A DNA stretch of 55,879 nt, taken from Gemmatimonadota bacterium. GTDB taxonomy: Bacteria > Gemmatimonadota > Gemmatimonadetes > Gemmatimonadales > GWC2-71-9. Position numbers and translations under genes: made by a program. The notes under the pieces were generated by a model that saw nothing but the letters and a program-made list of their open reading frames with translations, made no database searches and was not told the DNA's origin. Of the stretch, positions 1-55,879 are shown piece after piece. Where the stretch lies: assembly GCA_003221895.1 (NCBI GenBank), contig QHUJ01000116.1, forward strand, positions 1 to 55,879, given 5' to 3'. Position 1 is the stretch's first letter. Every line of letters begins with the position of its first letter.

Positions 1-898
1 TGAGCAGGGCGTAGAGGTGTGTCGCCTCGCGCTCTGACAGACTGTGCTGGTTGATGCCGTCGGTCGCGACCTGGATCCAGAACCCGGCCGTGGTCGGCGT
101 ACCGACGCTCAACGCCCAGTAGGCGGCGATGCCGATCTGTTCGGCAGTGCGGGTCTCGGAGATCTGGCGGATTTCGTCGCGCGCCGTCACGAACGCCGCA
201 GACGCAAACGCCGGCGGTGGCCCCGGCCGGAACTGGCTCGCGGAGGTCAGGAACCAGGGAGTCACCCCCGGCAGCTGCCCTCCCGCGATCGTCGGCGGGG
301 TGGTGTTGCTAGTCCAGAAGCCGGGGCCCGTTGGAATGGTACCGGTAAACGCGCGGCTGAACCCGTCAGTCTGCGCTCGCGCAACGATCTCGGCACCGAC
401 CGCGCGACCGGTCGCCTCACCATGGGCGAATGCCGGGTGCGATCCGCCGGGCCCGGCGTTCGCCTGAGCGTCGACCAAGTCCTCCAGCGCCTGAGCCTGG
501 CTGGGGAACAGATAAGTCAATACGACGACCGACGCGCCAGCGACCGCGCCGCGATCCAGTTCCAGTCGGTTTCGTCCACCGGCCCCAATCCCAATTCCGG
601 AGGCCACGTTTGCGACGTCGATGCCACCCTGGGCGGCTTCCGCCCGCTGCACGGCCAGGTACTGCGCGACGCCCAGGAGGGGATACGCGTGCGTGGCAGT
701 CTGGGGGTTGAAGCCCGCTTGGGAAACGAGACCGGCTGCCTTCTCCTGCCAGGCCGGGCTGGCGAGGCCTTCGGTAAACGGCAGGCCATTGTGCGACGCG
801 GAAAGACCCAACCCCGTGGGGCCGGGTGCTCGGTCGGTGCAGGCGGCCAGCGCCAGCGAGCCGGCAAGAGCAATGGATACTCGCACAACCCTGAACAT
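1..898 (-). CDS. Vanadium haloperoxidase/PAP2-family lipoprotein (3' end outside window)
   Basis: The frame is open from an ATG at 898-896 to the left edge (299 codons), so the C-terminal half is missing. GGAGG lies 7 nt upstream of the ATG. The N-terminus is a lipoprotein signal (SIALAGSLALAAC, lipobox Cys near residue 20). The middle matches vanadium-dependent haloperoxidase/PAP2 phosphatase relatives: an SHPAFAHGEATGRAVG stretch, then PGVTPWFLTSASQFRPGPP, then the RTAEQIGIAAYW segment. In this superfamily the phosphate/vanadate-binding Arg and His residues lie further C-terminal, so catalytic competence cannot be judged. It is probably an envelope-anchored protein outside the cytoplasm. 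It is transcribed divergently from the DUF4442 gene. Confidence 0.75.
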   Translation of the reverse strand, partial: MFRVVRVSIALAGSLALAACTDRAPGPTGLGLSASHNGLPFTEGLASPAWQEKAAGLVSQAGFNPQTATHAYPLLGVAQYLAVQRAEAAQGGIDVANVASGIGIGAGGRNRLELDRGAVAGASVVVLTYLFPSQAQALEDLVDAQANAGPGGSHPAFAHGEATGRAVGAEIVARAQTDGFSRAFTGTIPTGPGFWTSNTTPPTIAGGQLPGVTPWFLTSASQFRPGPPPAFASAAFVTARDEIRQISETRTAEQIGIAAYWALSVGTPTTAGFWIQVATDGINQHSLSEREATHLYALL

Positions 899-1137
899 GT
901 GAACCTCCGATTGTTGAATGCCACTTCAAGCCTGGCGACAGCGGCGACGTCCGCGATTAATGCGACGTTCGCTTCACCTAGGGATTGAACGGAGTTTGTT
1001 CGAGCGATTGCTCGGGGGGGACGACGAGAAGTGGCTAGTGAACCGTTTGCGACATGGTGTCGTTCGGAGGCTCCGCTTGCAACTTCATCGACTCCAATCG
1101 CACTCGGCGTACCATCCCCCACAGCCCTGGAGCGCGC
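899..1137. other. Divergent intergenic region
   Basis: This 239-nt gap lies between two divergent genes and should hold both promoters. It is less GC-rich than the flanks. I see ribosome-binding sites for both genes (GGAGG before the minus-strand ATG, GGAG before the plus-strand ATG at 1138). I see no convincing -35/-10 pair and no RNA gene. Confidence 0.4.
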
Positions 1138-1683
1138 ATGCGAGACATTAGAGCCCGATGGGGCGCGCTGTCCAGCCGCGATTACATTCGATCCGTGGCT
1201 TCCAACTTGTCTGCACCCGGCGAGCGGCTGCGCGCGTCCTGGCGCCGGCTGTCCAAGTTCCCCGGCGGCAAGACGCTGTTCAGTCTCATGGTCGGGTGGA
1301 TGACGCCGTACTCCGGGACGATCGGCGCGCGGGTGGCGGACCTCGAGCCAGGGTTGTGTCGCGTGACGCTCCGCGACCGCCGTCGCGTGCGCAATCATCT
1401 CGCGTCGGTGCACGCGATGGCGCTGGCGAACCTCGCCGAGATGGCGAGTGGACTCGCGGTTCTGGTGGGACTCCCGCCGGGGGTCCAAGGGATCGTTACC
1501 GGTTTCTCGATCTCCTACCTCAAGAAAGCCCGTGGTTTGTTGACGGCCGAGTGCCGCGTGAAGGGACTCGAGGTGACCGCCGAGCAGGAGTACGAGGCGC
1601 CGGTCGTGATCACCGACGTGCTGGGCGATGTCGTCGCCCACGCCACCGCCCGCTGGCGCCTGCGCCCGATCCCCACTCGATGA
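1138..1683 (+). CDS. DUF4442 / PaaI-like hotdog-fold protein
   Basis: This 181-aa protein resembles DUF4442, a single hotdog-fold domain related to PaaI-type acyl-CoA thioesterases. Visible features are the TPYSGTIGARV strand near the domain start, the RNHLASVHAMALANLAEMASG helix region (the 'hot dog' helix), and the YLKKARG strand. The ATG at 1138 is preferred over an in-frame start at 1054 because GGAG sits 6 nt before it and the upstream codons look non-coding. Its stop overlaps the next start (ATGA), so it is translationally coupled to the nitronate monooxygenase. Members often act on acyl-CoA or aromatic-CoA thioesters, but the substrate here is unknown. Confidence 0.7.
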   Translation: MRDIRARWGALSSRDYIRSVASNLSAPGERLRASWRRLSKFPGGKTLFSLMVGWMTPYSGTIGARVADLEPGLCRVTLRDRRRVRNHLASVHAMALANLAEMASGLAVLVGLPPGVQGIVTGFSISYLKKARGLLTAECRVKGLEVTAEQEYEAPVVITDVLGDVVAHATARWRLRPIPTR

Positions 1684-2708
1684 GCCTGCTCGATACGCCG
1701 CTCTCACGGCAGGTCGGCATCGACGTGCCGTTGATCTGCGGCGCGATGTATCCCTGCACCAACCCCGAGCTGGTCGCCGCCGTCTCGGCGGCCGGCGGCA
1801 TCGGCGTCGTCCAACCGCTGTCGATGATCTATGTCTACGGGCACGACCTGCGGGAGGGACTGCGGCTCGTCCGGCGGACGACTGCCAAGCCGATCGGCAT
1901 GAACGTCTTGATCGAACGCAGCTCCAAGCTGTACCTCGAGCGCATGCACCGATACGTCGACGTGGCGCTCGAGGAAGGGGTGCGCTTCTTCGTCACGTCG
2001 CTCGGCAATCCGCGCTGGATGGTGGATCGCGTCGCGCCGCTTGGCGGCATCGTGTATCACGACGTCACAGAGCGAAAGTGGGCCGAGAAGGGATTGGCGG
2101 GCGGGGTGCACGGGCTGATCGCGGTGAACGATCGCGCGGGTGGGCACGCGGGCCCGCGCCGCGCGCAGGCGCTGTACGACGAGCTCGCGGATCTGGGTGT
2201 GCCCATCGTCTGCGCCGGCGGTATCGGTGACGAGGCCGGCTTCGTAGCGGCGTTACGGATGGGCTATGCCGGCGCCCAGCTCGGCACCCGGTTCATCGCG
2301 ACGGTCGAGTGCGGCGCGCACGACGACTACAAGCAGGCGATTGTGCGGGCGAACGAGGACGACATCGTCCTCACCGAGCGCGTGACCGGCGTTCCGCTGG
2401 CGGTGATCCGCACGCCCTACGTCGAGCGGATCGGCACGAAGGCCGGCCCGATCGCGCGCTGGCTGCTCCGCGGTCGCCGGACGAAGCATTGGATGCGCAC
2501 GATTTACGCGCTGCGTTCGGCGTGGCAGCTCAAGCGGGCGTCGCTCGCGGGCGGCGCCGGCGAGAAGACGTCCAAGGACTACTGGCAGGCAGGAAAGAGC
2601 GTCGCCTGGATTCACGCGATCGAGCCGGCCGGAGAGATCGTCCGGCGCTTCGCGGCGGCTGCGAAACGAGAAGGGGCGAGCATCTCGGCCCGCCCCTCAT
2701 TAACTTGA
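1680..2708 (+). CDS. Nitronate monooxygenase family (2-nitropropane dioxygenase-like)
   Basis: This 342-aa FMN-dependent TIM-barrel protein belongs to the nitronate monooxygenase / 2-nitropropane dioxygenase family, which oxidises alkyl nitronates. Diagnostic segments are PLICGAMYPCTNPELVAAVS at the N-terminus, AAGGIGVVQP, the RAGGHAGPR loop (family AGGH motif with the putative catalytic His), VCAGGIGD, and MGYAGAQLGTRF (phosphate binding). The start overlaps the stop of the DUF4442 gene by 4 nt, which fixes it; the frame is open upstream but lacks family similarity. The C-terminal 60 residues are basic and lie outside the core barrel. The true substrate of this branch is uncertain because many family members are not nitronate-specific. 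Confidence 0.85.
   Translation: MSLLDTPLSRQVGIDVPLICGAMYPCTNPELVAAVSAAGGIGVVQPLSMIYVYGHDLREGLRLVRRTTAKPIGMNVLIERSSKLYLERMHRYVDVALEEGVRFFVTSLGNPRWMVDRVAPLGGIVYHDVTERKWAEKGLAGGVHGLIAVNDRAGGHAGPRRAQALYDELADLGVPIVCAGGIGDEAGFVAALRMGYAGAQLGTRFIATVECGAHDDYKQAIVRANEDDIVLTERVTGVPLAVIRTPYVERIGTKAGPIARWLLRGRRTKHWMRTIYALRSAWQLKRASLAGGAGEKTSKDYWQAGKSVAWIHAIEPAGEIVRRFAAAAKREGASISARPSLT
2672..2697 (+). terminator. Hairpin at the 3' end of the nitronate monooxygenase gene
   Basis: AGGGGCG (2672-2678) pairs with CGCCCCT (2691-2697) around a 12-nt loop. The hairpin ends 9 nt before the stop codon of the monooxygenase gene. No U-tract follows, so a role in intrinsic termination before tRNA-Gln is only possible. 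Confidence 0.25.
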
Positions 2709-2723
2709 AATCCCGTAATTTAC

Positions 2724-2794
2724 TGGCCCCTCGTCCAATGGCAGGACAGCGGACTTTGGATCCGTCAATCTAGGTTCGAATCCTAGGGGGCCAA
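2724..2794 (+). tRNA. tRNA-Gln (anticodon UUG)
   Basis: The cloverleaf folds completely. The acceptor stem is TGGCCCC (2724-2730) with GGGGCCA (2787-2793), discriminator A at 2794. The D stem is GTCC/GGAC. The anticodon stem is GCGGA/TCCGT with loop CTTTGGA, giving anticodon TTG at 2756-2758. The T stem is CTAGG/CCTAG with loop TTCGAAT. CCA is not encoded. The weak U1-A72 pair is a known glutaminyl-tRNA synthetase identity element. The gene starts 15 nt after the monooxygenase stop. Its 3' end overlaps, on the other strand, the end of a PD40 gene remnant. Confidence 0.95.
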
Positions 2795-3013
2795 TTCCTC
2801 GTGCGGTTGCCCTCCGCCCAGCGTCCGTGTCGACACCCAGATGTCCGTACCTCCGAACCCACCGGACCGACTTGATGCGAACACCAGTATTCGACCACCC
2901 CCCGAGAGACCGGGTTGCTGCTCGGCGGCCGTCGAGTTGAGTGGCGCTCCCGGGATTGACCGGGGGACTCCCAGGCGATCATCTGTGATTCCGTAGTCAT
3001 ATAGCCTCCGAGG
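2783..3013 (-). pseudogene. Orphan C-terminal blade of a PD40 lipoprotein, in frame after the upstream stop
   Basis: Directly after the TAG of the PD40 lipoprotein gene (3016-3014) the same frame stays open for 76 more codons, ending at a TAG inside tRNA-Gln. The encoded peptide aligns with the last propeller blade of both PD40 proteins in this window. It contains IPGAPLNS (compare LDAPINT and LGAPVNR), GGGRILVFASSRSGGFGGTD (compare DGRTLIFTSIRAGG) and DIWVSTRTLGGGQ (compare DLWISTRRPGDGQ). It is most simply the tail of a lost tandem copy whose 5' part was deleted. The last 7 or so codons, running into the tRNA, probably lie beyond the original stop. UAG readthrough giving an extra blade is a less likely alternative. 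Confidence 0.65.
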
Positions 3014-3976
3014 CTATTGCCCGTCACCCGGCCTGCGGGTGGAGATCCAGAGGTCCTGCAACCCGTAGCCGCCCGCTCGGATCGACGTGAAAATGAGCGT
3101 GCGTCCGTCGCGCGACAGAACCGGCTGCGAGTCGATGTCTGGGGTGTTGATCGGCGCGTCCAGGTGTTCGGGTGCCGACCACGGATCGCTGATGCTCTGG
3201 CGTGTGAGCCGATAGATGTCGAAGCTGCCCAAGCCACCGTCGCGGATCGAGGCAAGGAACAACTCGTGGCCGTCCGTGCTTACGGACACTTTTTGGTCGA
3301 AGCCGGTCGGATCGCTCAGCTCAGGGACAAGGACGGCGGGTCCCAGTGGCACGCCGTCGTGCGAGACGAAGACTTTGTAGATGTCTGTGCTGCCACCGGG
3401 GCTCGGCCGGTTGAAGTACACCGAGGCGTTCGCTTCCCCGGACACCTTCACGTAATAGGAGCCTTGCTCGGCTGCCGCGGTATTCACATCGGGCCCCAGG
3501 TTCACGGGAGGCCCCCAGACGTCGCCCGCGGCGCTGGTGCTGATTCGCTGCGACACGTAGATGTCGGAGCTACCGAAACCGCCGGATTTCGCGCTGTAGA
3601 AAAACAGCAGCTGCCCGTCGTCCGATACCGTGGGCGAGGCCTCGATAGCGTTGGTGTTAATCACCGCGCCCAGATTCACCGGCGCCTCCCACGGACACGC
3701 CAAACACTGTCGCTCGGACATCCAGATGTCGTTGTTGCCGAATCCACCCGGCCGCGTCGAAATGAAGTAGAGTGCGTGCCCGTTGGACGACAACGAGGCG
3801 TTCGCGTCTACAAAACCGGAGTTGACCACGGGACCGAGATTCACCGGCTCGGACCACTCCGCGCCGTCAAAGCGGTCCGCCTGGATGGCGAACGTCACGG
3901 GATCCGACCGCTCTCGGCATGCGACCAGCGACGCTCCGGCGATCAACGCGGCGACACTGCTGCGAAAACGGCTCAT
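3014..3976 (-). CDS. PD40 beta-propeller lipoprotein (copy 1)
   Basis: This 320-aa protein has a lipoprotein signal (VAALIAGASLVAC, Cys at about 20). It is built of repeats of about 50 residues of the PD40/TolB type: W-x-x-P-V-N-L-G-x-x-[IV]-N-[TS], then [SD]-x-[DG]-G-x-x-L-[YF]-F-x-S, then GGFG..DI[WY]. These should form a roughly six-bladed propeller. Such proteins resemble the propeller part of TolB and the PD40 domains of OmpA-like proteins. They are usually envelope-anchored binding proteins without enzyme activity. A paralog lies at 14305-15276 in the same orientation. It is 75 nt downstream of the S8 peptidase gene and may be co-transcribed with it. Ligand unknown. Confidence 0.75.
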   Translation of the reverse strand: MSRFRSSVAALIAGASLVACRERSDPVTFAIQADRFDGAEWSEPVNLGPVVNSGFVDANASLSSNGHALYFISTRPGGFGNNDIWMSERQCLACPWEAPVNLGAVINTNAIEASPTVSDDGQLLFFYSAKSGGFGSSDIYVSQRISTSAAGDVWGPPVNLGPDVNTAAAEQGSYYVKVSGEANASVYFNRPSPGGSTDIYKVFVSHDGVPLGPAVLVPELSDPTGFDQKVSVSTDGHELFLASIRDGGLGSFDIYRLTRQSISDPWSAPEHLDAPINTPDIDSQPVLSRDGRTLIFTSIRAGGYGLQDLWISTRRPGDGQ

Positions 3977-4051
3977 AGGGCCTCCGGCATCATGGTTTCA
4001 CACGTGCACGACTGATAGAGAGCATGCTCCCCCCTTGCACGAGTACTGGTA

Positions 4052-6124
4052 CTACTGCCAGCAGCTGCCGCTGGTGCCGGTCGGAATGGCGCAGCCCTTG
4101 ATGCCGGTGAGGCCCAGCCCATCCCGCGCGATGAGCTGCACGTTGTAGGTCGTGCGCTGACCGAACACCTTGGTGATGATCACTCCGCTCCCGGTTGTCC
4201 CATCCCCGAAATCCCAGGACCACCCGGCCACGCCAGTGGCGTCAGTCGATCCGCTGCCGTTGAAGGTGCAGGAGCGGCCGCCTTTGATCTTCCCACAACT
4301 CCACGTGTAGCGCGCGACAGGGGGATCGTTCAACGTGTTCCCCGTGGCCACGTTCGAATAGGGAGAGACCTCGTCCGCGTTGAACGCGATCACGCGATAG
4401 CGATACGCCGTCGAAACCGACAGGCCGTTGTCGCTGTAGCTCGTGACGTCCGCCCCCACGGATCCGATCCAAGCGAAGTCCGCGCATCCCGCTCCCACGC
4501 AACGCTCGATGTTCGATCCCGTCTCTGTCGGACCGGGATCGGTCCAGGCGAGATTGATCTGCGAGTAGCTCGCGCCCGTCGCGGTCAGGTTGCTCGGGGC
4601 GGCGAGCGCAGCCGGAGTCGCAGTGTTCGAGACGTTGGAATAGTCGGACGTGCCGCCGGAGTTGCCGGCACGCACGCGATAGGAGTACGACGTGCTCGGC
4701 GTCAAGCCCGCATCGCTATAGCTTGCTGCGTTGGCACCGCGAGTGGCGATCTTCACAAAGTCCGTGCACCCCTCGCCGCTGCAGCGTTCGACTTCGAACC
4801 GCGTTTCGTTCGTGGCGTTATCGGTCCAGGACAAGTCGATCCGGAGACCGGTCTCTGCCGCTGTCTGAAGACCGCTCGGCGCGAGGGGAGGGGGAGGGGG
4901 TGGCCCTGCGTTGACAAAGCCGCTGTACAGCAGGTAATCGTGACCAGGATCCGGCGGTGGCGGCTTGTAGCCGTTAGGATCATTCCACGTGATCTTGCCG
5001 AGCGTCGCATTGTCCTTGAGCGCCGCGTCCACCTGCTGTGGCGCCGCTTGTGGGTCGGTCTCGAGATAGAGGGCTGCCGTGCCGACGACGTGGGGGGTCG
5101 CCATCGACGTGCCGCTCAATACCGCGATCGAATTGTCGTCATAGATCCAGGCGGAGGTCACGTCCACGCCGGGCGCCCACATGTCCACACACGTGCCGCG
5201 GTTGGAGAAATCCGCCTCGACATCGTTGACATCGGTTGCCCCCACGGTGGTCGCGTCCGGCGTGCTCGCCGGCGAGTAATAGCAGGCATCGTCGGAATAG
5301 TTCGCGGCCGCGACGCCGTAAAAGACACCGGCGTTGATCGAATTGGCCACGGCGGTGTTGAGCGCGTCGGAGTAGCCCCCGGCCAACGACATGTTGGCGA
5401 CGGCCGGACTCAGGTGATGGGTGGTCACCCAGTCCACGCCCGCGATCACGCCCTCATACGTGCCAGAGCCGTCGCAATCGAGCACTCGCACGGAATACAG
5501 CAAGACCGATTTCGCGACGCCGTACGTCGTACCGCCAATCGTCCCGGCGACGTGCGTGCCGTGGCCGTAGCAATCACTGCCATCGCCACCGATTTCGTCT
5601 TCGCCCAGCGATGCGCGCCCACCGAATTCAGTATGGGAATAGAGAATTCCGGTGTCGAGGATGTAAACGTGAACACCCGCGCCGGTCGCGTTGTACACGT
5701 ACGAGCCGCTGAGCGGCAGGTCACGCTGATCGATGCGGTCGAGCCCCCATGTCGCGTTCGGCTCTTCGTCGATCGCGTGCGCGACTTGATCCTGTTCGAT
5801 GTACGCCACCTGTGGGTTGCGGCGTAGGGCATCTGCCGCGTTCGCCGAGACGCCGCCGAGGCTGAAGCCGTGCAGTGCCGCGGTGTACACGCGACGCAGC
5901 GCGACGCCGTGTTGGGCTGCCAAGCGGCGCGCCACGCCGGGGACACCGGAGACGCCGGGTCGTAGCACGATGATGTAGCGGCCGGGGACGAGCTCTGTTC
6001 GACCGGCCGCGCGTGATGCAGAGAGCATCGAAGGCCGAGGGCCGACGGGGTCACGGGTGCGGTCGCACCCCACGACGAGCGCGAGGAAAGCAAGCACAAA
6101 GGCAAAACGGGACGTGACGGTCAT
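4052..6124 (-). CDS. Secreted subtilisin-like S8 peptidase with I9 propeptide, two FN3 and a PKD-like domain
   Basis: This 690-aa extracellular serine protease begins with a lipoprotein-type signal (FAFVLAFLALVVGC, Cys20). The order is: I9 inhibitor/propeptide, about 45-117; S8 catalytic domain, about 125-400; a proline-rich linker; two fibronectin type III domains, about 430-600; and a C-terminal PKD-like domain with WSWDFGDGTT. The catalytic residues are all present: Asp157 in YILDTG, His188 in GHGTHVAG, the oxyanion Asn275 and Ser340 in SGTSMATPH. The ATG at 6124 is chosen because the signal peptide starts there; the frame is open 31 codons further up. It lies 89 nt downstream of a sigma/anti-sigma pair, which may control it. 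Paired cysteines (ERCSGEGCTDF, ERCVGAGCADF) in both FN3 units suggest disulfides. Confidence 0.88.
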   Translation of the reverse strand: MTVTSRFAFVLAFLALVVGCDRTRDPVGPRPSMLSASRAAGRTELVPGRYIIVLRPGVSGVPGVARRLAAQHGVALRRVYTAALHGFSLGGVSANAADALRRNPQVAYIEQDQVAHAIDEEPNATWGLDRIDQRDLPLSGSYVYNATGAGVHVYILDTGILYSHTEFGGRASLGEDEIGGDGSDCYGHGTHVAGTIGGTTYGVAKSVLLYSVRVLDCDGSGTYEGVIAGVDWVTTHHLSPAVANMSLAGGYSDALNTAVANSINAGVFYGVAAANYSDDACYYSPASTPDATTVGATDVNDVEADFSNRGTCVDMWAPGVDVTSAWIYDDNSIAVLSGTSMATPHVVGTAALYLETDPQAAPQQVDAALKDNATLGKITWNDPNGYKPPPPDPGHDYLLYSGFVNAGPPPPPPLAPSGLQTAAETGLRIDLSWTDNATNETRFEVERCSGEGCTDFVKIATRGANAASYSDAGLTPSTSYSYRVRAGNSGGTSDYSNVSNTATPAALAAPSNLTATGASYSQINLAWTDPGPTETGSNIERCVGAGCADFAWIGSVGADVTSYSDNGLSVSTAYRYRVIAFNADEVSPYSNVATGNTLNDPPVARYTWSCGKIKGGRSCTFNGSGSTDATGVAGWSWDFGDGTTGSGVIITKVFGQRTTYNVQLIARDGLGLTGIKGCAIPTGTSGSCWQ

Positions 6125-6213
6125 GGAAGCCTCCAAGCCGCGGTCTGATGATTCACTTCTCGCGTCATATGACGGATCGCCGCACGTGGATTGCTCGCGC
6201 TCAAAGAACTCAG

Positions 6214-6498
6214 TCAACTCCGACGTCCCCCTCTCCCTCGGCGCCGGCGTCCCTCGACGATCTCGATTTCATGGGTGATGGGCCCATCAGCGAGCGCTTC
6301 GGCTACCGACGCGATCGCGCGGCGACACAGCGCACACGTTGCGACGTGCGGGAGCGCCCGACTCCGCGCTGCGGCATCGAGTGTGCCATCGGCCAGCGCT
6401 GCCACGGTGTGTTCATCCAGGCAGTCCGGCTTCGCGATGGCAGTCTCGCCCGTATGGAAATAACCGCGCAGGCGATGGAGACGGGCTGGGTCGCTCAC
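6214..6498 (-). CDS. Small zinc-binding anti-sigma factor (putative)
   Basis: This 94-aa protein has a conserved core of LDEHTVAALADGTLD, a helix, and HVATCALC. This is the H-x3-C-x2-C signature of zinc-binding anti-sigma domains (zf-HC2/ZAS type). The GTG start is fixed by an in-frame TGA two codons upstream and a GGTGAG ribosome-binding site. It begins 40 nt after the adjacent sigma-factor stop, the usual sigma/anti-sigma arrangement. There is no transmembrane segment: after the zinc motif the protein ends in a very basic arginine/glycine tail. So it would be cytosolic, perhaps sensing redox or zinc as ChrR/RsrA-type proteins do. The function is inferred from motif and context. Confidence 0.65.
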   Translation of the reverse strand: MSDPARLHRLRGYFHTGETAIAKPDCLDEHTVAALADGTLDAAARSRALPHVATCALCRRAIASVAEALADGPITHEIEIVEGRRRRGRGGRRS

Positions 6499-6538
6499 AT
6501 CTCACCGCACATGCGACGGCCAGCGATGGCCAAACTGC

Positions 6539-7306
6539 TCATAAGTTCACCTGCAAACCCGCGCGCTCGAGGCGCGTCCGCATAGCGGCGAGCGCGCGAT
6601 AGACGTGGTTGTAAACCGCCTTGGCATTTGGCCAACCGACCACCTTCGCCACTGCGTCGGCCGGCATTTCTTCCACGACGTACAGCTCGACGGCCACGCA
6701 TTCCTCGGGAGTGAGGCAGCTCAGCGCGTCCTCCAGCTCGGCGCGTCGCTCTCGCGCGCTGGCCTGCTGGTCCTCGATCTCCTCCAACGGCGGCGCGGGC
6801 CCGCCGAGCTCGTGCAAGATCCGTCCCCGCCGACCGGCAGCCACCGCGCGATACGTCGCACTGACTTCGGCGAGGAACTTGCCGAAAGTGAGGTCGAATC
6901 CATCGGAGTTCTTTAGGAGCTCGTAGGACTCGACGTGACTTCTCTTACTAATGAAGAGGAATTCGAAGATGCGGCGCCGCAGCGGCGGCAGCTCGCCGGC
7001 GACCGTCGAGAGGCGTCGGCGACCGTCACGATGGCGAAACCAGTCGACGGTGAGATGGCGAACCACGGTGACGAGCCAGGTGGAGAAGCGCGCGGTGTGG
7101 GACTGCCGCTCGAAGTAGCTACGCAGGCGCTTGAGATCCGCTTCGCGCAGCGACTCACACACCTGCGCGAACACATCCATTACGTCGTCATAGTCCTGGG
7201 CGTAGTGGCGGATGGCCGCGAAAATGACGCGGCGATATCGGTCGAGAAACAGGTCCCACGCGGCGTCAGTCCTGCCGCGCCGGAGCTCGGCCACCCACGG
7301 ATCCAA
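6539..7306 (-). CDS. ECF-type RNA polymerase sigma-70 family factor
   Basis: This protein of about 255 aa has region 2 in its N-terminal third (YRRVIFAAIRHYAQDYDDVMDVFAQV, then FSTWLVTVVRHLTVDWFRHR). Its C-terminal region 4 helix-turn-helix contains LTPEECVAVELYVVEEMPAD, WPNAKAVYNHVYRAL and AMRTRL. The segment between regions 2 and 4 is unusually long, about 90 residues, basic and without cysteines. I place the start at a TTG (7306-7304) with AAGGAAGG 7 nt upstream and a promoter just before that. A GTG at 7411 is in frame but its codons look non-coding. It is followed by a zinc anti-sigma factor and an S8 peptidase, the likely cognate regulator and a possible target. Confidence 0.8.
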   Translation of the reverse strand: MDPWVAELRRGRTDAAWDLFLDRYRRVIFAAIRHYAQDYDDVMDVFAQVCESLREADLKRLRSYFERQSHTARFSTWLVTVVRHLTVDWFRHRDGRRRLSTVAGELPPLRRRIFEFLFISKRSHVESYELLKNSDGFDLTFGKFLAEVSATYRAVAAGRRGRILHELGGPAPPLEEIEDQQASARERRAELEDALSCLTPEECVAVELYVVEEMPADAVAKVVGWPNAKAVYNHVYRALAAMRTRLERAGLQVNL

Positions 7307-7333
7307 GGCCGGCCCTTCCTTAGAGTCAGGCCG

Positions 7334-7362
7334 GATATAGCCCTGGACGTTGCTTAATGCAA
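7334..7362 (-). promoter_or_regulatory. Predicted sigma70-like promoter of the sigma/anti-sigma genes
   Basis: On the minus strand TTGCAT (7362-7357) and TATATC (7339-7334) are separated by 17 nt. Transcription would begin near 7327, about 20 nt before the TTG start at 7306, with AAGGAAGG in between. The agreement of promoter, ribosome-binding site and start codon supports the shorter sigma-factor start. Consensus match is moderate. Confidence 0.4.
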
Positions 7363-7436
7363 CCGTTGGAACCGACGCTGCGGTGGCATGCCTCCGTTGG
7401 ACGGATGTCACGCTACCACTTGCTCAGTCGGTGCGG

Positions 7437-9725
7437 CTACGGCATCGCCGCGCGTCCCCCCGATGTGTTCGCCGGCAGATTCTCTTCGACGAACCTGGTC
7501 AGCAGCGTATACAAATGCTGGCGGGTGCTGCCGCCGGAAATCGAGTGAGTCCGGTTCGGGTACACCATCAGCGAGAACGGCCGGTTTGCGGCCACCAGCG
7601 CGTTGACCATGGCTTCGGTGTTCTGGAAATGCACGTTGTCATCGCCCGACCCGTGCACGATCAACAACCGGCCCTTCAGGTTCTTCGCGTACGTGAGCGG
7701 TGAGCCCTTGTCATAACCGGCCGCGTTGTCCTGCGGCAAGCCGTTGTAGCGCTCGGTGTAAATCGTGTCGTAGTACTTCCAATGCGTCACCGGCGCGACC
7801 GCGATCGCCATGCGATAGACGTCGGGCGCCTGCGTGATGACGTTGAGCGACATGAACCCGCCGTAGCTCCATCCCCAGATGCCGATCCGCGTGGAGTCGA
7901 CAAACGGCAGCCGGCCCACGGCGCGCGCGGCGGCCGCCTGGTCGCGGGTCTCGATCACGCCCATCTGCCTGTAAATGATCTTCCGCCACGCTCGACCGCG
8001 CGCGCCGGTGCCGCGGTTGTCCACGCTGGCGACGATGTAGCCCCGCTGCGCCAGCATCTGGTACCAGAGGTAATTCTGGCCGCCCCAGGCGTCGGTGACG
8101 GTTTGCGAGCCCGGTCCGCCGTAGACGAAGAACAGCACGGGATAGTGCGATGTGGAATCGAAGTTGGGTGGCTTGATGAACCAGCCATTCAGCTTGATCC
8201 CGCTCCCGATGTCCACTTGCCGGAATTCACTCGCGCCCAGGTGCAGGCCGCCGACCTTGCCCTTGAGCGCCGAGTTGTCGACGAGTGTGCGCAGGACCCG
8301 ATGATCCGGCAGGCTCACGACCGTCACGACGGGTGGCACGCCAAACCGCGAATAGGTGTGCACCGCAAAGCGGCCGCTCGGCGAGATGTTGTAGCTATGC
8401 GTCCCCGGCTCCGACGCCGGTGACACGCGCTGCGGCGCGAGCTCGGGCTTCGCGTAATTGACGCGGTACAAATACCGTTGGGTCGGGTTGTCGGGCGATG
8501 CGATGTAATAGAGGGACGTGCTGAGCGTGTCCACGCGCAGCACGTCGAGCACGTCAAACTCGCCCGAGGTGAGGACGTGTGGCGTTCCGCCGGCACGCGG
8601 CACGAGATAGATGTGGCTCCACCCGTCACGCTCCGAAAGCCAGAGCAGATCCTTCCCGCCGTTGACGAAGCGCAGCTCGTCGAATTGCTCGACCCATGCG
8701 CTGTCCCGCTCGGTGAACAAGGTCTGCACCTGGCCCGTTTGCGCATCCGCCAGCATTACTTGCAGCGTGTCCTGCAGGCGATTGAGGTGCTGGAGGATCA
8801 GCTCCTTGCTGGTCGAGCCCTTGCCGGCGTGCGCCCATTCCATGCGCGCGATGTAATTGTTGCGCGGGTCGCCCGGGACTTTCATCCAGCGGGTCTCTCC
8901 CCCGGCGGCACTGACGACTCCCACCCGGCTCGCGGAGTTGGTCTGGCCTGCCTTCGGGTACTGCACCGGGGTGGTGAACGCGTACAGCGAATCCGTCACA
9001 TTATAGAGCAGGAAGTCGCGCACGCCGCTCGCGTCGAGCTGCCAGTAGGCGATCGACTTGCCGTCGGGATTCCAGCGCCACCCGTCCTGCAGACCGAGCT
9101 CCTCTTCGTAGACCCAGTCGAAGGTGCCGTTGATCGTGGTGTGTGAGCCGTCGCTGGTCAGCTGGGTGATTTTCCCGCTGGCCAGGTCTTCCACATAGAG
9201 GTTGTTCTCGCCATAACGCACCCACCCCACGCGCCCACCGTCGGGTGAGAACTTCGCGAACATGAGGGTCGACGCGGGACCGTTGCCGCCGAGTTTCTTG
9301 AGCGTCCAGCCGCTCAAGTCGAGCACCCAGTAGTCGCCGCGCGTGTTGGTGCGCCAGACCTGCTGCGAATTCGTGAAGACCAGCACCTTCCGGCCGTCGG
9401 GCGACCAACTGTAGTCCTCGATGTCGAGCGGCGTCGAGTCGCCGGGCGGAATGAGGTGCGAGGCCGCAACGAGCGTGGTGCGGAACCCGGACTCGGCGTC
9501 GTAGCGCACGATGTCGCGGCCGGGCTTCCCATTCGCCGGACGTTCGAGCGTGGTGTAGCCGACGCCGTCGTTGAGCCATGCGAGCGGACCGAACGTTCCG
9601 CCGCGGAACTCGGGTGAGGCGAAAATGCGGTCGACGCTGAGAAGACTGGAGTCGTTCTCGGCGCGCTGGGCCGCCAATGGGCTGCCCAACGCGACGAGCA
9701 CGGTGACAAGACAAATCCTGCGCAT
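7437..9725 (-). CDS. S9B dipeptidyl-peptidase IV-like exopeptidase
   Basis: This 762-aa protein has a cleavable signal peptide (LVTVLVALGSPLAAQ). It then has a DPP-IV N-terminal beta-propeller (about 80-500) and a prolyl-oligopeptidase alpha/beta-hydrolase domain (about 520-755). The catalytic Ser is at about 620 in GWSYGG, the Asp at about 695 in HGSGDDNVH, and the His at about 727 in NRTHSI. The Glu pair in WVYEEEL is the DPP-IV motif that binds the substrate N-terminus, so X-Pro or X-Ala dipeptide release outside the cytoplasm is expected. It lies upstream of the sigma/anti-sigma pair on the same strand. Length and motifs are normal. Confidence 0.9.
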   Translation of the reverse strand: MRRICLVTVLVALGSPLAAQRAENDSSLLSVDRIFASPEFRGGTFGPLAWLNDGVGYTTLERPANGKPGRDIVRYDAESGFRTTLVAASHLIPPGDSTPLDIEDYSWSPDGRKVLVFTNSQQVWRTNTRGDYWVLDLSGWTLKKLGGNGPASTLMFAKFSPDGGRVGWVRYGENNLYVEDLASGKITQLTSDGSHTTINGTFDWVYEEELGLQDGWRWNPDGKSIAYWQLDASGVRDFLLYNVTDSLYAFTTPVQYPKAGQTNSASRVGVVSAAGGETRWMKVPGDPRNNYIARMEWAHAGKGSTSKELILQHLNRLQDTLQVMLADAQTGQVQTLFTERDSAWVEQFDELRFVNGGKDLLWLSERDGWSHIYLVPRAGGTPHVLTSGEFDVLDVLRVDTLSTSLYYIASPDNPTQRYLYRVNYAKPELAPQRVSPASEPGTHSYNISPSGRFAVHTYSRFGVPPVVTVVSLPDHRVLRTLVDNSALKGKVGGLHLGASEFRQVDIGSGIKLNGWFIKPPNFDSTSHYPVLFFVYGGPGSQTVTDAWGGQNYLWYQMLAQRGYIVASVDNRGTGARGRAWRKIIYRQMGVIETRDQAAAARAVGRLPFVDSTRIGIWGWSYGGFMSLNVITQAPDVYRMAIAVAPVTHWKYYDTIYTERYNGLPQDNAAGYDKGSPLTYAKNLKGRLLIVHGSGDDNVHFQNTEAMVNALVAANRPFSLMVYPNRTHSISGGSTRQHLYTLLTRFVEENLPANTSGGRAAMP

Positions 9726-9763
9726 CGGTTCGAGACCCGTGTGAAGTGGGACCCGAAGGATAG

Positions 9764-10246
9764 CTACGGACGGGGCGGTCCGCTCATTCCACCCCGGCGC
9801 ACGACCTGAGGCTTGGGCAGCGAGTCGAATTTCACCTGCTGGGCCGCCGTCAGGTTATTGCGGATCGCCGCAACCCACTGATCCGCTTCGGCCTGAAACC
9901 CGTCCATCTCGGTGCGCACGCTGTCGAACTTGGCCCGCTGTTCGGGCGTGGGCTCTTGCCCCGGGGTGAACTGCGTCCCGGACGCTTGCATCTGCTGGCG
10001 AATGGCTTGCCGCCGCGCGGCGGCGTCCTTCATCACGCCGTTCAACGCGGTGTAGGCGGGCGTGATCTTGGTGCGTTGATCGGCTTTGAGGCCGAGCGCC
10101 TGGCTGAGCGAGTCGATGGTCATCCAGTGATCGGGCGGTGGCGGGAAGCGACGGGGACCGTCGGGCGTGCCAGCAGGCGGCGTCTGGGCCAGCGCGGAAA
10201 TTGTGACAAGCATGAAGAGCGTTGCAACGGCAAACAGGCGGCGCAT
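9764..10246 (-). CDS. Spy/CpxP-like periplasmic protein
   Basis: This 160-aa protein has a signal peptide (MRRLFAVATLFMLVTISALAQ). The rest is helical and rich in charged residues and glutamine. It carries two LTxxQ-like motifs: LGLKADQRTKI near residue 60 and NLTAAQQVKFDSL near the end. These mark the Spy/CpxP/heavy-metal-sensor superfamily, made of periplasmic chaperone-like or stress-sensing proteins. A proline-rich start and a GPPRP tail flank the fold. ATG 10246 is used because the signal peptide begins there; ATG 10261 is possible. A 9-bp inverted repeat covers the start region. It is transcribed toward the S9 peptidase. Confidence 0.6.
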   Translation of the reverse strand: MRRLFAVATLFMLVTISALAQTPPAGTPDGPRRFPPPPDHWMTIDSLSQALGLKADQRTKITPAYTALNGVMKDAAARRQAIRQQMQASGTQFTPGQEPTPEQRAKFDSVRTEMDGFQAEADQWVAAIRNNLTAAQQVKFDSLPKPQVVRRGGMSGPPRP

Positions 10247-10247
10247 A

Positions 10248-10277
10248 ACGAGTGACCCCATGAGAAAAGTCACTCGT
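10248..10277. promoter_or_regulatory. 9-bp inverted repeat at the Spy-like gene start (possible operator)
   Basis: ACGAGTGAC (10248-10256) is exactly complementary to GTCACTCGT (10269-10277) with a 12-nt spacer. The symmetry and position just upstream of the ATG at 10246 resemble a repressor operator. As RNA it could instead form a hairpin near the ribosome-binding site. Confidence 0.4.
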
Positions 10278-10325
10278 CATACGCACGACGCTCGTCTGGC
10301 GTTTACCGCTGTGTCGAGCGCGCCT

Positions 10326-10949
10326 TCAGGACCGGCAGCACTTTGACTGCTCGCACACCGCCCAGGTCTGCTCGTCTAGTGGATCCCACACCCACCGTGC
10401 GATCGACTGGCCCCACTTGTATTTCACGTGGCTACTATCGATGTAGAGCCGTCGATCGACGGGCGCCGCGCCGGAATCTGTCGACGCGTACACTGACCAG
10501 GTCTCTTCGTGCCTGCGACCAGCCCACCAGTAGACGGTGTCCTGTCCGTAGATGCCATACTTGAGGTAGTGCGCCGTGTCGGCCGTGATGATGCGTGCGA
10601 TGATCCGCCCCTGTACCAGCCAGTCGCCCGTGAGCTTGTACGCCTCTTCCAACGGCTGGATCACCGAGCGCGGACCGTGTCTGCAGGTGGTGTCGCCTGG
10701 ACAGGTCCCTGTGTGCAGCAGTTGGTCATCGCCCGCACCCGGCACCGTGACGAAATGGAGTGTCCGCCCGTATGCCACCACCGCGCGAACTGTATCTGCG
10801 CTCGTCGCTAGGGTGTCCATGCGAAACGGTGGCCGTTTCGGGGCCGGCGCCTGAGTCCTCACAGCACCCACTGCTGCCAGCAGCCCGACCACAATCGCCA
10901 ACAGCCCCACTGTCGCCAACAGTTGCCCCCGTCGCTTCGGGAATTGCAT
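10326..10949 (-). CDS. Hypothetical signal-anchored envelope protein
   Basis: I do not recognise this 207-aa protein. It starts MQFPKRRGQ and has one hydrophobic segment (ATVGLLAIVVGLLAAVGAV) near residues 12-30, so it is anchored in the inner membrane or secreted. The rest is about 170 soluble residues rich in aromatic and charged residues. Four cysteines (CPGDTTC, and CEQSKCC at the C-terminus) suggest disulfides. ATG 10949 is preferred to one at 10976 because the positively charged n-region starts there. It sits between the TPR kinase and the Spy-like gene on the same strand and may belong to their transcript. Confidence 0.6.
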   Translation of the reverse strand: MQFPKRRGQLLATVGLLAIVVGLLAAVGAVRTQAPAPKRPPFRMDTLATSADTVRAVVAYGRTLHFVTVPGAGDDQLLHTGTCPGDTTCRHGPRSVIQPLEEAYKLTGDWLVQGRIIARIITADTAHYLKYGIYGQDTVYWWAGRRHEETWSVYASTDSGAAPVDRRLYIDSSHVKYKWGQSIARWVWDPLDEQTWAVCEQSKCCRS

Positions 10950-10988
10950 GGGTTCTCCCCGGTTAAAGGGTGACACGACTCGCCCGAT

Positions 10989-13900
10989 TCAACGTTGCCG
11001 CCCTGCAAGCGTGCGCATGCTCGCGAGCGTCGGCGCAAGCGGTGCATCCGCGCTTGCCCACATGTCGAGTACGCCGCGAGCCCAATGCTCAGCGGTCGTC
11101 TTGTCCCCCGCCCGTCCCGCGAGATCGGCGCGCAGGGCCATCGCGCGGACGAGCGCCGCTGCTTGCGGAACCTGGTCCAGGAGATAGGTCCCGAGCGTCG
11201 GCAGCGCCGTCAACGAGAGATCCAGCAGCTGCGTCGCGGCTCCGCTGTCGCCGATCTGCAGTAGCAGCACGGCCTCCAGATAGGTGCCGTCCACCGCCAC
11301 GTCACCGGGTCGCTGGTGACTGCGGAGCTGTGCAAGCCTCGCGCGCTCCGTACGGACCCGAGCGGTATCGCCATGCGCAAGCGCCCACTGCCACTCGAGG
11401 ACATAGTCTCCGCCCGCGTCCGCGCGATGGACATCCGTGAGCCCAAGCTGTGGGAATGCGAGTCCGACGGGCACGTGCAGCACCGCGAGCCGAACGCGCT
11501 CGCGCGCCATGGGCCCAGTCCAGCTTGCCACGCGGCGATCCACGCGCGCCTTCAGCGCTCGGAGGCTGTCCACGGGCCCACCAAGCGCCGCGTACCCAAG
11601 CAATGCAAGCGCTGCCTCCCTGACGGGTACCGGGGCCTCGGGGAGCGCCTCGCCGTCCCACGTCACGGGCGTGTCGACTGGCGCCGAGAGAGCGAGCAGC
11701 TCCGCCGTGCGATAGACTCGGCCCGTGAGCGCTGCGAGGCCCGCCAGGCGATGCGCTTCCATCGGATCCGGCGCGGCCGGCGCGACGGCGAGGATCGAGT
11801 CCGCGAGCGAGCGCGCGCGGGCGAACTGCTCGAGCTTCGCCAACAGGCGGATCTCGGCTAGGGCCAGGCGCGATGTCTGCTGGGCGTCGTGGCTGAGCGC
11901 CCGGCCGCGCCGTGCGGCCGCCAGCGCCGAACTCCCGGGCCCTCCATCGAGGGTGAGCTCACCGCTCGTCTCGAGGACAACCGAAAATGCCTCGAAGGCG
12001 TCAGCGCTCGTGGGGAACGCCTCGATCCACCGCTGAATGATCTCACCCAGCACCTGCCGGTTGCGGTCGACCGCGAGCGAAGTGCTGGGGGGATTGGCTT
12101 CCGGCCGGCCTCCGAACACCATCGCAATCGGATACGGCACGAAGGCCAGGGTATCGTGATCCAGCGAGGGAAACGCACCGAACTGTACAGGGGGCGCCGC
12201 CGGCGTGCCAGCGACAAAACCGGAGCGGACCAGGTTCGTCTCGACGTAGAACAGGTCCATCAGCCGTTGCGTGCCGATGCCCGTGAACGCGCGATGCACC
12301 GAGGGCACCAGCTCGAGCGCCCGGCGGTATGCGGCGGCCGCCGCTTGGTAACTCGACCGGAAGCGCCACCCCGACGGGCTGCGCGGGTCCCGCACCACGA
12401 CATGATCGCGGCGCTGGCACTCGCCCAACCCGAACCACGCGATGAAGTCGGTCGAATCGCGCGCGACGATCGCACGGTAATCGGCACACGCCTGCTCGAT
12501 CTCGCCGGTCGCCAGGTGCCTCAGCGCGCGCGCCAACGCCAGGTCGGGAGCGCCCAGTTTTTGCGTGCGCGAGAGTGCCCGAGCGGCACTCACTCCCCAG
12601 TCCGCGGCGGGCGCATCCGCCAGCAGCTGGGCATAGGCCAGCCACAGGTTCGCTTGCGCATAGTCGGGGTCACTTTCAAGCGCGGCGCGGAACAGTCGCT
12701 GCGCGCCGGCAAGGTCCCAGCTCGCCAGTGCTTCACGACCATCCGCATATGCGTAAAACGCCGCCAGGACTTCGGTGCCCAAGACGTCCGGGCGCACCTG
12801 CTTCGCGTTCACCCCCCCAAGCAGGATGGAATCGGCCAGCTGGCGGAACTTCGCCTCAAGTCTCTGCTCGTTCTTGTCAATGCGCACCGTATAATCGCGC
12901 ACGCTTTTGCCACCGTGCCGCAGGTCGTACAGCGCTGCCGTTACGTGAATCGAATCCCCCACCGCCGAGACGTCGCCCCACACGAGCATCCCCGCGCCGA
13001 CGTCCCTGGCAAGATTCTTGGCTTGGTCGAGCGTCATCGGTTGGTCGCCGCGACGCACTCGCGCGTCGTGTACCCGGAGCGGATCCGCCAGTCGAACATC
13101 CGCCCAGCGCCCGAAAGCCTGCGAGAGCAGCAGCTCACACTGGTCGCCGTTGACGAGTGCAGGCGCGGCACCGCCCCGATGCCCGAAAGGCACCACGACA
13201 TACAACGACGCGTCGAGCGGGCTAGCCCTGAGCTTGGGTAATACCACCACGCCCGCCGTCCCCAGCACGACGGCCGTTACCATCGCGGCGACCCGCCAGC
13301 GACGTGGGATGCGCCGGGTCCGGCGCGGGGACGAATCGGTTTGTGCCGGCCCCAACGCGGCCGCAAAATCGGCCGCCGTCGCGAAGCGCTCGGCGGGCAG
13401 CCGCGCGAGCGCCACTTCGATCGCGTATTCGACGTCGATCGGAATGTCGCGCCGCTCTACCGACAGCCCGGGACTCTGCCTCGCCGGCGTGCGACCGGCG
13501 TACGGCGGATGCCCGACCAGCATCTCGTAGAGGACGCATCCCAGACTGTAGATGTCGCTCCGGCCGTCCAGCTCGTCTCCGGCCGCCTGCTCCGGGCTCA
13601 TGTAGTCCACCGTGCCGACGACGATCCCCGTGCCGGTCACGCGCGCTTCGTTCGCCGCGCTGATCGCGCGCGCGATGCCGAAATCGCTCACGACGGGATG
13701 CCCCGCCTCGATGAGGATGTTCTCCGGCTTGATGTCGCGATGCACGATGTTCTGCGCATGCGCGTACGCCAGCGCGTCGGCCACGTCGCGCGCGATCTCT
13801 ACTGCATCGGCAACGGGCAGCCGGCCTTCACGCTGCAGCCGGTGTCGCAGCGATTCGCCCTCGACATACGGCATCGTGTAGAACAGCAGCCCGTCGGCGA

Positions 13901-14159
13901 TATCGGAGTCGAACAGCGGCAGGATGTGGGGGTGCGCCAGCGTGGCGGCGACCGTGATCTCGCGGAGGAACCGGTCGGGACCCAGCGCCTGAGCGAGATC
14001 CGGCCGGAGCACCTTGAGGGCCACCCGGCGCTCATTGCGGAGGTCGCGGGCGAGATAGACAAGCGACATCCCGCCACGGCCGATCTCGCGCTCAATCGTG
14101 TAGCGGCCCGCCAGAGCCGCGGCGAGCCGCGCCTGAAGGTCCTCCACGGGCATTAGCAT
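10989..14159 (-). CDS. Transmembrane Ser/Thr protein kinase with extracytoplasmic FlgO/TolB-like and TPR regions
   Basis: This 1056-aa bacterial PknB-type receptor kinase has its kinase domain at about 20-270. It shows a glycine loop (IGRGGMSLVYLA), Lys49 in VALKVL, HRDIKPEN (Asp142), DFG (159-161) and SPEQ. A basic stretch precedes a single transmembrane helix at about 288-308. The outer part begins with a TolB-N/FlgO-like domain (about 315-440), which includes GMLVWGDVS and VTAALYDL. It continues with about 600 residues of TPR-like helices. This architecture is common in Gemmatimonadota and Acidobacteria. ATG 14159 is used: the kinase fold starts 20 residues later, and the upstream in-frame codons coincide with a PD40 remnant in another frame. 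It probably phosphorylates cytosolic regulators in response to an envelope signal. Confidence 0.88.
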   Translation of the reverse strand: MLMPVEDLQARLAAALAGRYTIEREIGRGGMSLVYLARDLRNERRVALKVLRPDLAQALGPDRFLREITVAATLAHPHILPLFDSDIADGLLFYTMPYVEGESLRHRLQREGRLPVADAVEIARDVADALAYAHAQNIVHRDIKPENILIEAGHPVVSDFGIARAISAANEARVTGTGIVVGTVDYMSPEQAAGDELDGRSDIYSLGCVLYEMLVGHPPYAGRTPARQSPGLSVERRDIPIDVEYAIEVALARLPAERFATAADFAAALGPAQTDSSPRRTRRIPRRWRVAAMVTAVVLGTAGVVVLPKLRASPLDASLYVVVPFGHRGGAAPALVNGDQCELLLSQAFGRWADVRLADPLRVHDARVRRGDQPMTLDQAKNLARDVGAGMLVWGDVSAVGDSIHVTAALYDLRHGGKSVRDYTVRIDKNEQRLEAKFRQLADSILLGGVNAKQVRPDVLGTEVLAAFYAYADGREALASWDLAGAQRLFRAALESDPDYAQANLWLAYAQLLADAPAADWGVSAARALSRTQKLGAPDLALARALRHLATGEIEQACADYRAIVARDSTDFIAWFGLGECQRRDHVVVRDPRSPSGWRFRSSYQAAAAAYRRALELVPSVHRAFTGIGTQRLMDLFYVETNLVRSGFVAGTPAAPPVQFGAFPSLDHDTLAFVPYPIAMVFGGRPEANPPSTSLAVDRNRQVLGEIIQRWIEAFPTSADAFEAFSVVLETSGELTLDGGPGSSALAAARRGRALSHDAQQTSRLALAEIRLLAKLEQFARARSLADSILAVAPAAPDPMEAHRLAGLAALTGRVYRTAELLALSAPVDTPVTWDGEALPEAPVPVREAALALLGYAALGGPVDSLRALKARVDRRVASWTGPMARERVRLAVLHVPVGLAFPQLGLTDVHRADAGGDYVLEWQWALAHGDTARVRTERARLAQLRSHQRPGDVAVDGTYLEAVLLLQIGDSGAATQLLDLSLTALPTLGTYLLDQVPQAAALVRAMALRADLAGRAGDKTTAEHWARGVLDMWASADAPLAPTLASMRTLAGRQR

Positions 14160-14191
14160 ACGGCCTGGCTGCGGGGGCGGTAAGGGCTCGT

Positions 14192-14290
14192 TTAGTCGGT
14201 CCCTTCCCGCACCCGGGTGCTCACGAACAGATCCAGATCCTGGACTGCCGGGCTCGTCGAAACGCATGAATCCTCGGGCATCAGGGTTTT
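14192..14290 (-). pseudogene. Possible C-terminal remnant of a third PD40 lipoprotein
   Basis: Just past the stop of PD40 copy 2, in another frame, a short open stretch ends PAVQDLDLFVSTRVREGTD followed by TAA. Its QDLDLFVSTR is close to LQDLWISTR and FFDIWMTTR, the terminal motif of the two PD40 proteins here. The upstream part has decayed beyond recognition. It may be the worn tail of another copy, as at 2783-3013. The match is short, so chance is possible. Confidence 0.4.
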
Positions 14291-14304
14291 GTGGGAGAGC
14301 ACCG

Positions 14305-15276
14305 CTAGTTCTCGCCCTGCGTCCGTGTCGTCATCCAGATGTCGAAGAATCCGAGACCGCCCCGGCCGGCGGGGGAAATGAACAGCAGCGTCCGACCGTC
14401 CCACGACAGATTCGGGTGGAACTCGGCGCCCGCCCGATTCACCGGAGCGCCCAGGTTTACGGGCGCGGACCAGGCGTCGTGGACGTTGTTGCGCGTCGCG
14501 ACCCAGATATCGAACCCACCGACGCCACCAGTCCGGCGCGAGTTGAAGAACAGCTCGCGTCCGTCCCGCCTCACCGACGTGTGATTGTCCTCGACCGCCG
14601 AGTTGAGCCCCGTCTGCACAACAGCGGGTCCAAGCGTCTCGCCGTCCTTGTTGACACGCACCGCGTAGAGGTCCGTCGTGACGGGGGGATCGCCTCGGTC
14701 GAAATACAGCGTGCCGTCTCCATCGCCTTCGTGCTGTAAGTAGGTCGGTCCCTCTTCTGAACTCGCCGTGTTCACATCAGGACCGAGACTCACCGCAGTT
14801 TCCCATTCCGATTCGTTCGCGTCGCGGCGCGTGACATATATGTCTCGCTGTCCGCCAGTCGCGAAGCGGTAGAAGAACAGGAGGCGTCCATCGGGAGCGA
14901 GCGCGGGACCCGCCTCGCTCAGAGGCGTATTCACCTGTGGGCCCAGGTTCACCGCCGTTTCCCACGGACCATCGCGGGACGCACGCTGTGCCACCCACAG
15001 GTCGAAACTCCCCTGGCAGCCGTCAGGCGTGTCGCTCCCCAGCCCGCCACGCCGATTCGAGGTGAAGTAGAGCGCGAGCTCATCCTTGGAGAGCGTCGGG
15101 GTCTGGTCCTGGCACGTGGAGTTTACTGGCGCGTCGAGATGTACTGGCTCGGACCACTCGGACCAGTCCTTCGTCATGAAGGACGGGCCGACGAGCCGCT
15201 GCTCGCTCGGCTTCTCGCACGCGAGCAGCAGCGCGAGCGGGACCAGCGACGCGACGCTGCGGGGCGCGTTCAACAT
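14305..15276 (-). CDS. PD40 beta-propeller lipoprotein (copy 2)
   Basis: This 323-aa paralog of the protein at 3014-3976 has a lipoprotein signal (VASLVPLALLLAC, Cys at about 20). Its PD40 repeats carry W-x-x-[AP]-V-N-L-G-x-x-V-N, D-G-R-x-L-F-F and GG.G..DI[WY] signatures and end in GRGGLGFFDIWMTTR. A short insertion in the first blade (SDTPDGCQGSFD) adds a cysteine that may pair with the one in NSTCQDQ. It is first in a minus-strand run with the receptor kinase downstream, 145 nt away. A binding function for the propeller on the periplasmic or surface side is inferred. The substrate is unknown. Confidence 0.75.
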   Translation of the reverse strand: MLNAPRSVASLVPLALLLACEKPSEQRLVGPSFMTKDWSEWSEPVHLDAPVNSTCQDQTPTLSKDELALYFTSNRRGGLGSDTPDGCQGSFDLWVAQRASRDGPWETAVNLGPQVNTPLSEAGPALAPDGRLLFFYRFATGGQRDIYVTRRDANESEWETAVSLGPDVNTASSEEGPTYLQHEGDGDGTLYFDRGDPPVTTDLYAVRVNKDGETLGPAVVQTGLNSAVEDNHTSVRRDGRELFFNSRRTGGVGGFDIWVATRNNVHDAWSAPVNLGAPVNRAGAEFHPNLSWDGRTLLFISPAGRGGLGFFDIWMTTRTQGEN

Positions 15277-15406
15277 GGGATCTCCTTTGAATGCCCGATC
15301 GGCGGGCGGGTCAGGAGGCAGCTATGCCACATTGGACGGACGAAAGAGGCCGGTTTGCTTAAGGCCTTGGCTATGCGCGGTTTGGCGACTACTTTCCGGG
15401 TCCCAA

Positions 15407-16360
15407 ATGCGGGACCTGTCGCTGTCGCGCAGCCAGCTCCTGCTCCTCGCCGGAACGGCCAACCGGCCCCTCGCCGAGGAGATGGCCCAGCATTTGGGAC
15501 AGCCGCTGTGCGCGGTGACGATGCGGCGGTTTGCCGACGGCGAGATCTTCGTAAAAATCGACGAGAACGTGCGCGGGCGGGATGTGTTCATCATCCAGCC
15601 CACCAATCCGCCGGCCGAAAACTACATGGAGCTGCTGCTGCTCATGGACGCCGCGCGGCGCGCGAGCGCCGCCCGCATCACGGCGGTGCTCCCGTACTTC
15701 GGCTACGCGCGCCAGGACCGCAAGGATCAGCCGCGCGTAGCGATCAGCGCCAAGCTGCTGGCGAATCTGATCACGCACGCGGGCGCGGACCGGGTGCTGG
15801 GAATGGATTTCCATTCCCACCAGGTGCAGGGGTTTTTCGACATTCCGGTGGATCACCTGTACGCGGCGCCGGTGTTCGTGAACCACTACCGCACCAAGCG
15901 GCTGTATCAGCCGGTGGTCGTGGCGCCGGACGTCGGCTCGGCGAAGATGGCGCGCGGCTTCGCGAAGCGGCTGGATGCGTCGCTCGCGATCATCGACAAG
16001 CGGCGCCCGTCGGCGAACATCGCCGAAGTGCTGAACGTCGTCGGAGAAGTCGAGGACAAGGACTGCCTCATTCCCGACGACATGATCGACACCGCGGGGA
16101 CGATTTCGGAAGCCGCCGCGGCGCTGAAGCGACTGGGCGCACGCCGCATCTTCGCGTTTGCGACGCACGCGCTGCTGTCGGGACCGGCGGTCGAGCGACT
16201 GCGCGCTTCGCCGATCGAGGAAGTGACGGTGACGAACACGATCCGTGTGGGAGAAGAGAAGCAGTTCGAAAAACTCAAAGTGTTGTCGATCGCAAGTTTG
16301 ATGGCAAAAGCCATCGGGTACGAGCATTCGAACCAGTCAGTCAGCTCGTTGTTTGATTGA
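15407..16360 (+). CDS. prs: Ribose-phosphate pyrophosphokinase
   Basis: This 317-aa enzyme makes PRPP from ribose 5-phosphate and ATP, feeding nucleotide, histidine and tryptophan synthesis. Class I family motifs are present: MRRFADGEIFVKIDENVRGR, the flexible-loop region FGYARQDRKDQPR, DFHSHQVQGFFDIPVDHL, the catalytic-loop APDVGSAKMARGFAKRL, and the PRPP-binding DDMIDTAGT (commonly DD[MI]I[DA]TAGT). Start at ATG 15407: the frame is open upstream, but similarity begins two residues later. There is no clear Shine-Dalgarno sequence. It leads a plus-strand housekeeping run with rplY and pth. Confidence 0.95.
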   Translation: MRDLSLSRSQLLLLAGTANRPLAEEMAQHLGQPLCAVTMRRFADGEIFVKIDENVRGRDVFIIQPTNPPAENYMELLLLMDAARRASAARITAVLPYFGYARQDRKDQPRVAISAKLLANLITHAGADRVLGMDFHSHQVQGFFDIPVDHLYAAPVFVNHYRTKRLYQPVVVAPDVGSAKMARGFAKRLDASLAIIDKRRPSANIAEVLNVVGEVEDKDCLIPDDMIDTAGTISEAAAALKRLGARRIFAFATHALLSGPAVERLRASPIEEVTVTNTIRVGEEKQFEKLKVLSIASLMAKAIGYEHSNQSVSSLFD

Positions 16361-16399
16361 CTGAGCCACCTAGCCACACAGGACCTTAGGACTGATGCT

Positions 16400-17146
16400 A
16401 TGGCGCAGACAGTAACTCTCACGGCGACTGTCCGTGACAAGACCGGGAAGGGTGCCGCACGGCAGGCGCGCTTCGGGAAGCAGATTCCCGCCGTCATCTA
16501 CGGCCATGGGCGCGCGACGCAGCCCTTGATGGTCGACGCGCTGGCGCTCGAGAAGGCGCTCACGGGCATCGAGCCCGAGAGCACGCTCATCGAGCTGACC
16601 GTGGACGGCAAGAAGTCGCGCACGCTGATTCGCGAGATTCAGCGCCATCCGATTCGCCCCGACATCATTCACGTGGACTTCTACGAGATCCGCGGCGGCG
16701 AGAAAATCACGCTGAAGGTCCCCGTGCATCTCGTCGGCACGCCCGACGGTGTGCGCAACGCCGGCGGGGTGCTCGATCAGGTCACGCGCGAAGTCGAAAT
16801 CGAAGTGCTCCCCGAGAACATCCCCGATCGCGTCGAGCTGGACGTGAGCGCGCTCAAGATCGGCGACTCGCTGCACACGCGCGATCTGTCGATTCCCAAC
16901 GCCGTCATCCTGACCGGAGCCGATCTGACCATCACGACGGTGGTGCCGCCGCGCGCCGAAGAAGTCGCCGCGCCGGCCGCCGAAACCGCGACCGAGGTCG
17001 CCGAGCCCGAGCTCATCCGCAAGGTCCGCGAGGGTGAGGAAGGCGAAGAGGGCGAGGGCGCCGCTCCCGCCGCCGAAGAGAAGGGCAAAGGCGCAGCCCC
17101 GAAGGCAGAGGAGAAGGAGAAGCCCAAGGGCAAGAAGGAAGAGTAG
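16400..17146 (+). CDS. rplY: 50S ribosomal protein L25/Ctc
   Basis: This 248-aa long-form (Ctc/TL5 type) L25 binds 5S rRNA. The N-terminal domain (1-90) shows TVRDKTGKGAARQARFGKQI and PAVIYGHG. The C-terminal beta domain continues through RHPIRPDIIHVDFYEIRGGE and VPVHLVGTPDGVRNAGGVLD. The last 60 residues are an Ala/Glu/Lys-rich, probably disordered tail, a common extension in this family. It lies 39 nt after prs and 3 nt before pth. The prs-rplY-pth order is widespread. Confidence 0.95.
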   Translation: MAQTVTLTATVRDKTGKGAARQARFGKQIPAVIYGHGRATQPLMVDALALEKALTGIEPESTLIELTVDGKKSRTLIREIQRHPIRPDIIHVDFYEIRGGEKITLKVPVHLVGTPDGVRNAGGVLDQVTREVEIEVLPENIPDRVELDVSALKIGDSLHTRDLSIPNAVILTGADLTITTVVPPRAEEVAAPAAETATEVAEPELIRKVREGEEGEEGEGAAPAAEEKGKGAAPKAEEKEKPKGKKEE

Positions 17147-17149
17147 TCG

Positions 17150-17683
17150 TTGCGCGCCGTCGTCGGCCTGGGCAATCCGGGTCCGGAATACGCGGCGACG
17201 CGCCACAATGCGGGCTTCCTCGTGGCCGACGCTCTCGCGGCGCATTGGCAGTTTCCTCCCTTCCGTCGCGCCGAACGCGCGCGCGCGACGGAAGGGAGTA
17301 TTGCAAGTACTCCTGTACGCATTCTCAAGCCCACGACGTTCATGAACCGCAGCGGCGCCGCGCTCGCGTCGCTGCGCGCCGATCCCACCTTCACACCCGA
17401 GCGCGACCTGCTGATTCTCGTCGACGATTTCCAGATCCCGCTGGGCACATTTCGCCTGCGCGCGGAGGGATCGGCCGGCGGGCACAACGGCCTGAAGAGC
17501 ATCGAGGGCGCCCTGCAGTCGCAGCAATACGCGCGCTTGCGGATCGGCGTCGGCCCGCTGCCCGAAGGCACCGCCGATTGGGCCGACTACGTGCTCGCGC
17601 CATTCGAGCCGGACCAGCTGGACGAGGTCGAAGGACTCATGCCGCAGATGATCGAGACAGTCGAGAAATGGCTGAACTCATGA
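17150..17683 (+). CDS. pth: Peptidyl-tRNA hydrolase
   Basis: This 177-aa enzyme releases peptides from peptidyl-tRNA that has dropped off ribosomes. Key family positions are present: Asn in GLGNPGPEY, the catalytic His in ATRHNAGF, KPTTFMNRSG, DDFQIPLGTFRLR (Asp), and GSAGGHNGLKS. The start is a TTG three nt after the rplY stop, and similarity begins at once. The protein is slightly shorter than typical (about 190 aa). A strong 15-bp inverted repeat lies inside the gene at 17256-17298, encoding part of a variable surface segment. Confidence 0.93.
   Translation: MRAVVGLGNPGPEYAATRHNAGFLVADALAAHWQFPPFRRAERARATEGSIASTPVRILKPTTFMNRSGAALASLRADPTFTPERDLLILVDDFQIPLGTFRLRAEGSAGGHNGLKSIEGALQSQQYARLRIGVGPLPEGTADWADYVLAPFEPDQLDEVEGLMPQMIETVEKWLNS
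17256..17298. repeat. 15-bp perfect inverted repeat inside pth
   Basis: CTCCCTTCCGTCGCG (17256-17270) is the exact complement of 17284-17298, with a 13-nt CG-rich loop. A second 6-bp hairpin (GGAGTA/TACTCC, 17295-17313) follows directly. It lies in a variable part of Pth between the conserved His and KPTTFMN regions. It may be a palindromic micro-insertion or chance in GC-rich DNA. Confidence 0.55.
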
Positions 17684-17693
17684 GGTGCGTGGT

Positions 17694-18797
17694 ATGCTCC
17701 GCCTAGGCATTGTCGGGCTTCCAAACGTCGGTAAGTCGACGTTGTTCAACGCACTGACGTCCTCAAAAGCCGCGGCGGCGGAGAACTACCCGTTCTGCAC
17801 CGTCGAGCCGAATATCGGCGTTGTCGAAGTTCCCGATCCCCGGCTCGAGCGGCTCAACGCAATCGTCAAACCCAAGAAAAAGGTGCCCGCGGTCGTGGAG
17901 TTCGTGGACATCGCCGGCCTGGTCAAGGGCGCCTCGCAGGGCGAGGGCCTCGGCAATCAATTCCTCGCGCACATCCGGGAAGTCGACGCCGTGGTGCACG
18001 TGATTCGCGCGTTCGAGGATCCCGACGTCGTGCACGTCATGGGGCCCGTCGATCCGGTGCGCGATCACGACGTCATCACGAGCGAGCTCGCGCTCGCCGA
18101 TCTCGCCGTCGTCGAGCGCCGCCTCGACAAGACGAGGAAATCGGCCCGCTCGGGTGACAAGGAGGCTCAGCTGGAGGTCGTGCTGCTCGAGCGCGTGGTC
18201 CAGGAGCTCGATGCCGGACGGGGCGCCCGCGAGGCGGGCGAAAGCGACGCCGCCGTGAAATTCCTCCACCAGCTGGGGCTGTTAACGGCCAAACCGATCC
18301 TGTACGCCGCGAACGTGAACGAAGACGATCTCGCGGCGGGGGGTGGCAAGTGGCTCGACCGCCTGCGCGCCGCCGTGCAGACCCATCATGAGGAAGCCGA
18401 GATCGTCCCTTTCTCCGCGAAGTTCGAGTCGGAGCTCGCCGAGCTGTCGGGCGAGGAGCGCCAGGACTATCTGGCGAGCGCGGGCGTCGGCGAGCCCGGG
18501 CTCGACCGGCTGATTCACGCCGGCTACCGCCTGCTCGGCTTGCAGACGTTCTTCACGGTCGGTGAGAACGAAGTGCGCGCGTGGACCATGCATCGCGGCG
18601 AAACGGCCTACGATGCCGCGGGCGAGATTCACTCGGACTTCCAGCGCGGCTTCATCCGCGCCGAGACGGTCGGCTTTGGCGAGTTCGTGAAAGCGGGCAG
18701 CTACAAGGCTGCCCGCGAGCAAGGTCTGATTCGGAGTGAGGGTCGCGACTACATCGTGAAGGATGGCGACATTCTGCTATTTCGCTTCAACGTCTAG
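17694..18797 (+). CDS. ychF: Redox-regulated ATPase/GTPase YchF (OLA1 family)
   Basis: This 367-aa Obg-family P-loop protein has G1 GLPNVGKST and a G2/switch region around [21 protein letters not shown]3 is [20 protein letters not shown]. The NKxD-equivalent region is altered, as expected for this ATP-preferring family. A TGS-like domain forms the C-terminus ([17 protein letters not shown], ending [13 protein letters not shown]). It binds ribosomes and ATP and is involved in stress and redox responses. ATG 17694 is chosen because GAGG lies 6 nt upstream; a GTG nine nt earlier is in frame. The 3' end overlaps the convergent plug-domain gene by 4 nt. Confidence 0.95.
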
Positions 18798-19567
18798 CGC
18801 GTCCAGATCCCCACCGATCCGCACGTTCCCCGCCGGGGCAACAGACTGCTGCCCGCCAGCTGCAACTGCCCCATGTTCGGAACGCCGAACGGGTCTTCGC
18901 CGAAGCCTTCGCGATAGACCTCCACCGCCGCGACGTTCGCCATCGGGATCTTATCGTAGTTGTAGTCCCAAATCGGCAGCCCGTCCAGCGTGATGGGCAT
19001 GTTGCAGATGCGCCCGTGGCTGAATCGCGTCGGCTGGCACCCATACAGGCACCAGGTGAAGATGCCTTCCCCCCCGAGCAGCGTGCTGAGTGATTTCGAG
19101 CGGGCGCGCTCGATGTCCTCGCGCGTAAAAAAATGGCCGAATCCGTCGTACCGTTTGCGGCGCGCATAGAAGCCCGCGAGATCGCGCCACACGTCCACGA
19201 GGCGCGCCTCGACCACGAGCGGCGACAGCTCCGCCGCGTTGCTGTCGAGCACGACGGCGATCCTGGTGGTCTTCCCGGGCCGCAGCGAGAAGGGGCGATC
19301 CAGGATTTCCTGACCCTCGAACGAGACGTGCACGATCTGTTCCCCGGGCTCCAGCCCCGTGAGCAGGAACCGGCCCGTCGAATCGGTCACCACGGACTTC
19401 CCCGCGGTGGGCACCGCGATCATCACCAGCGCAAGCGGGCGGCCGTTGTAGGCGGAGATGGCGTTGCCGCCGAGACGCGCAGACGTGTCGGCTTGAGGGC
19501 GGAGCGCAAACAACGGAGCGGCGGAGGCGACGCCGACAAGGATCAGTATTCGAGCTGTTCGGAACAT
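18794..19567 (-). CDS. Carboxypeptidase-like + TonB-plug protein without beta-barrel
   Basis: This 257-aa protein has a signal sequence, then a carboxypeptidase-regulatory/DUF4480-like beta-sandwich (about 30-110; NGRPLALVMIAVP, DSTGRFLLTGLEPGEQ, VSFEGQE). It ends in a TonB receptor plug-like domain (about 120-257; FFTREDIERARSKSLSTLLG, MPITLDGLPI, VAAVEVYREG). In normal receptors these precede a 22-strand barrel of about 600 residues, which is absent here. Such orphan plugs recur in the FCB group. Four cysteines (WCLYGCQPT, RICNM, GTCGS) probably form disulfides. The second ATG (19567) has ideal spacing to GGAGG; the first (19573) touches it. It may be a periplasmic partner or decoy for TonB transport. 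Confidence 0.65.
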   Translation of the reverse strand: MFRTARILILVGVASAAPLFALRPQADTSARLGGNAISAYNGRPLALVMIAVPTAGKSVVTDSTGRFLLTGLEPGEQIVHVSFEGQEILDRPFSLRPGKTTRIAVVLDSNAAELSPLVVEARLVDVWRDLAGFYARRKRYDGFGHFFTREDIERARSKSLSTLLGGEGIFTWCLYGCQPTRFSHGRICNMPITLDGLPIWDYNYDKIPMANVAAVEVYREGFGEDPFGVPNMGQLQLAGSSLLPRRGTCGSVGIWTR

Positions 19568-19728
19568 GTCCATACCTCCGGCGGATCCTTACAATCCCAC
19601 CGTTTTCCCTGGTTCGGCCGCCACCATCACGGCCGAGTCAACCGGGAGTGCAAGACGCGAGCTAACCCGGGTAACGCTTGTGACGAGGCTCCAGGTCCCA
19701 CCCTGCTCCATTGTAGTGCCGGCGACAG

Positions 19729-19756
19729 TTGATCTCCATCGCCTACGCCGTACAAT
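19729..19756 (+). promoter_or_regulatory. Predicted rpsF operon promoter
   Basis: TTGATC (19729-19734) and TACAAT (19751-19756, five of six consensus bases) are separated by 16 nt. Initiation near 19763 would leave a leader of about 135 nt before rpsF, long enough for regulation by ribosomal proteins. Confidence 0.45.
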
Positions 19757-19852
19757 ACGATGTTGGACGGTGTTTTTCACGTCCTCCCTGCGATCTATGC
19801 CTTTCCTTCGGGGCCTTTCCGGCTAGCTTTAGGCCCACATATCCCCCTACTC

Positions 19853-19872
19853 GGCGCCATGCACCGCGCCGG
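19853..19872 (+). promoter_or_regulatory. Leader hairpin before rpsF
   Basis: CGGCGC (19853-19858) pairs with GCGCCG (19867-19872) around the 8-nt loop CATGCACC, ending 26 nt before rpsF. In many bacteria S6:S18 binds such a leader to repress its own operon. The known motif needs a CCG-containing bulge, which I cannot confirm here. Confidence 0.3.
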
Positions 19873-19898
19873 GTCATCCATGTCCAAAGGGAGGTTGC

Positions 19899-20261
19899 AT
19901 GAGTCGTCGGTACGAGACCGTCTACATCTTCGATAGCTCGCTGGACGAGCCCGCCATCACCGAAAAGCTGAACCGCTTTCACGCCCTTCTCACCAAAGAC
20001 GGAAACGGCACGTTGACGAACGTCGCCCACTGGGGGAAGCGGACGATGGCGTACAAGGTCAAGAAGAAAGACACCGGTTACTACGTCGTCGCTGAATTCC
20101 AGGCGGCCGGTAACCTGCTGCCCGAGTACGAGCGCGCCGTGAAGCTCGATGAAGGGGTGCTGCGCTACCTCATCGTCGAGGCGGCGCGTGAGCAGCCCAA
20201 ACCTGTGGTCGCCGCCGCCGCCGGTGCTGAGGATGAAGAGCCGGAAGAGGAGGAAGCGTGA
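19899..20261 (+). CDS. rpsF: 30S ribosomal protein S6
   Basis: This 120-aa S6 binds the 16S central domain as a heterodimer with S18. Family features include [15 protein letters not shown] at the start, [20 protein letters not shown] and [20 protein letters not shown]. An acidic tail ([10 protein letters not shown]) is common. GGGAGG lies 7 nt before the ATG. It overlaps rpsR by 4 nt, coupling the two partner proteins. First gene of the S6-S18-L9 operon. Confidence 0.97.
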
Positions 20262-20479
20262 GACGTCCCGCCAAGACCTGTCCTGTGTGTGAGTCCGGCG
20301 CACGCGTCCTCGATTATAAGGACGACCGGACCTTGGGCCGCTTCCTCACGGAGCGCGGCAAGATTCTGCCGAGCCGCCTGTCCGGCATGTGCGCGCGCCA
20401 TCAGCGCCAGCTCGCCACCGCGATCAAACGCGCCCGCCAGCTCGCGTTGATCCCTTATATCAAGGGACACACCGCCTAG
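20258..20479 (+). CDS. rpsR: 30S ribosomal protein S18
   Basis: This 73-aa S18 is encoded from a GTG that overlaps the rpsF stop (GTGA). Conserved parts are [14 protein letters not shown]-like [23 protein letters not shown], and [21 protein letters not shown]. It has the zinc-type cysteine set (CPVC plus the Cys of SGMCARHQ), the C+ form also found in some other phyla. It is the S6 partner in the 30S platform. Confidence 0.97.
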
Positions 20480-20480
20480 C

Positions 20481-21476
20481 GTGGCAGCGCGCCCGTCGTT
20501 GTCGCGCCTGATTCTGGCGACGCTCGCGTTCGTCGCGTGGGCGCCGGCAAGCCTGGTGGGCCTGCCGTGCGCGGCGTTGCTACTGATCGCGCCGCAGCGG
20601 TCATCAGCTGACCTGCCAGCGCACGGCGAGCGACCGGGCGCCTCGCACGTGCTGGCGGGCTTCATCGGTGCGTTCAGTGTGGCATTGCTGGTGCTGATGG
20701 CGAGGGGCGGCAGCCGCCTCGGAGCGGTCACAAGCACCTACATCGTGCTCGTGACCGCGGCGTTCGTCAGCTTCGTGTTGCTCCGCCCGGAGGAACCACC
20801 GCTGAATCGCGCGCTCCGGTCCATCGGCCTGGGGGGACTCGCGACCGCGGCACTGATTCAGATCGTGTGGGGCCATGTGTTCCATGGCGGCGAGGCGTGG
20901 AGCTTACTCGGCTGGGAGGCGACGCGTCAGGCGAGCCTCGCCATCCGCTACGTGGTGGAGCTGAGCCCGCCCCAATGGGTGTCCAGCGCATTCGCCATGC
21001 AAGAGCCGGCGGTGCGATTCGCGAGCGTCACCTGGCCCGGTATGCTCGCACTGCAGACGCTGGCCGGCCTGGCGCTCGCGTGGCAGCTGCATTTGCGCTT
21101 GACGTCGCTACCGCTTGGAGCACCGCTGGCGCGCTTCAGGGATTTCGCATTCGGCGACGGCTGGGTCTGGGGCATCGTTGCGTGGATCGCCGTACTGATC
21201 CTGCCCGTGTCGAGCGCGCTGCACGTTGCCGGCACGAATGTGGGTCTCGTGGCCGGAACGCTCTACGTGCTGCGCGGCGCCGCGATCGTCATCGCTTTCG
21301 CGGAGGCCTTCGGCATCTCGGCGGTGGCGCTGGTTATCGTCGCCGCCGCGGCGGCGGCACTTGCGGTTCCGTTGGTCTTTATCGTGCCCGGGCTCTGCAC
21401 GCTCGGGATTAGCGATACGTGGTATCAGTACCGGCGGCGACTCGCCGAGGGGATCCAACACAAACTAAGGAAGTAA
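20481..21476 (+). CDS. DUF2232-like polytopic membrane protein
   Basis: This 331-aa protein has about eight hydrophobic segments, starting with LILATLAFVAWAPASLVGLPCAALLLI and ending with AVALVIVAAAAAALAVPLVFIVPGL. Its position between rpsR and rplI and the PxxxLP start resemble the DUF2232/YybS family, which often sits next to the S18-L9 genes. I see no catalytic motif. The C-terminal cytoplasmic end has DTWYQYRRRLAEG, close to the DxWFDFRRR ending of YybS-like proteins. The GTG start is 1 nt after the rpsR stop. Biochemical role unknown. Confidence 0.7.
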   Translation: MAARPSLSRLILATLAFVAWAPASLVGLPCAALLLIAPQRSSADLPAHGERPGASHVLAGFIGAFSVALLVLMARGGSRLGAVTSTYIVLVTAAFVSFVLLRPEEPPLNRALRSIGLGGLATAALIQIVWGHVFHGGEAWSLLGWEATRQASLAIRYVVELSPPQWVSSAFAMQEPAVRFASVTWPGMLALQTLAGLALAWQLHLRLTSLPLGAPLARFRDFAFGDGWVWGIVAWIAVLILPVSSALHVAGTNVGLVAGTLYVLRGAAIVIAFAEAFGISAVALVIVAAAAAALAVPLVFIVPGLCTLGISDTWYQYRRRLAEGIQHKLRK

Positions 21477-21480
21477 GGCG

Positions 21481-21924
21481 ATGGAAATCATTCTGCGGGA
21501 AGACGTGCAACATCTGGGCAAGGTTGGCGAAGTCGTGAAGGTGAAGGATGGCTACGCCCGCAATTACCTGCTCCCCAAGGGGCTCGCCTACCCGGCGACC
21601 GAGGCGAATAAGAAGAAGATCGCCTACGAGGGCGAGCGCCTCTCCAAACAGCGTGCCGGCGAGAAGTCCGCGGCCGAAACGGAAGCGACGAAGCTCGCCG
21701 ACGTGCAGCTCACCTTCGCGGTCAAGGTGGGCGAGGAGGAGAAGCTCTACGGCTCCGTCACCGCGAGCGACATCCAGCGCAAGCTCGAGGAGCTCGGCAT
21801 CCACGTCGATAAGCGCAAGATCGATCTGCCCGAGCCGATCCGTGAGCTGGGCGATTTTCAAATCGGCATCAAGATCCATCCCGAGGTCCGGCCGCAGGTG
21901 CGGGTCACGGTGGTGAAGGAGTAG
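21481..21924 (+). CDS. rplI: 50S ribosomal protein L9
   Basis: This 147-aa L9 has the N-terminal rRNA-binding domain MEIILREDVQHLGKVGEVV and the signature GYARNYLLPKGLAYPAT. It also has the long connecting helix (TEANKKKIAYEGERLSKQ) and a C-terminal domain ending in KIHPEVRPQVRVTVVKE. The start is supported by AAGG and GGAAG upstream. It is last in the rpsF operon. Remnants of a degV gene begin directly after its stop. Confidence 0.97.
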   Translation: MEIILREDVQHLGKVGEVVKVKDGYARNYLLPKGLAYPATEANKKKIAYEGERLSKQRAGEKSAAETEATKLADVQLTFAVKVGEEEKLYGSVTASDIQRKLEELGIHVDKRKIDLPEPIRELGDFQIGIKIHPEVRPQVRVTVVKE

Positions 21925-21926
21925 CG

Positions 21927-22597
21927 AACACGGCCGGCTCCATCGCCACCGACGCACCGGACGCCGTTTTTCAGCTCGCGAGCGGCTGGGGAACCCTCGA
22001 GTCCACCAAGGCGGACGACATGCGCGCCCAGCACCAGGCGCTGCAGGCACGTCGCCCGATCGCGTTCGTGAGCGACACCGCCTGCGATCTGCCGGATGAG
22101 CTGGTGTTGCAATATGACATCAAGCTTGTACCAACCCAGCTGATCGTGGACGAGCGGCCCTACCGGGACCGCCTCGAGCTGACCTCGGCCGAGTTCTTCC
22201 AACGCTTGCGGGCCGGCATGATGCCACGACCTCGCAGCCAGCCCCCCAGGCCTTCACTGACGCATTTCGCGATGCCGCTCGTGCAGGAAACCATGTGATT
22301 GCCGTCATCCTCTCGAGCGCCCTGTGCGGCACCTATGCGAATGCTGAGCCCGCTGCTCGCCGCTTCGACGCAGGCCGGGTTAGCGTCGTGGATAGCCGCA
22401 ACGTGACGCTGGGAGAGGGGCTGTTGGTGGTGCGTGGCGTAGAGCTTGCTGCAGCAGGCTGGAGCGCCGACGCGATCGTCAAGGAGCTCGTGACGCGCTA
22501 CCGCCCGATGCAGTGTCTGGTGACTCCGATTACACCGGTCATCGCGGCGCACGCCGGCATCGGCGCGTGGGGCGTCTTTTACCAGAACGAGGACTGA
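21927..22597 (+). pseudogene. degV family relic: 5' end lost, frameshifted, internally deleted
   Basis: Three lesions are visible. First, the frame from about 21927 (VFQLASGWGTLESTKADD, then RPIAFVSDTACDLPDEL, LVPTQLIVDERPYRD, SAEFFQRLRAG) lacks a start and opens abruptly after rplI. Second, at about 22224 one base is missing: family similarity jumps to the -1 frame, giving TTSQPAPQAFTDAFRD and NHVIAVILSSALCGTYANAE. Third, after SADAIVKELV (about 22494) roughly 95-100 residues of the usual fatty-acid-binding core are absent, and the text resumes at the extreme C-terminus (CLVTPITPVIAAHAGIGAWG). DegV proteins bind fatty acids (FakB type) and are about 280-300 aa. DAK2-DegV fusions exist, which might explain the N-terminal segment. 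It cannot make a functional DegV. Confidence 0.8.
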
Positions 22598-22619
22598 ATA
22601 AACCCCGAAACAATGCGCC

Positions 22620-22997
22620 ATGGCTGAACCCGGGACGTTCGGGGTGCTCTCACGGGTCGTCGACGCCCTGCTGGGCCGCAAGGCGGTGGATCCCGTGGTA
22701 CTAGACCTGCGTGGGTTATGCGCGGCCACCGACTACTTCGTGATCGTGTCCGGAACCTCGAATGCGCACGTGCGGGGCATGGCGGAGTACCTCGTGAGTG
22801 CACTCGCGCCCTCGGGAATCGAGCCGCATCATGTGGAAGGGTTGGCGCAGGGGCGTTGGGTGCTCCTCGACTACGTCGATTTTGTGGTGCACGTATTTCA
22901 CCCCGAGCTGCGGGACTTTTACCAGCTCGAACGGTTGTGGGGCGACGCCCCTGTCGTCGCCGCTGGTGATGCAGATGGGACAGGCGCGGGAGGGTAG
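22620..22997 (+). CDS. rsfS: Ribosomal silencing factor RsfS
   Basis: This 125-aa RsfS/Iojap protein binds L14 and blocks 30S-50S joining under starvation. Typical text: VVLDLRGLCAATDYFVIVSGTSNAHVRGMAEYL (family VLDLRxLSxxTDYFVIxSG), HHVEGLAQGRWVLLDYVDFVVHVFHPELRDFYQLERLW. The length is typical. It follows the degV relic by 22 nt and is 6 nt upstream of the next gene. Confidence 0.95.
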   Translation: MAEPGTFGVLSRVVDALLGRKAVDPVVLDLRGLCAATDYFVIVSGTSNAHVRGMAEYLVSALAPSGIEPHHVEGLAQGRWVLLDYVDFVVHVFHPELRDFYQLERLWGDAPVVAAGDADGTGAGG

Positions 22998-23003
22998 GCA
23001 GGT

Positions 23004-26000
23004 ATGCGACGTGGCATAGCCAGTGTAGCGGTGTTCGCGGCGTTGCTGGTGGGTGCGCAGCCGGTAGCGGCGCAGTACTTCGGTCAAAACAAGGTCCAGT
23101 ACCGCTCGTTCGACTTCAAGTCGATCCAGACCGAGCACTTCGACATCTACTATTACTCGGATGAACGCGGTGGCGCGCTCGACGCCGCGCGCATGGCGGA
23201 GCGCGCGTATGCGCGGCTGTCCCGGATTCTCCACCACCAGTTCCAGAGCCGCAAGCCGATCATCCTCTACGCTTCGCAAGCGGATTTCCAGCAGACAAAC
23301 GTGGTCGACGCCTCGGGCGAAGGGCTCGGCGGTGTAACGGAATTCTTCAAGCACCGCGCCGTGATGCCGTTCACGGGCTCGTACGCGGAATTCGAGCACG
23401 TGCTGCAACACGAAATGGTGCACCAGTTCCAGTACGACATCTACAGTCGCGGCCGCCCCGGCGCCGGTGTGGGGACGCTGATGAGCGTGAATCCGCCGCT
23501 CTGGTTCATGGAGGGCATGGCGGAGTATCTGTCGCGCGGGCCGATCGATCCCGAAACGGCGATGTGGCTGCGCGACGCCGCGCTCGAGGGCCATCTGCCT
23601 TCGATCGAGGAAATGACGCTCGATCCCTACATCTTCCCGTACCGCTACGGGCACGCGCTGTTTGCCTACATCGGCGAGAAGTGGGGCGACGAGGTCATCG
23701 GCGAAATCCTGCAAGCCTCGGCGAGCTCCGGCATCGAAGCCGCGGTCAAGCGCGCCACGGGTCGCAACCTGGACGATCTCTCCGCCGACTGGCGCGACGC
23801 GATCCAGACGACGTTCCTGCCGCAGCTCGGCGATCACTACCGCGCGCGCCGCATCGCGCAACCGGTGCTGACACAGCGCCGGTCACGCGGCCGCATCTTC
23901 CTCGCGCCGGCGCTGACACCGGACGGGAAGGACATCGCCTTCTTTGGCGACGAGGGAACGTTCTTCGTCGATCTTTGGCTGGCCGATGCGGAGACCGGGC
24001 GGGTCAAGCAGCGACTCGTGAAGTCCACGATCAACAACAATTACGAGAGCCTGCGCTTCATCAATTCCGCGGGATCGTTCTCTCCCGACGGCCGCTACTT
24101 CGCGATCGCCGCCAAGCACAAGGATCGCGATGATCTCGTGATCATCGATGTGAAAAAAGGGCGAGAAGCCAGCCGCATCCGTGTCCCGCTCAACGGCATC
24201 CAGACGCCGCGCTGGTCACCCGACGGCACGCAGCTCGTGTTCACCGGCTTCACGAACGGCTTTACCGATCTCTACATCATCAACCGCGACGGCAGCGGGT
24301 TGATGCGGCTCACCGCCGACAAGTACGCCGACTTGCACCCATCGTGGTCGCCGGATGGCAACCTGATCGCGTTCGTCACGGATCGCGGTCCGACGACCGA
24401 TTTCGATCTGCTGCGGTTCGGCAATCTGCGCATCGCGCTGTATCACCTCGACACGCACCGGATCGAGATCCTGCAGCACATGGATGTCGGCAAGAATATC
24501 GATCCGGCGTGGGCGCCGGACGGGCGCTCCCTGGCGTTCGTCTCGGATCGGACGGGCATCGCCAATGTGTTCTTGTACGAATTCGACGACGAGCAGATCT
24601 ACCAGTTGACCAACATGTTCACCGGCGTCCAGGGGATCACGCCGCTCTCGCCGGTGCTGTCGTGGGCCCGGCAGGCCGATCGCCTTGCATTCGTCTATTA
24701 CGAAGACGGCCAGTACAGCGTGTACTCGGTGGACAATCCCCGTTCGCTGCGGCGCGCACCGTACCAGGGACCCGCCACGCGGCCGGTCACGCTGCTCCTC
24801 TCGGAAACGCACGATCAGCTCGCCGCGGAGCCAACGCTCACCCCCCCCAGCGTGAATGCCATGGGCGGCACCACGACACCGGTATTCTCGGATGGACCGT
24901 CGCGTATGAGCGCGTCGATCTACCGTTCTCTGAGCGGCTTCCGTCCGTCGGCGTCGCCCGGGGTGGACTCGTCCTCGGTTCCACAACCGTTGACGGTGAG
25001 GGAGCTGCTCGATTCGGCAACGCTGTCGCTGCCGGACACGAATGAGTTCACCTTCCGACCCTACCGGATCCGCTTCACGGCCGACTACTACGTGCGGCCG
25101 ACGGTCGGATATCAGCGCGACAATTTCGGCCGCGGCGTCTTCGGCGGCACCGCGGTCGCGCTGTCCGATATCCTCGGCAATCACACTGTCGTGTTCGCAG
25201 GTTCGATCAACGGCCGGATTAGTGAAGCCCAGATGCTCGGGCTCTATGCCAATCAGTCGAACCGCATGAACTGGGTGACGGGCTTCTCGCAGGACCCGCT
25301 CTACTACTACGGCGGCAGCTCGTGGAGGCGCGTCTCCGATCCGAACGGGGAATCGGGTGACAGTCTCGACGTCTTCTCGACGCGCATCCGCCGGTTCGTC
25401 AGTCGCAGCATTTTTACGTCCGCCTCGTATCCGTTCAGCCGCTTCAACCGCGTCGAGCTCGGCCTGCAAGGCGTCAACGTGAGTGAAGCGACGCTCGATG
25501 TGCAAACGAAATTCGACGCGGCCAGCGGCGCTTTTGTCGAGCAGTCGCTCATCAGCGGCGGCGGTCCAACGGCCACGTACATCCAGCCGTCGATCGCGCA
25601 TATCCACGATAACACCCTGTTCGGCTACGTCGGGCCGTTCGCGGGCGCGCGCTCGCGGTTCTCGATCGCTCCCGCCATCGGCACCTGGCAATTCATTTCC
25701 GGCCTGGCCGACTACCGGCGCTACATCTTCGCTCGGCCGTTCACGCTGGCGTTCCGCGGGCTGTTCATGGGGCGCTACGGTAAGGACGCCGACCGGTTCC
25801 CGATTTTCCTCGGCAGCACGGAGCTGATTCGCGGCTACACGTCCGGCTCGTTCCGCAGCCACGAGTGCGCCGTGACTCCAGGATCGGGTCCGCGAACCGG
25901 GTGCGGCCAGCTCGATCAACTGGTTGGCTCCAAGATCGCAGTTGCCAACGTCGAGCTGCGGTTCCCGCTGGCGCGCAGCCTGGTACTGGGATTCCTGCCG

Positions 26001-26252
26001 ATCGGACTGCCGCCCATCGAAGGCGCGTTCTTCTATGACATGGGCGTGGCGTGGTACGACGCGAGCAATCTGAAATGGGACCGCGGGCCGCTGGAGAATC
26101 CGTTGCTCGTACGCAAGCCGCTCCGCAGCTGGGGTGGATCGATCCGCGCCAACATGGCCGGCCTCATGATCCTGCGGTTCGACTATACCAAGCCGCTCGA
26201 CCGCCAGTACAACAAGGCGTATTGGACCGTGAGTATCGGCCCGACGTTCTAA
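23004..26252 (+). CDS. Outer-membrane protein: gluzincin peptidase + TolB-like propeller + OMP85-like barrel
   Basis: This 1082-aa protein is made of three parts after a signal peptide (ends near QPVAAQ). Residues about 30-270 are a peptidase-MA-like zinc metallopeptidase: HEMVH at 136-140 and a downstream Glu in WFMEGMAEY at 170-174 complete the gluzincin ligand set. Residues about 285-600 are TolB/PD40 repeats (ALTPDGKDIAFF, PRWSPDGTQLVFTG, PSWSPDGNLIAFV, PAWAPDGRSLAFVSD). Residues about 690-1082 are a beta-barrel of the Omp85/surface-antigen type, with a RGYTSGSFR-like motif and a C-terminal Phe, the usual outer-membrane signature. It probably acts at the outer membrane. Substrate unknown. 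It follows rsfS by 6 nt, but a long hairpin separates it from the next gene. Confidence 0.85.
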   Translation: MRRGIASVAVFAALLVGAQPVAAQYFGQNKVQYRSFDFKSIQTEHFDIYYYSDERGGALDAARMAERAYARLSRILHHQFQSRKPIILYASQADFQQTNVVDASGEGLGGVTEFFKHRAVMPFTGSYAEFEHVLQHEMVHQFQYDIYSRGRPGAGVGTLMSVNPPLWFMEGMAEYLSRGPIDPETAMWLRDAALEGHLPSIEEMTLDPYIFPYRYGHALFAYIGEKWGDEVIGEILQASASSGIEAAVKRATGRNLDDLSADWRDAIQTTFLPQLGDHYRARRIAQPVLTQRRSRGRIFLAPALTPDGKDIAFFGDEGTFFVDLWLADAETGRVKQRLVKSTINNNYESLRFINSAGSFSPDGRYFAIAAKHKDRDDLVIIDVKKGREASRIRVPLNGIQTPRWSPDGTQLVFTGFTNGFTDLYIINRDGSGLMRLTADKYADLHPSWSPDGNLIAFVTDRGPTTDFDLLRFGNLRIALYHLDTHRIEILQHMDVGKNIDPAWAPDGRSLAFVSDRTGIANVFLYEFDDEQIYQLTNMFTGVQGITPLSPVLSWARQADRLAFVYYEDGQYSVYSVDNPRSLRRAPYQGPATRPVTLLLSETHDQLAAEPTLTPPSVNAMGGTTTPVFSDGPSRMSASIYRSLSGFRPSASPGVDSSSVPQPLTVRELLDSATLSLPDTNEFTFRPYRIRFTADYYVRPTVGYQRDNFGRGVFGGTAVALSDILGNHTVVFAGSINGRISEAQMLGLYANQSNRMNWVTGFSQDPLYYYGGSSWRRVSDPNGESGDSLDVFSTRIRRFVSRSIFTSASYPFSRFNRVELGLQGVNVSEATLDVQTKFDAASGAFVEQSLISGGGPTATYIQPSIAHIHDNTLFGYVGPFAGARSRFSIAPAIGTWQFISGLADYRRYIFARPFTLAFRGLFMGRYGKDADRFPIFLGSTELIRGYTSGSFRSHECAVTPGSGPRTGCGQLDQLVGSKIAVANVELRFPLARSLVLGFLPIGLPPIEGAFFYDMGVAWYDASNLKWDRGPLENPLLVRKPLRSWGGSIRANMAGLMILRFDYTKPLDRQYNKAYWTVSIGPTF

Positions 26253-26278
26253 CTCCGCGTCGCCAAAACAGTTGCAAT

Positions 26279-26313
26279 GGCCTCGCCGGTTGTCTATTTT
26301 GTCCGGCGAGGCC
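26279..26313 (+). terminator. Strong hairpin at the SPOR lipoprotein start (terminator or ribosome-binding-site lock)
   Basis: GGCCTCGCCGG (26279-26289) pairs perfectly with CCGGCGAGGCC (26303-26313) across a 13-nt U-rich loop. With one bulged A the stem extends through GCAAT/ATTGC, to about 17 bp. No U-tract follows. It overlaps an ATG (26277), and its 3' arm contains the GAGG before TTG 26316. It can be a terminator for the upstream OMP gene or a translational switch. Confidence 0.5.
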
Positions 26314-26315
26314 AA

Positions 26316-27701
26316 TTGCCTATCTCCCGTTTCCTTCTCTGTGCGACTGTGACGCTGTGGGGCTGTGGATCCCAGGCGCCGGCGGCGGCATCATCACAAC
26401 AGCAATCGCCACAACGCGTTAGTCAACTCCAAATCATCGCCCGCATGCCCGGAGCGGCCATCCGGTTGCCCGCCAAGGGAGGGGCGCCACAGCTCTACCG
26501 GCTGCCCCGGATGACGCTGGTCGACGGCGCACTGCGCGGCAAGTTGCCGCCCGTCGAGCGCGTGGTCGGCCTCGATCCCGAATCGGAGTTCCTCTTCGTC
26601 ACTACCGCCAAGAAAGAGCTCCTCGCGCTCGACCTCGGCAGCGGCCGGGTCGATACCGTGGCGACCAGCGTCGCCCAGGCGACACTCGGTCCCGACGGCA
26701 CGCTGTACGCCGTCGATGCGCAGCGACGCGTCATCTCGTTGTCGCGGCGTACGCGATTCGCGTGGCCGCAACCGCTCACCGCGTTGCCGCGCGATCTCTT
26801 CGGCGCGACCGACCAGCATCTCGTGGGCGTGATTCCGCAGGATCGTCTGCTCGTGGCGGCCCCCGACCAACCGCCGGCCGTTCGTCCGATCGCGGCGAGC
26901 GGCGACGTCACCGCAACGCGGTGGGGCGATCTCGTCGCCGTGGCCAGCGATTCGGGTGTCACCTTCTACGATCCGCTGGCACGCCGCGACCCCGCGTTCG
27001 TACGACTCGAGGGTGGTCCCCGCGCGCTCGCATTCTCGCCGTCGGGACATCGGATCTATGTGGCGCGCCGCAACACGCCCGGGCTGGCTGTCATCGATCG
27101 CTTCGAGCGTAAAGAAGTCGATGGGGTCGCACTTCCTGGACCAGTTGCGGCATTGCGGCTCGATCCGCTGGGACGCTGGCTGCTCGCGCGTCCGACCGTC
27201 GGTGACTCAGCGTGGATCGTCGATCTGCCGATCAAGCAGCACACCGGCATCATCCCTACTCAATGGCAGGCCGATCTCCCGTCGATTTCGCCGGACGGCA
27301 TGCTGATCTCCCGCCGCGGCGGTGATGTGGTGTCCCTGCGGCCCGACTCGCTCAGCGAAGTTGGGCGCGTGAAGAATGGCGCCGCGGATCTCTGGGTCCT
27401 CACGTCGTGGCTGCCGCGTGGCGTGCCCTCGACGCAGGCGAGCGCGGGCGCTGCGGCTGCGGACAGCGTCGGAACCGAGGGTCCGCTGTACGTGCAGGTC
27501 TCCACGTCGCAGAACCCGGAATGGTCGGGCCATTTGGCTGACGACCTCACGCGTGCCGGTCTCGCCGCGCGCGTGTTGCCACCGCAGCACCCTGACGACG
27601 GCTATCGTGTGGTCCTCGGGCCCTACGCGACGCGCTCGCAGGCCGAGGCGATCGGCCGGCGGTTGGGACGCCCCTTCTGGATCTACCAACCCGGACAGTG
27701 A
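26316..27701 (+). CDS. Propeller lipoprotein with C-terminal SPOR domain
   Basis: This protein of about 461 aa starts at a TTG (26316; GAGG 6 nt upstream), giving a short lipoprotein signal PISRFLLCATVTLWGC. An ATG at 26277 is in frame but inside the hairpin stem. Residues about 50-380 show weak WD/NHL-like propeller repeats (PESEFLFVTTAKKELLALDL, GPDGTLYAVDAQRRV, AFSPSGHRIYVARRN, SISPDGMLISRRGG). The last 75 residues form a SPOR domain (YVQVSTSQNPEWSGHLADDL, YRVVLGPYATRSQAEAIGRR), which binds denuded peptidoglycan glycans at division septa. It overlaps the next SPOR gene by 4 nt (GTGA), which in turn overlaps smc. A septum-located envelope role is inferred. Confidence 0.75.
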   Translation: MPISRFLLCATVTLWGCGSQAPAAASSQQQSPQRVSQLQIIARMPGAAIRLPAKGGAPQLYRLPRMTLVDGALRGKLPPVERVVGLDPESEFLFVTTAKKELLALDLGSGRVDTVATSVAQATLGPDGTLYAVDAQRRVISLSRRTRFAWPQPLTALPRDLFGATDQHLVGVIPQDRLLVAAPDQPPAVRPIAASGDVTATRWGDLVAVASDSGVTFYDPLARRDPAFVRLEGGPRALAFSPSGHRIYVARRNTPGLAVIDRFERKEVDGVALPGPVAALRLDPLGRWLLARPTVGDSAWIVDLPIKQHTGIIPTQWQADLPSISPDGMLISRRGGDVVSLRPDSLSEVGRVKNGAADLWVLTSWLPRGVPSTQASAGAAAADSVGTEGPLYVQVSTSQNPEWSGHLADDLTRAGLAARVLPPQHPDDGYRVVLGPYATRSQAEAIGRRLGRPFWIYQPGQ

Positions 27702-28984
27702 CGACCGCGACCCCTCCCGCTCCACCGACCGCCCCCCGGCAGTTGCCGCTCTCGCGGCTCGGCCATCTGGTGCCGCCGCTGCTCGACGGCCAGGCGTTGG
27801 TCGCGCTCGTCGGGCTGACGGACGATCTGCCCTGGGCCGCGAAAGCGGCGTGGGACATCGCCCGCATTGCGGCGCGCGACGGGCGCAGGATCGCGCTCGT
27901 CGATATGAATCTCGAGCGCCCCGCCCTGCATGAGACCATCGGGATGGCACCCACCGAAGGCATTGTGGATGCTTTCGAGTACGGTGTTTCGCTGAACAAA
28001 GCCGCGCACGAAGTCACGGGCGTGTTCTTCATTCCCGCCGGCTCGGACACGGCGCGCGCGCCCGAGCTGTACGCCCACCCGCGCTGGCCCAAGCTCCAGG
28101 CGGGATTCCGTTCCGAAGGAGCGCTGCTCCTGGTTTTCATTTCGCTTTCCGGACTGTCGCAGCTGTCCGCGGTCGCGGACGGCGCGCTCGTGCTGTCGCC
28201 CGATGGCGTGGGTCCGAGCTTCACGATCGGGCGGGATATCCCCTTGCTCGGCGTGGTCCGCGACCGGTGGTTGCCAGCGGCGAGTCATCGTACGCCACCG
28301 GCCGCCGTGCCGCTGCCGATCGTTGTGGATGCACCAAAACGTCGTGGGCTGCGCGTTGCCATCACGATGTTGGTGGTCGGGGGTATCGCTGTGGGAGGTT
28401 GGGCGCTGCTCGCGGGAGCGCGCGAGTCACTTGTCCCAAAGCCGGCCGCCCCCGCCCCCGCCCCCCCCCCAGCGCCCTTGGCTTCACCATCCTCCACCGT
28501 TCGCCACCCACCTCCACCGCCGGTCGTTCGCGACACGCTGGGTTGGACGGTTCAGCTTGCGGCATACGCGTCGCTCGACAAGGCGCTCGCGCATGCCGAC
28601 CGTCTGGCCGCCGATGCCGGGCTGCCCACGCTGGTCACTCCGGTGCGGCAGAGCGAGAACGGCCCCTTGTGGTATCGAGTCCTGGCGGGTTCGTACGCCA
28701 CGCGGGCGGACGCTGCCGGCGCGCGCGCGGGGTTGTGGCGCCGGGGCGTCGTCAGCGAAGGCATCGGCGACCTGCTGCTGGCGCCGTATTCCTATCATGC
28801 ACCGGCGGGCGTTTCGCTCGATTCGCTGCGCCGCCGTGGTCTTCCCGCCGTCCGCTGGTCCAATGGGGTGATCTTGATGGGCGCGTTCGAGGCGCCCGAT
28901 CAGGCAACCTCCACCCAAGCCGCACTCAAACGCGCCGGCGTGCGCGCGAACCTACTCCCCCGTATGGGGGCGGGGCCACCATGA
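27698..28984 (+). CDS. Membrane protein: degenerate CpsD/ParA-like domain + TM + SPOR repeats
   Basis: Residues about 30-190 of this 428-aa protein follow the CpsD/BY-kinase/ParA-like P-loop pattern. VALVGLTDDLPWAAKAAWDI stands where VxSxxPGEGKST is expected, so only the Lys of Walker A remains. RRIALVDMNLERPALHE keeps the Walker A' VDxDLxRP shape, and PAGSDTARAPELYAHPRWPKL matches the family's PAG..xNPxELL segment. A transmembrane helix (about 219-240) leads to a Pro-rich linker and two SPOR-like units (WTVQLAAYASLDKALAHAD with YRVLAGSYATRADA; then VILMGAFEAPDQATSTQ). It overlaps the previous SPOR gene by 4 nt and smc by 4 nt. It is probably a non-hydrolysing ATPase-like anchor that reaches peptidoglycan; nucleotide binding is doubtful. 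Confidence 0.75.
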   Translation: MTTATPPAPPTAPRQLPLSRLGHLVPPLLDGQALVALVGLTDDLPWAAKAAWDIARIAARDGRRIALVDMNLERPALHETIGMAPTEGIVDAFEYGVSLNKAAHEVTGVFFIPAGSDTARAPELYAHPRWPKLQAGFRSEGALLLVFISLSGLSQLSAVADGALVLSPDGVGPSFTIGRDIPLLGVVRDRWLPAASHRTPPAAVPLPIVVDAPKRRGLRVAITMLVVGGIAVGGWALLAGARESLVPKPAAPAPAPPPAPLASPSSTVRHPPPPPVVRDTLGWTVQLAAYASLDKALAHADRLAADAGLPTLVTPVRQSENGPLWYRVLAGSYATRADAAGARAGLWRRGVVSEGIGDLLLAPYSYHAPAGVSLDSLRRRGLPAVRWSNGVILMGAFEAPDQATSTQAALKRAGVRANLLPRMGAGPP

Positions 28985-31900
28985 GACTGAGCAGGCTCGA
29001 GCTCGCTGGCTTCAAATCGTTCGCGGGCCGGGTTGAACTGCCCTTCGATCAAGGCGTGACGGCCATCGTGGGGCCAAACGGCTGCGGCAAATCCAACATT
29101 TCCGACGCCGTGCGCTGGGTGCTGGGCGAGCAGTCGCCGCGCTTGCTGCGCGGCGGGAAGATGGAAGACGTCATCTTCCAGGGATCCACGGGACGCCGAC
29201 CCGTCAACGTCGCGGAAGTCTCGCTCGTGTTCGACAACTCGGACGGCACCCTGCCGCTTGCCTACCAGGAAGTCGTCGTCACCCGCCGCCTGTCGCGCTC
29301 CGGCCAGAGCGACTACCTCCTGAACCGCTCACCGGTGCGGCTGCGAGACATTCAGGATCTGCTGCGTGGCACCGGGCTTGGCGCCGACGCCGCGGTCGTG
29401 ATGGAAGCGAAGATGATCGAGGCGTTGCTCTCGGAGAAAGCGGAGGAGCGACGCGCGCTGTTCGAGGAAGCGGCCGGCATCGGTCTCTACCGTGACCGGA
29501 AGAAGAGCACGGAGCGCCGGCTCGAGGAGACGGCAGCCGATCTCGCGCGGCTCGAGGACCTGATTGCCGAAGTTCAGACGCAGGTGCGGAGCCTGGCGCG
29601 TCAACGCGGCCGCGCCGAGCGCTACGGCAAGATGGTGGAGGAGCGCTTCGGCATCGCGATGACCCTGGTGCGGCGCGAGCTGGAAGACTTCGACATCTCG
29701 CTCGGCTCGCTCGGGGTCCGCGGCCGCGAGCTGGCGGAGACGATCCCGGCGGCGCGGGCGCGGCTGAGCGACGCGGAGCATGAACGCGAAACGCGCGTGC
29801 AGGCGCGTCACACGGGGGAGGCACGCCGGACGGAGGTCGAGCGCCGTCTCGGCGACGCCAAGCTCGAAGTGGGACGGCTCGAGAGCGATCTCGCGCTCGC
29901 AGCGGAGCGGCTCAGCAACGCGGGCCAGCGCCGCCAGACGGCCGCGGAGGAGCGCGCGCAGGCGGAGCGGCGCGCCGGGCAGGCCGAACGGGAGCACGAC
30001 GCGGCCGAGGCTGAGCGCGCCGCCGCCGCGCAGGATCTCGCCGCCGTTCACGGTGAGCTGACCGCGCGGACCGGCGACGAGAACGATGTGCGCGGGCGGC
30101 TCACGGCCGAGCGGGCCGGTGTGCGGGAGCTGGAGGAAGCGCTGCAACGTCGCGCCGAGTCCGCGCGCGCGCTCGAGCTGGAAGCCGCGGCGCTCGACCG
30201 GGAGCGCAGCGAGCTGCGGGAGCAGCTCGCGCTGGCCACGGGCGAGCGCCAGGATCGGGAAGCCGCGGCGCGCGAAGCGGCGCGACAGACGGACGCCGCG
30301 GGGCAGCGCATGGCGCGTGACGCGCAAGCTGCCGTGCGCGGCGTCGAAGCACTGCAGCACGCGCGGCGTCACGTCGCGGCATTGCAAGAGCAGGAGATGA
30401 CCGCCCGTTCGGCGCGCCGTCAGGCGGAGGCTGCGCTGGCGCAGCTCGAGGCGCGGCGCGACGCGCTCACCGAGCTCGACCGCGAGCACGTTGGTCTCGC
30501 CCCGGCCGCCCAGGCTCTCCTCAAGGCGCGCTCCAAGTTCGGTGAAGGAACCGTCCTGGGACCTCTCTCCGATTTCGTCCGGACCAGCCGCCGCGACGCC
30601 GAGCTCGCAGAACGGCTGCTCGGCGAATCGCTGCACGCCGTGCTGGTGCGCGACGCGTCGGTCATCGACGCGATTCGGGCGTGGCACGCCGAGAAGCAGC
30701 CCGGTCCACTGGTGCTGCTGCCGTGCGTGCCGGGACCGCGCCTGGGCGCAGATGGGCATCCGCTCAAGGACGAGCTGCGCGTCGACGGACCGGCCGCCGC
30801 CTGGGTGCGCGCACTGCTCGCCGGTCACGAGGTCCTGGGCAGCGGCGCGCTGCGCCGTGCGAATGGCGCCGTGTTCCTCGATAGCGGCGCGTCCACGGCC
30901 GCCGGGCCGCTACAGCGCCGCGCGGAGCTCGACGCCCTTGAAAAGGACGTGCGCGATGCCGCGACCAATCTCGATCGCGCCCGGGCGGCCGAAGAGACGA
31001 CCATCAAGGAGCTCGCGGCAGCGGAGACTGCCCTCGCGACCGCGGCGCAGGCGGCGGAGCAAGCGCGCCGCACCGAGCTGGACGCTGGCGCCGAAAAGGG
31101 GGAGGCGGATCGCGGCTTGATTCACGCGCGCCGTGAGGCAGCGGAAATCGCGACGCAGGTCGACCGCCTGACCCGGCGCCTGGCGGAAGTCGAAACACGG
31201 CTCGGCAGCGTGCATGCGGAGCTGCAAGAACGAGAGCTGGAGCGGGTGCGCTCCGCGGAACAGCTCAGTGCCGAGCGCGGCGCACTCGCCGATCTCGAAG
31301 CGCAGCAGGAGGCGGCCCGCGAACAGCGCGTGCGCTGGCAGGTCGAAGCCGCGCAGGTCGAAGCCCGGCTCACAGCCGCGACCGAACGGGCCAGCCGCGC
31401 CCACGCCGACGCCACCTCCTCGCGGGAGCAGGGCGCCGCGCGCCTGGAGGAAATCAGGCGGATCGAGAGTGACAGCGCGGCGCTGACGACGCAGCGAGCG
31501 CAGTGGGAAGACACCCTCCAGGAACGCCGCGTCGCGCTGACCGAGCTGGAGGGCGCGACGCGCGATGCCGAAACGAACGTCGCCATGACCGACGCCGATC
31601 TCGGCCAGGCGGAAGGCGCGCTCGATCAAGCCCGGAAGGCGCTCGCCGCTCTCGGTGAGGAGGAGCATCGCCTCCAGCTGCAGCGGACCGAAGTCGAAGG
31701 GCGCAAGCGCGGGTTGATCGAGCGGGTCGAGACCGAGTGGCGCAAGCCGCTCGATACGCTGCTGGCCGAGGCGCCGGAGGTGCCGGGCGATCTCGAATGG
31801 CTGCGGCAGGAGAACGACCGACTGCGTGGCGCCATCGACGCGGTCGGCCCGGTCAACGCGCTCGCTGTCGAAGAGCACGCCGAGGAAAACAAGCGCCTCG

Positions 31901-32451
31901 ACTTCCTCCAGACCCAGCGCGACGATCTCGTGACGGCCCGCAACTCGCTGCAGCAGGCGGCCCGGGAAATCGATCAGACGGCTAAGACCCTGTTCCTCGA
32001 GTCGTTCGGCAAGGTGCGCGACCACTTCCGCTCGGTTTTCCAGACGCTGTTCGGCGGCGGCGAGTGCGACGTGCGTCTCGGCAGCGAAGATGAGCCGCTG
32101 GAAAGCGAAATCGAGATTCACGCTGCACCCCGCGGTAAGCGCACGCAGCGGATCCATCTGCTGTCGTCGGGCGAGCGAACCCTCGTCGCGGTGTCGCTGC
32201 TGTTCGCCATTTTCCTCGCCAAGCCCAGCCCGTTCTGCCTGCTCGACGAAGTCGATGCGCCGCTCGACGACGCCAACGTGGGTCGCTACGTACGCCTGTT
32301 GGCGGAGTTCAAGGACCAGACGCAGTTTATCGTCATCACCCACAACCCCCGCACGATGCAGGCAGCAGACGCCGTATACGGCGTCACCATGCAGGAGCCG
32401 GGCGTGTCCACCATCGTGGGCGTGCGCCTCGGCCAGATGGAACCCGTCTAG
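28981..32451 (+). CDS. smc: Chromosome segregation protein SMC
   Basis: This 1156-aa condensin ATPase begins MRLSRLELAGFKSF and has Walker A at 31-38 (GPNGCGKS). Next comes the family loop GTGLGADAAVVMEAKMIEAL with EERRALFEEAAGI, two long Ala/Arg/Glu-rich coiled coils, and a hinge near the middle (about 500-660; FGEGTVLGPLSDFVRTS). The C-terminal ATPase half carries signature SSGERTLVAVSLLFAIF and Walker B FCLLDEVDAPLDDANV. ATG 28981 overlaps the preceding SPOR gene (ATGA), so it is coupled to the SPOR pair. scpA and scpB are not in this window. Length is normal. Confidence 0.97.
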   Translation: MRLSRLELAGFKSFAGRVELPFDQGVTAIVGPNGCGKSNISDAVRWVLGEQSPRLLRGGKMEDVIFQGSTGRRPVNVAEVSLVFDNSDGTLPLAYQEVVVTRRLSRSGQSDYLLNRSPVRLRDIQDLLRGTGLGADAAVVMEAKMIEALLSEKAEERRALFEEAAGIGLYRDRKKSTERRLEETAADLARLEDLIAEVQTQVRSLARQRGRAERYGKMVEERFGIAMTLVRRELEDFDISLGSLGVRGRELAETIPAARARLSDAEHERETRVQARHTGEARRTEVERRLGDAKLEVGRLESDLALAAERLSNAGQRRQTAAEERAQAERRAGQAEREHDAAEAERAAAAQDLAAVHGELTARTGDENDVRGRLTAERAGVRELEEALQRRAESARALELEAAALDRERSELREQLALATGERQDREAAAREAARQTDAAGQRMARDAQAAVRGVEALQHARRHVAALQEQEMTARSARRQAEAALAQLEARRDALTELDREHVGLAPAAQALLKARSKFGEGTVLGPLSDFVRTSRRDAELAERLLGESLHAVLVRDASVIDAIRAWHAEKQPGPLVLLPCVPGPRLGADGHPLKDELRVDGPAAAWVRALLAGHEVLGSGALRRANGAVFLDSGASTAAGPLQRRAELDALEKDVRDAATNLDRARAAEETTIKELAAAETALATAAQAAEQARRTELDAGAEKGEADRGLIHARREAAEIATQVDRLTRRLAEVETRLGSVHAELQERELERVRSAEQLSAERGALADLEAQQEAAREQRVRWQVEAAQVEARLTAATERASRAHADATSSREQGAARLEEIRRIESDSAALTTQRAQWEDTLQERRVALTELEGATRDAETNVAMTDADLGQAEGALDQARKALAALGEEEHRLQLQRTEVEGRKRGLIERVETEWRKPLDTLLAEAPEVPGDLEWLRQENDRLRGAIDAVGPVNALAVEEHAEENKRLDFLQTQRDDLVTARNSLQQAAREIDQTAKTLFLESFGKVRDHFRSVFQTLFGGGECDVRLGSEDEPLESEIEIHAAPRGKRTQRIHLLSSGERTLVAVSLLFAIFLAKPSPFCLLDEVDAPLDDANVGRYVRLLAEFKDQTQFIVITHNPRTMQAADAVYGVTMQEPGVSTIVGVRLGQMEPV

Positions 32452-32460
32452 AGTCCCACA

Positions 32461-34758
32461 ATGCGGCGGCTGTTCTGGCTCGTCCTTCTGCCCGCCGGGC
32501 TGGCGGCGCAGCGGCCGGCAGTTTCCCCAGTGCTGCCGCGAGTCTGGCAGCGCACGCAGGACACGACGCTCTCCGTATGGCTCTTCGTCCGTCCCGAGGC
32601 ATCACTTGCCGCCGTCAGCGAGCGCGCCGCAGCCCTCGGCGCCCGCGTGCGCGTGCAAAGCCGCTGGCTCCACGCCATCAGCGTCGATGCACCCACGACG
32701 GCGCTGCGGGTCCTGGCACAGGATCGGAACCTGCGCCGCATTCAGCCACTCGGACGGTTTCGACTGCGCACTCCGCCGCGCAGCGGCCGTCCTGCGACAG
32801 AGCAGGCGCCTCCGGTCGTGCTCGCGCCCACCGCGGCACCCGGCGACACGTGCGGGGTGACACCGGGCGACGATCCGGTGCTCGGCCCCTCCGAGATGCC
32901 GTACCGCCAGCTCCATCTCCGCCCGCTGACCGATCAGGGAGTGAACGGCACGGGCGTCCGTATCGCGATCCTGGACGCGGGCTTCAATACGACGAATCCC
33001 GCGTTCAATGGCATCACTGTCACGGCGCAGTACGATTTTGTGTATCACGACAGCGTGGTGCGCAATCAGTCGCATGACGACAGCACGTTCAATGCGGCGT
33101 TTCACGGCACTGCCGTCTGGTCGCTGTTCGCGGGGGATGTGCCAGGCCGGCTCCACGGCATCGCGCGTGGCGCAAGCTACCTGCTCGCCAAGACGGAAGA
33201 CGTGCGTAGCGAGACGCGCGTCGAAGAGGACAACTACGTCGCCGCACTCGAGTGGGCCGACTCGATTGGGGTCGACATCGTCTCGTCCAGCCTCGCCTAC
33301 CTCGTTTTCGACAACGGATTCAGTTACACGCCATCGCAGCTGAATGGTGACGTCGCGGTCACGACCGTCGCCGCCGACATGGCCGCCCAGCGCGGCATCC
33401 TCGTCGTGACGGCGGCGGGTAACGAGGGGCCGGGCTCGCGCTCCATCTGGACGCCCGCCGACGGGGACTCGGTGCTCGCGGTCGGCGCGGAGGATTCGCT
33501 CGGCACCATCGCTTTCTTTTCGTCGCGCGGCCCGACGGCGGACGGCCGCATTAAACCCGACTTCACCGCCCCCGGGGTCGCGGTGTGCGTCGTGACGGAC
33601 ATCGGCCACGTGAATCGTCTCGACGGCACCTCGTTCGCAACGCCGCTGCTCGCCGCCAGCGCCGCGCTCATCAAGCAGCTGCACCCCACGTTGACGCCGA
33701 TCGGGCTGCGGACGGCATTCCGCAATGTGGCGAGCAATCGGGCCAGCCCCGACACGATTCGTGGCTGGGGCCGGCCCGACGTGAGCGCCGTCGGCGTGTT
33801 TCCCACGGGTGTCGCGGCGATCGCCCCACTCGCGTCCGGCGGTACGCTGACGACCATCACGCCGGCCTTCTCGTGGACCGTTGGAACCGTTCCCCCATCC
33901 GCGATGCCCGTGAGCTACCGGCTGCGCATCGCCCGCGACAGCACGTTCACCACACCGCTCATCGACACGATCGTGACGGTCGAGACGTTCGACCTCGGAC
34001 AGCCGCTCAAACCCGGCTCCGTGTTCTGGCAGATCGACGCGACCGCCGCGACGGGAGAGAAAGCGACGACGGGAATCGTCGGGCCGATTCCCGTCCCACC
34101 CTGGGCGACGCTCCTAACCCTCAACAATCCGGCCGGCTCCGTCACAAATTCAGCGGCGCCCACGTTCACATGGAGCTCGCCGGGCGTGTCGTCCCCACCC
34201 GGCCCGTTGACGTACGACCTGGCGGTGCAGCGTGTCTCCACGGGACTCTATGACTTTGGCGTTGTCGGATTGCGGGACACGACGTTCACCCTGACGCAGC
34301 CGCTCGAGCTGAATACCACGTATCGCTGGCACCTCGTGATCCACGCGGGGAACGACACCACGCTGGTGCGCAGTCAGGGAACGTTTCTCGTTACAGACGG
34401 TGGTTTACCGACGGCGACGCTGCTGTATCAGAACTTTCCCAACCCCTTCCCTGCCGGCGGTCGCGACTCGACCTGCCTCTGGTTCGACGTCGCCACGGCA
34501 GGAACCGTCGAGCTCGATATCATCGATTTGCGCGGCAATCCGGTGCGTCGCTTCATACCTGGCAAAGACTTTCCAGCCATTCTGGACGCGGGACGTTACG
34601 GCCGCGGGACGAGCGGCGGCATCGGACTCTGTGATTCGCGGCTGATGTGGGATGGTCGAGCGGATGATGGCACCCTGTTGCCTGCCGGCGTTTATCTCGC
34701 CAAGCTCAAGGCACCCGGCTTGCTCGTGTTCAAGCGGATCGTCTTTCGAGGCAGATAG
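32461..34758 (+). CDS. Secreted S8 serine peptidase with FlgD-like C-terminal domain
   Basis: This 765-aa protein has a signal peptide (FWLVLLPAGLAAQ) and a propeptide-like region (about 35-100). The subtilase domain shows Asp172 in AILDAGFN, His215 in FHGTAVW, Asn321 in TAAGNEGPGS and Ser391 in GTSFATP. Two Ig/FN3-like beta units follow (about 450-640). The end is a FlgD-like/T9SS-type domain with YQNFPNPFPAGG, IIDLRGNPVRRF and LMWDGRADDGTLLPAGVYL. It begins 9 nt after smc but is functionally unrelated to it. The His motif is GTAVW rather than GTHVAG, as in some divergent S8 members. Extracellular proteolysis is expected. Confidence 0.85.
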   Translation: MRRLFWLVLLPAGLAAQRPAVSPVLPRVWQRTQDTTLSVWLFVRPEASLAAVSERAAALGARVRVQSRWLHAISVDAPTTALRVLAQDRNLRRIQPLGRFRLRTPPRSGRPATEQAPPVVLAPTAAPGDTCGVTPGDDPVLGPSEMPYRQLHLRPLTDQGVNGTGVRIAILDAGFNTTNPAFNGITVTAQYDFVYHDSVVRNQSHDDSTFNAAFHGTAVWSLFAGDVPGRLHGIARGASYLLAKTEDVRSETRVEEDNYVAALEWADSIGVDIVSSSLAYLVFDNGFSYTPSQLNGDVAVTTVAADMAAQRGILVVTAAGNEGPGSRSIWTPADGDSVLAVGAEDSLGTIAFFSSRGPTADGRIKPDFTAPGVAVCVVTDIGHVNRLDGTSFATPLLAASAALIKQLHPTLTPIGLRTAFRNVASNRASPDTIRGWGRPDVSAVGVFPTGVAAIAPLASGGTLTTITPAFSWTVGTVPPSAMPVSYRLRIARDSTFTTPLIDTIVTVETFDLGQPLKPGSVFWQIDATAATGEKATTGIVGPIPVPPWATLLTLNNPAGSVTNSAAPTFTWSSPGVSSPPGPLTYDLAVQRVSTGLYDFGVVGLRDTTFTLTQPLELNTTYRWHLVIHAGNDTTLVRSQGTFLVTDGGLPTATLLYQNFPNPFPAGGRDSTCLWFDVATAGTVELDIIDLRGNPVRRFIPGKDFPAILDAGRYGRGTSGGIGLCDSRLMWDGRADDGTLLPAGVYLAKLKAPGLLVFKRIVFRGR

Positions 34759-34786
34759 AGCCGGTGCACGTTGGTGGAGGTCTAAA

Positions 34787-35563
34787 ATGGAATTGGTCAC
34801 CGTCGGCACTGGTACTGTTGCCCCTTCGGCGCGCCGCACCTGCCCGTGTCACTGGGTGGAGCGCGGGGATCTGCGTGTGCTGCTCGACTGCGGCGCCGGC
34901 TCACTCCATCGCCTGGCAGAATTCGGACTGCCGTGGCATCAGGTGAGCCACGTCATCTTGTCGCACTTCCACCCCGACCACTGGGGCGAGCTGCCGATGC
35001 TCGTGTACGCTCTCAAGTACACGACCGAGCCGCCGCGCAAGGACCCGTTCGTCATTCTCGGGCCGCCCGGCGTCGTGCACCTGCTACGCACACTGGCCGA
35101 GGGCTATGGAGATTGGCTGCTCGATCCCGGGTTCCCGATCGGCATCCTCGACGTCCGCGAGGGCGAGCCCTTCCCGCTCAATGCCGACGTGAATCTCGAA
35201 ACCTTCCCGGTGCCGCATACGACCGAGAGCGTGGCGCTCTCGCTCGAAGCGCCGGAGGGCCGTCTGGTGTACACCGGCGATACGGGGCCCAGCTCCGAGC
35301 TGGCGCGCTGGGCTGGGGGCTGCGACCTGTTGCTCGCTGAGTGCTCGTTGCCGGAATCGCGAGCGATGGACATCCACCTCACGCCCGAACAGGCCGGGGA
35401 CCTGGCCAAGGATGCGGAGGCGAAGCGCTTAGTCTTGACCCACTTCTATCCCCCGGTAGAAACTTCGGACCCGGCAAAGCTGGCCGGTACGCGCTTTGGC
35501 GGCCCGGTTACCGCGGCGAAAGACGGCGACCGGTTCACTATTGGAGATGGGAGACGCTCGTAG
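34787..35563 (+). CDS. MBL-fold hydrolase (RNase Z/ElaC-like)
   Basis: This 258-aa metallo-beta-lactamase-fold protein starts [19 protein letters not shown]. It has [16 protein letters not shown] (H-x-H-x-D-H), a later His in [10 protein letters not shown], the metal Asp in VYTGDTGPS, and a final His in VLTHFYPP. This layout fits RNase Z-like or lactonase-type MBL proteins, but the long ElaC exosite arm is absent, so it is probably not the tRNA 3'-processing enzyme itself. GGTGGAGG lies before the ATG. The stop overlaps the start of the DAHP synthase gene by 1 nt (TAGTG). Confidence 0.8.
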
Positions 35564-36609
35564 TGCTGATCGTGATGCGGCATGGCGCGACACGCGAGGA
35601 AGTCGAGAAGGTCATCTCCGTCATCCAGGAGATGGGCTATCAGGCGCAGCCCATGCCTGGGGCGCAGCGCACGGCCGTCGGTCTCGTTGGCAACGACGGC
35701 CGCGTGGACGCGTCGCGCCTGGAGGGCCTGCCCGGAGTCCACGAAGTCATCCATGTCTCACAGCCGTACAAGCAGGTCAGCCGCGAGTGGAAGAACGAAC
35801 CGACGATCGTGCGCCTCCCGGGAGGGGGGGGCGTGGCGTTCGGCGGCAACGACGTCGTGGCGATCGCCGGGCCGTGCTCCGTCGAAAGCGAGCGCCAGAT
35901 CATCGATGCCGCACGGCAAGTCAAAGACGCAGGTGCCGTGGTCTTGCGGGGCGGCGCCTGGAAGCCGCGCAGCTCTCCCTACTCGTTCCAGGGACTCGGC
36001 AAGCCCGCCCTGCGGCTGCTGGCGAAGGCGCGCGAGGAGACCGGCCTCCTGATTTGTACGGAAGCGATGGACGAAACCGGCCTCGGCTGGGTCGCCGAGA
36101 CCGCCGACATCGTGCAGATCGGAGCGCGCAACATGCAGAACTTCTCGCTCCTCAAGCTGGCGGGCCGCTGCGGCAAGCCGGTGCTGCTCAAGCGTGGCAT
36201 CAGCGCCACCGTGCAGGAGCTGCTCCTCTCGGCGGAGTATCTGCTGGCCGAGGGCAATTACGACGTCATTCTGTGCGAGCGCGGCGTGCGGAGCTTCGAC
36301 ACTGCGACGCGCAACCTGTTCGATCTCACAGCGATTCCGGTCGTGCACAAGCTGTCGCATCTGCCCATCATCGCCGATCCGTCGCACGGCACCGGTCTGC
36401 GCGACAAGGTGATTCCCATGGCGCGCGCCGCCGTCGCCGCGGGCGCCGATGGCATCATGGTGGAAGTGCATCCCAACCCCGAAGAGGCGCTGTCGGACGG
36501 CGCGCAGTCGTTGTTCCCCGATCAGTTTGCCCAGTTGATGCGTGAAGTGCGGATAATCGCAGAGGCTATCGGGAGACGGGTTGCGGAGCCCGCTGCGGTG
36601 AGCGCGTAA
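35563..36609 (+). CDS. aroF: 3-deoxy-7-phosphoheptulonate (DAHP) synthase, class I-beta with regulatory N-domain
   Basis: This 348-aa enzyme condenses PEP with erythrose 4-phosphate, the first step of the shikimate pathway. The N-terminal 75 residues ([24 protein letters not shown]-like KQVSREWKN) are the ferredoxin-like/ACT-like regulatory domain of the Thermotoga-type enzyme, usually sensing Tyr or Phe. The TIM barrel shows [62 protein letters not shown] and [15 protein letters not shown]. The GTG start overlaps the MBL stop (TAGTG). It is normal in length. LolA follows 1 nt later. Confidence 0.95.
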
Positions 36610-36610
36610 A

Positions 36611-37297
36611 ATGGCGGGCCGGCGGGCTGACGGGCTGGCGGGCGGAATGTTGGGCGCTGCGGCGTTGTTGTTCGCCGCCCGCGTGCCCGCCGGCCCGCCC
36701 GCCCGCCAAGACCCCACACCAATTCTGGATCGGGCAAGCACGTCGTACGATACCGTCAAGACCCTCCAGGCCGAGTTCACGCAAATCGTCGATAACCCGA
36801 TGATCGGCGATCCCGATACGACGCGGGGCAGACTCTATCAAAAGCGGCCGAACTACTTCGAGATGCGGTTCACGGATCCGAAGCACGATCGCATTGTGGC
36901 GGATGGGAAACGCCTCTGGCTGTACACGCCCAGCACAACGCCCAATCAGGTGATTCGTACGGCCATCCCGTCCACCGGGACCAACGGTCCCCATCTCATT
37001 GGGCAGTTTGTCGACCATCCGCGCGAGCGGTATGACGCGCGCTACGTGCGCAGCGACTCGCTGCCCGATGGTGCCGTGGATGTGATCGCGCTGACGCCGC
37101 GCGCCAAGGACCTTCCCTACACGGCGGCGACGGTGTGGATTGCCAGGAAAGATCGATTGGTGAGACGCATCGAGATCGTCGAAACGGGCGGTCAGCGCCG
37201 TACGATTGTGCTGCGGGATCTCCTGGTGAACAAAGCCATCGCCGCGCGCGAGTTCACGTTCTCCCCGCCGGCCGGAACACAGGTGGTAGATCAGTAG
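36611..37297 (+). CDS. lolA: LolA-like outer-membrane lipoprotein carrier
   Basis: This protein of up to 228 aa ferries lipoproteins across the periplasm. Core text: YDTVKTLQAEFTQIVDNP, GRLYQKRPNYFEMRF, IVADGKRLWLYTPSTTPNQVI, VWIARKDRLVRRIEI. The ATG at 36611 gives an N-terminus encoded by GGCGGGCY repeats before the signal core. An ATG at 36647 (LGAAALLFAARVPAG) may be the true start. The inverted repeat 36613-36627/36685-36699 flanks the signal-peptide region. The 3' end overlaps the convergent DUF2520 gene by 44 nt. Confidence 0.85.
   Translation: MAGRRADGLAGGMLGAAALLFAARVPAGPPARQDPTPILDRASTSYDTVKTLQAEFTQIVDNPMIGDPDTTRGRLYQKRPNYFEMRFTDPKHDRIVADGKRLWLYTPSTTPNQVIRTAIPSTGTNGPHLIGQFVDHPRERYDARYVRSDSLPDGAVDVIALTPRAKDLPYTAATVWIARKDRLVRRIEIVETGGQRRTIVLRDLLVNKAIAAREFTFSPPAGTQVVDQ
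36613..36699. repeat. GC-rich 15-bp inverted repeat flanking the lolA signal-peptide codons
   Basis: GGCGGGCCGGCGGGC (36613-36627) is the exact complement of 36685-36699. In between are further GGCGGGCT units. Low complexity makes expansion or slippage likely; whether it folds is uncertain. Confidence 0.5.
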
Positions 37298-38153
37298 CCA
37301 GGGCCTTGGCGACCTGCTCCGCCGTCTTTTCGTCCATCCCCTGTTTCTGCGCCAGCTCGAGCGCCGCGCGTCCCAGCGCGCGGTACAGCTTCGCGTCGTC
37401 GAGCGTCAGCGCTTCGAGATGACGGCCGATCGTCGCAGTGTCGCCACGCACGACCGGACCAGTCAGCGCCTCGCGCGGCTCGTAGCGCGTGAGGTTCTCG
37501 AACGTCCCCTCGACCAGCGGCCGCAGCGCAGCCCACGCGTCCGCATCCGATAGGCCGGCGTGCCGGAGCAGCCGCTGCGCCACCGCCTCGACCACCACCA
37601 AATAGTTCGACGCAAACACCGCACCCGCGTGATATATCGCTTTCGCCTTGGTCGCGATGCGAAACGGCCGCATGCCCAGGTCACGCGCCAGCTGCTCACC
37701 CGCTTCGACCGCGCGCGCCATCCCTTCGACCGCCGCCCACGCGCCCTTGAGCCGCTGGGGAGTCTGCTCCGGCTCGACGATCGTCTGCAGCGGATGGAGC
37801 GAGCCGAGCGCGGCGCGGCTACCGACGAGCGCGCCGAGCGCTTCCTGACCCTGAGCTCCGGAAAGATGCAAGACGATGTGCCGCTCGTTGATTGCACGCG
37901 ACGTCGCCAGCGACTGGGCGAGCGGTTGAATGGCGTCATCGCGGACGGCGAGGATGACGATGGGCGTCTCGCCGATCCAGGGCGGAGGTTTGTTGCCGTC
38001 GCCGACGGTGAGCGTCAGCGGTGCGGGAATGTTTTTCTTGTTACGCCCGTGGAGGCGGATGGTATAGCCCGCCTGGGCAAGAGCCAGCGCCAGTCCAACA
38101 CCCGCGCGACCGGGCCCGATGAGCCCGATCGCGCGGGGAGACTGCTCGGTCAC
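37254..38153 (-). CDS. Rossmann-like DUF2520 NADP-dependent oxidoreductase
   Basis: This 299-aa protein has an N-terminal Rossmann nucleotide-binding domain (AIGLIGPGRAGVGLALALAQAG, then HLSGAQGQEAL and GSLHPLQTI). A C-terminal DUF2520 helical domain follows (YHAGAVFASNYLVVVEAVAQ, RPLVEGTFENL). The fold is related to 6-phosphogluconate/pyrroline-carboxylate-reductase-like dehydrogenases; a specific substrate is not established for this family. ATG overlaps the ctpA-like stop (ATGA), making it the last gene of the rpmE operon. Its 3' end overlaps lolA by 44 nt in convergent orientation. Confidence 0.85.
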   Translation of the reverse strand: MTEQSPRAIGLIGPGRAGVGLALALAQAGYTIRLHGRNKKNIPAPLTLTVGDGNKPPPWIGETPIVILAVRDDAIQPLAQSLATSRAINERHIVLHLSGAQGQEALGALVGSRAALGSLHPLQTIVEPEQTPQRLKGAWAAVEGMARAVEAGEQLARDLGMRPFRIATKAKAIYHAGAVFASNYLVVVEAVAQRLLRHAGLSDADAWAALRPLVEGTFENLTRYEPREALTGPVVRGDTATIGRHLEALTLDDAKLYRALGRAALELAQKQGMDEKTAEQVAKALATDLPPVFRPAGRT

Positions 38154-39772
38154 CGATTGCGGACCGTCGACGGAGAAGGCTGCGTGTTGGCGAGCGTGAG
38201 GAGATCCTGCGGCGACTTGGCGCGGTCGGCCAGCGCCAGCGCGCGCTTCACCTGCTGATCGTCCGACATACGGCGCCGGAACTCCGCCGGGCGGCCGAAA
38301 ACGTACCGCGCCGCCTCGTACCCGAGCTCCTGCGAAATCAGGGGCCGCGCGCCAGCGATGATGGAATCGGGCAGTGCCGCACCCTTGCTGCGGATCCGGC
38401 GAACGATCTCATCGACCATGGCTTCGGTCACCGTGAAAGTGGGATTCGACAACCGGTTCCCTTCCTTCAACTCGAGCGCGTACGTGGCAAGTGCGTCGCG
38501 ATACAGCGGCGTCTTGTCGCCCAGCGCCCGGATGAAGCTCCGCTCGGCCGTCGTGAACGTGTCGGCGACGACGTAAAGGTCCGGCCGAATACCGCCGCCG
38601 CCGTAGACGGTGCGGCCGGCGTCGGTGTGGAATACCGCGGTCGAATCGGGCTTGGTATCCTGCCCCCGCTGCGCCGCGATCACCTGGGCCTCCTGCTCCG
38701 CTTCCGTGTGCGTGACGCGCTGAATCGTACGGCCGCTCGGCGTGTACCAGCGCGCCGTCGTCAGCTTCAGACCGGTTTCCGGCGTCAACCGCCAGAACGA
38801 CTGGACCAATCCCTTTCCGAACGTGGGCGTGCCGATCAGGACGGCCCGGTCATGGTCCTGCAGCGCGCCCGCGATGATTTCCGCGGCACTCGCCGAACCG
38901 CCGTTCACGATCGTGACAATGGGCAGTCGCGGCCACTGCTGCGGCTTCGCATCGGTGAACTCATGAGAGGAGCCGGGGGCACGACCGCGGGTCTCGACGA
39001 TCGCCTTGCCCGGATCGAGGAACAGATCCGACACGGCCACGCCCTGATCGAGCAAACCGCCGGGATTCTGGCGGAGATCGAAAATCAGCGACTTCATGCC
39101 CTGCTTGAGCAGCGTGTCCATCGCCTGCGAAACTTCACGGGCCGAGCTCTCGCTGACCGGATTGAGCGAGATATAGCCGACGTGATCGTTCAACATCATC
39201 GCGATCTGGACCGATCGGATGTGAATGGTGGCGCGCGTGAGCTTGAACTTGATCGAATCATCGATGCCCAGCCGCCGAATGGTGAGCTCCGCCGCCGAAC
39301 CCGCTGGCCCGCGGAGCTCCTTCACCGCCTGATCCTGTTTCCACCCTTCTGTGGAGCGGCCGTCCAGCTGGACAATGCGGTCACCCGTCTGAATGCCGGC
39401 ACGCTCGGCCGGCGTATCGGGCAACGGCGCGACGACGGTGATCCAGCCGTCGCGCACGTCGATCTGAATGCCGAGGCCTGAATAGTTGCCCGTCGTCGCT
39501 TCGGAAAGCTGGCGGAAATCTTCGGGCTTCAGGAAGACCGAATAGGGATCGCCGAGCTGATCGAGCATGCCGTCGATCGCCATCTGGTAGAGCTGCTTTT
39601 CGTCGAGCGAGTCGACGTAGTAGTCGGCGACGTGCGCGAGCACGTCGTCGAACAGGCGCGCCTGTTGATAGACGGATCCGGCCGGCTCGGACTCGCGCTG
39701 TAGAAACCAGCCGCCGCTCACCAACGCAGCCACGGTGACGGCGGCGATCACATATCCTTTGTGACGAATCAT
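38150..39772 (-). CDS. ctpA: S41 family C-terminal processing peptidase
   Basis: This 540-aa periplasmic tail-specific protease has an N-terminal signal anchor (YVIAAVTVAALVSGGWFL) and a pre-PDZ region with YYVDSLDEKQLYQMAIDGML. The PDZ domain is about 100-190 (SGLGIQIDVRDGWITVVAPL, GIQTGDRIVQLDG). The catalytic core has GGLLDQGVAVSDLFLD, the nucleophile Ser in GSASAAEIIAGAL and the general-base Lys in TPTFGKGLVQ. A C-terminal extension of about 150 aa follows. It overlaps or touches tmk (1 nt apart) and DUF2520 (4 nt overlap). Confidence 0.92.
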   Translation of the reverse strand: MIRHKGYVIAAVTVAALVSGGWFLQRESEPAGSVYQQARLFDDVLAHVADYYVDSLDEKQLYQMAIDGMLDQLGDPYSVFLKPEDFRQLSEATTGNYSGLGIQIDVRDGWITVVAPLPDTPAERAGIQTGDRIVQLDGRSTEGWKQDQAVKELRGPAGSAAELTIRRLGIDDSIKFKLTRATIHIRSVQIAMMLNDHVGYISLNPVSESSAREVSQAMDTLLKQGMKSLIFDLRQNPGGLLDQGVAVSDLFLDPGKAIVETRGRAPGSSHEFTDAKPQQWPRLPIVTIVNGGSASAAEIIAGALQDHDRAVLIGTPTFGKGLVQSFWRLTPETGLKLTTARWYTPSGRTIQRVTHTEAEQEAQVIAAQRGQDTKPDSTAVFHTDAGRTVYGGGGIRPDLYVVADTFTTAERSFIRALGDKTPLYRDALATYALELKEGNRLSNPTFTVTEAMVDEIVRRIRSKGAALPDSIIAGARPLISQELGYEAARYVFGRPAEFRRRMSDDQQVKRALALADRAKSPQDLLTLANTQPSPSTVRNR

Positions 39773-40396
39773 TCATGCGCCTTTCAATGATAGAGCCGTT
39801 GCCGCCACGATTTCGCGCCAGGCGGCGTCCTGGACGGCCTTCCTTGTCTGACTGGCATCAATATGGACAATCCCGGGCCCGGATGCGCTACGGTAGGCCT
39901 CCCGGACCCGTGTGTGAAACGTGTCATCCTCACGCTCGATGCGGTCCCGCACCTTGCCGGCCACCTTCTGCCGCTCCCGCCCCACCGTCACCGGAACGTC
40001 CAGAATGAGCGTGAGGTCCGGCGTCAATCCGCCGGTGGCCACTCGCAAGGCCGCCTCGACATCCGCCCGCGGGAGGCCTCGTCCCGCCACCTGGTAAGCG
40101 ATCGTCGAAAGACCGAAGCGGTCGGCGATGACCATCTGCCCATCCGCGAGCGCGGGCCGAATCACCCGCTCTACAAGATCGGCACGAGCCGCGAGAAAGA
40201 GAAATAACTCCGCGGCATAGGCGCGGTCGTGGCGTGATTTCAGGGCCAACTTGCGAGCCGCTTCAGCGATCGGGGTCCCGCCGGGCTCGCGGACCGTCAG
40301 CACCTCCCGCCCTTCAGTACGAAACGCCGTCCCGAGCCAGCGCACCAGCGTCGACTTGCCAGCGCCCTCGGGACCTTCGACGACGACAAACGTCAT
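39773..40396 (-). CDS. tmk: Thymidylate kinase
   Basis: This 207-aa enzyme phosphorylates dTMP to dTDP. It has P-loop FVVVEGPEGAGKST, the DRx motif (VREPGGTPIAE), the DRF segment IADRFGLSTIAYQ, and a lid region with RDRIEREDDTFHTRV. The start overlaps the ylbF stop (ATGA) and the stop is directly before the S41 peptidase ATG. It belongs to the rpmE-prfA-prmC operon, so it links nucleotide metabolism with translation genes by co-transcription. Confidence 0.95.
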   Translation of the reverse strand: MTFVVVEGPEGAGKSTLVRWLGTAFRTEGREVLTVREPGGTPIAEAARKLALKSRHDRAYAAELFLFLAARADLVERVIRPALADGQMVIADRFGLSTIAYQVAGRGLPRADVEAALRVATGGLTPDLTLILDVPVTVGRERQKVAGKVRDRIEREDDTFHTRVREAYRSASGPGIVHIDASQTRKAVQDAAWREIVAATALSLKGA

Positions 40397-40746
40397 CCGA
40401 GCGTGATGATCGGGCTGGCGGCGCCCTTCTTGATGCCCTCGTAGATGCGGGCGTTAATTCTCGCCATCAGTTTTTCGAAATTCGCCTGCGCGGCGACCAT
40501 CTGCTGATACACCGGATTTCCCTGCACGCTTTGGAGCGCAGTGTCATACTGCTCCACCTGCTCCTTCGTCGGCTCCTTTCCCTGCTGTGCCACGCGCTCG
40601 ATTTCCTGTGCCAACCGTTCGGCGTCAGCGAGCACTTTCTGTACCGCTTGATCGTCCCGCAGCGCTTCGGTTGCGCGACGCAACGCCTTGTATTCCTCGG
40701 TCTGGCCGAGCACGCGCCCCAGATCTTCAGCTTTCTCTTCGAGCAC
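40393..40746 (-). CDS. ylbF: YlbF/YmcA family protein
   Basis: This 117-aa, wholly helical protein has family text EEYKALRRATEALRDDQAVQKVLADAE, YDTALQSVQGNPVYQQMVAAQANFEKL, and the final NARIYEGI. In Bacillus, YlbF/YmcA/YaaT form a complex affecting RNase Y and biofilm or sporulation; whether that applies here is unknown. The GTG start overlaps the prmC stop (TAGTG) and is preceded by AGGAGG, which settles the start. It overlaps tmk by 4 nt. Confidence 0.85.
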   Translation of the reverse strand: MLEEKAEDLGRVLGQTEEYKALRRATEALRDDQAVQKVLADAERLAQEIERVAQQGKEPTKEQVEQYDTALQSVQGNPVYQQMVAAQANFEKLMARINARIYEGIKKGAASPIITLG

Positions 40747-41612
40747 TAATCCTCCTTGGTGGCCAACGCGTAGCGCGGGTAGCCGAATAGATCGGCATGA
40801 ACGGCGACGGTCCATCCGTATCCGTGGCCTAGCGTGCGAACGGCATCCGCCCGCCGTTCGTCGATCTCTAAGGCCAGCAGGCCGCCTCGCTCCAGCAACG
40901 CGCCCGCTGCGGCAAAGATCGCACGCGTGGCGTCGAGACCATCGATCCCACTGACGAGTGCTTCGCGCGGCTCGAAATCGCGGACGCCGGGTTCCAGCGC
41001 CTCATACTCGGCAGCCGTCACATACGGGGGGTTGGAGACGATCACGCGAAACCGCTCCCCTGTGTCTACCAGGGGCTCGAGAAAGTTGCCCTCCCGAACC
41101 TCGAGCGGCGTGTCGGGCGCGATGCGCGCGATGTTCTCGCGCGCAAGCTCGGCCGCCGCCGCGGATTGCTCCACCGCGACCACCTTTGCGAAGTGTCCCT
41201 CGATCGCCAGCGAGAGCGCGATGCAGCCGGACCCCGTACCGATATCGGCCGCGATCCCGCGTTTTGCGTTTCCCGTTTCCCGGTTCCCGATTTCGCGTAG
41301 CACGAGCTCGACGAGCCCCTCGGTTTCCGGCCTCGGGATCAGGGCGCGTGGATCGATCTTCAAATCGATGGTGCGAAATCCGACATGGCCACACACGTAT
41401 GCGAACGGCACGCCGCGCTTGCGCTGCTCCACCGCCTCCCAAAAGCGTTGCGTCACATCCGGCGCGGCGTCGGCGTCCCGTCTCAGCCACACCTCAGCCC
41501 GTTTGAGACCGGCAACCGCTGCCCACAGAGCGGTGGCCTCGCCAGCGGGCAGCGAGCCCGAGGCCCGAGACAATTCGTCGGTGATGCGGCGGAGGACACG
41601 GACTTCAGGCAC
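40746..41612 (-). CDS. prmC: Release-factor glutamine N5-methyltransferase
   Basis: This 288-aa enzyme methylates the Gln of the GGQ motif in release factors. An N-terminal helical domain is followed by SAM-binding IPRPETEGLVELVL, ADIGTGSGCIALSLA and the catalytic VSNPPYV. A short insertion after ELVLREI (NRETGNAKRG) is encoded by GGGAAAC-like repeats. The GTG start overlaps the prfA 3' end by 8 nt, so it is coupled to its substrate gene. It overlaps ylbF by 1 nt. Confidence 0.95.
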   Translation of the reverse strand: MPEVRVLRRITDELSRASGSLPAGEATALWAAVAGLKRAEVWLRRDADAAPDVTQRFWEAVEQRKRGVPFAYVCGHVGFRTIDLKIDPRALIPRPETEGLVELVLREIGNRETGNAKRGIAADIGTGSGCIALSLAIEGHFAKVVAVEQSAAAAELARENIARIAPDTPLEVREGNFLEPLVDTGERFRVIVSNPPYVTAAEYEALEPGVRDFEPREALVSGIDGLDATRAIFAAAGALLERGGLLALEIDERRADAVRTLGHGYGWTVAVHADLFGYPRYALATKED

Positions 41613-42663
41613 TCAGCCGCTCCTTTTCCTGCGCCTGCTTCAGCGCGCCGATCAGGTCGTCCAGCCGGCCGTCCATCACTTGATCGATGTTGTGCGTCGT
41701 GAAGTGAATGCGATGATCCGTGACGCGATTCTGCGGAAAGTTGTAGGTGCGCACCTTTTGCGAGCGGTCGCCGGTGCCCACCTGCGCCCGCCGGTCCCGC
41801 GCTCGCGCGGCTTCCTGCTCAGCGACCATGCGATCGAGCAGGCGCGAGCGAAGGATTTCGAGCGCCTTGATTTTGTTTTGCAGCTGAGACTTTTGATCCT
41901 GGCACTTCACTTCGAGACCGGTGGGAAGGTGCGTGACGCGCACCGCGCTGTCGGTCGTGTTGACGCTTTGCCCGCCGGGGCCGCCCGAGCGGAACACGTC
42001 GATCCGCAGATCCTTGTCCTCGATCTTGACGTCGACCTCTTCGGCTTCCGGGAGCACGGCCACCGTTGCCGCCGAGGTATGAATGCGGCCCTGCTGCTCG
42101 GTCACGGGGACGCGCTGCACGCGGTGCACGCCCGACTCGTAACGGAGCGTACCGTAGGCCTTGGGACCGCGCGCCGCAAACACCGCTTCTTTCAAGCCGC
42201 CGAGGGTGCCGTTCGAGAGCGAGAGGATCTCGACCTTCCAGCCGCGGCGCTCGGAGAAGCGCACGTACATGCGGAACAGATCTGCGGCAAACAGGGCCGC
42301 CTCGTCGCCGCCGGTGCCGGCGCGGACCTCGACGATCGCGTCGCGGTCATCAAAGGGGTCCGACGGCGTGAGGAGCTCGGCGAGCTCGGCCGCGAGGCGG
42401 TCGATGTCCGGACGAAGCCGCTCGACGTCGCTGCGGGCCAGCTGGGACAGCTCGGGGTCCTTGTCGGCGAGCACTTCGCGAGCCTGCGCCAACTCCCCCT
42501 CGAGGCGCTCCAGGCGCTGGTGCGCCAGGCGAATGGCCTCGAGCTGGGCGTGCTCGCGGCCGAGTTGTTTGCGTTTGGCCGGATTTCGGGCGGTGGCGGG
42601 GTCGGCCAGCTGTCGGGCGACCTCCTCCGCCCGGGCGAGCGCCTGGCGGAGTCTGTCGTCCAC
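41605..42663 (-). CDS. prfA: Peptide chain release factor 1
   Basis: This 352-aa factor recognises UAA and UAG stops. It has the GGQ loop (FRSGGPGGQSVNTTDSAVR), the codon-recognition PxT-equivalent region (HRVQRVPVTEQQGRIHTSAA; the tripeptide is PVT where PAT is usual) and domain 3 (KVRTYNFPQNRVTDHRI). The first domain (1-100) is a normal helical bundle. The GTG start at 42663 is chosen because similarity (VDDRLRQALARAEE) begins there; the frame is open 40 codons further. It follows rpmE by 4 nt. rpmE-prfA-prmC order is widespread. Confidence 0.95.
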   Translation of the reverse strand: MDDRLRQALARAEEVARQLADPATARNPAKRKQLGREHAQLEAIRLAHQRLERLEGELAQAREVLADKDPELSQLARSDVERLRPDIDRLAAELAELLTPSDPFDDRDAIVEVRAGTGGDEAALFAADLFRMYVRFSERRGWKVEILSLSNGTLGGLKEAVFAARGPKAYGTLRYESGVHRVQRVPVTEQQGRIHTSAATVAVLPEAEEVDVKIEDKDLRIDVFRSGGPGGQSVNTTDSAVRVTHLPTGLEVKCQDQKSQLQNKIKALEILRSRLLDRMVAEQEAARARDRRAQVGTGDRSQKVRTYNFPQNRVTDHRIHFTTHNIDQVMDGRLDDLIGALKQAQEKERLSA

Positions 42664-42667
42664 GGAC

Positions 42668-42880
42668 TTAGCTCGCTCCGGCCTTGGTACCGTACTTCTG
42701 GCGGAAGCGCTCCACGCGGCCGGCGGTGTCGAGGAGCTTCTGCTTGCCCGTGAAGAAGGGGTGGCAGCTGGCGCAGACTTCAACGTGAATCACAGGTGTG
42801 GTCGAGCGCGTGACGAATGTGTTGCCACACGCGCACTGAACCGTCGCACGCTGGTATTTGGGGTGAATCCCGGGTTTCAC
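42668..42880 (-). CDS. rpmE: 50S ribosomal protein L31
   Basis: This 70-aa L31 of the zinc (C+) type has [19 protein letters not shown] with CACG, then [33 protein letters not shown] with CASC; the four cysteines bind zinc. GTG 42880 is chosen because L31 proteins begin MK.GIHP; AAGGA lies 7 nt upstream. It is first in the operon and is preceded by a divergent promoter region. Confidence 0.95.
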
Positions 42881-42923
42881 TGCAGTATCCTTGCTGAATT
42901 GTCGGACAGAAACGAAGTGCGGA

Positions 42924-42953
42924 AATATAGCTGGGACATTAACTTGGGGGCAA
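42924..42953 (-). promoter_or_regulatory. Predicted rpmE operon promoter
   Basis: On the minus strand TTGCCC (42953-42948) and TATATT (42929-42924, five of six) are 18 nt apart. Initiation near 42917 leaves a leader of about 37 nt to the rpmE GTG. Confidence 0.5.
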
Positions 42954-42973
42954 GGCTCACCCCCGCGGTTCAA

Positions 42974-43002
42974 TTGACACCCAAGCCCCGAGGCCGTAAT
43001 CT
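42974..43002 (+). promoter_or_regulatory. Predicted Crp/Fnr gene promoter
   Basis: A perfect TTGACA (42974-42979) is followed after 17 nt by TAATCT (42997-43002, three of six). Transcription would begin near 43009, close to AAGGAGAG before the GTG at 43029. It lies back to back with the rpmE promoter. Confidence 0.5.
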
Positions 43003-43028
43003 GAGCGCGAACCAAGGAGAGTGTTCGC

Positions 43029-43700
43029 GTGTCACCCGCGGAAGTGCTGCAGAAGGTCCCGCTGTTCAGCCAGCTCGCCGCCACCGACCTGCAGCGCGTG
43101 GTGGATGTGGCGCGCGACCGTGCCTACCCCAAGAACTCAGTCATCCTGTTTGAAGACGATCCCGGCGACGCGTTGTATGTGGTCGCGAAGGGCCAGGTAA
43201 AAGTCGTCCTCATCGGCGAGGATGGCCGGGAAGTGATTCTCTCCGTACTCGGCGAAGGCGAGTTCTTCGGAGAGATGGCGCTCATCGACGACGAGCCGCG
43301 CTCGGCTCACGTCATCGCGATGGAAGACTCGACGCTGATCGTGTTGCGTCGCGAGGATTTTCAGGGAATCCTCGAGCACTCCGCCGGCATCGCACTCGCG
43401 TTGCTGCGCGAGCTGTCACGCCGGCTGCGCCGCGTGGACGAGAAGGTCGGCAGCCTCGTGCTGCTCGACGTCCACGGGCGTGTCGCCCAGCTGCTCCTCG
43501 ATCTGGCCGACGAGACCGATGGCCAGCGCATCACTCGCCGTCTGACCCACCACACGATCGCTCAAATGATCGGCTCCTCGCGCGAAACGGTGTCGCGGAC
43601 GATGCGCGAGCTGGTCGACAAGGGCATGATCGATGTCAGCCGCAAGGACATCGTGATTCGTGATCGGGGGGCGCTGGAGCAAGCTGCAGGACGGTCGTGA
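43029..43700 (+). CDS. Crp/Fnr family transcriptional regulator
   Basis: This 223-aa protein has a cyclic-nucleotide-binding-like N-domain ([39 protein letters not shown]), the long dimer helix ([18 protein letters not shown]), and a winged helix-turn-helix ([23 protein letters not shown]). The phosphate-cassette text [12 protein letters not shown] resembles cAMP-binding CRP more than FNR, and there is no iron-sulfur cysteine cluster. Start GTG 43029 with AAGGAGAG upstream. Its regulon is unknown; it is divergent from rpmE. Confidence 0.9.
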
Positions 43701-43738
43701 GGCGCATCACGGTCTACATCTCTAATTGCCAGTAACTT

Positions 43739-43755
43739 AGGCCGAACCTCGGCCT
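43739..43755 (+). terminator. Hairpin between the Crp/Fnr and MBL genes
   Basis: AGGCCGA (43739-43745) pairs with TCGGCCT (43749-43755) around a 3-nt loop, 38 nt after the Crp/Fnr stop. There is no U-tract, so it is only a possible terminator. It directly precedes the GTG at 43756. Confidence 0.35.
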
Positions 43756-44634
43756 GTGACTCGCATGGCCTACACGGTGACGTTCTGGGGAACCCGGGGC
43801 AGCATTCCAACGCCCGGGCCGGCCACCGCGCGCTACGGCGGCAACACGCCATGTGTCGCCGTTGAAGGCGCGGGGGGCCAGCTGGTCGTGCTCGACGCGG
43901 GCACCGGGATCCGGGCGCTGGGGCTCGACCTGGTGGCGAAACAGAATGGCGCCGCGCGCGTCGAGATTCTGCTCTCCCATGCGCATTGGGATCACATCCA
44001 GGGCCTGCCGCACTTCAAACCGTTCTTCGCACCGGGGAATACGGTGCGCATCTGGGGATCGCGGCAAGGCACCACGTCACTGGAGGCGATCCTGCGGCAG
44101 CAGATGGATCCGGCGGTGTTTCCGGTGCCGCTCGACGCGTTGTCGGCGCAGCTGACGGTGCAGCAGGTGGACACGGACGACTTCTTGATCGGCGACTTCC
44201 GGGTCCGGACGATCAAGCTGCGGCACCCGGGAACCACATTGGGATTCCGGCTCACTCCGGCGAAAGCGAGCGGGCCGAGCATGGCATACGTGACCGACAA
44301 CGAATTGGGCAGCGGCGGGCAGTATGAAGTGCCGGGCAGCTGGCGGCGGGGTTTCGTGGCGTTTCTCAAGGGCGTCGACCTTCTCATTCACGACGCGATG
44401 TACACGCCCAAGGAGCTGGAGCAACACCGCGGCTGGGGGCATTCGACCTATGAAGAAGCCGTGACGCTCGCCCAGGATGCCGGCGCGAAGAAGCTCGTCC
44501 TGTTCCATCACGAACCCGAGCACGGCGACAAGGAAATGGACGCGCTGGTGGCGGCCGCCCGCAAATTCGCGAAATCGCGCGGCGAACCACTTCAGGTTGT
44601 CGCCGCGCAAGAAGGCATGAGGGTGACCCTGTGA
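43756..44634 (+). CDS. MBL-fold metal-dependent hydrolase
   Basis: This 292-aa protein of the MBL superfamily has WGTRGSIPTPGPATARYGGNT at the start and SHAHWDHIQGLPHF (H-x-H-x-D-H). Later metal residues are His in KLRHPGTT, Asp in VTDNELG and His in LFHHEPEHGD. The N-terminal WGTRGS...GGNT pattern marks a widespread group annotated as cyclic-nucleotide-phosphodiesterase-like or RNase Z-like MBL proteins. The start could be GTG 43756 or ATG 43765; neither has a clear ribosome-binding site. Substrate unknown. Confidence 0.85.
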   Translation: MTRMAYTVTFWGTRGSIPTPGPATARYGGNTPCVAVEGAGGQLVVLDAGTGIRALGLDLVAKQNGAARVEILLSHAHWDHIQGLPHFKPFFAPGNTVRIWGSRQGTTSLEAILRQQMDPAVFPVPLDALSAQLTVQQVDTDDFLIGDFRVRTIKLRHPGTTLGFRLTPAKASGPSMAYVTDNELGSGGQYEVPGSWRRGFVAFLKGVDLLIHDAMYTPKELEQHRGWGHSTYEEAVTLAQDAGAKKLVLFHHEPEHGDKEMDALVAAARKFAKSRGEPLQVVAAQEGMRVTL

Positions 44635-44648
44635 CTCGAGGAGTAGCT

Positions 44649-45344
44649 ATGCGCGCGCGTGCCGTCCTGACCGTGTTGAGTGTCGTTCCGGTCCTCCTGG
44701 GAGCGCAACAGCGCGGCCAGGACACCCGGCCCGGCATCGCCGTGCTGCCGTTCACCAATGGCGGCTCCTACGGGCAAGCCAAGGAAGACTTCGACGCGCT
44801 GGAACGCGGCATCGCGGGAATGATGATCTCCGAATTGCAGCGCAATCCGGCCGCCCGGGTCGTGGAGCGCGACCAGATCACTCAGCTGCTGAGCGAGCAG
44901 AATCTCGGCGCGCAGGGCCGCGTCGACTCCGCCACGATTGCCCGCGTAGGGAAAGTGACCGGGGCGCGGTACATGGTCATGGGCACGTTCATCGATTTCT
45001 ACGGTGACTTCCGGATCGATGTCCGCCTGGTCAATTCGGAGACGACGGAAATCGTAAAGACCGAGTCCGACCGGGCCCAGCGGGACCATCTCTTCGACCT
45101 GATCCGCAACGTCTCCGAGCGGCTGATGAAGGACGCGAATCTGCCGCAGCTCGAGCGTCGCGCGAACGATCAGCGCTCGGAACGGAAGATTCCCACGGAG
45201 GCACTGACCTACTACTCGCGCGCCCTGCTGTATCAGGATCGCGGCCAGAAAGAAAAGGCCGCGGACATGTTCATGCACGCCATCCAGATCTTCCCCGAAT
45301 ACGCTGAGGCGCAGCAAGGCCTGCAGCGGGTCAAGCAGTCGTAA
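44649..45344 (+). CDS. CsgG/FlgO-like secreted protein with TPR end
   Basis: This 231-aa protein has a signal peptide (LTVLSVVPVLLGAQ). A CsgG/LpoB/TolB-N-like domain follows (PGIAVLPFTNGGSYG, LERGIAGMMISEL, VERDQITQLLSEQ, ARYMVMGTFIDFYGDFRIDVRLVNSET). The end is one TPR-like helix pair (ALTYYSRALLYQDRGQKEKAADM, FPEYAEAQQGL). ATG 44649 is chosen because GAGGAG lies 8 nt upstream and the charged n-region starts there. Related domains sit outside the kinase domain in the receptor kinase at 10989-14159. It probably acts in the periplasm; exact role unknown. Confidence 0.75.
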   Translation: MRARAVLTVLSVVPVLLGAQQRGQDTRPGIAVLPFTNGGSYGQAKEDFDALERGIAGMMISELQRNPAARVVERDQITQLLSEQNLGAQGRVDSATIARVGKVTGARYMVMGTFIDFYGDFRIDVRLVNSETTEIVKTESDRAQRDHLFDLIRNVSERLMKDANLPQLERRANDQRSERKIPTEALTYYSRALLYQDRGQKEKAADMFMHAIQIFPEYAEAQQGLQRVKQS

Positions 45345-45384
45345 CGGGTCCCTCGCACTTGCGCTGTCTCGCCAGGGCAGCGGC

Positions 45385-47337
45385 GTGAGATATCTCCTGC
45401 TGCATCCGCCGATGTGGCGGCCGGACTCCGTTGCTCCTGCGCTCGCGACCTCGCAGGTAGAGGCCCGCGCCGTACCGCAGCCGCGGGATCTCGCTGTTGA
45501 AGACCGGCCCACGGTGTTTCTCCTCGACGCCGAGAGCCGCTCCGCGTTCCCCCTGGACGTGCTGCGCTCTTTCGTGGACGCCGGCGGCGCCATCGTCGCG
45601 CTGGGACGCAACGGTGAAACCGACGTGCCCGACGCCCTCCCCACCGAGTTTTTGTCGGGATTCCTGACGCATCCAGCGAGCCCGCGCGGCCTGCTCGTCG
45701 CGATTCGGGCCGGCTTCCGCGAGGCCGCGGCGCGCGCGGAGACCGCGCGCGCGCGTGGCGAGGCGGCGCAGCGCTCGCGCGAAATCGGCGAGCTCACGCG
45801 CATCGGCGTCGCGCTGGGGACCGAGCGCGACCTGAAGACTCTGCTCGACTTGATCTTGACCCAGTCGCGCCGCATCACGCAGTCGGACGCCGGCAGCCTG
45901 TACCTCGTCGAGCACAGTGCGGAGGGGACGAAGCGGCTGCGCTTTCGGCTGGCGCAGACGTACTCGAAGCCCGAGGCGCCGTTCGTCGAGTTCACGATCC
46001 CCGTCGACCGCACCAGTCTCGCCGGGTACTGCGCCGTCACGGGCGATCCGCTCGTCATCGACGACGCGTACTTCCTGCCGCCGGATGTTGAATACACGAT
46101 CAACCGCTCGTTCGACGAGCGCTACGGCTACCGCACCAAGTCGATGCTGGTGATCCCGATGAGGGATCACAAGAACGAGATCATCGGCGTGCTGCAGCTC
46201 ATCAATCGCAAGCGCAACCTCGAAGCGATCCTGACGACCCCCAGCGACGTGGAGGAACAAGTCGTCCCCTACTCGAAGCGGACCGTCGAGTTGGTCACCG
46301 CCCTCGCCGGGCAGGCCGCCGTCGCCATCGAAAACAGCCGGCTGTACGAGGACATCGAGAAGCTGTTCGAGGGATTCGTGCTCGCGGCGGTGCATGCCAT
46401 CGAGCAGCGTGACCCGACCACCTACGGCCATAGCGGGCGCGTCGCGGGGATGACGGTGAGCCTCGCGGAAATCGTCGACCGGAGCGGCGATGCGCCCTAC
46501 CGGACCATACGGTTCTCCCGCGAGCAGCTGAAGGAAATCCGCTACGCGGCTCTGCTGCACGATTTCGGCAAGGTCGGCGTGCGCGAGCAGGTACTCGTGA
46601 AAGCCAAGAAGCTCTACCCGTCGGACCTGGGGCTGGTCCGTCATCGTCACGCCTTCATTCGCCGCACGGCGGAGCGCGAATTCTGGCGCAAGCGCGCGGA
46701 GTTCCTCGAGGGGAACGGCAAGAAAGGCTATGACGGATTCGTGAAGGAGCTGGAGGACGTGCATCAGCAGGAGCTGCAGGCGCTGGACCGTTTCCTGGAA
46801 ATCGTGCTGCGGGCCAACGAGCCGACGATCCTGCCCGACGGCAGCTTCGAGGAGCTGAAGACCTGGTCCACGCGCACCTACCTGGGACTCGACGGCGTGA
46901 CGGAGCCGTTCCTCTCGCCCGATGAGATGCGCTACCTGACGATCCGCAAAGGGAGTCTCGACGCTGCGGAGCGGCATGAGATCGAGAGCCACGTCACGCA
47001 TACCTATCAGTTCCTGCAGCGCATCCCGTGGACGAGCGAGCTGCAGCAGATCCCGCTCATCGCCTATGCGCACCACGAGAAGCTGGATGGCCGCGGGTAT
47101 CCGCGTCGGATTACGGGAGAGGCGATCCCGATTCAAACCCGCATGATGACGATCAGCGATATCTACGACGCGCTGACCGCCCAGGACCGGCCCTACAAGC
47201 GGGCCGTGTCCCGCGATCGCGCGATCGACATCATGACCGATGAAGTCCAGGACGGCCAGCTCGACCGTGACCTCTTCACGTTGTTCATCGAAGGCAAAGT
47301 CTTCCAGCGGCCAGTGGCGGAGACCGCCGGTTCCTAG
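45385..47337 (+). CDS. GAF/HD-GYP cyclic-di-GMP phosphodiesterase with insert
   Basis: This 650-aa protein starts with a degenerate receiver-like region (1-110), then a GAF domain (about 140-320; LLDLILTQSRRITQSDAGSL, SMLVIPMRDHKNEIIGVLQL). It ends in an HD-GYP domain that should hydrolyse cyclic di-GMP. HD and GYP motifs are intact: LLHDFGKVGV (392-399) and HHEKLDGRGYP (563-573). The gap between them is about 170 residues versus about 60 usually, because a helical insert of about 100 residues lies at about 412-518. The start is a GTG. It is last on the plus strand; its stop overlaps the convergent tauE-like stop. Confidence 0.9.
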   Translation: MRYLLLHPPMWRPDSVAPALATSQVEARAVPQPRDLAVEDRPTVFLLDAESRSAFPLDVLRSFVDAGGAIVALGRNGETDVPDALPTEFLSGFLTHPASPRGLLVAIRAGFREAAARAETARARGEAAQRSREIGELTRIGVALGTERDLKTLLDLILTQSRRITQSDAGSLYLVEHSAEGTKRLRFRLAQTYSKPEAPFVEFTIPVDRTSLAGYCAVTGDPLVIDDAYFLPPDVEYTINRSFDERYGYRTKSMLVIPMRDHKNEIIGVLQLINRKRNLEAILTTPSDVEEQVVPYSKRTVELVTALAGQAAVAIENSRLYEDIEKLFEGFVLAAVHAIEQRDPTTYGHSGRVAGMTVSLAEIVDRSGDAPYRTIRFSREQLKEIRYAALLHDFGKVGVREQVLVKAKKLYPSDLGLVRHRHAFIRRTAEREFWRKRAEFLEGNGKKGYDGFVKELEDVHQQELQALDRFLEIVLRANEPTILPDGSFEELKTWSTRTYLGLDGVTEPFLSPDEMRYLTIRKGSLDAAERHEIESHVTHTYQFLQRIPWTSELQQIPLIAYAHHEKLDGRGYPRRITGEAIPIQTRMMTISDIYDALTAQDRPYKRAVSRDRAIDIMTDEVQDGQLDRDLFTLFIEGKVFQRPVAETAGS

Positions 47338-47690
47338 AAAAACAACAGCTTCACTGAAATCAGCATCAGGAATCCGCCGAACAGCTTCCGCAGCGTCGCG
47401 TCAGGTATCGACCCCGCGAGCCGTGCTCCAAAATACGCGCCGATCAGGAGACCCACCGCGACGACGGCGGCATATGCCCAGTTGACCTGGTGCCGTTTCG
47501 AGTACTCAAGCACGCCGAGCAATCCCACAGGCAGGAGCAGCGCCGCGAGCGATGTTCCATGCGCCGTGTGCTGCGGCATCTTGGTGATGAAGACGAGGCC
47601 GGGGATGATGACGACGGCTCCGCCGACGCCAAACAAGCCCGAGATTACCCCCGCGAGCAGTCCCAGCACCGATATCAGAGCCCACGTCAT
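47334..47690 (-). CDS. Half-size TauE/SafE family membrane protein
   Basis: This 118-aa protein has about four membrane helices: LISVLGLLAGVISGLFGVGGAVVIIPGLVF, LAALLLPVGLLGVLEY, AYAAVVAVGLLIGAYFGA and LFGGFLMLISVKLLFF. The GxxSGLFGVGGA and PHTAHGTSL-like signatures are those of TauE/SafE (sulfite/sulfonate exporter) proteins. The usual family has about 250 aa with two such halves, so this must act as a dimer. Its ATG overlaps the hyuB stop (ATGA). It might export or import an organic anion related to the HyuAB reaction. Confidence 0.75.
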   Translation of the reverse strand: MTWALISVLGLLAGVISGLFGVGGAVVIIPGLVFITKMPQHTAHGTSLAALLLPVGLLGVLEYSKRHQVNWAYAAVVAVGLLIGAYFGARLAGSIPDATLRKLFGGFLMLISVKLLFF

Positions 47691-49228
47691 ACGGTGTTTC
47701 CTTTCCCCCAGCCGCCACCGCCCGGGGTTTCGATTCGGAGGATGTCCCCCGCTGCTAGTCGCAGCGTGGTCTTCGAAGGGAGTGTCTCGCCGTTCAACGC
47801 GTTGATTCCGGGCTGCCCATCACCCCCGCCTGCATTGCCCGCCGGTCCGTGGCGGCGGCGCTCGGTGAGCAGCGTCGCCTCCATCGGCGCGAGGGCTTCA
47901 AACTCGCGCACGACACCATCTCCACCAGTCCAGGCCCCGGCGCCGCCGCTGCCTGCCCGCAGGGCATACGTCCGTACTCTCAGCGGATGCTCCAGCTCCA
48001 GCACTTCGATCGGCGTGTTGCGCGTGTTCGACATCCCGACGTGTACGCCCGACGGCCCGCGGGCACCTCGACTCGCGCCCTGCCCGCCACCAATAGTCTC
48101 GTAATACGTCCACGTGTCCCGCATCCCGTTTCCCATTTCCCGCAGCCCGCCAAACGTCACGTTGTTCATCGTTCCCTGCCCTTGGGCAGGAACGACGCAG
48201 CCGCCGGCCGCGAGCGCGCGAAATACGGTGTCCGCGATTCGCTGGGACGTCTCGACATTCCCCGCAGCCACGGCGCTGGGCGGCCGCGCGTTGACCAGGC
48301 AGCCGGCCGGCGCGGTCACGCGAATCGCGCGGGACACACCGCCGTTCATCGGCACATCATCTGCCAACAGCGTGCGTACCACGAACAACACCGCCGAGCG
48401 CGTCACAGCGATCGGGCAGTTGACGTTCCCGGGCGCCGCACCGCTCGTCCCGGTGAAGTCGGCGTGAAACATGCCGTCCTGGATCCTGATCTTCACACAG
48501 ATCTCGAGATCCTCGCCGGTGACGCCGTCGCCTTCGAGGTAATCGGTGGCTACAGCGTCCACCGTCATCGTTTGCAGCCGCGCCCGGGTGCGCCGCTCGG
48601 CGTAATCGAGCAGCTCACGCGCCGCCTCGCGCAGCGCGGTCAAGCCGTGCCGGCGCGCGAGCGCTCGCAGACCGTCGGCACCGCGCTCGACAGCCGCGCG
48701 CTGCGCGGCGAGGTCGCCCCGCCGCATGTCGGGGGTTCGCACATTCGCGAGCACCACGCGCTCGAGCTCGACCGTGAGTCGCGTCGGCGGAATAATGAGG
48801 CCCTCTTGATACAGCTCGCGCGCACCGGCCGGCATGCTCCCGGCCGTCATCCCGCCCACGTCCGAGTGATGCGCCCGGACCACGCTGTAGCCGCCCACGG
48901 CGCCATCGAAATCGATCGCACCGATCAGCGTGAGATCCGGAAGATGGCTTCCGCCCGAGTACGGATCGTTCAGCAGGAAGAGCTCACCCGGCACCGGGTC
49001 GAGTAGTCGGACGGCCGCGACGGCATCCGCGAGCGCGCCGAGGTGCACCGGAATGTGCGCCGCCTGCGCGATCATCTCGCCGTCGGCGTCGAACAACGCG
49101 GCGGACGCGTCGCGCCGCTCACGGATGTTGGGCGAGAGCGCGCTGTGCACGAGCACGAGCCCCATTTCCTCGGCCACCGACGCGAAGGCGTGCGCCATCA
49201 CTTCGAGACCGACGGCGTCGAGCCTCAT
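47687..49228 (-). CDS. hyuB: Hydantoinase B/oxoprolinase (HyuB)
   Basis: This 513-aa subunit partners HyuA in ATP-dependent opening of hydantoin or 5-oxoproline rings. Text: AHAFASVAEEMGLVLVHSALSPNIRERRD, LNDPYSGGSHLPDLTLI, FADFTGTSGAAPGNVNCP, GGCVVPAQGQGTMNNVTFGG, and GGGGWGKG at the end (glycine-rich loop). ATG 49228 overlaps the hyuA stop, and similarity starts there. A GGGAAAC-like repeat lies in the gene at about 48116-48150. Substrate cannot be decided from sequence; HyuB alone is usually inactive. Confidence 0.92.
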   Translation of the reverse strand: MRLDAVGLEVMAHAFASVAEEMGLVLVHSALSPNIRERRDASAALFDADGEMIAQAAHIPVHLGALADAVAAVRLLDPVPGELFLLNDPYSGGSHLPDLTLIGAIDFDGAVGGYSVVRAHHSDVGGMTAGSMPAGARELYQEGLIIPPTRLTVELERVVLANVRTPDMRRGDLAAQRAAVERGADGLRALARRHGLTALREAARELLDYAERRTRARLQTMTVDAVATDYLEGDGVTGEDLEICVKIRIQDGMFHADFTGTSGAAPGNVNCPIAVTRSAVLFVVRTLLADDVPMNGGVSRAIRVTAPAGCLVNARPPSAVAAGNVETSQRIADTVFRALAAGGCVVPAQGQGTMNNVTFGGLREMGNGMRDTWTYYETIGGGQGASRGARGPSGVHVGMSNTRNTPIEVLELEHPLRVRTYALRAGSGGAGAWTGGDGVVREFEALAPMEATLLTERRRHGPAGNAGGGDGQPGINALNGETLPSKTTLRLAAGDILRIETPGGGGWGKGNTV

Positions 49229-51222
49229 AAGCGCTCCACAATCACGGCGCCGGATGGATGGACGACGCCGCGCCAACCCGGCTCGATGAGTCCCGTGGCA
49301 TCCGGGCCCGCCAGGATCGCCGGCCCATTCAGCGGATGTCCGCCGGCACGTTGCTCACCCAGGGGCCACACATCGGCGCGCACCCGTTTGCCGTCGCGCG
49401 TCACGATCATGCGTCGACCGCCGCTCGAAATTCCTACTCCGGCCGGTCGCCCCAGGTCTGACGCCTGCGGCGCGGCACGCTCGGCCACCACGCGGAGATT
49501 CACCAGCTCGACCGATTCCCGCTCTCCCCCGCCGGTATGGCCGTGCCGTGCACGATGCGCCGCCTGGAAGGCCGCGCCGAGGAGTGCTGGATCGTCGCGC
49601 AGCGCCGGCACGGTGATTTCGTACCCCTGCCCCGCAAAGCGACAGTCCACGAACCGGGTCAGGGTCGCGTTCGGTAAGGCCGCGGCTGCCGCCCCGAGCA
49701 GCGGCTGGAACGCGTCGGTAAGAGCGACGGTGGTCAGCTCGGCAAGGGGCCGATGCAGCGACGCGATCACAGCCATGCGCTCGGGAGCCACGGCCAGGCC
49801 GAGCGCGCTGAGGACCCCGGGATGAGGCGGGATCACCACGCGCGACATGCCGAGCGACTCGGCGAGCGCGCAGCCGAACAGTGGTCCCGCGCCGCCAAAC
49901 GGCAGCAACGCCATGCCCCGCGGATCGATGCCGCGGGCCACACTCACCCGCTTCAGCGCGCGAGCCATCACCGCCGTAGCGACCTCCACAATGCCGGCCG
50001 CCACCTCGCAGATGTCGTGCGCCGCGCGGTTTCCCAGCGCGCGCGCGAGCCCGGACAACGCGCGCTCGGCGGCGGCGCGATCCAGACGAACCGAATCGGC
50101 GAGTACGTAATCGGGATCGAGCCATCCCAACACCAGGCATGCGTCGGTGACGGTCGGCTCAGTCCCGCCCCGACCGTAGCAGGCCGGCCCGGGCTCGGCT
50201 CCCGCACTCCGCGGCCCGACGCGCAGCGCACCCCCTTCGTCCACCGCCGCGATACTGCCACCGCCGGCGCTCACCGTCTCGATCAGAATGGCCGGCAATG
50301 CCAGCGGCACACCCGCGATCACCTCGGCTCCCTCGCTCAGTGCGACTCCGCCGGTTACCAGACTGGCATCGGCGCTCGTTCCCCCCATGTCGAGTGTGAG
50401 GAGGTCGCGAGCTCCGACGGCCGCGCCGACCAAACCGGCGCCGACCACGCCGCCGGCCGGTCCCGAGAGCGCCAGGCTCGCCGCCCGGCGCGCCGCCTGT
50501 TCGGGCCCAAGCGTTCCTCCGCTCGATGTCATGATGGTCAGCGACTGGACGCCACGGGCCCTGGCAGCTGCCGCGGTCCGGGCGATGTACGACGAAACTT
50601 TGGGACGCAGGTAGGCCTCAGCCGTCGTCGTGCTGGTGCGCTCGTACTCGCGGAAGACCGGAAGAACTTCGTGACTCGCAACGACGGGGATGCTCGGAAG
50701 GGCCTCTCGCAAGCCTTCGGCCAGGCGGCGCTCATGCTCGGGATGACGGAACGCAAACAGCAGCGCGATCGCCACCGCCTCCGGCTGCCGGTCGCGCGCG
50801 GCCGCGGTCACGCGAGTGATCTCCGCGTCGGAGAGCGCGAGCACGGTACCAGCCGGCCCCATCCGCTCGCGCGCGCCGATCACATCGTCACGCGTGAGGA
50901 GCGGCGCCGGATGGTCGCGAGCCAGATCGTACAGCGCGGGCCGGTCCTGCCGGCGCAGCCACAGCAAATCTTCGAACCCGGCAGTCGTGACGAGTACCAC
51001 GCGAGCTCCGCGCCGCTCGAGCAGGGCGTTGGTAGCCACCGTCGTGCCGTGGACGAGCACGTCAATGGGGAAGCCCTTCCCCAATGCATCAAGCGCCCGA
51101 AGCATCCCGATGCTGGGATCCTCGGGCGTGCTCGCGACCTTGCGGATGTCGAGCATGCCGTCGGGCCTGAGGGCGACGAGATCAGTGAACGTCCCGCCGA
51201 CGTCCACGCCGACGCGCGTCAT
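49225..51222 (-). CDS. hyuA: Hydantoinase A/oxoprolinase (HyuA)
   Basis: This 665-aa ATPase subunit has TRVGVDVGGTFTDLVAL (actin-like phosphate 1), the HyuA N-domain (VLVHGTTVATNALLERRG, VTTAGFEDLL), SSGGTLGPEQAARR, LTLDMGGTSADASLV (phosphate 2) and LPFGGAGPLFGCALAESLG. These are the ATP-binding and metal motifs of the hydantoinase/oxoprolinase A family. It overlaps lnt and hyuB by 4 nt each. Together the pair probably hydrolyses a cyclic amide. Length is normal. Confidence 0.95.
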   Translation of the reverse strand: MTRVGVDVGGTFTDLVALRPDGMLDIRKVASTPEDPSIGMLRALDALGKGFPIDVLVHGTTVATNALLERRGARVVLVTTAGFEDLLWLRRQDRPALYDLARDHPAPLLTRDDVIGARERMGPAGTVLALSDAEITRVTAAARDRQPEAVAIALLFAFRHPEHERRLAEGLREALPSIPVVASHEVLPVFREYERTSTTTAEAYLRPKVSSYIARTAAAARARGVQSLTIMTSSGGTLGPEQAARRAASLALSGPAGGVVGAGLVGAAVGARDLLTLDMGGTSADASLVTGGVALSEGAEVIAGVPLALPAILIETVSAGGGSIAAVDEGGALRVGPRSAGAEPGPACYGRGGTEPTVTDACLVLGWLDPDYVLADSVRLDRAAAERALSGLARALGNRAAHDICEVAAGIVEVATAVMARALKRVSVARGIDPRGMALLPFGGAGPLFGCALAESLGMSRVVIPPHPGVLSALGLAVAPERMAVIASLHRPLAELTTVALTDAFQPLLGAAAAALPNATLTRFVDCRFAGQGYEITVPALRDDPALLGAAFQAAHRARHGHTGGGERESVELVNLRVVAERAAPQASDLGRPAGVGISSGGRRMIVTRDGKRVRADVWPLGEQRAGGHPLNGPAILAGPDATGLIEPGWRGVVHPSGAVIVERL

Positions 51223-52772
51223 GGCGCGTAACGGCGCTTCACGAGCAGAGCGATGCCGGCCACCGTGAGTACCACCACGACGGTGCCGACCCAGTCGCCC
51301 AGGCGCACGTAGAGTGGGATCACGTCACTCGTGCGCAACACGGCCGCAACCGACGCTGCCTCGTTGAGCTTGGTCGCGGCGTACGCTCTGCCCAGCGGGT
51401 CCACGAACTCGGAGATGCCCGAATTCGCGGCGCGGGCGACACCCATGCGTGTCTCGATGGTACGCAGCACCAGGTGCGACGCGTGCTGCGCCGGCGCGCT
51501 CGTACTCCCGAACCAGGCATCGTTGGTGACGTTGACGAAGAAGTCCGCGCCATGCGCCCGATACTCCCTGGTGGCGTTCTCAAACGCCGATTCATAGCAG
51601 ATGACGACGCCGAACTTCCCGACTGGCGAGGAGTAAACCGGCGATTCCTTCCCCGGCTCAAAGCCCCCGGACCAGCGCGCCAGCCCTGGAATGGCGCGGA
51701 ACAGCCGCACTGGGACGAATGGCACGCGCTCCGTCACCGGGACGAGATAGTGCTTGGCGTAAATCGGATAGCGGCTTCGGTCTCCCGTCGAGTCGTAGTA
51801 GAACGCCGCGTTGAATATGCGGAAGCGCGCGCCGCCGTCCCGTGGGCCTTCTGGCTCCGCGTTGAGGCCGCCGGTCATCAGCGGCACACGATTCTCCGCG
51901 ACGAAGCGGCTGATCGCGGCATCCCACTGCGGATGGTCCAGGAAGTATCCAGGGATCGCCGCTTCTGGCCAGACCAGCAGCTGAGGCTTGGGAGACACGG
52001 CCATCAGCCCGCGCGACAACGAAACCAGCGCGTTCATCGCACTGTCGGCATGCGCCGGATTCCACTTCTCGCTGAAGGCCTCGTTGGGTTGCACCATGCC
52101 GATGACACCGACATCGCGAATCGGCAACGTCTTCGTGCGCCAGACGCCATACAGCAGCGCGAGAACGATGCTTGCCAAGACCGGAGCGAGCCTACGTACC
52201 ACGTACCACGCACCACGCAGGTCGGTCACCGCCTCGACTATCGTGACATTGCACCACGCCAGCCACAGCGTAACGCCGCGCGCCCCCGCGATATCCGCCC
52301 ACTGGATCAGTACCGGCGCGTCCGCCAGAGAAGTGCCCAATCCGAGCCAGGGAAAACGGACGTCCCCGAGGTGCCCGACCAGCCATTCCAGCGCCGTCCA
52401 CGCCACGGGAAACGCCACCCACAGCGGCACTCGCGGCGCCGCCACGCGAATCCGCGCCACAAACCAGAACATGAGGCCCGTGAGCAACCCCAGCACGGCG
52501 ATGGTCGCGAAATAGCCGAGCGCGGAGAATGGTGTGAAGTGCCAGAGCGCGACCACCATCCAGTACAGGACCAGCGCGTTGGTCACGAGGCCGTACCACC
52601 AGCCCCAGCGAAACGCCTTGCGATAGTCGTTGTCGAGGATTGCCTGCTTGACCAGCAAGACGGCGGGCGTAATGGCGAGAAAACTCAACGGCGGAAGCGG
52701 GAACGGCGGATAGCTGGCGGTGAGCGCAAGCGCGCCAATCACCACAAGCACCAGCAGACGACGGCGGCTCAC
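51219..52772 (-). CDS. lnt: Apolipoprotein N-acyltransferase
   Basis: This 517-aa inner-membrane enzyme adds the third acyl chain to the Cys of lipoproteins. About seven hydrophobic helices cover residues 1-230. The periplasmic nitrilase-like domain shows the catalytic Glu in LLVWPEAAIPGYF, Lys in YAKHYLVPVTERVPF and Cys in GVVICYESAFE, followed by VNVTNDAWFG. GTG 52772 overlaps the Gfo/Idh stop (GTGA). It fits the many lipoproteins and LolA in this window. Confidence 0.95.
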   Translation of the reverse strand: MSRRRLLVLVVIGALALTASYPPFPLPPLSFLAITPAVLLVKQAILDNDYRKAFRWGWWYGLVTNALVLYWMVVALWHFTPFSALGYFATIAVLGLLTGLMFWFVARIRVAAPRVPLWVAFPVAWTALEWLVGHLGDVRFPWLGLGTSLADAPVLIQWADIAGARGVTLWLAWCNVTIVEAVTDLRGAWYVVRRLAPVLASIVLALLYGVWRTKTLPIRDVGVIGMVQPNEAFSEKWNPAHADSAMNALVSLSRGLMAVSPKPQLLVWPEAAIPGYFLDHPQWDAAISRFVAENRVPLMTGGLNAEPEGPRDGGARFRIFNAAFYYDSTGDRSRYPIYAKHYLVPVTERVPFVPVRLFRAIPGLARWSGGFEPGKESPVYSSPVGKFGVVICYESAFENATREYRAHGADFFVNVTNDAWFGSTSAPAQHASHLVLRTIETRMGVARAANSGISEFVDPLGRAYAATKLNEAASVAAVLRTSDVIPLYVRLGDWVGTVVVVLTVAGIALLVKRRYAP

Positions 52773-53776
52773 AACAAGACGTCGCGCCCTTCGTCGGCCG
52801 AGCGATAGATCGCGTCCAGCACGCGTTGCAGCGCGAGCTGATCGCGCGGCGGCGGCGCATTGACGTCGCCCTTGATCACCGCCAGGAAATACATCCACTC
52901 TGCCCGATACGACTGGGTGAACAGTGTCTCACGGCCGATCGCGCCGGTCGGCGTGACATCGACCACGGCGCCGTGCTGCTCCCGGAAGATGCGCAGCGGC
53001 TGAATCATCGCCGAGCCGCGCGCGCCCAGGATGTCGAACCAGAACCGCTCCCCTTCGCCCAGATGCCGCCAGCTCACGTCGACGGCGATCGAAACGCCGT
53101 TCTCGAGCACCAGGAGAGCCGAGCCCATGTCCTCCACACCGTCCTTGCTGCCGCGGGTGAGGTGCGCGGAAATGCGTTTCGGCGCCGGCCAGCCGGCCAG
53201 CCACATGCCGAGATCGATGAGGGGCAGGCCCAGATCGAGCATCGCGCCGCCGCCCGCTTCGTTCCGGCGCAACCGCCAACCGAGCATCTGGCGTGACGGC
53301 TGGAACGTGTACCAGCCGCCCCGCACCGCCTGCAATGCTCCGAGATCACCGCCCCCGAGAAAGCCGCGCACCGCCTGGACGTCCGAACGGAACCGATGGT
53401 TCATGCCGACCATCACGCGTTTGCCGTACTTTTCGCTCGCAGCGAGGACACGCTCGACGCCGACGGCGTTCAGGGCGAGAGGCCGTTCGCAGAGCGCATG
53501 CACACCGGCCGCCAGCGCCGACGTCACGTGAATTTCGTGCAGGTGATTGGGCGTGCAAATCACCACGACGTCGACGTTCGCGTAGCGAAGCACTTCCTCG
53601 ATGTCGTCGTACGTGTCCTGCACCTCGAATCGCCCGGCGAGGGCCTGGGCCTTCCCCAGGTCGTTGTCGCAAATCGCCGCGACCTCGACTCCCCCGAGGC
53701 GACGCAGGACGGGCAGGTGGGCAACCTGGGAGATCGCTCCGGCCCCGATGACTGCGATGCGGATGGGATCGTTCAC
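52769..53776 (-). CDS. Gfo/Idh/MocA family oxidoreductase
   Basis: This 335-aa protein has an N-terminal Rossmann fold (IRIAVIGAGAISQVAHLPVL) and VVICTPNHLHEIHVTSALAAG. The catalytic-region EKP motif is replaced by ERPLALN, and MVGMNHRFRSD follows. The C-domain includes GGAMLDLGLPLIDLGMWLAG. It should bind NAD(P) and act on a sugar or related polyol, but the usual EKP Lys is Arg here, so activity may be altered. The GTG start overlaps the OMP stop and the gene overlaps lnt by 4 nt. Confidence 0.88.
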   Translation of the reverse strand: MNDPIRIAVIGAGAISQVAHLPVLRRLGGVEVAAICDNDLGKAQALAGRFEVQDTYDDIEEVLRYANVDVVVICTPNHLHEIHVTSALAAGVHALCERPLALNAVGVERVLAASEKYGKRVMVGMNHRFRSDVQAVRGFLGGGDLGALQAVRGGWYTFQPSRQMLGWRLRRNEAGGGAMLDLGLPLIDLGMWLAGWPAPKRISAHLTRGSKDGVEDMGSALLVLENGVSIAVDVSWRHLGEGERFWFDILGARGSAMIQPLRIFREQHGAVVDVTPTGAIGRETLFTQSYRAEWMYFLAVIKGDVNAPPPRDQLALQRVLDAIYRSADEGRDVLL

Positions 53777-54462
53777 TTACTCTTGCCGGCTCCCTGGACC
53801 CGGCCCGCGGGCAACCGGTACATCAAACCGGTGCGCAGGCTCGCGGTCTGCAAGCCGCTCGACAGCACGCCGCGGGCGTCCACAGTAAACCGAAGGGCGT
53901 GCGTGAGATTGAACTCGAACCCCACCGTGCCGTTCAATCCCGCGGTGACGACATCGAGCGCGTCCTCCACGAACGTGCCGTTGATCGCCGAGCCGCTGCC
54001 GTTGCGGAGATGGATGCTCACGCCCGTCCCGATGTAGGCGGTGATGCCGTGTCCCTGCGGGAAGACATACTGAAAGTCGATGTCGCCGATGACATCGCTG
54101 AGATTGATGGTCCCGAGTCTGATGGTATCGTCACCCGACGGATCGATGACGATGCTATCGAGCGCCTGCTCGAACCGAGTCAGCGTCTCCTGATCGAAAT
54201 GCGACCGAAAGTACGAGAGGCCGAGCAGCAGACGCACGCGCGGCGCGATTCTCCCGAAGTCGAACCGCACGCCGCCCACCGTGGCACCCGTGAGCTGCGT
54301 CGCGCCGAGTACGCCGACGTCGAGCTGGATGCCCGAAAGCCGCAGGTTGTCGTAGGAGAATTCGTTGAGGACACCTTGGGCGGCCGCGCGGGCGGGCGCG
54401 CCGGCGGGCAGCAAGAAACCCAGGAGAATCGCGAGCCTGCCCGCCCTAATAGAGCTTCTCAA
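53773..54462 (-). CDS. Putative outer-membrane beta-barrel protein
   Basis: This 229-aa protein has a signal peptide (AILLGFLLPAGAPARAAAQ) and alternating hydrophobic strands. Examples are IQLDVGVLGATQL, VRLLLGLSYFRSH, DIDFQYVFPQG, ITAYIGTGVSIHL, LNGTVGFEFNLT and LRFTVDARGVLSS. It resembles the small 8-stranded OmpA/OmpX-like barrels, but the charged tail (GRVQGAGKSK) is not typical. The TTG start at 54462 overlaps the spoIID stop by 17 nt; there is no other good start. Function unknown. Confidence 0.65.
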   Translation of the reverse strand: MRSSIRAGRLAILLGFLLPAGAPARAAAQGVLNEFSYDNLRLSGIQLDVGVLGATQLTGATVGGVRFDFGRIAPRVRLLLGLSYFRSHFDQETLTRFEQALDSIVIDPSGDDTIRLGTINLSDVIGDIDFQYVFPQGHGITAYIGTGVSIHLRNGSGSAINGTFVEDALDVVTAGLNGTVGFEFNLTHALRFTVDARGVLSSGLQTASLRTGLMYRLPAGRVQGAGKSK

Positions 54463-55714
54463 TTTTCGTCCCCGGAAAGTAGGTCGTCAGTATCGTGCGG
54501 TAATCCTGCCCCGCCCTCGCCCGGCCGATCGCGCCCCACTGGCACATGCCGACTGCATGTCCCGATCCCGCACCCGCCGCCACGACGCGGGTGACTTCGC
54601 CGTTGGCTTTCGAGACCGTCAACTGAAATGCCGTGCTGGAGAGCAGACGATCCGCTTCGGGCCGCAACACGGACCGCACATCGGATCCCGGTATGCGGAT
54701 GTCGCCGCGCTCGAACACGATTCGCAATTCGCCGACGCGTCCCGATCGCGTGGTGCGACTCACTGTGACGTCCGTGATACGCTGCATTCCGTCGCCGGAC
54801 AGCGGCGTGACGCTGGGCAGTGTTCGCGACAATATAGCGCGCAGCTTCGTGCCGTCCCATTCTTCGCGCCAGCGAAACCGTGGCGAAATGTCACAATAGA
54901 AATGGCCACCGCCCCGATCGTCGGAGACGGGACGCAAATAGGGAAGGCTCCGGGCAGTCGCAAACGCTTCCTCGACGCCCGCGGTGCTGAATCCGCACGT
55001 CGAATGGAAGTAGGCGTCGATCACCTGGCCGTCGTAGCGCAACACCTGCCCCGTGGTCGTGCGGATCGCGCTCCAGACCTGGGGCGTCTCGACGGCGACG
55101 CCCAGATACACCTGGTCACGCGTGTCGGCATACGCGTCAAATCCCAGTGACTCCCACCGGCCGCGATTTTTCATCGCGAAGCTGCGCGAGACCACCGCCT
55201 GGGCGAGCACCGCGGCTGCTTCGTCGGCGCGACGCCCTCCGATCTCCGGACCCACCACGCCCGCGACATAGCTCTCGAGTCCCAGGCGATTCACGACCGT
55301 CAGACCGCCGCGACCGGAGAACACGTTGATCCGGCCGCGATAGCGGCGTCCATTCGCGACGAGAAACCGGTTCTCCGTCACATTGACGACCGCGATCCCG
55401 CGCAACGCGTCACTGCGCGTGCTGTCGGGTTTGACGAGCCGCACCCGTGATGCATCGGCCGAGTCGGGAATGACCACCCAGCGAACCCCGGCGGGGATCG
55501 AGCCGACGGGCACGCTACTGGTCGCATCGGTGACGAAGAGCTCGCCGCCCTCCGCGCCGCCGAGCGACGCATAGGCCGCCCCGACCGCAATGCCCACCCG
55601 CAGCTCCGGCTCTCCGCTCGGCGCGGGGGTGGCCGTGGGCCGCCCGCCGCCCGGGCAGGCGAGCGCCGCGAACAGCGCGGCGCTAACGGCCGCGCGCTTC
55701 GCCCAGCGCGGCAT
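54446..55714 (-). CDS. SpoIID/LytB domain protein
   Basis: This 422-aa protein has a lipoprotein-like signal (AAVSAALFAALAC). SpoIID domain text follows: VNRLGLESYVAGVVGPEIGG, AVLAQAVVSRSFAMKN, ADTRDQVYLGVAVETP, and GHAVGMCQWGAIGRARAG near the end. SpoIID-type proteins are peptidoglycan glycan-strand lytic transglycosylases acting on denuded glycans. ATG 55714 overlaps the hemL end by 32 nt. The internal Cys of TCGFSTAG and the one of FYCDIS are conserved in the family. It probably remodels peptidoglycan outside the inner membrane; SPOR proteins elsewhere in the window bind the same type of denuded glycan. Confidence 0.85.
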   Translation of the reverse strand: MPRWAKRAAVSAALFAALACPGGGRPTATPAPSGEPELRVGIAVGAAYASLGGAEGGELFVTDATSSVPVGSIPAGVRWVVIPDSADASRVRLVKPDSTRSDALRGIAVVNVTENRFLVANGRRYRGRINVFSGRGGLTVVNRLGLESYVAGVVGPEIGGRRADEAAAVLAQAVVSRSFAMKNRGRWESLGFDAYADTRDQVYLGVAVETPQVWSAIRTTTGQVLRYDGQVIDAYFHSTCGFSTAGVEEAFATARSLPYLRPVSDDRGGGHFYCDISPRFRWREEWDGTKLRAILSRTLPSVTPLSGDGMQRITDVTVSRTTRSGRVGELRIVFERGDIRIPGSDVRSVLRPEADRLLSSTAFQLTVSKANGEVTRVVAAGAGSGHAVGMCQWGAIGRARAGQDYRTILTTYFPGTKIEKLY

Positions 55715-55879
55715 CGAGCTCCCGGATGGTGAAGTCGATGTCTGCCTCCGAGTGCGCGCTCGACACGAACCCCGCCTCAAAGGACGACGGCGCGAGGAAG
55801 ACCCCTCGGGCGAGGGCCGCCTTGTGCCAGCGCGCGAACAGGGCCGCATCGGTCTGCCGGGCGTCGTCGTAGTTGTGCA
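55683..55879 (-). CDS. hemL: Glutamate-1-semialdehyde aminotransferase, C-terminal fragment (cut by window)
   Basis: The last 65 codons of a minus-strand frame run in from the right edge and stop at TAG 55685-55683. The text ALFARWHKAALARGVFLAPS, then SFEAGFVSSAHSEADIDFTI matches the C-terminus of class III aminotransferase HemL (porphyrin synthesis). The start lies outside the window. It is first in the spoIID-lnt-hyuAB run and overlaps the next gene by 32 nt. Confidence 0.8.
   Translation of the reverse strand, partial: HNYDDARQTDAALFARWHKAALARGVFLAPSSFEAGFVSSAHSEADIDFTIRELDAALGEARGR

Follow-up and report, generated by a model that had tools for sequence, protein, structure and literature searches.

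Known Omp85 fusions and the present locus

Fusion of a beta-propeller to an outer-membrane barrel was described in 2014 for the WD40-Omp85 subfamily, whose members, according to the main text of that paper, have an N-terminal TolB-like propeller, no POTRA, and a C-terminal Omp85 barrel; the fusion is likened there to one of BamA with BamB (Heinz and Lithgow, PMC4104836). The word "peptidase" is absent from the main text, which also calls a "Metallo" subfamily Omp85-metalloproteases on the basis of PF00149 (PMC4104836). The name of the PF00149 model is Metallophos. We take this to be a phosphoesterase family, not a zinc peptidase. Enzyme–Omp85 fusions have received little study, the printed "metalloprotease" class resting on the Metallophos model. 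One that has been studied experimentally is PlpD, formerly thought to be autotransporter-like; the passages on its localization place the enzyme domain in the periplasm, with perhaps a low level of a breakdown product in the medium (PMC11116518).

The window, i.e., the whole analysed stretch of 55,879 nucleotides from a Gemmatimonadota bacterium (contig QHUJ01000116.1), encodes at 23004..26252 of the forward strand a single chain of 1082 amino acids that combines a gluzincin peptidase, a TolB-type propeller, and an Omp85-type barrel, as proposed in the initial annotation; the respective folds match collagenases, TolB, and BamA. The frame starts with ATG, the chain ends with SIGPTF, and the AlphaFold2 model of the whole chain has pLDDT 85 and pTM 0.81. 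Like WD40-Omp85 proteins, it has a TolB-like propeller and an Omp85 barrel with no POTRA match; unlike them, as the main text of PMC4104836 presents them, it has a gluzincin before the propeller. Both PlpD (patatin-Omp85) and the window protein carry an enzyme on an Omp85 barrel, but the former, in the part of PMC11116518 that describes it, is a patatin-like lipase with POTRA and no reported propeller, whereas the latter has a peptidase and a propeller. The "Metallo" proteins are metalloproteases by name, following the PF00149 assignment in the main text of PMC4104836, whereas the window family has a predicted zinc peptidase. The propeller–barrel fusion itself has been known since 2014; for the chain with an added peptidase, no paper was recognised among the matches listed for openly licensed PMC articles.

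N-terminal region and peptidase domain

Conservation was assessed in the best 80 of 442 relatives, obtained by a scan of genome contigs (below, the best 80); alignment A2 of this set leaves out loci L070, L087, and L092. All features are on the forward strand. Residues 1–23 (23004..23072) form a putative signal peptide, with the A23|Q24 cleavage site suggested by sequence; in the best 80, Q24 is present in 74/74 and A23 in 73/74 aligned sequences. The mature N-terminus is the most conserved block of the chain and carries the motif QYFGxNxVQY (residues 24–33, 23073..23102; low model confidence), similar to a stretch in a Salinibacter relative.

The peptidase domain (residues about 37–281, 23112..23846) is hardly visible to sequence profiles: BSP (4.5e-4) and Peptidase_M9 (0.012) match below cut-off, the best sequence match in PDB is weak (E 0.011), and Peptidase_MA_2 gives no match to the window protein at E<=1, while matching 4/21 members of alignment A1 at E<=0.01. 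The domain was folded separately, since the propeller and the barrel take up all structural matches listed for the complete chain. Folded alone, it matches collagenases and M30/M1 peptidases with Z up to 16.5 and, in the rows shown, identity of 8–16%. Among the 50 rows shown, one (7edx) bears the title of a TFIID complex, and some others those of coronavirus spike complexes with aminopeptidase N, in which the long chain is taken as the peptidase.

The HEMVH motif (residues 136–140, 23409..23423), E170 (23511..23513) within WFxEGMAEY, the third zinc ligand by homology, and Y213 (23640..23642), the catalytic Tyr by homology, are strongly conserved. H136, E137, H140, E170, and Y213 are identical in 77/77 aligned relatives from the best 80, and all five are kept in 24/24 distant members from the phylum; such conservation shows that the HEMVH motif is not due to chance. 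The HExxH...WxxEG spacing is seen in 80/80 loci of the best 80. A YxxG regular expression missed seven of these 80, the alignment showing Y213 in all 77. In a profile alignment, the five residues correspond to H492, E493, H496, E520, and Y564 of Grimontia collagenase; the E170–Glu520 and Y213–Tyr564 pairings were obtained by counting along the alignment. The roles of the collagenase residues are given in passages of PMC9304777, where E493A is reported to lose activity, and Y564A to cleave collagen less well and to be inactive on two synthetic peptides.

Thus, HExxH and a distal Glu, the signature of gluzincins (MA clan), are found here in a collagenase/M1 fold, so that the peptidase assigned earlier from HEMVH and the distal Glu is borne out by predicted structure and alignments. 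Judging by these residues, the domain is likely active as a zinc-dependent enzyme, and would place a protein-cutting activity at the outer membrane. The fold and the catalytic residues are common to M9 collagenases, the M30 peptidase lugdulysin, and M1 aminopeptidases, enzymes that are not known to carry an outer-membrane barrel.

Propeller, linker, and barrel

The propeller (residues 282–583, 23847..24752) is recognised by PD40 repeats (E=6.6e-25) and by the TolB model (3.4e-34, 118.5 bits, the equivalog cut-off of 343.15 not being reached). Its structure matches 2ojh, a TolB-type protein, with Z 26.1 and rmsd 2.7 over 252 aligned residues (model residues 282–569), in agreement with the PD40/TolB repeats noted initially. 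The fold is that of TolB from the Tol–Pal system, but the window protein has a peptidase N-terminal to it. A linker follows (residues 584–682, 24753..25049), mostly of low confidence, with conserved SxYR...GFR and a length of 44–139 amino acids in 74 sequences from the best 80.

The barrel (residues 683–1082, 25050..26249) ends with Phe. By sequence, the BamA model (5.4e-6) and Omp85_fam (0.0017) match below cut-off, the BamA equivalog score being 25.1 bits vs. the required 297.15. PF01103 gives no match to the window protein in the Pfam domain search; it matches 13 of the 21 A1 members at E<=0.01 (best 1.5e-14), the window protein being outside these 13. The predicted structure matches BamA 8xnb_A with Z 24.0 and rmsd 3.8 over 305 aligned residues, and chains of the SAM complex and TamA with Z 21.6–23.2; many of these rows start at model residues 34–116, so that a few residues outside the barrel are included. 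A barrel is therefore predicted, and of the Omp85 type with terminal Phe that had been proposed. The model has 15 strands from residue 692 and a short one at 683–686, on which the count of 16 strands, as in Omp85, rests. No POTRA model, an element for which a search had been suggested, matched the window protein up to E 1, a search in which HMMER filters drop many weak matches.

The Omp85 signatures, IRGY in a long loop and FYDxG, are kept. The RGF/Y motif is a feature of loop 6 of Omp85 barrels. Here it is R943-G944-Y945 (25830..25838), with Arg in 72/74, Gly in 74/74, and Tyr in 60/74 sequences from the best 80; RGY, RGF, or RGA is found in 22/22 distant members with a barrel. The same loop contains C955 and C967 (25866..25904), each invariant in 74/74 sequences from the best 80, and possibly forming a disulfide. 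At the D1012 column, two of the four f11 genomes (L162, L165) lack Asp in a quick alignment, and L164 ends before the column.

Distribution and gene neighbourhood

The family is matched at E<=1e-60 in 294/297 Gemmatimonadota genomes; the remaining three have no match at this threshold or at 1e-40. A predicted zinc peptidase on an Omp85 barrel is thus found almost throughout the genomes sampled from this phylum, which is not among the usual model groups. By title, 78 of the best 80 are from Gemmatimonadota taxa, and two are labelled only "bacterium" (HR33, WY3.bin98). A full-length single chain is seen in 76 of these 80 loci (counting L070, which has no start codon because the contig starts within it), the other four being partial or having an uncertain start. 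Among the 24 distant members with a match, which may be orthologous either to the window gene or to one of its paralogues, the barrel is in the same frame in 22, contig ends truncating the remaining two. A search of plasmids yielded 68 matching records, none with 80% coverage.

Salinibacter ruber has a related protein on plasmid pSR116 (WP_118831798.1, 633 amino acids, annotated as "basic secretory protein-like protein"), with the peptidase and the propeller at 39.4% identity over query residues 21–572; unlike the window protein, it has no barrel match. The following gene was considered as a split-off barrel and rejected, as it matched a serine carboxypeptidase and not a barrel profile.

The neighbourhood is conserved among the closer relatives. 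Domain matches identify rsfS directly upstream (22620..22997); it lies there on the same strand in 73/73 loci with room among the best 80, counted when the end of its frame is <=350 bases away. Downstream are a SPOR-domain protein with a possible lipobox (26277..27701), homologous genes being found in 70 of the best 80 loci and starting <=300 bases away in 44/72 with room; an ATPase-like protein with SPOR (27698..28984), seen in 29/56 loci with room; and smc (28267..32451, start position uncertain, SMC domain from about 28987), seen in 55/56 loci with room, again within the best 80.

Other envelope genes in the genome

The window genome also encodes separate BamA, BamD, and TolB-like proteins, and three paralogues of the fusion that contain the peptidase motif; one paralogue (L002) reaches PF01103 (29.8 vs. 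the cut-off of 24), another (L003) Peptidase_MA_2 (33.7 vs. 32.4 bits). The BamA frame at G000:C31 is above the equivalog cut-off, as is BamA in 35/41 genomes, and BamD is found in 21/21. The TolB-like frame at G000:C196 scores 233.9 bits, below the TolB cut-off of 343.15; TolB matches at E<=1e-60 occur in 15/21 genomes, above the cut-off in 0/21 and in 2/14 controls. Replacement of BamA by the fusion was rejected given the separate BamA and BamD, and replacement of TolB given the TolB-like frame, itself a match below the cut-off. BamB exceeds its cut-off in 0/21 relatives, although sub-cut-off matches occur in 20/21; as only 1/14 controls exceeds it, the model is too narrow, and the absence says little. 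M48 peptidases are represented by four clear and two borderline cases.

Proposed function

Propellers of tricorn and S9 peptidases form docking and selection surfaces beside the active site. We suggest that the window protein is a periplasmic zinc endopeptidase anchored in the outer membrane, with the propeller, by analogy, as a substrate dock, and with a housekeeping role, and give this reading an approximately even chance (about 0.5). After export and removal of the signal peptide, the C-terminal barrel would be inserted in the outer membrane, chiefly as an anchor; a flexible linker would connect it to the peptidase and the propeller, both lying in the periplasm; the propeller could dock and select substrates next to the active site; and the peptidase would cut unfolded or extended envelope proteins near the membrane, which may be a housekeeping job in Gemmatimonadota. 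With BamA and BamD encoded separately, the fusion barrel is not the only insertase candidate of the cell. The Salinibacter protein indicates that the peptidase and the propeller can stand alone, so that the barrel resembles a tether acquired in addition. The folds of the three parts, the invariant catalytic residues, the phylum-wide presence, the conserved neighbourhood, and the precedent of PlpD with its periplasmic enzyme also speak for this reading. The scores of the window protein below the cut-offs of peptidase and barrel families, and the weak PDB match of the peptidase, count against it, as do the retained RGY and invariant Cys pair, which differ from what a plain anchor would keep and fit an active insertase equally well.

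The idea of the initial annotation, processing of substrates during secretion or insertion into the outer membrane, is possible but unsupported: the IRGY and FYDxG signatures favour it, while the lack of a POTRA match, BamA and BamD elsewhere, and the periplasmic enzyme of PlpD as described in PMC11116518 are against it or neutral. In a sharper form, the chain would be an assembly and quality-control machine, a one-chain counterpart of BamA, BamB, and BepA, in which the barrel engages client barrels and the peptidase trims or removes stalled ones. BepA is an M48 peptidase with a role in outer-membrane protein quality control. The conserved signatures of the barrel, the BamA–BamB likeness drawn for propeller fusions in the main text of PMC4104836, and the absence of BamB above its cut-off in 21 genomes speak for such a machine, but the latter is offset by the controls and sub-cut-off matches, and separate BamA and BamD, the missing POTRA match, and the M48 peptidases encoded elsewhere in the genome count against it; we hold it for doubtful, at odds clearly below those of the anchored endopeptidase. 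Somewhat less probable still is its extension to a phylum-wide core of biogenesis, where a BamA-type barrel would receive, a BamB/TolB-type propeller hold, and the gluzincin trim or destroy clients; if true, this one-chain station would replace the separate proteins used by Proteobacteria. With this family, it can be tested directly if a protease joined covalently to an Omp85 barrel may receive clients from it.

Autotransporter-like display, with the barrel moving the peptidase and the propeller to the surface or releasing them as an extracellular protease, is unlikely. A collagenase-like peptidase with a propeller could serve nutrient proteolysis, and the barrel-less Salinibacter relative would suit this, but near-universal presence in a fixed neighbourhood is unlike a secreted accessory protease, an Omp85 barrel would presumably have difficulty in passing two folded domains, and PlpD, once thought to work so, has its enzyme in the periplasm in the passages of PMC11116518 on localization, which makes a secreted N-terminal part less plausible in the window protein. 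Even less credible is a mere scaffold with an idle peptidase that organises envelope contacts: the propeller and the barrel are well conserved, but so are the complete catalytic set and the spacing pattern, the motif being kept in the three paralogues too. A chimeric or mis-assembled reading frame was rejected as extremely improbable, the same single chain recurring in 76 of the best 80 loci and 22/24 distant genomes.

Domain Architecture and Predicted Structure

The gene at window positions 23004–26252 (+) is one uninterrupted reading frame of 1082 residues, whose start codon is ATG and whose last residue is Phe. The initial annotation combined a gluzincin peptidase, a TolB propeller, and an Omp85-type barrel in this single chain, and the reading frame, the predicted folds, and the conserved catalytic residues confirm it. 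By sequence, the PD40/TolB repeats are strong (6.6e-25 in Pfam; 3.4e-34 with the NCBIfam TolB model, the latter being below that model's cut-off). The peptidase (Pfam BSP, 4.5e-4, and Peptidase_M9, 0.012) and the barrel (NCBIfam BamA, 5.4e-6, and Omp85_fam, 0.0017) match weakly, in each case below cut-off. Both assignments are firmer because relatives match these families: one paralogue (L003) exceeds the Peptidase_MA_2 cut-off, another (L002) exceeds the Omp85 cut-off, and PF01103 is matched at E ≤ 0.01 by 13/21 members of a family alignment. A POTRA-like element was also sought; no POTRA model is listed for the protein in Pfam up to E = 1.

The whole-chain AlphaFold2 model, calculated from the window protein and 73 further sequences, has a mean pLDDT of 85.0 and a pTM of 0.81. 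The propeller (residues 282–569) matches the TolB-type structure 2ojh (Z 26.1, rmsd 2.7, 252 aligned). The proposed barrel is borne out by the model, residues 692–1082 matching BamA (8xnb_A; Z 24.0, rmsd 3.8, 305 aligned), followed by chains of the SAM complex (Z up to 23.2) and TamA (Z 21.6). Ten predicted strands span residues 692–925, and five follow a long loop that extends to 976; the tally, counted from the model, becomes 11 + 5 if the short strand 683–686 is included. A layout of 11 + 5 strands is the Omp85 arrangement. The long loop carries I942-R943-G944-Y945 and two Cys invariant in 74/74 sequences (the window protein and 73 of the best 80 of 442 relatives); the Asp of F1010-Y-D1012-x-G, after the loop, is likewise present in 74/74. 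The linker between propeller and barrel is mostly of low model confidence, and its length varies from 44 to 139 residues over these sequences.

The peptidase domain modelled alone (residues 24–292; pLDDT 85.4, pTM 0.83) finds its structural matches among collagenases (Grimontia/Vibrio, Clostridium), lugdulysin of peptidase family M30, M1 aminopeptidases, and leukotriene A4 hydrolase, with Z from 16.5 to 12.6 among the 50 matches listed, one of which is a TFIID complex.

Active Site

Residues H136, E137, H140, E170, and Y213 are identical in 77/77 sequences, comprising the window protein and 76 of the best 80 of 442 relatives; the other four loci, partial or with an uncertain start, were excluded. 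The spacing pattern HExxH-(20 to 45)-WxxEG is found in all 80, and identity to the window protein is 43–79% for the 73 aligned over the whole chain. The best solved protein for the peptidase-domain profile is the Grimontia collagenase, alike in fold and catalytic residue set, with a weak sequence match (E = 0.011); the profile alignment places the window residues on HEYVH, Glu520, and Tyr564, the last two by count of printed coordinates. The zinc ligands of this collagenase are His492, His496, and Glu520; the E493A mutant has lost activity, and Y564A is less active on collagen and gelatin and does not act on two synthetic peptides (PMC9304777). The sequence score is weak; the argument for an intact active site is carried by the accord of fold, residues, and spacing.

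Distribution and Paralogues

Of the 297 genomes sampled across the phylum, 294 contain a match (E ≤ 1e-60); the other three lack one at 1e-40 as well. Gemmatimonadota taxa are named in 78/80 contig titles of the best 80 of 442 relatives. We also considered 27 distant genomes of the sample, comprising family groups f5 to f8 (same class), f11 (another class), and the three matchless genomes. Matches at E ≤ 1e-40 occur in 24/27; the same five residues are kept in 24/24, and the barrel lies in the same frame in 22/24, the contig end coming first in the other two. Because these distant genomes agree, it is firmer that the chain is a phylum-wide protein family, in which a known domain pair (propeller and barrel) is accompanied by a predicted peptidase. 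Many distant members (L149–L167) terminate in Trp (APGW and similar), not Phe.

The window's genome encodes three further family members, at contigs C139 (44% identity over residues 10–579), C180, and C174; the last is diverged, with a weak barrel match (1.5e-5), and has HELTH and WVIEGLATY. A separate BamA, encoded at C31, scores 399.5 bits against a cut-off of 297.15; C60 carries another BamA/TamA-like frame (232.7 bits, below cut-off), and C196 a TolB-like frame below the TolB cut-off. The cell thus has Omp85 proteins besides the window protein, which is probably not its TolB. BamD (125.8 bits) is over its cut-off, and M48 matches comprise four clear and two borderline cases.

Gene Neighborhood

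Among the best 80 of 442 relatives, rsfS lies directly upstream on the same strand in 73/73 loci with at least 400 upstream bases, rplI upstream in 66/67 with at least 1500, and smc downstream in 55/56 with at least 3500; a SPOR-domain homologue is present in 70/80. In the window, two successive SPOR-domain genes (26277–28984; Pfam/NCBIfam matches) precede smc. The upstream one has a weak propeller match and, on visual inspection, a possible lipobox; the downstream one includes an ATPase-like part. The arrangement is possibly an envelope/division operon. Beyond smc lie a subtilase gene (32461–34758) and, farther along, LolA (36611–37297); a 1092-residue protein kinase with TPR repeats is encoded at 10989–14267 (-).

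Between rplI and rsfS, a DegV-like gene (21936–22594, +) is disrupted, with overlapping frames that cover positions 2–59 and 58–156 of the 280 in DegV; neither of these two frames matches the last part of the family. A FakA-like middle-domain trace (0.0016, below cut-off) precedes it.

Relation to Known Proteins and Possible Function

PF00149 is named Metallophos in the model library, and we take it to be a phosphoesterase family. The "Omp85-metalloproteases" of Heinz and Lithgow rest on it and are separate from their WD40-Omp85 subfamily, which is defined by a TolB-like propeller and likened to a BamA–BamB fusion (PMC4104836, section 10 for the former). The WD40-Omp85 domain description fits the window protein; the word "peptidase" is absent from the main text of that paper. 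The introduction of a later paper (PMC11116518) mentions N-terminal metalloprotease domains, citing earlier work. Our literature searches listed no paper recognizable as describing the three-part chain, an architecture that is probably visible in sequence databases. The individual parts are already known; conservation, neighborhood, and an intact predicted active site together pose a clear, testable question.

The chain is most likely a membrane-held peptidase on the periplasmic side: the linker would tether the predicted peptidase to the outer membrane's inner face, and the propeller would serve as a docking surface. We favor this because the peptidase–propeller pair also occurs without a barrel and because in PlpD, where an enzyme likewise precedes an Omp85 barrel in the chain, the enzyme can remain in the periplasm (PMC11116518). 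The former case is the sole good relative found outside the phylum among the matches listed, a Salinibacter ruber plasmid protein, which shares peptidase and propeller with the window protein but differs in having no barrel match in its 633 residues. Processing of substrates during insertion, as the initial annotation proposed, stays a serious rival, since the barrel retains the RGY signature.

Inside the otherwise low-confidence linker, SxYR...GFR is conserved at residues 638–648 (window 24915–24947), possibly as a binding motif. The mature N-terminus, QYFGxNxVQY (residues 24–33; window 23073–23102), resembles that of the Salinibacter protein (AQYFGKNKAQY). It lies within the most conserved block measured, residues 24–36 (mean consensus 0.81 vs. 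0.70 for the peptidase), and despite this conservation model confidence is low up to residue 27.
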